This document shows, piece by piece, positions 1 through 33,421 of a stretch of 33,421 nt of DNA. Every line of letters starts with the position of its first letter. Positions within the stretch are counted from its first letter, which is position 1. The notes under the pieces were generated by a model. It saw only the letters and a list, made by a program, of their open reading frames with translations. It was not told where the DNA came from and did not search any database. The DNA lies in the IMG/VR virus record IMGVR_UViG_3300044490_000383, positions 1 to 33,421 of that record; one strand, given 5' to 3'. The stretch comes from a virus. The translations under genes were made by a program, and so were the position numbers.

Positions 1-99
1 CGCGTCTTCGTCTATTTTGCCGGAATCGGCGCAGCGTGACAGGATACGGTGGACAAAGCGGAACCAGCGTGGAACAAGCGGGAAATGAACGAGTTGCAT
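1..99 (-). CDS. possible start of a host gene, truncated by window edge
   Basis: An open frame reads from an ATG at 99-97 to the window edge (33 codons, beginning MQLVHFPLVPRW). It would follow ftsK in the same direction once the prophage is removed, which is the only contextual support. No convincing ribosome site precedes the ATG, the frame is also open upstream of it, and the product is not recognised. The same stretch on the plus strand holds two similar words 20 bp apart (GTGGACAAAGCGGAA at 49-63 and GTGGAACAAGCGGGAA at 69-84), so it could instead be non-coding flank. Confidence 0.2.
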   Translation of the reverse strand, partial: MQLVHFPLVPRWFRFVHRILSRCADSGKIDEDA

Positions 100-160
100 G
101 GTGATTGAAGGCTGGGATTGCGGGGTTCGACAACTGGACACATCGAAGGCTGAGGCGGCG

Positions 161-184
161 GGTGTGACGATGAAATTAGACACC
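161..184 (+). repeat. left terminal inverted repeat / putative transposase site
   Basis: These 24 bp begin GGTGTGACGATG and match the reverse complement of 33302-33325 at 19 of 24 positions, the first 12 being identical. Mu-type transposases bind sites near both ends, so this is the likely L-end site. A weaker related word, ACTGGACAC (133-141), lies 42 bp outside the ATTAGACAC word of this site (175-183), twice the 21-bp period seen at the right end. The stop codon of the leftward membrane-protein gene (176-178) lies inside the site. Confidence 0.6.
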
Positions 185-499
185 GGCGAGCAGGGACAGG
201 ACGAGGATGATGAGGGCGAGGATGATGGCGGCGGCGATCGCATCGCGGACTTGCTTGGTGGATGATGCGGCTTGGCGGCTGGACGCGGCAATATCGGCCA
301 GGTGGGCAAGGACGGCATCCTCGAAGGATGGCGGTGGGACGGGATCCTGTCGTTTGGGCTGCGCGCTGGGGGGGAGTATCGTGAGACGGGCGGCATCCTT
401 CTCAATGCGGGCGCGGTCGGCTTCGCGCTTGGCGGTGAGGCGGGTCAATTCGGCGGAGCGAGCGTCGGCCGCGATCTGTAGATCGGCGTCAGTCTTCAT
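176..499 (-). CDS. small membrane protein next to the repressor (unknown; possible exclusion factor)
   Basis: The product is 107 residues: a charged, helix-prone N-terminal part rich in Ala, Arg, Glu and Asp (about 1-45), a Pro-rich linker (about 43-57), and a single C-terminal membrane segment (about 87-107, IILALIILVLSLLAGV). That suggests a tail-anchored inner-membrane protein facing the cytoplasm. The start overlaps the end of the upstream repressor gene by 11 bp, so the two are probably cotranscribed in the lysogen. It is the only gene between the repressor and the left end. Lysogeny-expressed membrane proteins here often alter superinfection, but that is inference from position. No family recognised. 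Confidence 0.65.
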   Translation of the reverse strand: MKTDADLQIAADARSAELTRLTAKREADRARIEKDAARLTILPPSAQPKRQDPVPPPSFEDAVLAHLADIAASSRQAASSTKQVRDAIAAAIILALIILVLSLLAGV

Positions 500-842
500 C
501 GGGTATCTCCTCCAGTAGGCGGCAAACGCGATCCAGGCATGACCGCAACGCCGCCAATTCCTGTTTGAGTTGCGCTTTCTGCTGCAACTTATTTACGTGT
601 TTTGAGTGCAACCTCTGGGGGTAATGCTCAGGGGGCTCGCGAACCAGCGCGACGGGTTTCTCTGCGACTTCAATGCCGGCGGAGCGTTCGGCGGATTCGA
701 TTCTTTCAAGCGTCTGGAAGCTCGGATTTCTTTGCCCTTTACGCATGAAATCGAGCATGGCACGCGATACACCAAGGTGCTCTGCGAGTTGACCCCATTC
801 CAACCGCAGTCGTTCGCGTAGAACGCGCAACCTGGTGTCCAT
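489..842 (-). CDS. XRE-family HTH repressor (Mu c-like position)
   Basis: This 117-residue protein has an N-terminal XRE/Cro-type helix-turn-helix (about residues 5-50, with WGQLAEHLGVSRAMLDFMRKG as the recognition region) and a C-terminal coiled coil rich in Leu, Lys and Gln (about 78-112) that could dimerise it. It is transcribed leftward, divergent from the ner-like gene, which is the Mu repressor arrangement, so it probably keeps the early promoter silent. I chose the second Met (842-840): AGGA lies 9 nt upstream of it but abuts the first Met at 851-849, which would add three residues. The ribosome site lies within a GTAGGAAT direct repeat that may also be an operator. The HTH call is firm; the repressor role is inferred. 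Confidence 0.75.
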   Translation of the reverse strand: MDTRLRVLRERLRLEWGQLAEHLGVSRAMLDFMRKGQRNPSFQTLERIESAERSAGIEVAEKPVALVREPPEHYPQRLHSKHVNKLQQKAQLKQELAALRSCLDRVCRLLEEIPDED

Positions 843-849
843 CGGGTGC

Positions 850-868
850 ATTCCTACTCAATTCCTAC
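850..868. promoter_or_regulatory. direct repeat ATTCCTAC x2, candidate operator
   Basis: ATTCCTAC occurs at 850-857 and 861-868, 11 bp apart or about one helical turn, in the region between the divergent repressor and ner-like genes. On the minus strand one copy supplies the AGGA ribosome site of the repressor. Position and helical phasing suit binding by the repressor or the Ner-like protein; there is no direct proof. Confidence 0.4.
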
Positions 869-875
869 AATGATG

Positions 876-904
876 TTGACGTTGTTGGAACCGTGTAGTA
901 ATCC
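876..904 (+). promoter_or_regulatory. candidate early promoter (Pe-like)
   Basis: TTGACG (876-881) is a near-consensus -35. The -10 is less clear: TG-T-AGTAAT (894-902) gives an extended -10 at short spacing, or TAATCC (899-904) at 17 bp. Either would put transcription start near 908-912, just before the ATG at 915, so the ner-like mRNA would be almost leaderless. Adjacent to the putative operator repeats. Confidence 0.4.
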
Positions 905-914
905 TGTTGCCGTG

Positions 915-1112
915 ATGTTCACAGGTGAACAGGCGAAAGTCACGCTGAAAACGCGAGGGTGGTCGTATCGGCGGGCGGCGCGGCGGCTGGGAGTTACCTA
1001 CCAGCACATCTCTTATTGCCTCAACGGGCAGCGGCAGAGTCGCAGGCTGTTGGAGGCCATCGCCGGGATCGAGGCGGTCGGCCAGAAGGGGGAGGGGAAT
1101 GGAGCAGCATAG
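915..1112 (+). CDS. Ner-like HTH regulator
   Basis: From ATG 915 the product is 65 residues, close to Mu Ner (about 75). It carries a helix-turn-helix centred on WSYRRAARRLGVTYQHISYCLNGQRQ followed by SRRLLEAI, the layout of Ner and Cro-like proteins. First rightward gene, opposite the repressor, where Ner damps early transcription in Mu. The frame stays open upstream to a GTG at 846 and has other starts (870, 873, 912), but none has a clear ribosome site and those upstream of about 905 would lie before the proposed promoter. Overlaps the next gene by 14 bp. Confidence 0.7.
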   Translation: MFTGEQAKVTLKTRGWSYRRAARRLGVTYQHISYCLNGQRQSRRLLEAIAGIEAVGQKGEGNGAA

Positions 1113-1410
1113 TCAGCCGTCCATCCCTGGGCTGGACAGCGCCGGGATGATGGATTCAGGGCGATTTCAACTGCCGAGAAAGCCGACGTGTACGCCATCT
1201 GAGGCGGCGGCGGCGACCGGGATGAGCGAACGGCAGATACGGTACTGCATAGAGGATGGGAGCCTGCTCGCAATGTCGGCTAACAGGGATCCAGATGCGG
1301 CCATGAGGCCGCAGTGGCGGGTGATCGTTCGGATGGATCGGGTTCCGCCGGCGGGTCGGGCCGGGCGGACGTTGAGCGAGTTCTGCGCGGCGAGGATGAA
1401 CGTCCAGTAA
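1099..1410 (+). CDS. excisionase-like / MerR-type HTH DNA-binding protein
   Basis: The 103-residue product has a central winged-helix signature: TPSEAAAATGMSERQIRYCIEDGSL (about 32-56) followed by a strand-like W-R-V-I segment (about 73-77). This is the helix-turn-helix of excisionase/MerR-type (HTH_17) domains. A run GGGAGGGG just upstream of ATG 1099 is the ribosome site, and the gene overlaps the ner-like gene by 14 bp. Mu-like phages do not need an excisionase for site-specific excision, so a second early regulator or transposition accessory is likelier (inference). Confidence 0.65.
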   Translation: MEQHSQPSIPGLDSAGMMDSGRFQLPRKPTCTPSEAAAATGMSERQIRYCIEDGSLLAMSANRDPDAAMRPQWRVIVRMDRVPPAGRAGRTLSEFCAARMNVQ

Positions 1411-1423
1411 CAAGGGGGGAAAC

Positions 1424-2116
1424 GTGGGCACGAAGGGGGAATTGGTGGCGGCGGCGAAGGCGGAGTTCGCGGAGATTCTGCCGGCGGTGGAGCGGTGGCA
1501 CGCGATGGCGGTGCGGCACTCCCGGATCGCGATATGGTGCGCGGCGTGTTGCGGGCATGAACTGTTGACCCGCAAGGCAGAGATCGGGCACGGCGGATGG
1601 ATGAAGTTCGTGAAGGTCCTTCCGTTTTCGGATGACACGGCAAGGAGATACATGGACCTGGCCGTCGAATGGAAGGATAGGACAGGGCAAATTCCGCACA
1701 CGTGCGGAATTTCCGAGAGTCAACGGGAGAAGCTGCTCGAAGGGGTGAAGCATTCCACGATCGAGTTGACAGAAGGACAGGTTACGGAGATCGCAGAGCA
1801 CACTCAGGCAGCGGTAGGGGAAACGACGCTCCGCCAGCTCTATTTCTCGTGGGGGATATGCAAGGCGCCGCACCGGCCTGGGGGGAAGATGGGCAAGGGG
1901 GGGACGCGGCCGACGGTTACGCCGGACGAGATACGGGAGACCTACGCGGCGGAGTGGAAGCGGCTTGTCGAGGGGCTGACGCAGCAGGGGCGCCGGGACA
2001 AGACGCACCTGCATCTGACGGATGGGGAGCTGGAGGTCCACCGGGCGGGCATCGCTTACGTGTTGGCGGAGTTGGACGCTGAGATCGGGCGACGGAACAA
2101 GAAAGGCGGGCGGTAG
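1424..2116 (+). CDS. DUF3102-like early phage protein
   Basis: The gene starts at GTG 1424, with an excellent ribosome site (AAGGGGGGA) 3-4 bases before it. The 230-residue product contains, at about 46-80, a pattern of the form GxELLxxKxxIGHGGWxxF...LPFSDDTARRYMDLA, which resembles DUF3102, a domain common in phage and plasmid proteins and possibly DNA-binding. Around 155-170 lies a basic, Gly-rich stretch; the C-terminal half is helical and charged. No catalytic residues are recognised. It sits in the early block between small DNA-binding proteins and gam, so a role in replication or regulation is plausible but unproven. Confidence 0.6.
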   Translation: MGTKGELVAAAKAEFAEILPAVERWHAMAVRHSRIAIWCAACCGHELLTRKAEIGHGGWMKFVKVLPFSDDTARRYMDLAVEWKDRTGQIPHTCGISESQREKLLEGVKHSTIELTEGQVTEIAEHTQAAVGETTLRQLYFSWGICKAPHRPGGKMGKGGTRPTVTPDEIRETYAAEWKRLVEGLTQQGRRDKTHLHLTDGELEVHRAGIAYVLAELDAEIGRRNKKGGR

Positions 2117-2118
2117 AC

Positions 2119-2619
2119 ATGGCACGAGTACAGGGCAAGGGGCAGGCGCTGGATCGGATGATGGAACTGGGCGGGGTCGCAACGCAGTTGGCGAAACTGG
2201 TCGCGACGCGGGACGTGGAAATCGCGCGGATCAATGAGAAATACGGCGACTTGATCGACGCCTGCGCGAAGCGGGCGATCGCGATCAAGAAGGACCTGCG
2301 GGAATGGGCCTCGGAGAACGAGAAGACAGAGGCCCAGGCGGACACGCGGATGATCGTGTTCGATGGGGTCGGGCATATCCAGTTGCGGACGGGGAATCCG
2401 GAGGTCCGCCTCAATCGCGGCATTTCCGAGGAGGTTGCCATCGGGCGGCTGTTCGACGCCGGCCTGGGGCAGTACGTCCGGACGGTGCAGGCATTGGATC
2501 GTGAGGCGATCATTGCGGATCGCGCGGAGCCGACGTTCGAGCGCGTGGAGGCGTGCGGGTTGAGGGTGGGGCAGTCGGAAGGGGCTTCGTTCGAGATCGA
2601 GGGTGTCGGTCGGGTCTAG
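2119..2619 (+). CDS. gam: Gam-like host-nuclease inhibitor
   Basis: At 166 residues the protein matches the size of Mu Gam (174). The family pattern is visible: a long N-terminal helix (about 5-75, with IARINEKYGDLIDACAKRAIAIKKDLREW), then F-x-G-V-G-x-I-Q-L-R-T-G-N-P-E-V (about 81-97) and a helical C-terminal half. Gam proteins are Ku-like dimers that bind double-stranded DNA ends and block host exonucleases, protecting phage DNA. It lies 2 bp after the preceding gene and just before the transposase; in Mu, gam lies downstream of A and B, so the order is changed. Assignment rests on pattern recognition and context. Confidence 0.75.
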   Translation: MARVQGKGQALDRMMELGGVATQLAKLVATRDVEIARINEKYGDLIDACAKRAIAIKKDLREWASENEKTEAQADTRMIVFDGVGHIQLRTGNPEVRLNRGISEEVAIGRLFDAGLGQYVRTVQALDREAIIADRAEPTFERVEACGLRVGQSEGASFEIEGVGRV

Positions 2620-2643
2620 GTCTGGTCTGCGGAGGGCTTGGCC

Positions 2644-4671
2644 ATGGTCGAGAGCAATCTGCCGTCGGTTGCGGTCCGGGAGGGGGAGTGGCCGCTATTC
2701 TCCGCGCTGCCGCAGCGGGAGAAATTGGCCGCGCTGGCTTACGAGCGCATGTGCAATGTGATTGACGCGGCGCCGAACCGGCGGCTGGCGATCCGCGAGA
2801 TCGCGGACCGGCACGCCGGCATGCCGGGGATGAGCGAGTCCTCCGTCCGGAACCGGTACTACTACTGGCTCGCCAACAACCGCAACCTGTTCGCGCTCGC
2901 TCGCACGACGGCCGTGAAGCGGGACACGTTGGCGAAGCGGCTGGCGCAGCACTACAAGGCGGGCGCGGAGCGGAACCAGCGCTCGTCGCGGGCGGCCTAC
3001 GATCAACTCATGCGCGACATCCGGGCGGGCCACACTCTGCCCGGCGTCGGCGACTGGCGGGCCATGTGGTCGGAGACGCATCCGGAGTTGCCGGCGCCGG
3101 CGGACTGCCCGGCGGACTTTACGCCGGCGGGGCTGACGTACCGGAATATGCAGCGCGTGGCGGGGCTCAGCCGGTACGAGCGCGCGGCGGCCCGGCGTGG
3201 CGCCAAGGCGGCGCTGGCGCATGCGCCATCGGTCTACTCGACCCGCGTCGGACTGGAGGTCGGCCAGGTCTATATGTGGGATGACCTGACCCATGACGTG
3301 ATCGTTGACGACGGCAACAGCGTCCGGTCCGTCCGACCGCAGGAGTTCGCGTGCCTCGACGTTGCGAGCGCGTACAAGTGCGCCTGGGCGGTCAAGGCGG
3401 AGCGCATCCTGGAGGACGGCAAACGCGAGCGACTCCGCGAGCGCGAGATGCGCTACCTGGTCGCCTGGGTCCTGACCGGGGTCGGGTATCGCGCGGCCGG
3501 TTCGACCTGGTTTGTCGAGCACGGCACCGCGGCGATCCGCGAGGATCTGCGGAAGATCATCTACAGCCTCACGCGGGACGCCATCCGGATCCTGACATCC
3601 GGCATCCTGGGCGATCAGGTGCATGGCGGAATGTGGCCCGGCAAGGGCGAAGGTGTACCGGGCTTGAAAGCCCACTTGGAAAGCTCTTTCAACCTCGTTC
3701 ATAATGTCACCGCCGCGCTGCCCGGCCAGACCGGCAGCAACAGCCGCGAGACCAAGCCCGAGCAGTTGCACGGCCTGGTCAAGTATCATGCCGACCTGGT
3801 CCAGGCGGCCGCGTCTCTGCCCGAGGAAACCAAGCGCCGCCTGATGCTCCCGATCATGCGGATGGGCGAGTTCTCCGACGCGCTTTCGGCGCTCTACCGG
3901 ATCATCCATGACCGCCGCGAGCACGCCCTGGAGGGGTGGGATCAGTGCGGTAACGTTGCACACTGCTTCCGCCTCTCGCCCGCGATGCCCTGGGCGCCGA
4001 TCGCGGCGACCCTGGAGTCTATTGCCGACCCCCAGAAGCGCGCGGCCATGGACGCCGCGATCGCCACGATTGCCGAGCGGCGCATGGTCCGCGCCACGTC
4101 CGGCGAAGTGTGGCGCCGCGGCGCCGGCAAACTCACGCGGCTGGAGCACTGGGCGACCGTGGCCTTGCTTGCCGACGACGAGCGCTGCGTGCGCCGCGCG
4201 CGGCTCAGCCGCAAGGGCGAGTTGTCCTTCCAGGACGCCTATTACGGCCCCGGCACGCATCGGTTCTGGCCGGTGCTTTCCACGCCCGACGGCCGCCGCG
4301 AACTGCTCCGCGATCGGCGCGACTATGCGCTGATCCTGACGCCCTACGATCCCGGCCGGATCTACGTGTGCGAGCCCGCCGGTATGTCTTGCCTCGGCGT
4401 CTGCGAGCGGATGGTACCAGGCAGCCGGATTGACATGGAGACCATGGGTCCGCTGATGGGCCGCCGGCAGGAGATTGTCGGGATGCTGAACGAGCCGATC
4501 CAGGAGCGGCATGCCGAGGACGCGGCCGCGCGCGCCGCGCTGATCGCGCACAACGACGCCGTACTCGCGGAGGCCGGCGTCGGCCCGCGCGCGGTTGCGC
4601 CGGCGGCGGCGAAGGACGACGGGGACGAGGACGGATGGGATGCGTTGCGGCAATCGGTGGGGGATCCATGA
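2644..4671 (+). CDS. MuA-like DDE transposase (D-E-E variant)
   Basis: A 675-residue protein, close to MuA (663). N-terminal HTH-type region (about 30-85, IREIADRHAGMPGMSESSVRNRY); rve/RNase H-like catalytic core (about 205-360); a beta-rich Mu C-terminal-type domain (about 480-600). First acidic residue D213 or D214 in MWDDLTHDV; second position is E292 in WFVEHGTAAI, where Mu and most DDE enzymes have Asp; third is E346 in HLESSFNLVHN. Spacing (about 79 and 54) is like MuA (67 and 56). ATG 2644 is preferred to TTG 2638 because GGAGG lies 8 bases before it. The stop overlaps the next ATG (ATGA). It should pair the phage ends and drive integration and replicative transposition. Confidence 0.9.
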   Translation: MVESNLPSVAVREGEWPLFSALPQREKLAALAYERMCNVIDAAPNRRLAIREIADRHAGMPGMSESSVRNRYYYWLANNRNLFALARTTAVKRDTLAKRLAQHYKAGAERNQRSSRAAYDQLMRDIRAGHTLPGVGDWRAMWSETHPELPAPADCPADFTPAGLTYRNMQRVAGLSRYERAAARRGAKAALAHAPSVYSTRVGLEVGQVYMWDDLTHDVIVDDGNSVRSVRPQEFACLDVASAYKCAWAVKAERILEDGKRERLREREMRYLVAWVLTGVGYRAAGSTWFVEHGTAAIREDLRKIIYSLTRDAIRILTSGILGDQVHGGMWPGKGEGVPGLKAHLESSFNLVHNVTAALPGQTGSNSRETKPEQLHGLVKYHADLVQAAASLPEETKRRLMLPIMRMGEFSDALSALYRIIHDRREHALEGWDQCGNVAHCFRLSPAMPWAPIAATLESIADPQKRAAMDAAIATIAERRMVRATSGEVWRRGAGKLTRLEHWATVALLADDERCVRRARLSRKGELSFQDAYYGPGTHRFWPVLSTPDGRRELLRDRRDYALILTPYDPGRIYVCEPAGMSCLGVCERMVPGSRIDMETMGPLMGRRQEIVGMLNEPIQERHAEDAAARAALIAHNDAVLAEAGVGPRAVAPAAAKDDGDEDGWDALRQSVGDP

Positions 4672-4862
4672 AGCAGTTGACCGACCTCGACCAGATGCCC
4701 TGGGGCAAGCACAAGGGAGTACCGATGCAGGACGTTCCCGCGTCGTACCTCCACTATCTCTGGACGACCGGCAAAGAGCATGACCGCGTGTGTCCGGTTG
4801 CGGACTACATCCGGCGCAACATGATGGCACTGAAACAGGAGCACCCGGATGGAATCTGGTAA
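4668..4862 (+). CDS. DUF3820-like small protein
   Basis: A 64-residue protein starting at ATG 4668, overlapping the transposase stop by 4 bp. It has the DUF3820 pattern near the N terminus: MPWGKHKGVPMQDVPASYLHYL (about 10-31; the usual form is MPFGKYKG...DLPxxYLxWL), followed by a short charged helix. The family is small, widespread in phages and proteobacteria, and has no settled biochemical role. Its insertion between MuA- and MuB-type genes suggests an early accessory function. Confidence 0.65.
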   Translation: MKQLTDLDQMPWGKHKGVPMQDVPASYLHYLWTTGKEHDRVCPVADYIRRNMMALKQEHPDGIW

Positions 4863-5151
4863 GTCCAATGTCCCGTTCGCAGCGGTTGTATGCACTGTCA
4901 GACGGTTGGTTCGTCTTGCCGTCGGATGGGCGCGTCTGCTTTTCGGGTTCTGCCCGGAGTGCAACAGCGATGCACCGGCAAAGCGGTCGTGCCGTATCTG
5001 CACGCCGTGTGCGTATCCCCCGTCGGTCTTCACAAAGCACCTGTGGTGGACACGATTCAAGCAGGCGAACGCCAGCCTTCACCAGCCCGACCTCGGGCCG
5101 GACAGACCGGGGCGAGGTCGCCCCGGCTCCAACACGGAGACACAGCGATGA
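4849..5151 (+). CDS. small zinc-ribbon-like protein with repeat-derived C terminus
   Basis: This 100-residue frame has a strong ribosome site (AGGAG at 4837-4841, 7 bases before ATG 4849) and is linked at both ends: it overlaps the previous gene by 14 bp and its stop overlaps the methyltransferase start (ATGA at 5148). A moderately hydrophobic segment (about 10-34) precedes a Cys cluster, C35-x2-C38 and C48-x2-C51-x2-C54, typical of a zinc ribbon. The last 20 or so residues (QPDLGPDRPGRGRPGSN) are translated from clover repeat copy 1, so the original C terminus was probably replaced or extended. Function unknown. Confidence 0.5.
   Translation: MESGKSNVPFAAVVCTVRRLVRLAVGWARLLFGFCPECNSDAPAKRSCRICTPCAYPPSVFTKHLWWTRFKQANASLHQPDLGPDRPGRGRPGSNTETQR
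5082..5133 (+). repeat. clover repeat, copy 1 (degenerate left edge)
   Basis: Two adjacent GC hairpins: arms CCAGCCCGA/TCGGGCCGG (one mismatch from the consensus arm CCGGCCCGA), spacer ACAGA, arms CCGGGGCGA/TCGCCCCGG, then CTCC and AAC. The GGAG that closes the outer stem in other copies is TTCA here. A-type spacer. It encodes the C terminus of the overlapping zinc-ribbon protein. Confidence 0.9.
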
Positions 5152-6731
5152 TCGTCGCGGCCGATCTGTTTTGCGGCGCCGGCGGGAGTAGCACCGGGCT
5201 GGTCCGGGCGGCGCGCGCGCGCCGGATGCGACTCGATCTCCTGGCCGTCAACCATTGGCGCGTTGCGGTGGACACGCACGCACGGAACCATCCGTGGGCG
5301 CGACACCTGTGCGCCGACCTTTCAACCGTGGACCCGAACAAGGCGATCCCCGGCGGCCGGCTCGACCTGCTGATCGCCTCGCCGGAATGCACGCACCATT
5401 CGATCGCGCGCGGCGGAAAACCGTGCAGCGACCAGAGCAGGGCAAGCGCGTGGCACGTGCTGCACTGGGCGGAGCGCTTGTCGCCGGACCGCATCCTGAT
5501 CGAGAACGTTCGCGAGTTCGAGCAGTGGGGTCCTCTGAACAAGAAGGGCCGCCCGATCAAGGCAAGACGCGGCGAGACGTTCCTGGCGTTTGCGGCGGCA
5601 CTCCGGAGCCTCGGATACTCGGTCGAGTGGCGCGTGTTGAACGCCGCGGACTATGGCGACGCAACGTGCCGGCGCCGGTTGTTCGTGCAGGCCGCGCGCC
5701 GCGGCCCGTTGACATGGCCGGATGCGACGCACGCGGGCCGCTGGCGCCCCGCGCGCGACATCATCGACTGGGCGCTCAAGGGCGAGTCGATCTTCAACAG
5801 GCGCCGCCCGCTGGCCCCGCGAACGTTGGACCGGATAGAGGCCGGCCTGAGGCGGTTCGGCGGGGAACCGTTCATTGCGGTGCTGCGCGGGACCCGACCG
5901 GACCAGGCCGGATCGTGGGCAAAGCCATTGAGCGCGCCGCTCCAGACCATTTCGGCGGGCGGTGTGCATGCGGGACTCTGCGAGCCGTTCCTTGTGTCCT
6001 ATCACGGCGGACAAGGCCGCCAGGGACGTGAAGCGCGCGTACACGGAACCGATCAACCCATGCCGACGGCAACAACGGAGAACCGGTATGGACTCTGCGA
6101 ACCGTTTGTGCTGCCACCGGAGGGCATTCATCGAGGGAATGCTCCGCGGTCAGTGGACGATCCGCTGCCCACGATTACGGCAGGACGTGGGGGCGGATGC
6201 TTGGTTGAACCGTTCTTGGTGCCGATGGAGCACTCTGGCCGTCAACCGGTTCGGGGCATGGATAAGCCGCTGCCAACGATTACGACGGCGCGGGGTGGTT
6301 CGTTTGGGTTGTGCGAACCATTCGTGGTTCAGGTGGCGCACGAGGGCGCAGACGAATCGCGCGTGCGCAGCGTCGAGGAGCCGTTGCCGACGATCCCGGC
6401 AGGACACCGCGGGGAATTGGCCGTATGCGAACCGTTCCTGACGAAATACTACGGGACGGCGAAGGGGGCGCAACCCGTGACAGAACCGCTCGACGCCATT
6501 ACCACGCGCGACCGCTTCGCGCTGGTGGAACCAGGACGGTTGGACATCCGATTCCGCATGCTTCAACCCCACGAGTTGGCCGCCGCAATGGGTTTCGATG
6601 GGTACGAGTTCGCCGGGACAAAGACCGACCAGGTGCGGCAGATCGGCAATGCGGTTGCCGTGCGGACGGCCGAGGCGCTCTGCGGTGCAATGATTGACGC
6701 TGGGTACAACAAGGGGAGGAATGAGGAATGA
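5148..6731 (+). CDS. DNA (cytosine-5) methyltransferase with repeated target-recognition units
   Basis: The 527-residue product has C5-methyltransferase motifs in order: I, DLFCGAGGSSTG (6-17); IV, SPECTHHS with catalytic C81; VI, IENV (E119-V121); VIII, RRRLF (175-179); C-terminal IX-X with IGNAVAV. It should transfer a methyl group from S-adenosylmethionine to cytosine C5. Residues about 240-480, the target-recognition region, are built from repeated units of the form xxPLPTITxxxGxxGLCEPFLV. No partner endonuclease is nearby, so it is an orphan enzyme, probably protecting phage DNA or marking it (inference). Start ATG 5148 has GGAG 8 bases upstream and overlaps the previous stop; its own stop overlaps the MuB-like start. 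Confidence 0.9.
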   Translation: MIVAADLFCGAGGSSTGLVRAARARRMRLDLLAVNHWRVAVDTHARNHPWARHLCADLSTVDPNKAIPGGRLDLLIASPECTHHSIARGGKPCSDQSRASAWHVLHWAERLSPDRILIENVREFEQWGPLNKKGRPIKARRGETFLAFAAALRSLGYSVEWRVLNAADYGDATCRRRLFVQAARRGPLTWPDATHAGRWRPARDIIDWALKGESIFNRRRPLAPRTLDRIEAGLRRFGGEPFIAVLRGTRPDQAGSWAKPLSAPLQTISAGGVHAGLCEPFLVSYHGGQGRQGREARVHGTDQPMPTATTENRYGLCEPFVLPPEGIHRGNAPRSVDDPLPTITAGRGGGCLVEPFLVPMEHSGRQPVRGMDKPLPTITTARGGSFGLCEPFVVQVAHEGADESRVRSVEEPLPTIPAGHRGELAVCEPFLTKYYGTAKGAQPVTEPLDAITTRDRFALVEPGRLDIRFRMLQPHELAAAMGFDGYEFAGTKTDQVRQIGNAVAVRTAEALCGAMIDAGYNKGRNEE

Positions 6732-7702
6732 GCGAGGAACAGAATGGGGCTGGGAAGGCGGCGGATCCGGAAACGAAGCGGATGATGCAGGAGTTCCGGG
6801 AAAAGGGGGACGGAACGCGGGCGTATACGCTGGAGGAACTGTCGCGGCTGTTCGGATCGAACCCGGCGCAGTTGTCGAAGTACCTCTCGACCAAGCCGGG
6901 AGTCAGTCCGGTCGGCGACGTGGCGCGACTGGAGTCCGTTGCGCGCGACGTTATGCGCGCCGCGGCTCGGCGCGCGGAACGACAGGATCAGGAGGTCTGG
7001 GAGACGCCGGTCACGGAACAGGTCCGGATCGTCTGCGAGACCATCCGGAAGACTGGCGACGTGGGGCTCATCCACGGGCCGGCCGGCATCGGGAAATCGT
7101 GCGCGCTGGCCCGGTACGTCGCGGCCAACCCGAGCGTCATCCTGGTAACGGCCTATCGCTGGGCGTGCGGGCCAACGGAGATCTGCCGGTCCATCTTCAA
7201 TTCGATGGACACGCGGAAATACTCCGGCAACGTCGCGCGCGTCGAGTGGGTCCTGGAGCGCCTGCGCCGCAGCGAGCGGCTTCTGATCGTTGACAACGCG
7301 CACCGGCTGAATCCGAACGGACTGGCCTGGCTGTTCGACTTCCACGACGAGACCGGCTGCCCGCTGGCCCTCACGGGCAACCCCGAAGTCCTCGATGCCA
7401 TCCGGCGCAACGACCAGCAGTTCTCCCGGATCGGGCTGAACCGCGAGGTCACGCTCGGGCGCAAGGAGCGGTTGCAGGCGAACCTGGCGGCGATCGCCGA
7501 GCGGATGTGCGCCAGGCACCTGAACGACAAGGGCGAAGAGATTGCGGATCTGTGCATCCGCGTCCTGGGCGAGCGCGGGCACTTGCGCGCGCTGGACAAG
7601 CATCTGCGCCTGGTGGTGGAGATGCTGCCCCACAAGGGCGATCTCCGCGAGACCTTCCTCGCCGCGCACGGCCAGGTCGTCAGCGATTACAGGCTCGGGT
7701 GA
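6728..7702 (+). CDS. MuB-like AAA+ ATPase (target-DNA activator)
   Basis: A 324-residue protein (MuB is 312). N-terminal helix-turn-helix region (about 30-60, YTLEELSRLFGSNPAQLSKYL) followed by an AAA+ ATPase: Walker A GPAGIGKS (about 117-124, K123) and Walker B LLIVDNAHRL with D189. The residue after the Walker B Asp is Asn190, where Glu is more common. MuB proteins bind target DNA as ATP-dependent filaments and stimulate and direct the transposase. The start overlaps the methyltransferase stop (ATGA). In Mu, A and B are adjacent; here three genes separate them. Confidence 0.85.
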   Translation: MSEEQNGAGKAADPETKRMMQEFREKGDGTRAYTLEELSRLFGSNPAQLSKYLSTKPGVSPVGDVARLESVARDVMRAAARRAERQDQEVWETPVTEQVRIVCETIRKTGDVGLIHGPAGIGKSCALARYVAANPSVILVTAYRWACGPTEICRSIFNSMDTRKYSGNVARVEWVLERLRRSERLLIVDNAHRLNPNGLAWLFDFHDETGCPLALTGNPEVLDAIRRNDQQFSRIGLNREVTLGRKERLQANLAAIAERMCARHLNDKGEEIADLCIRVLGERGHLRALDKHLRLVVEMLPHKGDLRETFLAAHGQVVSDYRLG

Positions 7703-7706
7703 GGCC

Positions 7707-7973
7707 ATGAAGTACATCGCACACAGGCACCTGGGGTTGATCCTGTTCGAGCCGCAGCGGCAGCATGCGGACATCGTGACGCTGATCCGGGCGAAACCGG
7801 AGGACATCGAGGGCGCCGGCTTTGTCGGCGCCGCGAAGCCGGAGGACTGCTTTTGCTACGGGCACAGCGAGCGGCTTGGCATCGCTGCGCGCGACGAGGA
7901 CAGTCAGAAACTCCGGGCCATGATGAAGGGAGCGATGGCCGTGCATGGTGGCCGCGGGGCGGTGAAGCAGTGA
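7707..7973 (+). CDS. hypothetical early protein
   Basis: ATG 7707 lies 4 bp after the ATPase stop with GTGAGG just before it and gives 88 residues. The internal pattern EGAGFVGAAKPEDCFCYGHSERLGI followed by a D-x-D-S-x-K-L helix looks like a compact alpha/beta fold found in small phage proteins. No function recognised. It belongs to the early operon by spacing and direction. Confidence 0.55.
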   Translation: MKYIAHRHLGLILFEPQRQHADIVTLIRAKPEDIEGAGFVGAAKPEDCFCYGHSERLGIAARDEDSQKLRAMMKGAMAVHGGRGAVKQ

Positions 7974-7994
7974 GGGAAGAGGGAGAGATGAACT

Positions 7995-8050
7995 GGAGCC
8001 GGCCCGACCTCGGGCCGGACAGACCGGGGCGAGGTCGCCCCGGCTCCAAC
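7995..8050 (+). repeat. clover repeat, copy 2 (complete, A type)
   Basis: Complete 56-bp unit: outer stem GGAG (7995-7998) with CTCC (8044-8047); hairpin 1 arms 7999-8007 and 8010-8018 (9 bp, loop CC); spacer ACAGA; hairpin 2 arms 8024-8032 and 8035-8043 (9 bp, loop GG); trailing AAC. Preceded by GATGAACT. It sits between two small genes, 17 bp before ATG 8068. Confidence 0.95.
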
Positions 8051-8067
8051 GTCCCAGGAGATCGGTC

Positions 8068-8307
8068 ATGTCTGTAAACCCAAACATTGTGATACGCCTC
8101 TCCCGATGGAAGGGCGAAAAGTGGCGCATCCGAGTCACCGTGACGGTGAGGAAAGAGCGAGCTTCCTACAGTCTGACAGCATCGTCGTCATGCAAACTCA
8201 TGCCGCACGGGTTGTTTGGTACGGCGCGTATTATCGAAAACGTCATGATCCCGCAGCTGGCGGAAATGGTCGAGCGCAACGAGAAACAAGGAGGAAACGA
8301 GGCATGA
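8068..8307 (+). CDS. hypothetical small basic protein
   Basis: 79 residues from ATG 8068 with GGAG 7 bases upstream. The N-terminal half is basic and strand-like (NIVIRLSRWKGEKWRIRVTVTVRK); the C-terminal half is helical and charged. The stop overlaps the next ATG. No family recognised. The ribosome site lies just downstream of clover repeat copy 2, so that structure would form in its 5' leader. Confidence 0.5.
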   Translation: MSVNPNIVIRLSRWKGEKWRIRVTVTVRKERASYSLTASSSCKLMPHGLFGTARIIENVMIPQLAEMVERNEKQGGNEA

Positions 8308-8522
8308 ACGGAACGAAGAGCGAGGACGAGGTCGGGAAGGTTACGGATGGGCAGATCGAGATCGTGGCGGAGGCGTTGAAGCGGCTCGGCTGGGAGCCGC
8401 TTTCGTCGCAGCCGGTCACGCCCTGGGGCGAGACGACGTTCGGGCGCCTGACGGGCCTGACGGTCTTTATCTTCGGGCTCTGCTTCGCGGTGTCGTGCGT
8501 GATCGACGCGCTCAAACGGTAA
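8304..8522 (+). CDS. small C-terminal-anchored membrane protein
   Basis: 72 residues from ATG 8304 (ATGA overlap; GGAGG about 10 bases upstream). An N-terminal helix-rich cytoplasmic part (GQIEIVAEALKRLGWEPL) is followed by one hydrophobic segment near the end (about 50-67, LTVFIFGLCFAVSCVIDAL) and a basic tail. Function unknown. Not an obvious holin, since it lies in the early block. Confidence 0.5.
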   Translation: MNGTKSEDEVGKVTDGQIEIVAEALKRLGWEPLSSQPVTPWGETTFGRLTGLTVFIFGLCFAVSCVIDALKR

Positions 8523-8526
8523 CGAC

Positions 8527-8955
8527 ATGATCGCCCCCGCGCAACCCAGTCCGGAAGTGCAGGTCCGCGAGTGGACCTGGAAGAGTTCGGCCATGCGGAG
8601 GATGACCCTGGCCGTCTGCCGCCTGGCGCTCGGGCGCGGGACAGGGGGCAGTTTCTCCGCGATGGACCTGGCGGAACATGGCGAGGAAGCGCATGGAGGG
8701 AGCGGGATCGCCGGCACGATCTTCCGGCAACTCTCCGACGTGGGGATCATCGCCCCCGTCGGAGGATGGGTGGACGGAGAGTTCGTGCAGCGGTACGTCC
8801 GGAACGCCTGCGGGAACCGGATCGGCGTTTGGCGCCTGGCGCATCCCGGCCTTGCGCGCGCGTTGCTGGCCGCGCACGACAGCGCGCCGATTGTCGCGAC
8901 GCAGAGCGAGATGGTGTTTGGGAAGTGGACAGGGAAATCTGGAGATGGAGAGTGA
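8527..8955 (+). CDS. hypothetical protein, possible winged-helix
   Basis: A 142-residue product starting 4 bp after the preceding gene. The middle (about 45-100: FSAMDLAEHGEEAHGGSGIAGTIFRQLSDVGIIAPVGGWVDGEF) has the helix-helix-wing rhythm of winged-helix DNA-binding domains, with a following N-x-x-G-x-R-I-G-V-W-R-L strand typical of a wing. This reading is tentative. The 3' end approaches the CACGAAG repeat and clover copy 3. Confidence 0.5.
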   Translation: MIAPAQPSPEVQVREWTWKSSAMRRMTLAVCRLALGRGTGGSFSAMDLAEHGEEAHGGSGIAGTIFRQLSDVGIIAPVGGWVDGEFVQRYVRNACGNRIGVWRLAHPGLARALLAAHDSAPIVATQSEMVFGKWTGKSGDGE

Positions 8956-8961
8956 GATTTA

Positions 8962-8980
8962 CCACGAAGACACGAAGGGG
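8962..8980 (+). repeat. CCACGAAGACACGAAG-type dispersed repeat, copy a
   Basis: CCACGAAGACACGAAGGGG between genes, 11 bp before clover repeat copy 3. A shortened relative (GCGAAGAACACGAAGGGG, 9441-9458) lies in the gene at 9406, and an inverted, longer copy lies at 25951-25987. Confidence 0.7.
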
Positions 8981-8991
8981 AAGGATGAATT

Positions 8992-9047
8992 GGAGCCGGC
9001 CCGACCTCGGGCCGGTCAGACCGGGGCGAGGTCGCCCCGGCTCCAAC
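8992..9047 (+). repeat. clover repeat, copy 3 (complete, T type)
   Basis: Same 56-bp double hairpin as copy 2 but with spacer TCAGA. Preceded by GATGAATT (copy 2: GATGAACT) and followed by AACGCTGG plus GTGAGG, words shared in part with copy 4. Lies between the genes at 8527 and 9089. Confidence 0.95.
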
Positions 9048-9088
9048 GCTGGCGGTGAGGCGCGGCCTTTCCGCTCCGGAGGTGACGA

Positions 9089-9409
9089 GTGAACAAACCA
9101 AAGGCGATTATCGGCGAGGGAAGGCATTCGCTTCCCATCGCCTTGTTGGCAATGCTGACTTCACCGCAACAGTCGCACACGTTCGCGATCCGCCGGCAGC
9201 CAGATGCGGACGGTTTCGATAGTCACGATGCGTTCTACCCGTACCCGCGATTCGGCAAACCGGAGCGCGCGTCGCAGCGGTGCGCATTGCCTGGGTGCGT
9301 GCACGACACCACGCACAAAGGCGGCTACTGCTGCGCGGACCACTGCCGGGAGCACCGGCAGCGCCAGCGTGCCGCCAACATCTCCCAACGCGTCAAAACC
9401 TCCCCATGA
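9089..9409 (+). CDS. small Cys/His-rich (zinc-binding) protein
   Basis: 106 residues from GTG 9089, supported by a strong GGAGG 6 bases upstream. The C-terminal part carries C65-x4-C70 and a C81/C82, H85, C86, H89 cluster (RCALPGC...YCCADHCREH), consistent with a zinc finger, followed by a basic Arg/Gln tail. Its stop overlaps the next start (ATGA). Possibly nucleic-acid binding; function unknown. Confidence 0.55.
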   Translation: MNKPKAIIGEGRHSLPIALLAMLTSPQQSHTFAIRRQPDADGFDSHDAFYPYPRFGKPERASQRCALPGCVHDTTHKGGYCCADHCREHRQRQRAANISQRVKTSP

Positions 9410-9741
9410 CCACTCTCACCATGCCGGCGGCGCAGGGCAGGCGAAGAACACGAAGGGGTATTGAGAAGGAGCAGCGGGCGCGGCTGTTGCGGATAGCGGG
9501 GATGGCCGTGGATGTGCTGGCCGGGATCCGGGCCGATATGGCCGCGCTCGATGCGGAACTCGATCGCATGGAACGGGAGCAGAATGCGATCCTGGCGGCG
9601 CTGGGTATCGCGGAGAAAGGGAGCCGGCCCGACCTCGGGCCGGTCAGACCGGGGCGAGGTCGCCCCGGCTCCAACGCTGGAGTTGAGGGGCGGCGAAGCC
9701 GTACCTCGACCGGCGTGGTTGGCGAAAAGGTGGCCGGATGA
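9406..9741 (+). CDS. small coiled-coil protein containing an in-frame clover repeat
   Basis: 111 residues. The first 11 (MTTLTMPAAQG) are identical to the start of the protein at 10319. A basic stretch follows, then a helix-rich coiled coil (about 22-68, with AGIRADMAALDAELDRMEREQNAIL), then SRPDLGPVRPGRGRPGSN translated from clover copy 4, and a short tail. The start overlaps the previous stop and the stop overlaps the next start. The basic stretch covers a CACGAAGG-type repeat (9441-9458). The gene appears assembled from duplicated and repeat-derived pieces; whether the product functions is unknown. Confidence 0.5.
   Translation: MTTLTMPAAQGRRRTRRGIEKEQRARLLRIAGMAVDVLAGIRADMAALDAELDRMEREQNAILAALGIAEKGSRPDLGPVRPGRGRPGSNAGVEGRRSRTSTGVVGEKVAG
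9620..9675 (+). repeat. clover repeat, copy 4 (complete, T type, inside a CDS)
   Basis: Complete 56-bp unit, T type, read in frame by the gene at 9406. Followed by GCTGGAGTTGAGG, resembling the sequence after copy 3 (GCTGGCGGTGAGG), which suggests these two derive from one another. Confidence 0.95.
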
Positions 9742-10322
9742 AATACCGAGTAGAATGGCTGGCGATCAACGGCGAGTGGCAGGACTCCTGCCTCCGTTTC
9801 TGGTTGCGACGACAGGCAGTCCGCATGGCCGAGCAACGCGGAGACGCAATGCAGCCCTGGCGCGTGGTGGACTGGCGCAGCCGTGTAATCCATACCGCCA
9901 ACGCCAGCGTCAGGGTCGGCGCGGCAGCGCCGTACCCTGCACGCGGTGTTGGGCAATCCGAGATGTGCACCTGCTGCGGCAGGGACCGAAATCCCAAAAC
10001 GCTCTTTGGGGGTGTCTGTCCGGCATGTCGGCACGGGCCGCCGCGATGCTCCGACTGCATGCATCGTGTAGAACCGCATGACGCACCTGTTTGCGTGGAC
10101 TGCAACGAGTGGAGCAACTACGAGCCCAACAGCCCGATATGCGTCAAACCAACCGAGCACACGCCTACGCCAAACGCCCCGCGTGACCTTCGCGGCCACA
10201 AGCCGGCGCCGGTGGCCAAGCGAAAAATGACGCCTGGAGCCGGCCCGACCTCGGGCCGGTCAGACCGGGGCGAGGTCGCCCCGGCTCCAACGCTTCCCGA
10301 CGCATCAACACCCACCCCGTGA
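9738..10322 (+). CDS. double zinc-ribbon-like protein with repeat-derived C terminus
   Basis: 194 residues. The N-terminal 60 are strand-rich and basic (MKYRVEWLAI...WRVVDWRSRVIHT). Two Cys pairs-of-pairs follow: C77/C80 with C94/C97, and C104/C107 with C119/C122, a good double zinc ribbon. The Pro- and Lys-rich tail ends in residues translated from clover copy 5 in a different frame from copy 4 (GAGPTSGRSDRGEVAPAP). Both ends overlap neighbouring genes by ATGA/GTGA. Nucleic-acid binding is plausible but not shown. Confidence 0.55.
   Translation: MKYRVEWLAINGEWQDSCLRFWLRRQAVRMAEQRGDAMQPWRVVDWRSRVIHTANASVRVGAAAPYPARGVGQSEMCTCCGRDRNPKTLFGGVCPACRHGPPRCSDCMHRVEPHDAPVCVDCNEWSNYEPNSPICVKPTEHTPTPNAPRDLRGHKPAPVAKRKMTPGAGPTSGRSDRGEVAPAPTLPDASTPTP
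10236..10291 (+). repeat. clover repeat, copy 5 (complete, T type, inside a CDS)
   Basis: Complete 56-bp unit, T type, followed by the AACGCT word shared with copies 3 and 4. It encodes part of the C terminus of the double zinc-ribbon protein and lies just before the second copy of the direct repeat at 10295-10348. Confidence 0.95.
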
Positions 10323-11149
10323 CCACTCTCACCATGCCGGCGGCGCAAGGGCGATTTCGGCGGGCGGTGGACCGGGCCTGGACGGCCGCCGGCGGCGCCG
10401 GGGGACCCGCGGAAAAGGACGCCTGGTATCGCGGGCAACTCAACACGCTCGCGGGGATCGCCTCCACGCGGGGCCTGGCGCCTGAGGTCATTGTCCGGCT
10501 CGCCGGCGACTTCGAGCGGATGGCGGGCGCCGACGCCGCTCCCGTTGTGCCTGGATTGCCGGGTTTGTCGGAGGCGCAGCAAGGGGCTTTCAGGCGGCTT
10601 GCAATCCGGGCATGGCGAGTCATGCAGCAACGCGGCCAGGCGCCGGCCGCGGGGTTCAACGCCTGGATCAATGCGCGGATCGGCGAGGCGACCTCCATGT
10701 CCGCCGGGCGGCGCTCCGGCCAGGTCAAGTTCGATCAACTCATGTGCTCGCTCGCGATCGTGGCGGGCGACGAGTATTGGCTCGACCGCACGGCGCAGAG
10801 CGCGGAGCGGCGGATCCGGTATCGCATCCGCCAGGAACTGGCGAAACTCGGCCAGATACAGGGCCGCGAGTTGGACTGGTCTTATGCCCAGGGCATCTGC
10901 GAGCAGGCAAGGTTGGCGCCATCGCTGGACGATTGCCCGGCGCAGCATCTGAGGGCGATTCTGGCGATGCTGCGGTATGCGGCGAAGAGGGGGAGTCGGA
11001 CGGAATCGTTACCGATTCCGCTCCGGGGACGAGAAGGGGAAGAACGGAAGGCGGACGGAATCGTCACCGATTCCGCTCCGGGGCGCGACGGGCAAGAACG
11101 GGAGCCGGACGGAATCGTTACCGATTCCGCTCCGAAGGCCCGCCAGTAG
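10319..11149 (+). CDS. early/middle phage protein with GemA-like C-terminal motif
   Basis: 276 residues from GTG 10319 (overlapping the previous stop). The N terminus (MTTLTMPAAQG) duplicates that of the gene at 9406. Helical middle: FNAWINARIGEA..., then VKFDQLMCSLAIVAGDEYWLDR. Near 185-223 is YAQGICEQARL...LRAILAMLRYAAKRG, reminiscent of the end of GemA/Gp16-type regulators (DUF1018), which follow early genes in Mu relatives; this link is tentative. The C-terminal 50 residues are low-complexity and encoded by a tandem hairpin repeat (10999-11129). Last gene before the early/late gap. Confidence 0.5.
   Translation: MTTLTMPAAQGRFRRAVDRAWTAAGGAGGPAEKDAWYRGQLNTLAGIASTRGLAPEVIVRLAGDFERMAGADAAPVVPGLPGLSEAQQGAFRRLAIRAWRVMQQRGQAPAAGFNAWINARIGEATSMSAGRRSGQVKFDQLMCSLAIVAGDEYWLDRTAQSAERRIRYRIRQELAKLGQIQGRELDWSYAQGICEQARLAPSLDDCPAQHLRAILAMLRYAAKRGSRTESLPIPLRGREGEERKADGIVTDSAPGRDGQEREPDGIVTDSAPKARQ
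10999..11129 (+). repeat. tandem 54/55-bp repeat with three identical hairpins
   Basis: Three units each begin GACGGAATCG. Each holds a perfect hairpin, CGGAATCG-(TTAC or TCAC)-CGATTCCG, at 11001-11020, 11056-11075 and 11110-11129 (8-bp arms, 4-nt loop). Unit lengths are 55 and 54 bp, so the first unit is read in a different frame (TESLPIPL) from the other two (DGIVTDSAP). Confidence 0.95.
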
Positions 11150-11209
11150 GCGCCACTTTCCTCGCATATTCGGCAGGCATCGGCTGACTGGTTTCCGCCT
11201 CCTAGCGTA

Positions 11210-11237
11210 CTTTGCGTCCCATGCGAGAGACGCAAAG
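11210..11237. promoter_or_regulatory. 9-bp inverted repeat, operator or hairpin
   Basis: CTTTGCGTC (11210-11218) pairs perfectly with GACGCAAAG (11229-11237) across a 10-nt spacer. The 19-bp centre-to-centre distance of the half-sites would suit a dimeric activator or repressor, and no T-run follows, which argues against a simple intrinsic terminator. Confidence 0.45.
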
Positions 11238-11251
11238 CGAATGCGGCAAGC

Positions 11252-11275
11252 AGGAGGTGCAACATGGCCGCCTAA
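11252..11275 (+). other. perfect ribosome site followed by a three-codon ORF
   Basis: AGGAGG (11252-11257), 6 nt, then ATG GCC GCC TAA (11264-11275). Either a minigene or leader, or the remains of a gene whose body was deleted. Confidence 0.45.
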
Positions 11276-11429
11276 CGTCCATCTCAATCCACCGACACCA
11301 TAGTCCGGGGTCCGCGCCATTCCGCTGTCCAGCCCGGCGGGTTCGCGGATCGGCAGGCGCCGCTCTCCCTCGGCGTGCCGGACGGGCCTCGATCCCGGCT
11401 CTGCCTTCCTTCCTCTTCTGGAGTCCCAC

Positions 11430-11804
11430 ATGGAACTGAACCCGAACCAGGTGGGCGTATGGATCGGCGTCGTCGTGCTCCTGATCCCGGCCGTCAAGGT
11501 GATCGTTGACTGGATCCGGCCGCAAACGCGCCGGATCGAACCGCAGCCGCTCGAAGTGACCCCGGCCCCGAAATACGTCACGGCCGAGGATTGCCTCCGA
11601 ATGCACGGGCAGCAGCAACGATTCGAGGACGAGCGCTTTACCAATCTCAGCACTCAGATCGGCGCCCTGACCGAAGCCCTGGACCGCCGGAATACCGAGG
11701 GCGAGGCCCGCGCCTCGCTGATCCACCAGCGAATCAACGTCGTCGTCGAATCGGTGTCCGAACTCCGAGGCAAGGTCGAAAACCACATCGAGAACCACCC
11801 ATGA
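11430..11804 (+). CDS. DUF2730-like membrane-anchored coiled-coil protein (Mu gp25 position)
   Basis: 124 residues: one N-terminal membrane segment (about 8-28, VGVWIGVVVLLIPAVKVIVDWI) followed by a long helix/coiled coil (about 50-120, with RFEDERFTNLSTQIGALTEALDRR and INVVVESVSELRGKVENHI). This is the architecture of DUF2730, represented by Mu gp25, which sits just upstream of the small terminase as here. First gene of the late operon; its stop overlaps the next start (ATGA). A role in lysis has been considered for such proteins, but not demonstrated here. Confidence 0.6.
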   Translation: MELNPNQVGVWIGVVVLLIPAVKVIVDWIRPQTRRIEPQPLEVTPAPKYVTAEDCLRMHGQQQRFEDERFTNLSTQIGALTEALDRRNTEGEARASLIHQRINVVVESVSELRGKVENHIENHP

Positions 11805-12058
11805 CGCCCGACTATCGCATGCAGCGCAAGATCCTTGAAACCCTCTGCGGACTCGCCGGCGTGGCCCTGGGCGAGAAAATCCTGATCGACGAGGTCGCGC
11901 TGCGCCTGCCCGCGAAAACGGACGCCGGCGAAATCCGCGACCAACTCATGCTTCTGAAGGATCAGGCCCTTGTCGAGTCGGTCAAGGGGCCGCTCAAGGA
12001 AACGCGCTGGCGCCGCACGCCCGCGGGCGAGGCCGCGCTCAAGGATCTCGAAGCGTGA
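11801..12058 (+). CDS. small winged-helix-like protein (Mu gp26 position)
   Basis: 85 residues from ATG 11801. The sequence alternates helices and a wing-like strand pair: RKILETLCGLAGV, ILIDEVALRL, EIRDQLMLLKDQALVESVKG, then TRWRRTPAGEAALKDLEA, which reads like a winged helix with a terminal WRxTPxGxxAL element. In Mu, small proteins gp25 and gp26 precede the small terminase. Coupled to both neighbours by 4-bp overlaps. Confidence 0.55.
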   Translation: MTPDYRMQRKILETLCGLAGVALGEKILIDEVALRLPAKTDAGEIRDQLMLLKDQALVESVKGPLKETRWRRTPAGEAALKDLEA

Positions 12059-12606
12059 AAGTCCGATCCGATAGCTGGGCCGGGAAACTCACGGACGAGC
12101 AGGTAGAGGCCGCCTACGCCGAGGCCATCACCCACTCGCCCCGCCATGCCGGCATTCCCATTATCTGCGAGAAGTTCGGCATCGCCGAGCGCCCCAGCAA
12201 GACCGCGTTCTATCGCTGGCTCACCGCCACCGAAAAGGAGTCCTGGCGCTGGCGTCTCAAGCACGCCGTTTCCGTCGCCAAAAGCATGTCCGCCGCGCTC
12301 CCCGACGACGCGGACGCCATGTATCGCGACTCCCTCGTGGCCCTGGGCGTGGACGCCGCGGTCCAGCAGGATCCGAAATTCGCCATCGCCATCGGCCGCA
12401 CCCTGAGCGCGCTGAACAAGGACCGCGAAGACCGGCTCGCCAAGCAGATCGTAGACCTCAAGGCCCGGATCGAGACCATCCTCGCCGACCAACAGAAAGC
12501 CGCACAGCCTCTGGATCCCAAACGCCTCGCCGCCGAAATCGACGACGTGCTCGGCCGCAAACCACGAACCACGGAGACGCCCCATGCCAGTGCCAATGCT
12601 CAGTGA
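12055..12606 (+). CDS. DUF3486-like small terminase subunit (Mu gp27-like)
   Basis: 183 residues starting at GTG 12055 inside the previous stop. The N-terminal region (about 15-60) contains a helix-turn-helix-like stretch ending in KTAFYRWLT, then a long helical region (about 65-160) suited to oligomerisation. Size and position directly before the large terminase match DUF3486/Mu gp27, the DNA-recognising packaging subunit. The recognition is by pattern and synteny. Confidence 0.65.
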   Translation: MKVRSDSWAGKLTDEQVEAAYAEAITHSPRHAGIPIICEKFGIAERPSKTAFYRWLTATEKESWRWRLKHAVSVAKSMSAALPDDADAMYRDSLVALGVDAAVQQDPKFAIAIGRTLSALNKDREDRLAKQIVDLKARIETILADQQKAAQPLDPKRLAAEIDDVLGRKPRTTETPHASANAQ

Positions 12607-12793
12607 CGACGAAACGCGGGTCGAGGTCCTGACGTTCGACGATGGTTCCACGTTCAACGTCAGCGCCGAAATGCGGCGCAACAACGCCAAGGGTTATGCC
12701 GAGGCATGCAAACAGGCGGTCCGCCGCAAGTTCGCCACGGCGGTCGAGAAACCGGGGGCCATGACCTGGCCGAAGGAACCGAAGAAGAAGTGA
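12584..12793 (+). CDS. hypothetical small protein between terminase subunits
   Basis: 69 residues from ATG 12584, with GGAG 7 bases upstream; a second ATG at 12596 has weaker support. It overlaps the small terminase by 23 bp and its stop overlaps the GTG of the large terminase. N-terminal strands (RVEVLTFDDGSTFNVSAEM) and a basic helical C terminus. No family recognised. Confidence 0.55.
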   Translation: MPVPMLSDDETRVEVLTFDDGSTFNVSAEMRRNNAKGYAEACKQAVRRKFATAVEKPGAMTWPKEPKKK

Positions 12794-14259
12794 CTCGCAA
12801 GAAACAACCGAGCGCGAGCGTAGAGAGTGCGAAGAGCGCAGAGAAAATCGGCGCTCCCTCCATCGTCTCCTCCGAGTCCTACTTCCTCTCCTACCAGGAC
12901 AAGTGGATTGACGACGCGGCGCCGTTCAAGCTCGCGGAGAAGTCGCGCCGGGTCGGGTTCACCTATGCGACCTCTTACCGGTGTTTCCAGAAGTGCATGC
13001 GCCGCGAACGGTTCACCCAGTGGGTCAGTTCGCGCGACCTGCTCACCGCCAAGGAGTTCGTAACCGACTATATCGCCCGCTGGTGCCGGCTCGGCAACGT
13101 CGTCGCCAGGGGCATCGCCGGCGACAACGTCGAGATCTTCGGCAACGGCGACATCAAGGCGTTCGTGGTGGACTTCCCCACCGGTTCCCGCATCGTCTCC
13201 CTTTCCTCCACGCCGGAAGTCTTCGCAGGCAAGGGCGGCGACGTCCTGCTCGACGAACTCGACCTCCACCAGGACGCCGGCCGCGTCTACGACATGGCCC
13301 GGCCCTGCACAACCTGGGGCGGCCAACTGGAGGCCATCTCCGCCTATGCGGTGGACGGCTCGCCCTCGTCCGTATTCGCCCGCCTCTGCCAGGATGCCCG
13401 CGGCGCCAACCCCATGAAGGCGTCGCTCCATCGCGTGACCCTCGACGACGCGATCTCCGCCGGGTTTGTCGAGTGCGTCAACCGCGTCACCGGTTCCAAC
13501 CACACCCGCGAATCCTTCCGCGCCCTGATCCGCGCCGGGTGCCGGACCGAGGCCGCGTTTCAATCTCAGTATATGTGCAATCCCCAGGACGACGGCGGCG
13601 CGCTGCTACCTTATCAACTCATCTACGCCTGCGAGGCGACACCCGAGCAGATCGCGTCCGCCGTCGCCGGGGCTCCCGACGCCCCGAACTACATGGGCAT
13701 CGACGTTGGCCGCAAGCACGACCTGGCGCAGCACTGGGTCGGCCGCCGGATCGGCGACGTGCTCTGGATCCACAAGGTCCGCGCGTTCGCCAAGACCTTG
13801 TTCCGCGACCAGTTCGCCGCGGCATGCGAGGCCATGGACACGTTCCGCGTGCGCCGCTGTTGCATTGATGCCACCGGCATCGGCGCGCAACTGGGCGAAG
13901 ACCTGAAACTGCGCTACCGCGGCAGGGTCGAGGAGATCCAGTTCACCCACGCCTCCCAGGTAGACATCGGCATGAGCATGCTGCCGGCGTTCCAGGACCG
14001 CGCTGTGCGCATCCCGTCTGACCAGACCATCCGCGAGGGTCTGCACAAGGTACGCAAGACCGTGACCGCCGCCAACCAGGTGCGCCTGGAGGCCGCGAGC
14101 GACGAGGCCGGCCACGCGGACGAGTTCTGGGGTTGCGCGCTTTGCCTCCACGCCTCGGAAGCCAAGTCGGCGTATTTCGCGCCGCGGCCGTTCCGCCGCC
14201 GCGGCGCGTTGACCCGCCGCGCCGATCGGCGGAACGCATGGAAGGAACTGGCTGCGTAG
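12790..14259 (+). CDS. large terminase subunit (Mu gp28-like)
   Basis: I place the start at GTG 12790, overlapping the previous stop (GTGA), giving 489 residues; a frame extension upstream to ATG 12706 overlaps the preceding gene and is unlikely. ATPase half: degenerate Walker A KSRRVGFTYATS (about 51-62) and Walker B DVLLDELD (D155, E156). Nuclease half, RNase H-like: D305 in MGIDVGRKHDLA, D360 in CIDATGIG, and an acidic cluster near 436-445 (DEAGHADEFWG). It should cut and pump phage DNA into proheads, headful-style as in Mu. The N-terminal 25 residues are Ser/Lys-rich and low-complexity. Confidence 0.88.
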   Translation: MTRKKQPSASVESAKSAEKIGAPSIVSSESYFLSYQDKWIDDAAPFKLAEKSRRVGFTYATSYRCFQKCMRRERFTQWVSSRDLLTAKEFVTDYIARWCRLGNVVARGIAGDNVEIFGNGDIKAFVVDFPTGSRIVSLSSTPEVFAGKGGDVLLDELDLHQDAGRVYDMARPCTTWGGQLEAISAYAVDGSPSSVFARLCQDARGANPMKASLHRVTLDDAISAGFVECVNRVTGSNHTRESFRALIRAGCRTEAAFQSQYMCNPQDDGGALLPYQLIYACEATPEQIASAVAGAPDAPNYMGIDVGRKHDLAQHWVGRRIGDVLWIHKVRAFAKTLFRDQFAAACEAMDTFRVRRCCIDATGIGAQLGEDLKLRYRGRVEEIQFTHASQVDIGMSMLPAFQDRAVRIPSDQTIREGLHKVRKTVTAANQVRLEAASDEAGHADEFWGCALCLHASEAKSAYFAPRPFRRRGALTRRADRRNAWKELAA

Positions 14260-14269
14260 AGGAACAGGC

Positions 14270-15988
14270 ATGCCCACCTACGACAGAACCGCCGAACGCC
14301 CCGCGCGCAAGACGCCCCTCACGCCCGAGCGCCGGACCGAGCAGATGATCCGCGCCGTGCAGCGCTACAACGCCTGGCGCGATACGCTCAATCCCCTCCG
14401 CTCCCTGACCATGCCCACCGCCGTCTCGTACCTGGAGCAGGCCCAGCGCGGCGCCTTTGCCGATCTCATGTGGCTCTACGAAACCGGCATCGAGTGCACC
14501 GACGCCGATCTCTCCTGCATCATCGAGCGCACCGAATCCGCGCTCGACGATTGCGAGTGGCAGATCCAGCAGATCTCCGACGAGACCGACGGATTCGACG
14601 CCGCCCTGGCCGACGAACAGGAGTCATTCCTCCGCGAACTTTACGAGGGCATCCCGAACCTCTACGAGGCCATCCGCCATCTCGCCGGCCATCGGTTCCG
14701 CGGCTTCGCCCACCTCAACCCCTGGATCAGCCCCGCCGACCCCATGATGATCGAAACCCTCCACTGTATTCCGCAGTGGAACCTCGCCCGCGCCGGGTAT
14801 AGCGGCGACTGGTACTGGAACCCCGAGGCGCGCCAGGTCTCCGGCGACTACCTGCCCAAAGAGAACCGGCTCGCCCCCGAAGAGATCATCTGGCTCCAAA
14901 CCCGGCGGCCCGTGAACCGGATCGGCCTCGTCAAATACGTCCGCTCCGCCATCGCGGAGAAGGACTGGGACGCCTACGTCGAGATCTTCGGCATCCCCGG
15001 CGTATTCCTGATCGCCCCGGAAGGCGCAGACGACAAGCAGATGGCCGAGTTCCTCGAACTCGCCGAGGCCGCGGCCCAGCAGGGCTCCGGCGCGTTGCCG
15101 GCCGGTTCCCAGGTCGTGACCTCCGCCGAGGCCCGCAACTCCCAGCCGTTTCAGGCCCGCCTGGAGTGGTTGCAGAAGCAGTTGGTCCTGGCCGGCACCG
15201 GCGGCCTCCTGACCGTGCTCGCCGAATCCGGCTCCGGCACCCTTGCCGGCAGCGTCCACGAGCAGGCGTTCCGCCAGATCGGCCGCGCCCTGGCCCGGCG
15301 CATCTCCGAGGCGTTCCAGCGCCAACTCGACAAGCCCCGCCTCGCCCGCATGTTCCCCGGCAAGCCCGTGCTCGCCTACTTCGATCTCAAGGCGCGCCAG
15401 GAGAAGGACACCGGCGACTTCGTGGCCCAGGTCGTTTCCCTGGCCGGCCAGGGCTACAAGGTCTCCCCCGACCAGGTGGAGCAGGAGACCGGCTACGAGA
15501 TCGAATATGCCCCGCCCGCGCCCCAGCCGCCCCAGATCCCCGGCGCCGCCTTCCGTGGCCGGGCCGATCCCGCCACTCCCGCGCTCGACGCGGCCGATGC
15601 CGGCCCCCTGGCCGCCTTGCAGGCGATATTCGCCGACCTCCAGGCGGCCGCCGCGGACGCCGCGATCCCCGACGCCGAACTCGAACGCCGCGTCCGGGCC
15701 GCCGCCGAGCGCTTCCCCGAACTCCTCCCCGACCTGACCGCCGCCATTGCCCGCCCCATGGCCCTCGACATGGCCGCCGCCGCCGTCGAGGGCGCCGCCG
15801 ACGGCGTCTCCCCCGAGAATCGCCAGGATGCCCCAGGACGCGCTGGGGGGTGTCAACATACGGACCCCCGCCCTCAAACCCGATTTCAAAAAGGTTCCGC
15901 CCCAATTCAAAAAGGTTCCAGGGCATCTTCCCGACCCGGAAAACACCCCAAACGGGACAAATTCCCGCTTACAGGAGACCGACCATGA
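14270..15988 (+). CDS. portal protein, DUF935 family (Mu gp29-like)
   Basis: 572 residues, slightly longer than Mu gp29. The N-terminal third has the DUF935 pattern (LEQAQRGAFADLMWLYETGIECTDADLSCIIERTESAL), and the middle has RPVNRIGLVKYVRSAIAEKDWDAYVEIFGIPGVFLI (about 221-256). The C-terminal 130 residues are Ala/Pro-rich, ending in a basic tail with two QKGS words and RPGKHPKRDKF. That tail spans AT-richer DNA with a repeated TTCAAAAAGGTTCC word at 15885-15918. The portal forms the dodecameric DNA gate at the head vertex. Stop overlaps the protease start (ATGA). Confidence 0.88.
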   Translation: MPTYDRTAERPARKTPLTPERRTEQMIRAVQRYNAWRDTLNPLRSLTMPTAVSYLEQAQRGAFADLMWLYETGIECTDADLSCIIERTESALDDCEWQIQQISDETDGFDAALADEQESFLRELYEGIPNLYEAIRHLAGHRFRGFAHLNPWISPADPMMIETLHCIPQWNLARAGYSGDWYWNPEARQVSGDYLPKENRLAPEEIIWLQTRRPVNRIGLVKYVRSAIAEKDWDAYVEIFGIPGVFLIAPEGADDKQMAEFLELAEAAAQQGSGALPAGSQVVTSAEARNSQPFQARLEWLQKQLVLAGTGGLLTVLAESGSGTLAGSVHEQAFRQIGRALARRISEAFQRQLDKPRLARMFPGKPVLAYFDLKARQEKDTGDFVAQVVSLAGQGYKVSPDQVEQETGYEIEYAPPAPQPPQIPGAAFRGRADPATPALDAADAGPLAALQAIFADLQAAAADAAIPDAELERRVRAAAERFPELLPDLTAAIARPMALDMAAAAVEGAADGVSPENRQDAPGRAGGCQHTDPRPQTRFQKGSAPIQKGSRASSRPGKHPKRDKFPLTGDRP

Positions 15989-17019
15989 CCAACGACCTCA
16001 CCGCCCGCGCCGCCTACACCCTCCAGACCGACCAGATCGCACCCGACGGCGCCGGAGCGCTGCCCATCTTCCACACCGTCCCAGCACCCGGCGCGTACCC
16101 CTCCAAGATCACCCTCCCGGACGGGACGGAGAAAAAAGGAACCCTCCTGATCGACGACCTCGCCTACCAGCGCATTCAGGCGGCTTTCAGCGAGGCGGCC
16201 CAGAAGCCCGCATTCGCCGGCCTCCTGGTTGACCGCGAGCACCTCTCCGAATTCCCCGCCGGCGACAGCACGGCCGCCGCCTGGGCCAAGACCATGCTCC
16301 GCCGCGACGATGGACTCTGGACCGGCTGGGAACTCACCGACCTCGGCCAGCAACTGATCCCGACCAAGCGCTTCAAATTCCGCAGCCCGGTTTTCGATCT
16401 CGAACGGGTCCAGGGGACCCAGGACAAATGGCGGCCCGTCAGGCTCGTCAGCATCGCGCTGACGAACGTGCCGCATTTCAAGCAACTGGCGCCATCGCTG
16501 AACAGCGAGCACGGCGCACGAGAGGAGGGACCCGCGATGGACGCACTCATCGCACGGATCCGCGCGCGACTCCAGAAACCCGACGCCGACGAGCAGCAGT
16601 TGATTGCTGCGTTCGACGCCGCGCTCACGGCGGGCGAAACCGCCACAACGGAAAACGCCACGCTCAAGGCCCGCGTCCAGGACTTCGAGAAGAAGGAGCG
16701 CGAAGCCGAGGCCGATGCGTTCGTCAAGGAGCACGGCGGCAAGGTCGCCGACGCGGCCAAACTCCGCGCCCGGTTCATTGCCGATCCGGCCGGCACCCGC
16801 GAGACCATCGCGCTGCTCAAGCCGGCCGACCGCACGCCCGATCAGCCCCGCTCGCTCGGCCGCGAGCAGGCGGAGCAGACGCCGGCGACGCCGGACGCCA
16901 TCGCCCGAATGCGCGATCAGACGGCCGCGGTGGACACCGCCATGGCCAAGTATCGCTGCTCCACCAGGGCGCAGGCGATCGAGTTCGCCCAGCGCGACAA
17001 CCCGCAGTTGTTCAAGTAG
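15985..17019 (+). CDS. head maturation protease with fused scaffold (Mu gpI-like)
   Basis: 344 residues. The N-terminal half matches Mu I-type proteases: GLLVDREHLSEF (H86), then AAAWAKTML, DDGLWTGWELTDLGQQLI and YR/FRSPVF-like FKFRSPVFDLE (about 132-142). The C-terminal half (about 185-344) is helical and charged, rich in Glu, Lys and Ala, as expected for a scaffold that fills the prohead. A strong internal ribosome site and ATG (16537) mark a nested scaffold product. GAGACC about 9 bases before ATG 15985 is a modest ribosome site; the start overlaps the portal stop. Confidence 0.85.
   Translation: MTNDLTARAAYTLQTDQIAPDGAGALPIFHTVPAPGAYPSKITLPDGTEKKGTLLIDDLAYQRIQAAFSEAAQKPAFAGLLVDREHLSEFPAGDSTAAAWAKTMLRRDDGLWTGWELTDLGQQLIPTKRFKFRSPVFDLERVQGTQDKWRPVRLVSIALTNVPHFKQLAPSLNSEHGAREEGPAMDALIARIRARLQKPDADEQQLIAAFDAALTAGETATTENATLKARVQDFEKKEREAEADAFVKEHGGKVADAAKLRARFIADPAGTRETIALLKPADRTPDQPRSLGREQAEQTPATPDAIARMRDQTAAVDTAMAKYRCSTRAQAIEFAQRDNPQLFK
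16537..17019 (+). CDS. nested scaffold protein from internal start (Mu gpZ-like)
   Basis: Perfect AGGAGG (16523-16528), an 8-nt spacer and ATG 16537 lie in frame within the protease gene, predicting a separate 160-residue product identical to the protease C terminus: coiled-coil helices (TATTENATLKARVQDFEKKEREAEADAF) and a basic, Gln-rich end. Mu makes its scaffold Z from an internal start of gene I in the same way. The ribosome site is better than that of the full-length gene, which would favour scaffold over protease. Confidence 0.8.
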   Translation: MDALIARIRARLQKPDADEQQLIAAFDAALTAGETATTENATLKARVQDFEKKEREAEADAFVKEHGGKVADAAKLRARFIADPAGTRETIALLKPADRTPDQPRSLGREQAEQTPATPDAIARMRDQTAAVDTAMAKYRCSTRAQAIEFAQRDNPQLFK

Positions 17020-17036
17020 GCAGTTCAACAACGGTT

Positions 17037-17052
17037 CCGCGCCAACGCGCGG
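17037..17052 (+). other. stem-loop before the decoration gene
   Basis: CCGCGC (17037-17042), loop CAAC, GCGCGG (17047-17052): a perfect 6-bp GC stem with a tetraloop between the protease stop and the ribosome site at 17062-17066. Confidence 0.7.
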
Positions 17053-17073
17053 GCCACAACAAGGAGGCTGCAA

Positions 17074-17448
17074 ATGGCAGTCAATGGTTCGTATACGTAT
17101 CCGTTCGAGGTCGTCTCCGCCACCCTCGTGGGCGCGGAGGGCTACTCCGTCAAGGCGTCTTCCGGCAAGGTCCTGAAGAGCGCCAACTCCATCCTCGCGA
17201 TCGGCGTCGTCCGCGTGGGCGCCGCCGTCGGCGCCAAGGCCGACATCGCGATGCCGGGCGACATCGCCCCCGTGATCCTCGCCGGCACCGTCAGCGCCGG
17301 CGACATCCTGGCGATCGACAGCAACAGCAAGTTCGCCGCCTCGACGCCCACGGATGGCGACATCATCGGCGCCGTCGCCATGGAAGCCGGCGTGGCCGGC
17401 GACCTGATCGACGCCATCATCGTCAAGGCGCACAAGTACAAGGCCTGA
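17074..17448 (+). CDS. capsid decoration-like protein (DUF2190-like)
   Basis: 124 residues with a good GGAGG site 7 bases before the ATG. The sequence is almost wholly beta-strand and Gly/Ala-rich, with a repeated rhythm VLKSANSILAIGVV, GDIAPVILAGTVSAGDILAI and GDIIGAVAMEAGVAGDLIDAIIV, typical of DUF2190/decoration proteins encoded just before a major capsid gene. It probably stabilises the mature shell from outside. Isolated by stem-loops on both sides rather than coupled to neighbours. Confidence 0.65.
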   Translation: MAVNGSYTYPFEVVSATLVGAEGYSVKASSGKVLKSANSILAIGVVRVGAAVGAKADIAMPGDIAPVILAGTVSAGDILAIDSNSKFAASTPTDGDIIGAVAMEAGVAGDLIDAIIVKAHKYKA

Positions 17449-17456
17449 GTTCAACC

Positions 17457-17483
17457 GCCGCGCCCGCCGTAGCGGGATGCGGC
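17457..17483 (+). other. stem-loop before the major capsid gene
   Basis: Two-part stem: CCCGC (17463-17467) with GCGGG (17472-17476) around loop CGTA, extended by GCCGC (17457-17461) with GCGGC (17479-17483) across a small bulge. Lies in the leader between decoration and capsid genes. Confidence 0.7.
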
Positions 17484-17514
17484 ACAACCACAACACACAG
17501 GAAAGGGAAAGAAC

Positions 17515-18453
17515 ATGGCAACGAATCCGCAGGGCGCAGTGCTCAACACCGCCCTCACCGAGTACGCATTCCAGATCGCCGCCGACTACAAAGGCATCGA
17601 GGAGGAGTGCAACTTTCTCGCCCCCCGCGTCGTCACCGGCGCCAAGAAGGGCGACTTCTCGATCTTCGACACCAAGCAGGCGTTCCTGAACTACGACGCT
17701 CAGCGCGCGATCGGCGGCCCCCGCCGCCGCATCAAGCACGCCGGAACGACCGGCTCCTACAACAACAGGCCGATCGGCCTCGAAATCGGCCTCGACGACG
17801 CCGAGGTCGAATCCGACTCCAGCCGGCCCAAGCAGGAGAAGGCGAAGATCAACACCCTCATGTCGAACTGGTCCGGGTCCCGCTTCGTGCGGGCGTGGAC
17901 CGTCGCGACGACCAGCGGCAACTACACCGCCTCGACCGTCACGAACTCCGGCAAGTGGTCCAGCGGCTCGATCGACCCGATCAAGGTCCTCGACGAAGAG
18001 ATCGCCCAGTTCGCCAACCGGACGGGCCGCCTGCCGAATCGCGGCATGCTCGCGCTCGACAACTGGATCACCCTCCGGCACCACCCGGAAGCCATCAAGC
18101 GTCAGCCCGGCGCCGCCAACATCGGCATCTCGCTCGAGCAACTGTCCGCGATGCTGGCCGCCCCGATCGAGTTCCGCCTGAACAAGACCTACATCGCGAC
18201 CACCGGGTTCGGCTCCAGCACCGACACCAAGGCCGCCAAGGTCCTCGGCTATTGCATGCTCTGGCTCGCCCAGAACACCGCAACGACCGAAGACCCGTCG
18301 TGGCTCAAGACCACGTCCCGCGACATTGGCGGGTTCGCCGGCGTCATGCAGTACCGCGACAACACCTGCAACTCCGACATCTTCTACCTCGACGACGAGG
18401 AGGATGTCGTGTGCGCCAGCGCGCTCTGCGCGCAACTCATCACGATCAGCTAG
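17515..18453 (+). CDS. major capsid protein
   Basis: 312 residues, about the size of Mu gpT (305). Recognisable capsid features: an N-terminal arm (NTALTEYAFQIAADYKGIEEECNFLAPRVV), a strand/helix core and KVLDEEIAQFANRTGRLPNRGMLALDNWITLRHHPEAI (about 162-199), the part many HK97-fold capsids share. Position after protease/scaffold and decoration genes, its own ribosome site (AGGAAAGGGAAAG) and flanking stem-loops fit a highly expressed shell protein. Assigned by pattern and synteny. Confidence 0.8.
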   Translation: MATNPQGAVLNTALTEYAFQIAADYKGIEEECNFLAPRVVTGAKKGDFSIFDTKQAFLNYDAQRAIGGPRRRIKHAGTTGSYNNRPIGLEIGLDDAEVESDSSRPKQEKAKINTLMSNWSGSRFVRAWTVATTSGNYTASTVTNSGKWSSGSIDPIKVLDEEIAQFANRTGRLPNRGMLALDNWITLRHHPEAIKRQPGAANIGISLEQLSAMLAAPIEFRLNKTYIATTGFGSSTDTKAAKVLGYCMLWLAQNTATTEDPSWLKTTSRDIGGFAGVMQYRDNTCNSDIFYLDDEEDVVCASALCAQLITIS

Positions 18454-18468
18454 CAACCTGGGCCACCG

Positions 18469-18495
18469 GCCGTCTCCGCCTGGCGCGGAGACGGC
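18469..18495 (+). other. strong stem-loop after the major capsid gene
   Basis: GCCGTCTCCGC (18469-18479), loop CTGGC, GCGGAGACGGC (18485-18495): a perfect 11-bp stem starting 15 bp after the capsid stop. No T-run follows, so it fits mRNA 3'-end protection, processing or attenuation better than a full terminator. Confidence 0.85.
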
Positions 18496-18525
18496 TGACC
18501 CGCAACAACACGAGAGGACAGCAGC

Positions 18526-18936
18526 ATGAAGAAGACACTCAGCATCGCGATCCTCGGCATGGCCATGCTTGCCGCCGGATTCGCTTTCGCCGGCGAACTG
18601 GCCGAACGCAGCGCCGCGATCACCCTCGGCACGACCACCGGAACCGCAACCTGGACCAATACCTACCAGTATTCGGCCCTCTTGCTCGACCGGATCGACA
18701 TCGTCAAAGGGCTCTACGCGACCGACACCGTCACGGTCAGGCGCGTGACCGTTGACAACGTCGTGACCAACACCATCAACGCGATCACGCTCGCCAGCGG
18801 GGCCGGCTCGTACAACATCGTGCAGACCACCTCCACCGGGCCGCGTGTGTTGATCTACGGCGACAAGATCACGTTCACCAGCGGATCCACAACCGGCGCC
18901 ACGGCCTACCTGGACTTCATCATCCAGAAGAACTGA
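18526..18936 (+). CDS. exported small beta-rich protein inside the head module
   Basis: 136 residues with a textbook Sec signal peptide: MKKT, a hydrophobic core (LSIAILGMAMLAAGFAFA) and a likely cleavage AFA|GE near residue 23. The mature part is Thr-rich and strand-forming (AITLGTTTGTATWTNTYQYSALL..., VTFTSGS...), like a small beta-sandwich. It lies between the major capsid and gp36-like genes with its own ribosome site (GAGAGGAC) and a stem-loop on each side. A secreted product at this place is unexpected. An alternative is a virion-surface protein whose N-terminal helix is not a true signal, but the n-h-c structure is strong. Confidence 0.7.
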   Translation: MKKTLSIAILGMAMLAAGFAFAGELAERSAAITLGTTTGTATWTNTYQYSALLLDRIDIVKGLYATDTVTVRRVTVDNVVTNTINAITLASGAGSYNIVQTTSTGPRVLIYGDKITFTSGSTTGATAYLDFIIQKN

Positions 18937-18965
18937 CGCCCCAGGAACCCCGCAACATGACCCTC

Positions 18966-19013
18966 GCGCGGCCAGATAGGAACAGCCGAAACGCCAGGAC
19001 CTTCTGGCCGCGC
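18966..19013 (+). other. long-loop stem between exported protein and gp36-like gene
   Basis: GCGCGGCCAGA (18966-18976) and TCTGGCCGCGC (19003-19013) form a perfect 11-bp stem around a 26-nt loop, followed by a C/U-rich run. Confidence 0.75.
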
Positions 19014-19036
19014 CTCTTCCCCGCCGGAGCACTCCC

Positions 19037-19495
19037 ATGAGTTGGCGCGCACTCACCGAAGCCGATCTCCTCACCGCCATCTCCCCGAACGAACTCGACG
19101 TGCTCCGCCGCGCGCTCGGCGGCGATGCCTCCGACGCCATCTCCGCCATCCTCACCAACCTCGCCAACGAACTCCGCGGCTACATCGCCGCCGGCGGCTC
19201 CGATCTCGACTCCACCGCCGCCACCATTCCCGATTCCCTCGTCGCCCAGGCCGCCGCCGTCGCCGTGCTCCGCGTATCCAACCGCGCCGGCGGAACCCTG
19301 CCCGATCCCAAAGGACTCCGCGCCAAGGCCCACGACAACGCCATCGCCTTCTTCCAGGACCGCCTCGCCAAGGGCCTCTTCTCCATCGAGCAACCCACCG
19401 CCACGTCCTCCGCCACACTCTCCGGCGTCCCCGCGAAACCCACCTACACCGCCAAAGACCTCACGCTCCAACGCGACGACCAGGCCGGCCTATGA
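19037..19495 (+). CDS. Mu gp36-like head-tail connector (DUF1320-like)
   Basis: 152 residues, near Mu gp36 (about 140). N-terminal helix-rich region (WRALTEADLLTAISPNELDVLRRAL), a middle helix pair (AISAILTNLANELRGYIAAGG) and IPDSLVAQAAAVAVLRV...DPKGLRAKAHDNAIAFFQDRLAKG, the pattern of DUF1320 proteins encoded after the capsid in Mu-like phages. Such proteins act at the head-tail joint. Stop overlaps the next ATG. Confidence 0.65.
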   Translation: MSWRALTEADLLTAISPNELDVLRRALGGDASDAISAILTNLANELRGYIAAGGSDLDSTAATIPDSLVAQAAAVAVLRVSNRAGGTLPDPKGLRAKAHDNAIAFFQDRLAKGLFSIEQPTATSSATLSGVPAKPTYTAKDLTLQRDDQAGL

Positions 19496-20328
19496 TCGAC
19501 CTTCAACCAACCATCCAGGCCGTGTCCGACGCCGTGGGCAATTTCGCCCGGCGCTCCGTGGTGCCTTCCGCCTGGCGCACCGCCGAATGGAGCGCCGCCC
19601 CAGAGGCCATCGCCCAGCGCTCTTTCTTCTCCGCCGGCGTCGAGTCCGCGACCTTCCTCTCCGCCGCCAAGGCCCGCCTCGACCAGGCACTCACCGTTTC
19701 CCGCGATCCCACCGGCGCCGGCATGGACCGCGAACGCTTCATCCGCGACACCCGCCAGACCGCCATCCAACTCGGCCTCGCCGATCCCGCCGGCAAGCCC
19801 ACCGACCTCAAGAATCTCGCCGGCGCCACCCGCCTCGGCATGATCTACGACATGAACGTCAACGCCGCCTACGGCCGCGCCCGCCGTTCCGCCGGCCTCT
19901 CCAAGGGCGCCCTCTTCGCCGCCCCCGCCCAGCAACTCGTCCGCGGCCGCGCCGCCCGCGTCCCCCGCGACTGGCGCGCCCTCTGGAAACAGGCCGGCGA
20001 GAACGTAGCCTGGGAAGGCGCCATCGACGACGCCCAGTTCATTGCCCTCAAGACCTCCCCCATCTGGACCGAACTCTCCCGCTTCCGCGTGCCCTGGCCC
20101 CCATTCGACTTCGGTTCCGGCATGGTCCTCCGCGACGTTTCCCGCGACCGCGCCATCGCACTCGGCCTGATCGACGAAGACGAGATCCTCGACGCCGATC
20201 CCGATCCCGACTTCAACCAAGCCCTCGCCGCCACGCTCCAGAATGTGGCGCCCCAGATGCTCTCCGCGCTCAAGAGCATGCTCGGCGACCTCATCAACAT
20301 CGCAGGCAACCAGGTCAAATTCGCATGA
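19492..20328 (+). CDS. head morphogenesis protein (Mu gp30/F-like)
   Basis: 278 residues. The central part has FIRDTRQTAIQLG...LGMIYDMNVNAAYGRARRSAG, then the C-terminal signature VPWPPFDFGSGMVLRDVSRDRAIALGLI (about 200-227), the F/SPP1-gp7 family element. In Mu this gene directly follows the portal gene; here it lies after the capsid and gp36-like genes. The minor head protein is needed early in prohead assembly in Mu and relatives. Starts at ATG 19492 inside the previous stop and ends inside the next start. Confidence 0.75.
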   Translation: MIDLQPTIQAVSDAVGNFARRSVVPSAWRTAEWSAAPEAIAQRSFFSAGVESATFLSAAKARLDQALTVSRDPTGAGMDRERFIRDTRQTAIQLGLADPAGKPTDLKNLAGATRLGMIYDMNVNAAYGRARRSAGLSKGALFAAPAQQLVRGRAARVPRDWRALWKQAGENVAWEGAIDDAQFIALKTSPIWTELSRFRVPWPPFDFGSGMVLRDVSRDRAIALGLIDEDEILDADPDPDFNQALAATLQNVAPQMLSALKSMLGDLINIAGNQVKFA

Positions 20329-20954
20329 TCTCCCTCGATCTACATGCCGCCGACGGACTCCCCGAGAAGCTCGAATGCCTCAGCCCCGCCGACGTTCGCG
20401 AAGCCCGCAACGCCGCCGCCCAGACCGCCGCCGGCATGGTCAACGACCATTTCCTCGACCTCAACAACCGCCCGAACAAACGCAACTGGCCCAAGCGCAA
20501 CTTCTGGACCGCCGTCGCCCAGACCATCGGCACCAACCTCTCCGATGCCGCCGCGGCGACCATCTCCGTCGCGTCCCCCGCCTTCTGGCGCCGCTGGAAG
20601 GGCGGCGAACCGATCGTCCCCAAGACCCGCAAGCGCCTGGCGATCCCCGCCATCGCCGAGGCATACGCCGCCGGCACCCCCGGCGCCGGCCGCGTGCCCG
20701 TCGAACTCATGGTGATCGTCCGCAAGCGCGGCGCCGTAGTGGCCCTTGCAGAGGCCATTCAACGCCCTGGCAAGCGCCCCGACGCGCCCCCCGTCAAGGC
20801 CCCCGGCCGCGTCTGGTACTGGCTCGTCAAGAGTGCCAACCCCGGCCCCGATCCCCTCGCCAAGCCCGATATCGCCGCCATAGACAGCGCCTGCCAGGCC
20901 ATGGCCGCCCGCTACGTCAAGGCCATCCTCGCCCAGAAGGGAGCGGTTGCCTGA
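20325..20954 (+). CDS. virion morphogenesis / tail-completion protein (gpG-like)
   Basis: 209 residues. An N-terminal helical stretch (LSPADVREARNAAAQTAAGMVNDHFLDL) is followed by NKRNWPKRNFWTAVAQTI and strand-rich regions ending in PVELMVIVRKRGAVVALAEA. This layout and position match the phage virion morphogenesis family that includes Mu gpG and HK97 gp10-type proteins. Assignment leans on synteny. Confidence 0.55.
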   Translation: MISLDLHAADGLPEKLECLSPADVREARNAAAQTAAGMVNDHFLDLNNRPNKRNWPKRNFWTAVAQTIGTNLSDAAAATISVASPAFWRRWKGGEPIVPKTRKRLAIPAIAEAYAAGTPGAGRVPVELMVIVRKRGAVVALAEAIQRPGKRPDAPPVKAPGRVWYWLVKSANPGPDPLAKPDIAAIDSACQAMAARYVKAILAQKGAVA

Positions 20955-20956
20955 CC

Positions 20957-21472
20957 ATGCCCTCCCCCACCCGATCCCTTGCCCAGGTCCAGGCCGACAT
21001 CAAGGCCCGCCTCCAGCGCCATGCCGAGTTCGCCGGCATCCAGATCCTCACCGAGCGCGCCAAGGATTTCGCCGCCGCCGTGGACCTGGCGCTCGGCGGC
21101 CTCGATCCCGACCACAAGGCCGGCATCTTCCTGACCGTCGCAACCCCCACCCTCGTCTGCGATCGCCCCGAAATCCCCGGCCCGCTCGTCACCCTCGCCG
21201 TCGCCGTAACTGTCTCTGAGAACATCGTCCAGAACACCGGCGACTCCGGCTCCCGCGTGCCCTGTTCCGACATGGCCCTCGACGTGCTCCGCGCCCTGTC
21301 CGGCTACGTGCCCCCCAACTGCTCCAAGCCCATGCTCCCCGCCAACGTCCCCGTCCGCGTCGTTGCCGATCCCTTCGACGACGATCGCCTCTGCTATCTC
21401 GTGTCGCTCACAACCGAGTTCTGTCTAACCCCGCTGCGCCTCGATGGTGAAGGCGCGTTCGTGAAAGGATAA
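20957..21472 (+). CDS. tail terminator / completion-like protein
   Basis: 171 residues from ATG 20957, 2 bp after the previous stop. Pattern: N-terminal helix (AQVQADIKARLQRH), strands (LVTLAVAVTVSENIVQN), a helix (DMALDVLRALSGY) and terminal strands (PVRVVADPFDDDRLCYLVSLTTEFCL). That is the alpha/beta arrangement of tail terminator and minor tail proteins encoded just before the tail tube gene. No strong family signature. Confidence 0.5.
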   Translation: MPSPTRSLAQVQADIKARLQRHAEFAGIQILTERAKDFAAAVDLALGGLDPDHKAGIFLTVATPTLVCDRPEIPGPLVTLAVAVTVSENIVQNTGDSGSRVPCSDMALDVLRALSGYVPPNCSKPMLPANVPVRVVADPFDDDRLCYLVSLTTEFCLTPLRLDGEGAFVKG

Positions 21473-21476
21473 AGCC

Positions 21477-22400
21477 ATGGCAAACGACATCGAAATCATC
21501 GCCGGCCCCGCCGCCATTCTTTGGGACTCCACCGTGTTCTACGCCCAGGGCGACGTGACGATCCGCAAGATCGTCGGATCCTGGAACCCCGCCAGCGCCC
21601 AGTTCGGCACCCTGGGCAAGCGCCTCTCCTCGATCCACTACGAGATCAGCTTCACCCCCGTCGGCATCCTCACCGCCGCGCAACTCGGCAAGCTCTTTCC
21701 CTTCGACGCCGGCGACGTGGGCAGCAGCATTTACACCGCCTCCAACGTGCCCATGGTCGTCTGGTCCGCCGCCGGGAAGAAATACACCTTCACCCGCGCC
21801 GGGATCAGCAAGATGCCCAGCGTCCGCCTCTCCGCCAACTCCACCGCGTTCGGCGAAATGACCTTCTCCGCCGTGCTTGGCCTGGGCAAGGTCTCCGGCA
21901 CCGACGCCGACGCCTTCTACGCCATCTCCGCCGTCGCGTTCAACGACGTGTCCTTCGCCACGACCAATCTCGGCAGTCCCGGCTATCTCGGCACCTGGGG
22001 CTCTTACAGCAATTTCGAGACCCTCAACGGGTTCTCCATCGAGATCGCCATGGCCCTCGCCCCCTACAGTTCCGATCGCCTCGGCATTGTCGGGCACCGC
22101 ATCACCGGCTTCGAGACGACCGTCCGGTTCACCCCCACCCACCTCACCGAGGCCGACTTCTTCGCCATGACCCAGAACGGCGCCAGCGGCACAATTCTCG
22201 TGGGCCAGGCGTTCGGCAACGCCTCCAACGACCTGACCATTGCCGGGACCGGCGTGCAACTCGTGGTCCCCGCCGTCGGACCCGCCGAGCAGTCCACCCA
22301 CTTTGGCGCGCCCGGCCGCAACGGCGAAGTCGTCATGCACTCCACCCAGGAGTTCACCGCCGGAGTGCCCAGCGCGCTCCTGACCTGGACGATCTCCTAA
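21477..22400 (+). CDS. major tail tube protein
   Basis: 307 residues, beta-rich and low in charge, starting 4 bp after the previous stop. Long strand segments (VTIRKIVGSWNPASAQFGTLGKRLSSIHYEISFTP; MTFSAVLGLGKVSG; ITGFETTVRFTPTHLTEADFFAM; EVVMHSTQEFTAGVPSALLTWTIS) match the tail tube style of long-tailed phages. It lies between a tail-completion gene and tail tip/tape-measure genes, and there is no adjacent sheath gene, so the tail is probably non-contractile. Confidence 0.7.
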   Translation: MANDIEIIAGPAAILWDSTVFYAQGDVTIRKIVGSWNPASAQFGTLGKRLSSIHYEISFTPVGILTAAQLGKLFPFDAGDVGSSIYTASNVPMVVWSAAGKKYTFTRAGISKMPSVRLSANSTAFGEMTFSAVLGLGKVSGTDADAFYAISAVAFNDVSFATTNLGSPGYLGTWGSYSNFETLNGFSIEIAMALAPYSSDRLGIVGHRITGFETTVRFTPTHLTEADFFAMTQNGASGTILVGQAFGNASNDLTIAGTGVQLVVPAVGPAEQSTHFGAPGRNGEVVMHSTQEFTAGVPSALLTWTIS

Positions 22401-22409
22401 TGCCCCCCG

Positions 22410-22814
22410 ATGATTATCAAGATCAACACGACGGCCCTTTGCGCGGGTTACGCCAGCAATCAGCACGTATTCGATTTCTCTTCCGAATGCGTGCGCGCCG
22501 TCCAGGACTCCAAGCCCATTGGCGCGTCCGCCGGTAAGGCCCTCGATCGCGGCAACCTCACCACCATCCGCGAGTTCTCCGTCGAGGTCATTTCCGACAG
22601 TCTCGAAGCCGCCGAAGAATACATCAACACCCAGGAGGCCGCCGCCATGGCCGCGTCCGGCGCCTTCACCTTCGAGGCCGAGCCCGCCGCGACCGGCGAC
22701 ACCGCAACCCTCTCCGATGCCGTCCTGGAGTCCGTCAGGCTCGTTCTGTGGCATGGCGTTTGCACTGTCTGGCGATACCGCATCCGCGGGGGAGTTCTAA
22801 CCGTAGCACCATGA
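22410..22814 (+). CDS. small tail protein, unknown
   Basis: 134 residues. KALDRGNLTTIREFSVEVISDSLEAAEEYINTQEAAAM (about 44-81) resembles small tail-associated proteins from many prophages, and the C-terminal VLESVRLVLWHGVCTVWRYRIRGG is a strand pair. Its stop overlaps the next start (ATGA). It may be a tape-measure chaperone or tube cap; this cannot be settled from sequence. Confidence 0.5.
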   Translation: MIIKINTTALCAGYASNQHVFDFSSECVRAVQDSKPIGASAGKALDRGNLTTIREFSVEVISDSLEAAEEYINTQEAAAMAASGAFTFEAEPAATGDTATLSDAVLESVRLVLWHGVCTVWRYRIRGGVLTVAP

Positions 22815-24535
22815 AAACCACCTTGAAACTCGCTTTCATTCCTCTGTTTCTCGGCCTTGCAACCGCCGCCGAATGGCCCCCGGTAATCCCCTGGACCATC
22901 GAGACCCGCGACCCCGCCGCCCAGAACCTCCGCATTCTCCGCAACGAGACCGTCCAACTCCGGCCTCAGTTCCTCAACGGCGCCGCCGCCGTGTCCATCC
23001 CCACCAACGCGACCGTCACCTTCCGCTATCGCGACGCCTCCATTTCCACGGGCGCCTACCACGTAGCGACCGGCACCGTCTACAACGCCACAAACGGCCA
23101 GGTCAACCTCCTCTGGGTCCCTGCCTACTGCGGCACCCTCACCAACTATGCATACAACATCCTCGTCTCCTCCAACACCGTCGTCTGCTACCGCGGCTTC
23201 GGCGGTCTCCGTTTCCAGGGCGTGGTGGAGGGCACCGTAACCACCAACCCCGCCGGCCGCATCACCATCGACTGGTCCCAGGTAGACAACTCCAACCTCG
23301 ACTCCGCCCCCTTCGCCCAAAGCGTCTCCGGCATCTCCTCTGCTCAGTGCGTCTCCATCGTCGGCAACATCCTCCCCACCGCCACCGTCTCCCACGCCAC
23401 AACCGCCGACACCGCCACCGACCCCCCCGCCCGTTCCAACGCTGCAACCGCCCAGGCCCGCGCCGATCTCAGCGTCACCAACGCCGGCGCCACGGTCAAC
23501 GGCCAGGCCATTTCCAACGGCGCCGCGATCGTCATCGACACCGGCGTTTCCACCGCGACCGCGACCAGCATCGCCCAGAACGTCGTCGCTCCCTACACCA
23601 ACGGCGCCGCCCTTGGCGCTACCGCGTTGCAACCCACCGGCAACGGCAGCGGCCTGACCGGCATCACGCCCGGGCAGATTGGAGCAGTTTCCCCGAGCAC
23701 CGCGACCCAGATCGTCGGGTCGGTAATGTCAACCGGAACCGCGGCTCTTGCGCAAGGGTTGTACAAGCAGATCAACCCCTCGTTTGCCATATCAATGAAC
23801 GGCGAAATGCACGCATCATCCGGAGCGTCCTGGAACATCGGGTATGGCGGTTTTGGAAGGGGCTTGTTCGGCCTCTATACCATATCCGAGGCGAACTTCT
23901 GGTCAGCGCCGACTCACGCCGTAAACATACAGATGCTCACTCAGCACGTTGCCTCCGCCACTGCATCCTCCGTCACCAACGCCGGCGCCACGGTCAACGG
24001 CCAGTCCATTTCCAACGGCGCCGCGATCGTCATCGACACCGGCGTTTCCACCGCGACCGCAACCAGCATCGCCGAGTCCGTCGTCGGTTCCGTCCTCCCC
24101 ACCTCCTCCGTCGCCCACGCCACAACCGCCGACACCGCCATAGACGCCACGGCCCGTTCCAACGCCGCAACCGCCCAGGCAACCGCCGATCTCGCCGGCC
24201 CGTATCTCGCCTCCGTCATCCGCCTCGACGCGACCAATCCGGTCATTGTGGTCAATGCGGTCTCCAACTACTTCCGCTGGGCGCCCACCAACGCTGGCGC
24301 CTGCAACGTCACAATCACCCCGCTCGGCACCAACATCGCAACCGTCGGCGTCTTGCACGGCTGGATGCAGCACACCAACACCATCGCCTGGGCCACCAAC
24401 ATTCTGTTCAACGTCACCGGCACCCACACCAACGCCGCTCCGTCTCTGCCGCAAGACTGGCGCTTCACCATCGAACTCAGCGAAGGCCAGGTCTGCCTCC
24501 ACCTGGCTCCGACCAACAACATCGCCCGCCCATGA
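22811..24535 (+). CDS. exported fibre/baseplate-like protein with duplicated segments
   Basis: 574 residues. A Sec-like signal (MKTTLKLAFIPLFLGLATAA) is followed by a beta-rich N-terminal domain (about 25-150) reminiscent of BppU-type baseplate upper domains, then Ala/Thr/Asn-rich helical and strand repeats like phage fibres. A block containing SVTNAGATVNGQ...ISNGAAIVIDTGVSTATATSIA occurs twice (23474-23574 and 23972-24072), and a second block with HATTADTA and ARSNAATAQ also occurs twice. The central 380 bp between copies uses different codons. It is cotranslated with the previous gene. If the signal is used, the protein leaves the cytoplasm, which is unusual for a tail component. The C-terminal 100 residues look like a lectin-type beta domain (unproven). 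Confidence 0.65.
   Translation: MKTTLKLAFIPLFLGLATAAEWPPVIPWTIETRDPAAQNLRILRNETVQLRPQFLNGAAAVSIPTNATVTFRYRDASISTGAYHVATGTVYNATNGQVNLLWVPAYCGTLTNYAYNILVSSNTVVCYRGFGGLRFQGVVEGTVTTNPAGRITIDWSQVDNSNLDSAPFAQSVSGISSAQCVSIVGNILPTATVSHATTADTATDPPARSNAATAQARADLSVTNAGATVNGQAISNGAAIVIDTGVSTATATSIAQNVVAPYTNGAALGATALQPTGNGSGLTGITPGQIGAVSPSTATQIVGSVMSTGTAALAQGLYKQINPSFAISMNGEMHASSGASWNIGYGGFGRGLFGLYTISEANFWSAPTHAVNIQMLTQHVASATASSVTNAGATVNGQSISNGAAIVIDTGVSTATATSIAESVVGSVLPTSSVAHATTADTAIDATARSNAATAQATADLAGPYLASVIRLDATNPVIVVNAVSNYFRWAPTNAGACNVTITPLGTNIATVGVLHGWMQHTNTIAWATNILFNVTGTHTNAAPSLPQDWRFTIELSEGQVCLHLAPTNNIARP
23474..24072 (+). repeat. direct repeat pair (~101 bp) flanking a distinct central segment
   Basis: Copies at 23474-23574 and 23972-24072 (498 bp apart) are nearly identical: I see two substitutions over about 100 bp. 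A second, less conserved pair (23376-23470 and 24098-24193) lies outside them. The middle 23590-23970 has fewer C-ending codons than its surroundings. Confidence 0.85.
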
Positions 24536-25242
24536 CCCTCCGCATCTCCATCTCCCTCGCCCTTCTCCTCCTCTCCGGCGCCGCAATCGCCGCCCCGCGC
24601 TGGCACTGGATTCCCCGCCCGCGTGCGGCCGGCTCCACGGGAACCGTCTGGCCCACCTCCATGTGGGCGCGCTACGAGTTCTCCGGCAACACGCTCGACA
24701 CGTCCGGCAACAACAACCACGGCACCGTCAGCAATGGTGCTTTGGTCTATGCTGGCGGCATCGCGGAGTTCACCAACAAGCCCTACATCGCGCTGCCCAC
24801 CACGTTCCAGACGACCAACGGCACCATTCTCCTCAAGATCAAGCCAACCGTCAGGGCAGACAGGGTTTGGTGGAGTCACAAGGCCACACGCGACGTGTTC
24901 TGCGACTTCTTGACGTCATCGTCTATCTTTCGGTTCGGGGCGGCAGGTGGCAATCCCTTCGGTTTCAATTTTACCGCAACGCCGACGAACGAATGGCTGT
25001 TGGCCGGTCTGAGCTTCGCATCCAACTCCTTCTACGCCGTGCTGTCCACCAACAGTGGCTCGACGTGGGCTACGCAATCTGACAACTCCGGCACAATGGG
25101 AGGAACGCTCACGGGGCACCGGATCGGCGACTACTACACCGGCGGATATCCGGTTTCCGGCTACGCCGACGAGGTGCAATTCTACTCGCGGGCAATGGAC
25201 ACCAACGAAATGACATCCACCCTTATCCTCCTCGGCCAATAG
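24532..25242 (+). CDS. exported LamG/concanavalin-type lectin protein
   Basis: 236 residues with a clear Sec signal (MTLRISISLALLLLSGAAIAA, cleavage AIA|AP). The mature part is a LamG/concanavalin A-like sandwich: WARYEFSGNTLDTSGNNNHGTVSNGALVYAGGIAEFTNKPYIALP at the start, NEWLLAGLSFASNSFYAVLSTNSGS in the middle and GYADEVQFYSRAMDTNEM near the end. Such domains bind sugars or act in surface adhesion. It overlaps the preceding gene by ATGA and so belongs to the tail operon. Its codon use is less C-biased than the neighbours in the middle, hinting at acquisition. Confidence 0.7.
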   Translation: MTLRISISLALLLLSGAAIAAPRWHWIPRPRAAGSTGTVWPTSMWARYEFSGNTLDTSGNNNHGTVSNGALVYAGGIAEFTNKPYIALPTTFQTTNGTILLKIKPTVRADRVWWSHKATRDVFCDFLTSSSIFRFGAAGGNPFGFNFTATPTNEWLLAGLSFASNSFYAVLSTNSGSTWATQSDNSGTMGGTLTGHRIGDYYTGGYPVSGYADEVQFYSRAMDTNEMTSTLILLGQ

Positions 25243-25252
25243 GAGCAACGCC

Positions 25253-25906
25253 ATGCTGACCAACACCCTCTTCTGCCTCTTCGCCGCAACCACTTTCCTC
25301 CGCGGCCCCGAACCCTGCCCAAACTCCTGGAACAACGTATCCGTCGGCGTAGACCTCGCCCCCCTCATCGAGCAAGGCTGGCTCCCCTACACCGAGCCCG
25401 TAGCCCCCGCCGGCTACCACGTCGATCAGTGGTCCACCCCATACCGCACCGCCGACAACACCTGCACCCGCACCCCGCTCGTCGTCCGCACCCTCGCCCA
25501 AAAAGCCGACGACGACGCCGCCGAGGCCGCAGCGAGCGCAGCGAGTCAGGCCGCCTCCGAAGCCGCCCGCAAAGCAACCCCCGTGGTCTTCGACCAACCC
25601 ATCCAGTCCCCGTCTGTCGAGACCCGGGCAACCGACGGCCACATCTACAGCCTCAAAGTGGACCCCACCGACGGCGAAGTCTTCGCCACTCAACGCGAGT
25701 CCCGGCGCACAACAGATGCGGAAGACCACGCCACAACAACCAACCGCCTCGCCGCCCGCGCCGCACGCCGCGCCAACCTCGCCGCCCTCAAGCAGACCAT
25801 CCAAGACATCGACCCCGCCGCCTTCCCCGCCGGCCCCGAGCGCCAGACCATTCGCGCCCTCAAAGACGCCCTTCAGGAAGTCCGCCGCATCCTGGCCAAG
25901 GAATAG
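25253..25906 (+). CDS. hypothetical tail-operon protein, possible signal peptide
   Basis: 217 residues, 10 bp after the LamG gene, preceded by AGGAGCAA. N terminus MLTNTLFCLFAATTFLRG is hydrophobic but lacks a basic start, so export is doubtful. A first domain (20-80) has Cys, Trp and Pro with the repeated look of small tail proteins (GWLPYTEPVAPAGYHVDQWS). A helical Ala-rich segment follows (about 85-105), and a charged coiled coil closes the protein (about 150-217, RLAARAARRANLAALKQTIQDID). No family recognised. Confidence 0.5.
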   Translation: MLTNTLFCLFAATTFLRGPEPCPNSWNNVSVGVDLAPLIEQGWLPYTEPVAPAGYHVDQWSTPYRTADNTCTRTPLVVRTLAQKADDDAAEAAASAASQAASEAARKATPVVFDQPIQSPSVETRATDGHIYSLKVDPTDGEVFATQRESRRTTDAEDHATTTNRLAARAARRANLAALKQTIQDIDPAAFPAGPERQTIRALKDALQEVRRILAKE

Positions 25907-25922
25907 AAAGGAAAAACCAGAC

Positions 25923-26264
25923 ATGTCCACCACACAAAACCGCCCATTCTCCGTGGCTTCCTTCGTGCTCTTCGTGTCTTCGTGGTTCCTCTTCTCCGGC
26001 TGCTCCCTCAACGACGATAACCGCGCCTCCTCCGTCGAATCCACCACCATCAACAACTCCGGAGTCAACCTCCCCACCAACGCAACCGAACTCGCCGACG
26101 GCATTTACCTCTACCAAGACGGCCAGGGCAACCGCCTCACCTACGATTCCCAGACCGGCGAAACACGCCCCCTCACCGTCCTCGTCCAATCCGGCACCGA
26201 CAACGTCCTCACCGTCTATATCGCCAACCCGCCCCCGCCTGAACTTCCCGAGGCAACCCCATGA
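25923..26264 (+). CDS. small lipoprotein; signal peptide encoded by a dispersed repeat
   Basis: 113 residues from ATG 25923. The signal VASFVLFVSSWFLFSGC ends in a lipobox-like F-S-G-C, so the mature product should be lipid-anchored at its Cys. The DNA for the hydrophobic core is an inverted copy of the CCACGAAGACACGAAG repeat (25951-25987). The mature part is short, Asn/Thr-rich and strand-like (GIYLYQDGQGNRLTYDSQTGETRPLTVLVQSG). Its stop overlaps the next ATG. An outer spanin (Rz1-type) role would suit the size and the adjacent small membrane protein, but the sequence is not recognisably a spanin. Confidence 0.6.
   Translation: MSTTQNRPFSVASFVLFVSSWFLFSGCSLNDDNRASSVESTTINNSGVNLPTNATELADGIYLYQDGQGNRLTYDSQTGETRPLTVLVQSGTDNVLTVYIANPPPPELPEATP
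25951..25987 (-). repeat. CCACGAAGACACGAAG-type dispersed repeat, inverted copy
   Basis: Reverse complement reads AACCACGAAGACACGAAG followed by AGCACGAAGGAAGCCACGG. Shares ACCACGAAGACACGAAG with 8961-8977. Here it is translated as the lipoprotein signal core. Confidence 0.75.
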
Positions 26265-26542
26265 TCCATCAACCCCCCATTGCCCGCCCCGCGCCGCATA
26301 GCGCCAGCGCAGCAAGCCAACTCCACGACGACGCCACCGATTTCCACTGCGAAACCGACACCACCCCAGAAGATCCTCACCCTGCCATCCGCGCCCTCAC
26401 CTGGGTCGTCGTGTTTTACCTCGTCGTCGGCATCGCCCTCGTCATCCTGACCAGTTGCAAAAGCCCCGCAACTCGCCAGTCCCCCTTCCCCCGCATGCTC
26501 GACCCCGTCACAGAGGAGGTTCCCTGTGTACTCTTCAAATAG
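26261..26542 (+). CDS. small single-pass membrane protein
   Basis: 93 residues with a polar N-terminal half (about 1-43, rich in His, Asp and Pro), one membrane helix (about 46-68, LTWVVVFYLVVGIALVILTSC) and a short polar end. The order polar-membrane-polar with a Cys after the helix is not a standard lipoprotein signal. It overlaps the previous stop and contains the ribosome site of the following peptidase gene. It could be a holin or inner spanin in a lysis cassette with neighbours; this is inference from position. Confidence 0.5.
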   Translation: MIHQPPIARPAPHSASAASQLHDDATDFHCETDTTPEDPHPAIRALTWVVVFYLVVGIALVILTSCKSPATRQSPFPRMLDPVTEEVPCVLFK

Positions 26543-27164
26543 CGACCTCCGCGTCGGCGGCGCACTCCTCGAATATCCCCGCGAAGGCGTCTCCCCAAAA
26601 CCCCTCCAACTCGGCAAAGACGTGTCCTGGCTCCAACACTGCCGCCTTGGCGACGACCAGGGCAAATCCCCCGCCTGCTCCATGTTCGCCTTCGCATCCT
26701 GGGCTCAGATCATGCGCGGCGTCACGATCTCCGACGACTACATCCTCACCCGGTTCCGCGAGACCGCCAAGGCACTCAACCGCCCATCCTGGGTCGGCCT
26801 CACCATGGGCGAGGCCTTCGCCTCCTGCTCCGCCGCCGGCATGCTCCCCAACGTCTCCACCATGGTCCACGCCGATCTCGACGATCTCGCCGCCCAGCCC
26901 CTGCTCGCCGTCTACACCATGTGCCCCGCCTGGGACACCCCCAGCGAATCCGGCTATCTCAACGACTCCCCCGGTTTCGAGCACCCCACCCGCGGTTTCC
27001 ATGCCGTCGCCATCGTCGCCGCCGGCGATGTCAAGGCGTTCAAGGCCGGCCCTTTCATCTACCTTGAAAACTCCTGGTCAAGGAACTGGGGCTGGAACGG
27101 ACTCGGCGTCATGTCCATGCCCCAGCATCAACGCCTCTGCCGCGAACTCTGGAAACTCACATGA
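26526..27164 (+). CDS. papain-family (C1-like) cysteine peptidase
   Basis: 212 residues from GTG 26526, with GGAGG 6 bases upstream inside the preceding gene. The papain set is complete and correctly spaced: oxyanion Q45, nucleophile C51 (DDQGKSPACSMFAF; the Gln-Cys gap of 6 is as in papain), H159 (RGFHAVAIV) and N182 in LENSWSRNWGWNGLGVM. It lacks a signal or propeptide. C1-type peptidases are rare among phage lysis or tail proteins. Possible roles are peptide cross-bridge cleavage, tail maturation or host-surface protein cleavage. Stop overlaps the next ATG, pairing it with a second papain-fold enzyme. Confidence 0.75.
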   Translation: MYSSNSDLRVGGALLEYPREGVSPKPLQLGKDVSWLQHCRLGDDQGKSPACSMFAFASWAQIMRGVTISDDYILTRFRETAKALNRPSWVGLTMGEAFASCSAAGMLPNVSTMVHADLDDLAAQPLLAVYTMCPAWDTPSESGYLNDSPGFEHPTRGFHAVAIVAAGDVKAFKAGPFIYLENSWSRNWGWNGLGVMSMPQHQRLCRELWKLT

Positions 27165-27643
27165 CCCCCCACATTGCCCTCTACCGCGGCGTTTCCCTCC
27201 TCTCCAAGGCCATCCGCTGCTTCAACTGGGGTCCATACTCCCACGCCTCCTGGCTCACCGCCGACGGCACCGAGATCGAGGCATGGCGCAAAGGCGTAAC
27301 CGAGTCTCCCGGCATCGGCTCTCAGCACACACCCGGCACCCGCATCGACCTCTTCACCGTCGCCGGCCTCACCCCCGAACTCCGCGCCGCCGCCGACGCC
27401 GCCATGCGCGCCTCCGTCGGCTTGCCCTACGACTGGCTCGGCATTCTCGGTTTCCTTGCCCGCGCCCGCGTCCAGCGCGAAGGCCGCCTCTTCTGTTCCG
27501 AACTCGTCTTCTCCCGCCTCGACAACGTCGGCCTCCCCCTCCTCAAGCGCGTCCCCGCTTTCAAGGTCTTCCCCGCCCTCCTCTCCTACAGCCCCCTTCT
27601 CACCCTAACCGCCACCGTCTTCGCCCCCAAGGCCCCCCAGTGA
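27161..27643 (+). CDS. YiiX/C92-like permuted papain-fold amidase or peptidase
   Basis: 160 residues. Permuted NlpC/P60-type order: His first (YSHASW, H28; then EIEAW), Cys later (LFCSELVF, C112), with PYDWLG between them (about 89-94). This is the arrangement of YiiX/YebB-like (peptidase C92) proteins. The predicted substrate is an amide bond in peptidoglycan or in a lipid, not determinable here. The start overlaps the C1-like peptidase stop; the next gene is the tape measure, so a cell-wall-opening role during infection or lysis is plausible (inference). Confidence 0.7.
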   Translation: MTPHIALYRGVSLLSKAIRCFNWGPYSHASWLTADGTEIEAWRKGVTESPGIGSQHTPGTRIDLFTVAGLTPELRAAADAAMRASVGLPYDWLGILGFLARARVQREGRLFCSELVFSRLDNVGLPLLKRVPAFKVFPALLSYSPLLTLTATVFAPKAPQ

Positions 27644-27668
27644 GCAAACGCAGCGAGCGAATCACCCC

Positions 27669-29054
27669 ATGAGCGACGACATCCTCATCCGCATCCTCAC
27701 CGCCTACCAGAAGGGCGGAGTCGAAGAGGCCAAGCGCTCCCTCAAGGAACTCAGCGCCGAGGCCAAGACCACCCAGCGCGCAACCGAAGATCTCTCCGCC
27801 TCCACAAAAAAATCCTCCAACGAGCACGCAAACGCAACCCGCGCCCTCGCCGGCCTCAACGCCGCCTCCGCCGCCGGCCGCGGCTCCATCATGGGCCTCG
27901 CCCAGGTCATGAACCTCCTCGGCGAGTCCGCCGCCGCCGTCGCCGCCAAAGTCACCCTCGTCGCCGGCGCCTTCACCGCCGGCTGGTCCCTCGGAACCCA
28001 GATAGACAAGTGGCTCAAACTCTCCCAGACCATCGCCGACACCGTCGCCCCCCTCGAAAAGGTCGCCTCCATCCAAGACCGCATCAAGGGCCAACTCGCC
28101 GCCATCAACGCCGCCAGCATCGCCAAGGTCACAAACGAGTTCGACGCCCTCTCCGCCACGCTCGCCGAAACCCTCTCCCAGATGGACCAGATCAACCGCG
28201 TCAAGAATCAACTCGCCGGCGCCGAGACCGAAGCCCAACTCGCCGAGATCGAGGCCGCCACACCCCCAGGCCCCGAACGCGATCGCGCAATCCTCGAAGC
28301 CCGCCGCAAGCGCGAACAAGCCTCGATCGACGAGCGCCGCGCCCAGGCCCGCGCCAAGTTCGCAGCCGCCGAACAAGCGCTCGCCGGCGGCCAGGCCGCC
28401 GTCGAGGCCGCCGAGTCCGCCGAAGGCGATGCCCGCAAAGAAACCATGCTTCTCCGCCGCGCCGATGCCGGGTCAACCGTCGAGGCCCGCACCGCCGCCC
28501 GCCTCCGCCTCGAAGGCGCCGAACGCGCAAGCGCCGCGGCCCGCGCCCGCCTCGATCCCCTCTCCGATGCCCACGGCATGGCCCTCATGGAGACCTCCAA
28601 CACCATGCGCGCGCTCGCGATCGAGGAGCGCACCTCCAAGGCCCGCTACACATCCGGAAATGCCGCGCTCACAGCCGATCAACAAGCCGCCCGCGCGCGC
28701 GCAGAAGCCCAGGCAGAAGCCGAACGCGCGCGCGCAGAAGCCCAGGCAGAAGCCGAACGCGCCCGCGTGCGGGCCAGGCAACAAGCCCTCCGCGAACGCA
28801 CCGAATCCGAAATGCTCGACATCTCCCGCAACGCAACCCGGTCCGCCCTCACCTCCCAGCGCGACGACCTCGCCGATCGCGCCGAATCCCTCCGCGCCTC
28901 CATGCCCGCAGCCCGCGTCACCGACCTCCGCGCCAGGGCCGCCGGCACCTATCGCCAAGCCGAATCCTCCGTCGCCGCCGTGGCCTCCGCCCTCGACGCG
29001 ATCACGGCCAAACTGAAACTCCTGGAGGACAAGATCAAGAACCTGCCCCGCTAA
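27669..29054 (+). CDS. tail tape measure protein
   Basis: 461 residues, mostly helix. N-terminal coiled coil (about 15-55), a hydrophobic segment (about 85-120, GRGSIMGLAQVMNLLGESAAAVAAKVTLVAGAFTAGWSLG), then long charged coiled coils rich in Ala, Arg and Glu (about 170-400) with a tandem 11-residue repeat ARAEAQAEAER. Tape measures set tail length at roughly 1.5 angstrom per residue, so this short one predicts a tail near 70 nm. No frameshifted chaperone gene was recognised upstream. Confidence 0.75.
   Translation: MSDDILIRILTAYQKGGVEEAKRSLKELSAEAKTTQRATEDLSASTKKSSNEHANATRALAGLNAASAAGRGSIMGLAQVMNLLGESAAAVAAKVTLVAGAFTAGWSLGTQIDKWLKLSQTIADTVAPLEKVASIQDRIKGQLAAINAASIAKVTNEFDALSATLAETLSQMDQINRVKNQLAGAETEAQLAEIEAATPPGPERDRAILEARRKREQASIDERRAQARAKFAAAEQALAGGQAAVEAAESAEGDARKETMLLRRADAGSTVEARTAARLRLEGAERASAAARARLDPLSDAHGMALMETSNTMRALAIEERTSKARYTSGNAALTADQQAARARAEAQAEAERARAEAQAEAERARVRARQQALRERTESEMLDISRNATRSALTSQRDDLADRAESLRASMPAARVTDLRARAAGTYRQAESSVAAVASALDAITAKLKLLEDKIKNLPR
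28701..28760 (+). repeat. 33-bp in-frame tandem repeat in the tape measure gene
   Basis: AGAAGCCCAGGCAGAAGCCG at 28701 recurs at 28734, with the following AACGCGC also shared. The period is 33 bp (11 codons), so gain or loss of units would change tape measure length in one-helix-turn-multiple steps. Confidence 0.85.
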
Positions 29055-29069
29055 GCCGCCCCCGCGTCC

Positions 29070-31562
29070 ATGGCTACCTACTACATATCCGCCAACGCCA
29101 CCGACTGGACCACCTTCGCCAACGCCGGAATCGTCCAGTGCCAACTCACCCTCTCCGCCATGGCCACCGATCGCCTCACCTTCTCGATCGACCCCACCAC
29201 CTGGACCGCCGCCGCCACTTACGCCACCGGCGACACCCTCTATTTCAAGCGCGATTCAACCGTCTTCTTCGTCGGCCGCGTCGCCGAGGTTCCACGCGAA
29301 GCAACCGGAACCCAGCACACCCTCTCCTACCTCGTCCAAGGCCCCTGGGCGCGCCTCGAAGGCGTCGCCTACGGCCAGACCTGGAAACTCCGCGGAACCG
29401 ACGACATCGAGGTGGACGTCGTCAAGCCCCGCGTCGTCCTCGGCCAGAACAACGCCGGCGCCCAGATCACCAACGGCGCCCAGATCGCCGCCGTCATTGA
29501 CTACGCCATCGCCCGCGGCATCCCCATCCTCAAGGGCACCATAGACGCCGGCATCGCCATGCCATACGACGAGCAGCGCCAACTCTCCTGCGCCGACGCC
29601 GTCCGCAAGTGCCTCCGCTGGGTCCCCGACTGGGTCTGCTGGTGGGACTATTCCACCCAGGACGCCGGCGTCTACAAGCCCACCTTCCACGCCCGCGCCG
29701 TCACCAACCTCTCCACCGCAACCCTCGACCTCACCTCCGCAACCAAGCCCGAAGAGGCGTCACTCCGCCCCCGCGCCGACCTCGTCGTCCCCGGCTTCCG
29801 CATCGTCTACGAGAAGACCCACACCTACGACAACAACACCTGGAACTCCTACCAACTCGACACCGCCGGCACCTACACAGACCCCGAGGCCATCGACCTC
29901 CTTTTTGAGCTCCAGGGAAACGTAATCACCGTCAACAAACAGACAATCGAGGTAGCCGCCTACCCCGACTTCGGCGTCCCCGCCCAGGTCAACGCCTTCT
30001 TCCGCCTCCACCTTCCCTGGCTCGCCGACATAGACGACGCCGACCTCGTCATTTCCACCCCCACCCGCAGCGGCGTCGAGAATTACGACTCCTATATCAC
30101 CGAGGGCGCCGTTCCCGACTGGTTGCTCACCCTCATCGGCGTCGAAGAAGAGATCATCACCGCCACCGTTGCCTACGTCCGCCGAGACGGTTCCGACAAC
30201 CCCATCGAAGACGTGGAACAGAAGGAAATCTCCGTCAAACTCCTCTCCACCAACGGAACCTCCCGCCAATACAAGCAGATCGCCTCCATCTCATACGGCG
30301 AGACCACCCCCGTCGGCGTCGCCGCCGCCCTCTACGCCTCCTGGACCAAACTCCACTACGAGGGCACCCTCTCCCTCATCCAGGCGTACCCCGATTTCGC
30401 CTACGTCCCAGGCTACAAACTCAACATCTCCAACGGACTCGCCGCCTGGGCGACCATGGCCGCCATCATCCAGGAGGCCACGATCAGCCTTTTCGACGGC
30501 ACAACCACCTTCCGGATCGGTCCACCCGGCCGCCTCGATGCCGACACCCTCGTCGCCCTCTTTCGCGCAACCCACAACCGCTGCTTCTCCTGGTCCCGAA
30601 TCCAGCGCACTTCCTCGGCCCTTGCCGGCGCTGAAACCGACGGCCCAAAGAACCTCCCCCGCGAGCGCCACTCCGACGGCGATCCCGGCCTCACCCGCCG
30701 CCTCCAGGTCCGCGCCGAGGATCCCGACGACAACCTCCACGTCCTCGACTTCGCCCCCGAAGATGTCGAGTTCGCCGACCCCGCCGACAAGGCCCCCGTC
30801 CTCCTCGCCCCCCGCGAACTCCTCATCCCCGAACTCTCCGGCGCCTCCTACGTCCTCAAGCGCCGCCAGGTCCTCGCCTCCGCCTCCTACCACGCCGCCG
30901 TCCCCCTGTCCGGCGCCACGAGGCACCCATTCCGCTTCACCCAGACCTCCAGCACCGGCGGCGACATCGAGACTGGCCTCCTCTATTTCAACGGCGTTCA
31001 AATCACCATCACCGGCCTCCCAGCCAGCCTGGCCTCCGTCACCACCACCACCCGCTACTACATCGCCGTTACCCTCTCCGCCGGCACCGCCGAATGGCTC
31101 TCCACCTCCGGCGCCTTCCCCGACGACGTGGACGACACCGAGATCTACCCCATCCTCGCCCTCACCTGCGCCGACTCCGTCATCACCGACATCAAGCAGC
31201 ACCGTTGGTCCGACATCGTCGTCCGCTACCACGCCGAAACATCCGGCGGCCTCGACCTTTCCAAGGTCTCCTTCGGCTATTCCATTTCCGGCTCCACCGT
31301 CACCATCAAGGCCGGGTACATCCGCCTCCAGGACGGCCGCGCCGTTGTCACCGCGGCCCAGTACCAATTCTCCCTTGGTGGAACCATGTTTGCCTACGTC
31401 TCCTGGGATCGCGTTTCCTCCACCGCCACGATCTCCGCGGCCGCCACGCTTCCCGCCCCGGCCCTCAACTACATGCGCATGCCCCTTCATGAGTTCGACG
31501 ACACCGGGCACGTCCACACCTACCACGTCGGAGACCTCCTCTTCGACATACCGATCCGATGA
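29070..31562 (+). CDS. large tail tip/hub (baseplate) protein
   Basis: 830 residues, the largest gene in the window, directly after the tape measure as in siphovirus tail tips. The N-terminal 350 residues are strand-rich with tail-hub-like segments (LYFKRDSTVFFVGRVAEVPREATG...HTLSYLVQGPWARLEG; CADAVRKCLRWVPDWVCWWDYST). The C-terminal part (about 610-830) is Thr/Ser-rich with fibre-like strands ending in HEFDDTGHVHTYHVGDLLFDIPIR. Probably forms the tip that carries host-recognition parts. Stop overlaps the next ATG. Specific family not recognised. Confidence 0.65.
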   Translation: MATYYISANATDWTTFANAGIVQCQLTLSAMATDRLTFSIDPTTWTAAATYATGDTLYFKRDSTVFFVGRVAEVPREATGTQHTLSYLVQGPWARLEGVAYGQTWKLRGTDDIEVDVVKPRVVLGQNNAGAQITNGAQIAAVIDYAIARGIPILKGTIDAGIAMPYDEQRQLSCADAVRKCLRWVPDWVCWWDYSTQDAGVYKPTFHARAVTNLSTATLDLTSATKPEEASLRPRADLVVPGFRIVYEKTHTYDNNTWNSYQLDTAGTYTDPEAIDLLFELQGNVITVNKQTIEVAAYPDFGVPAQVNAFFRLHLPWLADIDDADLVISTPTRSGVENYDSYITEGAVPDWLLTLIGVEEEIITATVAYVRRDGSDNPIEDVEQKEISVKLLSTNGTSRQYKQIASISYGETTPVGVAAALYASWTKLHYEGTLSLIQAYPDFAYVPGYKLNISNGLAAWATMAAIIQEATISLFDGTTTFRIGPPGRLDADTLVALFRATHNRCFSWSRIQRTSSALAGAETDGPKNLPRERHSDGDPGLTRRLQVRAEDPDDNLHVLDFAPEDVEFADPADKAPVLLAPRELLIPELSGASYVLKRRQVLASASYHAAVPLSGATRHPFRFTQTSSTGGDIETGLLYFNGVQITITGLPASLASVTTTTRYYIAVTLSAGTAEWLSTSGAFPDDVDDTEIYPILALTCADSVITDIKQHRWSDIVVRYHAETSGGLDLSKVSFGYSISGSTVTIKAGYIRLQDGRAVVTAAQYQFSLGGTMFAYVSWDRVSSTATISAAATLPAPALNYMRMPLHEFDDTGHVHTYHVGDLLFDIPIR

Positions 31563-33157
31563 TCCCCCGCATCTTCTTGGCCCTCTGCCTTGCCCTGTGC
31601 GTCGCACAACTGCCGCGCGCAGACTCCTGGGACTGGCCCGCAACCCCCCCGTCCACATGGTACGAGGTGGACGACATGCGCCTCTATGCCCAACTCTGGA
31701 CCGCCACGGTCGAACGCTGCCTTGTGTCCGGCGTCGCGTTGGTCAGCATGATCGAGACCTGGTCCTGTCACGCCGGCGGCACCAACAGAATCACCGTCAC
31801 AACCACCAACCAGTTCGCCCCATTCCTATACCAGTACTACGACACCGGATCCGCCAGCTACGTCACCGCCACGGGGTTCCCAATCGTCACCACCCAGGCC
31901 ATTGTCCGCCTCACCAAAGCCGTCAACGACTGCATTCCCTATTTCGTGGACATGGCCGCCTTCGGGACCAACTCCAGCTACCTCTGGACCAACAACGTCG
32001 TCGCCACATCCGCAACCGAGTTGGCGACAATCGAGGTCCCCATGCTCACCGACGCCGTCCTGGCCGACACCGGGGCAGGGTGGTTGGAGACATCCGGAAC
32101 CAATAGGTGGGGCATCACGAACTCCGCCGTCGGCTGGTGGTGGTACGGCGACGAGACCGGCGACGCGGAGACCCCCCTCTTTGCCGCCCGCTACTACTCC
32201 AACGCCTGGCAGACCTGCCTATCCGCCGACACCCCCCACAACGGCGTCAACATCCGATGCCGCGACCGCACCAACGTTGTCCCCCAGGGGCGCTACCAAG
32301 CAGGATCCGGCCTGGGCGTCACCAACGACGTTTCCATCCGCCTTGTAACCCGCGCCATCGTTCCCACCAACGAAACCCTGCTCACCGTCACCCAGACGCT
32401 CGTCTTTGCCGCGTCCCCGACCCAGACCTTGTCCTATTGGGCCGACTCGGTCCTGTCCATTTCCACCCTGTCAGGGTCCCCCTCGAACAACGATTCCGTC
32501 GTCATTGTCTACACCAACGCCCTTCGCTACGGCACCCCCGACGGCAGCGTTGTCCCCCCCCGTCTCTACTGGCGCACCTTCCAGGTCCTCAAGGACATGC
32601 TTCACCGCATGCACTGGACCAAGTTCGCCCCCACCATCGTGACCGCCGGATACCCATACTGGCGCGACTTCACCTTCGACCGGCCGACGACGGTGTCCAA
32701 CCAAGCCCTTCTGTCCTCGCGTTGGCCGACCAACCTATCCGCGACCCTGCTTGGCACCGTCCACCTCGGCAACCAGTCAGATCCCAGGGTCAACATGTCC
32801 AGTCGAGAGACCCACCTGACTGCCGTCACCAGCCTGACCACCAACTTCGCCAAACAGGGCGACCTGTACATTGCCGTGACTGAGCCGACCGGCTCCGGAT
32901 GGGGCGGAATCACCCAGCGACTCTTTCATGCCTGGGACATGCCTTATCGCCAGTACCAGTACATGCTATTAGCCTCAACCAATTCCCCTGCTGGCGAGTA
33001 CCTGACCAACGCCGTCCCCTTGCACACCCTCAACATTGGCACGAACATCCCCTGGGAGGTCATTGGAACAGCCCCGAACAGCGTTGTCGGTTACGAAGTG
33101 GCCTGGGCTCGCTGGATCATCCGTTGGAACGTAGCCGGCGGCTTCTCCTACCCCTGA
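31559..33157 (+). CDS. exported large protein at the end of the tail operon
   Basis: 532 residues. A plausible Sec signal (MIPRIFLALCLALCVAQLPRA) precedes a Trp/Tyr-, Asn- and Thr-rich mature protein with many short strands (YTNALRYGTPDGSVVPPRLYWRTF; PYWRDFTFDRPTTVSN), no charged repeats and several Cys. It starts inside the stop of the tip protein, so it is translated in step with tail genes, and it is the last gene of the prophage. It would normally be called a tail fibre or receptor-binding protein by position, which conflicts with the signal. No family recognised. Confidence 0.6.
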   Translation: MIPRIFLALCLALCVAQLPRADSWDWPATPPSTWYEVDDMRLYAQLWTATVERCLVSGVALVSMIETWSCHAGGTNRITVTTTNQFAPFLYQYYDTGSASYVTATGFPIVTTQAIVRLTKAVNDCIPYFVDMAAFGTNSSYLWTNNVVATSATELATIEVPMLTDAVLADTGAGWLETSGTNRWGITNSAVGWWWYGDETGDAETPLFAARYYSNAWQTCLSADTPHNGVNIRCRDRTNVVPQGRYQAGSGLGVTNDVSIRLVTRAIVPTNETLLTVTQTLVFAASPTQTLSYWADSVLSISTLSGSPSNNDSVVIVYTNALRYGTPDGSVVPPRLYWRTFQVLKDMLHRMHWTKFAPTIVTAGYPYWRDFTFDRPTTVSNQALLSSRWPTNLSATLLGTVHLGNQSDPRVNMSSRETHLTAVTSLTTNFAKQGDLYIAVTEPTGSGWGGITQRLFHAWDMPYRQYQYMLLASTNSPAGEYLTNAVPLHTLNIGTNIPWEVIGTAPNSVVGYEVAWARWIIRWNVAGGFSYP

Positions 33158-33334
33158 CCCAGCCGCCCCGACCCCAAACCCGCCCACTCCCACACCAACC
33201 CGTACTCCGACCCCTGCCCCATCGCCCCCGTTTCCCCCGCCTTTCACCCCCCCTTCAACCCCGCTTCTCCTCCCCTTCTTCCCCCGTCCCCTTCCACCCC
33301 ACCTGTCCAATCCCATCGTCACACCGTCCAATTT
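33158..33334. other. non-coding, almost G-free pyrimidine-rich right end
   Basis: 177 bp between the last phage gene and the ftsK stop. The plus strand is dominated by C-runs with very few G. The minus strand carries closely spaced G-runs (for example within 33265-33300) that could form G-quadruplexes. I see no gene. The right transposase sites lie at the outer edge. Confidence 0.6.
33302..33325 (-). repeat. right terminal inverted repeat / putative transposase sites
   Basis: Read on the minus strand, GGTGTGACGATGGG followed by ATTGGACAGG, 19/24 identical to the left end. The word ATTGGAC is repeated 21 bp away (GTCCAAT on plus at 33305-33311 and 33326-33332), suggesting two adjacent transposase sites like Mu R1 and R2. 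A third, weaker relative (TGGACGGCGTAACA on minus, near 33344-33357) lies inside the last ftsK codons. Confidence 0.6.
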
Positions 33335-33421
33335 CTAACCGGCTGTTACGCCGTCCAGATCAATGAGGATTTCCCGCGGATCGGAGCCGCGCGGCGGGCC
33401 GACGATGCCCCGTTCCTCGAG
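33335..33421 (-). CDS. ftsK: DNA translocase FtsK, C-terminal end (host, partial)
   Basis: The last 28 codons and TAG of a leftward gene: EERGIVGPPRGSDPREIL then IDLDGVTAG. The GIVGPxxGxxPRE-I/V-L pattern is the hallmark of the winged-helix gamma domain end of FtsK/SpoIIIE, which recognises KOPS/SRS sequences during chromosome segregation. The rest of the gene lies outside the window. It marks host DNA just beyond the prophage right end. The final residues (DLDGVTAG) overlap a sequence resembling the transposase site, so some could have been supplied by the insertion. Confidence 0.8.
   Translation of the reverse strand, partial: LEERGIVGPPRGSDPREILIDLDGVTAG

Follow-up and report, generated by a model that had tools for sequence, protein, structure and literature searches.

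The export signals on fibre-like and lectin-like products that are coupled to tail genes in this phage are real and conserved. In the window, i.e. the whole stretch of DNA analysed (an IMG/VR viral contig of 33,421 bases), the proteins encoded at 22811, 24532, 31559, and 18526 (genes are referred to by their start positions) may be peripheral virion proteins, namely fibres or receptor binders and a capsid-side decoration, with cleavable Sec signals and joined to the particles outside the cytoplasm; we put the probability of this reading at about 0.5. Conserved fibre genes with cleavable export signals either break the rule of cytoplasmic assembly or reveal a surface set made by the phage. The discovery of receptor-binding proteins is affected as well, as annotation would tend to file such proteins as host secreted.

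Judged from its genes, the window phage is a B3-like transposable phage. A Mu-type transposase and a MuB ATPase are present together with a Mu-like portal and protease and a B3-like terminase (Table 1). The terminase matches those of phages B3 and Lsp-JY19 at 36-37% identity (35-37% across the B3-like comparison). The gene order is consistent with a siphovirus tail with tube and tape measure, and no sheath gene was seen, so far as a morphology can be read from genes. Among bacterial genomes, the nearest terminases are found in Lentisphaerota (59-64%), followed by Kiritimatiellae and Verrucomicrobiota, and the capsid, tube, and tail proteins are closest to those of phages of Verrucomicrobiota-type hosts. 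Single-protein scans of viral_contigs gave no close relatives of the window. Between the transposase genes, positions 4890-6731 encode a protein resembling C5 cytosine DNA methyltransferases by its FCGAGGSS and ENVREF motifs.

Table 1. Features of the window with coordinates, strand, and the observations behind each assignment.
Coordinates	Strand	Feature	Observations
2638..4671	+	Mu-type transposase A	PHROG 310 transposase, E 1.4e-7
6728..7702	+	MuB-like ATPase	Pfam AAA_22 3e-17, TniB 4e-4
12706..14259	+	Terminase large subunit	PHROG 5909 3e-32; alternative start 12790 possible
14270..15988	+	Mu-like portal	Pfam Portal_Mu 5e-33
15985..17019	+	Mu-like protease/scaffold	Pfam Mu-like_Pro 1e-17
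17515..18453	+	Major capsid protein	PHROG 1005 major head protein 2e-22
18526..18936	+	Signal-bearing capsid-side protein	Sec signal; mature part beta-rich
21477..22400	+	Tail-tube-position protein, landmark gene	Homologues present in several of the related loci; no signal
22410..22814	+	Small tail gene	Joined to 22811 by an ATGA overlap; no signal
22811..24535	+	Exported fibre-like protein (predicted)	Signal at residues 1-19, then a conserved N-domain (~27-163) and a repetitive body of low charge
24532..25242	+	Exported LamG/ConA-lectin-like protein (predicted)	Signal; Laminin_G_3 E 0.0019, under Pfam cut-off
25253..25906	+	Protein without convincing signal	Rule-set result
25923..26264	+	Lipoprotein, putatively an outer-membrane spanin or another lysis component	Lipobox FSGC
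26261..26542	+	Small protein with one TM segment, putatively a holin or inner spanin	TM from residue 45
26526..27164	+	Papain-like cysteine peptidase, candidate wall enzyme	PHROG 16701 peptidase 5e-6; Peptidase_C1 0.012
27161..27643	+	YiiX/NlpC-like protein	PHROG 1128 1.4e-24; YiiX/NlpC class by inspection
27669..29054	+	Tape-measure-position protein	Position and weak homology to L094 and L097; no signal
29070..31562	+	Conserved tail protein, landmark gene	No signal; matched in four related loci at E 1e-52 to 1e-25
31559..33157	+	Exported protein after tail gene (predicted)	Signal

In order to call signals, we used a rule set comprising a charged n-region, an uncharged h-region, an AxA-type site, and no further membrane stretch. 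When calibrated on E. coli K-12, it found 11 of 13 exported proteins, called none of 56 cytosolic proteins, and miscalled two of 15 inner-membrane proteins. The Sec signals of the original prediction were recovered at 22811 (cleavage after residue ~19), 24532 (~20), and 31559 (~16, with a weaker c-region), as was the lipoprotein signal at 25923 (lipobox FSGC). The doubtful signal at 25253 was not called, its n-region having no K/R, and 25253 was rejected as an exported protein. The set was extended by 18526, which adjoins the capsid gene and has a signal as strong as any in the window (cleavage after ~22). The start codon of 22811 is secure, the next in-frame start beyond the signal region being codon 61. 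The ATGA overlaps said to couple signal-bearing genes to tail genes were found with their open reading frames as described, as 4-base overlaps at 22410/22811, 22811/24532, 25923/26261, 26526/27161, and 29070/31559. The core tail and head genes have no signal, and signals are confined to the outer parts. Based on the n-h-c signals and peptidase sites at true starts, 22811, 24532, 31559, and 18526 are predicted to be translocated by Sec.

Terminases were located in viral contigs and named genomes, the late regions downstream of them were retrieved, and the genes of GC-rich loci were called with a codon-trained caller. In L095, L096, L100, L196, and L198, the tube and tail genes flank signal-bearing genes; in L099, where the locus stops short of the tail gene, such genes follow the tube, and in L098 they follow the tape measure. 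In addition, the tail-protein profile (A7) was used alone as query in 388 Verrucomicrobiota genomes, which gave nine fetched loci with both landmark genes (tail tube and tail protein). In eight of these nine, signal-bearing genes of at least 200 aa, up to several consecutively, lie between the landmark genes; the ninth has one signal-bearing gene, located after the tail gene. A signal-bearing gene directly follows the capsid gene in four of the nine. In total, strict signals were called on 25 of 124 late genes in the blind-found Verrucomicrobiota prophages, compared with 4 of 325 in non-PVC B3-like prophages (two of the four in one Riflebacteria prophage, one being fibre-like) and 2 of 153 in the Lentisphaerota relatives, though the latter are nearest to the window by terminase. 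The enrichment (Fisher p 1e-11) is indicative only, because genes within one locus are not independent. The N-domain of 22811 (A9) served as query for another blind search, which led to further loci, most of them with runs of signal-bearing genes beside the N-domain gene (five consecutive in L295). A 4-base start-stop overlap with the preceding gene was seen in all 12 loci checked. The Riflebacteria B3-like prophage L211 encodes a signal-bearing BNR-type fibre-like protein (15508-17574), from which the trait may extend beyond the PVC group. A Pedosphaera prophage (L195, 9937-13383, minus strand) encodes a signal-bearing protein of 1149 aa; it has a GDSL-like esterase motif, and its end is fibre-like.

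From their domain content, some signal-bearing proteins in the slot are certain fibres. L268_3278 ends in a Phage Tail Collar domain (PF07484, E 2.3e-19, above the curated cut-off) and is matched by 626 phage records, and L095_7050 has common tail-fibre repeats and matches in 70 phage records, for many of which the annotation reads tail, short tail fibre, or virion protein. Furthermore, collagen repeats occur in the signal-bearing L198_8166 and BNR repeats in the signal-bearing L269_7344. In the window itself, 22811 and 31559 match no known fibre family in Pfam or PHROG (22811 has no Pfam match), 31559 has no relative in viral_contigs, and the weak LamG match of 24532 (Laminin_G_3, E 0.0019) is the sole fibre-type domain match among the three. 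LamG is also found within a signal-less fibre of the Cerasicoccus arenae prophage L204 (E 4.5e-19). Signal-bearing fibres of L198 (8166-10133), L260 (6019-7377), and L259 (4552-6513) carry a C-terminal trypsin-like GDSGSP (or GDSSSP) motif and are possibly protease-tipped.

The N-domain of 22811 belongs to the same family as those in L095_7050 and L198_8166, and it scores E 7e-13 against a profile from which the window was left out. The signal immediately precedes this domain in all ten first-found members, and copies without a called signal are found in L297 and L299. The AlphaFold model of the domain was unusable (pLDDT 34), and a profile match to the Siglec-like domain of GspB (PDB profile, E 0.001), at best indicating an Ig-like fold, was set aside. 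A second domain family with the motif RIRIA..DA...RGDD.QFE occupies the same slot; kinship of the two families is unsupported (profile comparison probability 0.6%). The second domain occurs as a small signal-less protein in L268, L263, L269, L098, and L101, with a signal-bearing fibre directly next in the first three and some genes later in L098, while L101 ends there. It heads whole signal-less LamG fibres in L204 and L194, and a fibre with a signal in L099 (L099 against L268, blastp 4e-10). By its position, it would be an attachment domain that serves fibres with or without a signal. In the aligned proteins, the signal is a plain N-terminal addition. Because the second domain occurs both with and without a signal that is merely prepended, these alignments suggest that such proteins are ordinary fibres tagged for export by the signal, which is the best argument for that view.

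The capsid-side protein 18526 has signal-bearing homologues in L096_3051, L198_4541, and L269_3579, and thus represents a conserved family encoded directly after the major capsid gene. It scores 2e-11 against an HMM from which the window was excluded, and its structure model (pLDDT 74) is all beta.

Three explanations had been offered for the exported set: lysis or envelope functions, host-surface display, and a tail whose outer parts are added outside the cytoplasm. The last is the best fit for 22811, 24532, 31559, and 18526. These proteins would be made late alongside the tail, the same strand and translational coupling being observed, and, as their signals imply, would cross the inner membrane, be trimmed by signal peptidase, and presumably fold in the periplasm or at the surface. 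The tails and heads would be built in the cytoplasm, where the core proteins, having no signal in their sequences, should stay. The exported parts could then bind tails and heads once both meet, most simply at lysis or envelope rupture. More tentatively, and a little short of an even chance, we propose that particle assembly in the tailed phages of Verrucomicrobiota is completed outside the cytoplasm, with Sec-secreted fibres and head decorations attaching to tails and heads released at lysis. If true, such extracytoplasmic assembly would be new in kind, as two-compartment assembly is undescribed for tailed phages. In favor of virion proteins, related phages have, in the same slot, signals on mature proteins that are unrelated to one another. 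Against them stand the signal-less N-domain copies, the mostly signal-less Lentisphaerota relatives, and the lack of known fibre family matches for 22811 and 31559. The mature parts show no enrichment of cysteines (0.60% v 0.82%, p 0.34), a further point against, and the disulphide idea was rejected because this leaves no disulphide signature of periplasmic folding. We know of no mechanism that brings exported fibres to cytoplasmic tails.

The main rival, which we consider unlikely, retains host-surface display: the fibre-like and lectin proteins would be exported but never placed on the virion, and would either cover the infected or lysogenic cell or be released from it, where they bind the receptor of the phage itself or neighbours (for superinfection exclusion, for adhesion, or as a decoy), with 29070 or others as receptor binder. 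The good signals and the membrane that separates a cytoplasmic tail from an exported fibre agree with this, and the C-terminal extension of ~300 residues of 29070 could bind receptors. Fibre-like proteins outside virions also exist, e.g. WceF, an exported tailspike-like enzyme of Pantoea that combines a phage-type fold with an export signal (PMC7949094). Display leaves unaccounted for, however, that the signal-bearing genes are placed in and coupled to a late tail operon, that signal-bearing proteins have collar and fibre-repeat domains, that the attachment-like domain right after the signal is also found in signal-less fibres, and that another signal-bearing gene adjoins the capsid gene. It also fits poorly with L259, where the tail protein is short (524 aa) and there are few other fibre candidates. 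In that locus, the receptor binder is likely among the signal-bearing genes, because host-like DNA follows the tail gene and the sizeable fibre-like genes mostly carry signals.

An explanation we regard as improbable is that the hydrophobic starts are retained and serve assembly (tail-tip docking or oligomerisation) or membrane insertion during infection. Sinorhizobium phage Aussie (L004) has an annotated tail protein (30701-33496) with a signal-like start and a second hydrophobic stretch, and such starts therefore need not always mean export; the cysteine content, without trace of an oxidising compartment, likewise accords with retention. However, the window proteins show classic n-, h-, and c-regions with AxA-type sites, which are absent from the 56 cytosolic controls, and the signals are found on many proteins that are not related to one another, one of them on the capsid side. 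The segment is, moreover, a dispensable N-terminal addition to a homologous domain, and the secure start of 22811 speaks against retention as well.

That the whole set is a lysis or envelope module unrelated to tails is highly improbable: the products of 25923, 26261, 26526, and 27161 (lipoprotein, single-TM, peptidase-like, and YiiX-like) would suit it, as would the lack of a noticed lysozyme-type gene in the window upstream of the terminase, where B3 has one, but the collar, fibre-repeat, collagen, and LamG domains on signal-bearing proteins are left unexplained. The lysis reading is likely true for 25923-27643 only, with 25923 and probably 26261-27643 as its members. Here the genes for the lipoprotein, TM protein, and peptidase-like proteins adjoin one another, and they may form a lysis cassette embedded between the fibres and the tape measure. 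L259 has a short lipoprotein and a homologue of 27161 at the corresponding place.

Among known systems, the window phage shares transposase A/B, terminase, capsid-tail gene order, and Mu-like portal and protease with the B3-like siphophages (Pseudomonas phage B3, Beetrevirus; Leptolyngbya phage Lsp-JY19; Sinorhizobium phage Aussie). It differs from B3, where none of the late proteins tested has a signal, by having several. Lsp-JY19 gave one borderline call, on a small head protein, and Aussie has a few signal-like starts, with none on its annotated fibre gene. A small Aussie protein encoded before the capsid gene (20477-20983) has a clear signal. The lysis genes of B3-like phages lie before the terminase, whereas those of the window apparently sit within the tail module. 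Conventional tail fibres have no signal and are both made and attached in the cytoplasm. Their domains (Phage Tail Collar, tail-fibre repeats) are the same as in the signal-bearing L268_3278 and L095_7050, and the difference is the signal. Our search of the open-access literature turned up neither tail fibres reported to carry export signals nor a described module of such composition, as the original prediction had supposed. Filamentous phage coat proteins are virion proteins that are exported by Sec and assembled at the membrane. Those phages, in contrast to the window phage with its signals on outer parts only, are tail-less and extruded without lysis. Chronic release without lysis in Lentisphaerae concerns filamentous phages and is a weak link (PMC11361711). 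The nearest analogue found is the host-encoded WceF, which differs in belonging to a polysaccharide operon and having a Tat signal, whereas the window genes form part of a tail operon (PMC7949094).
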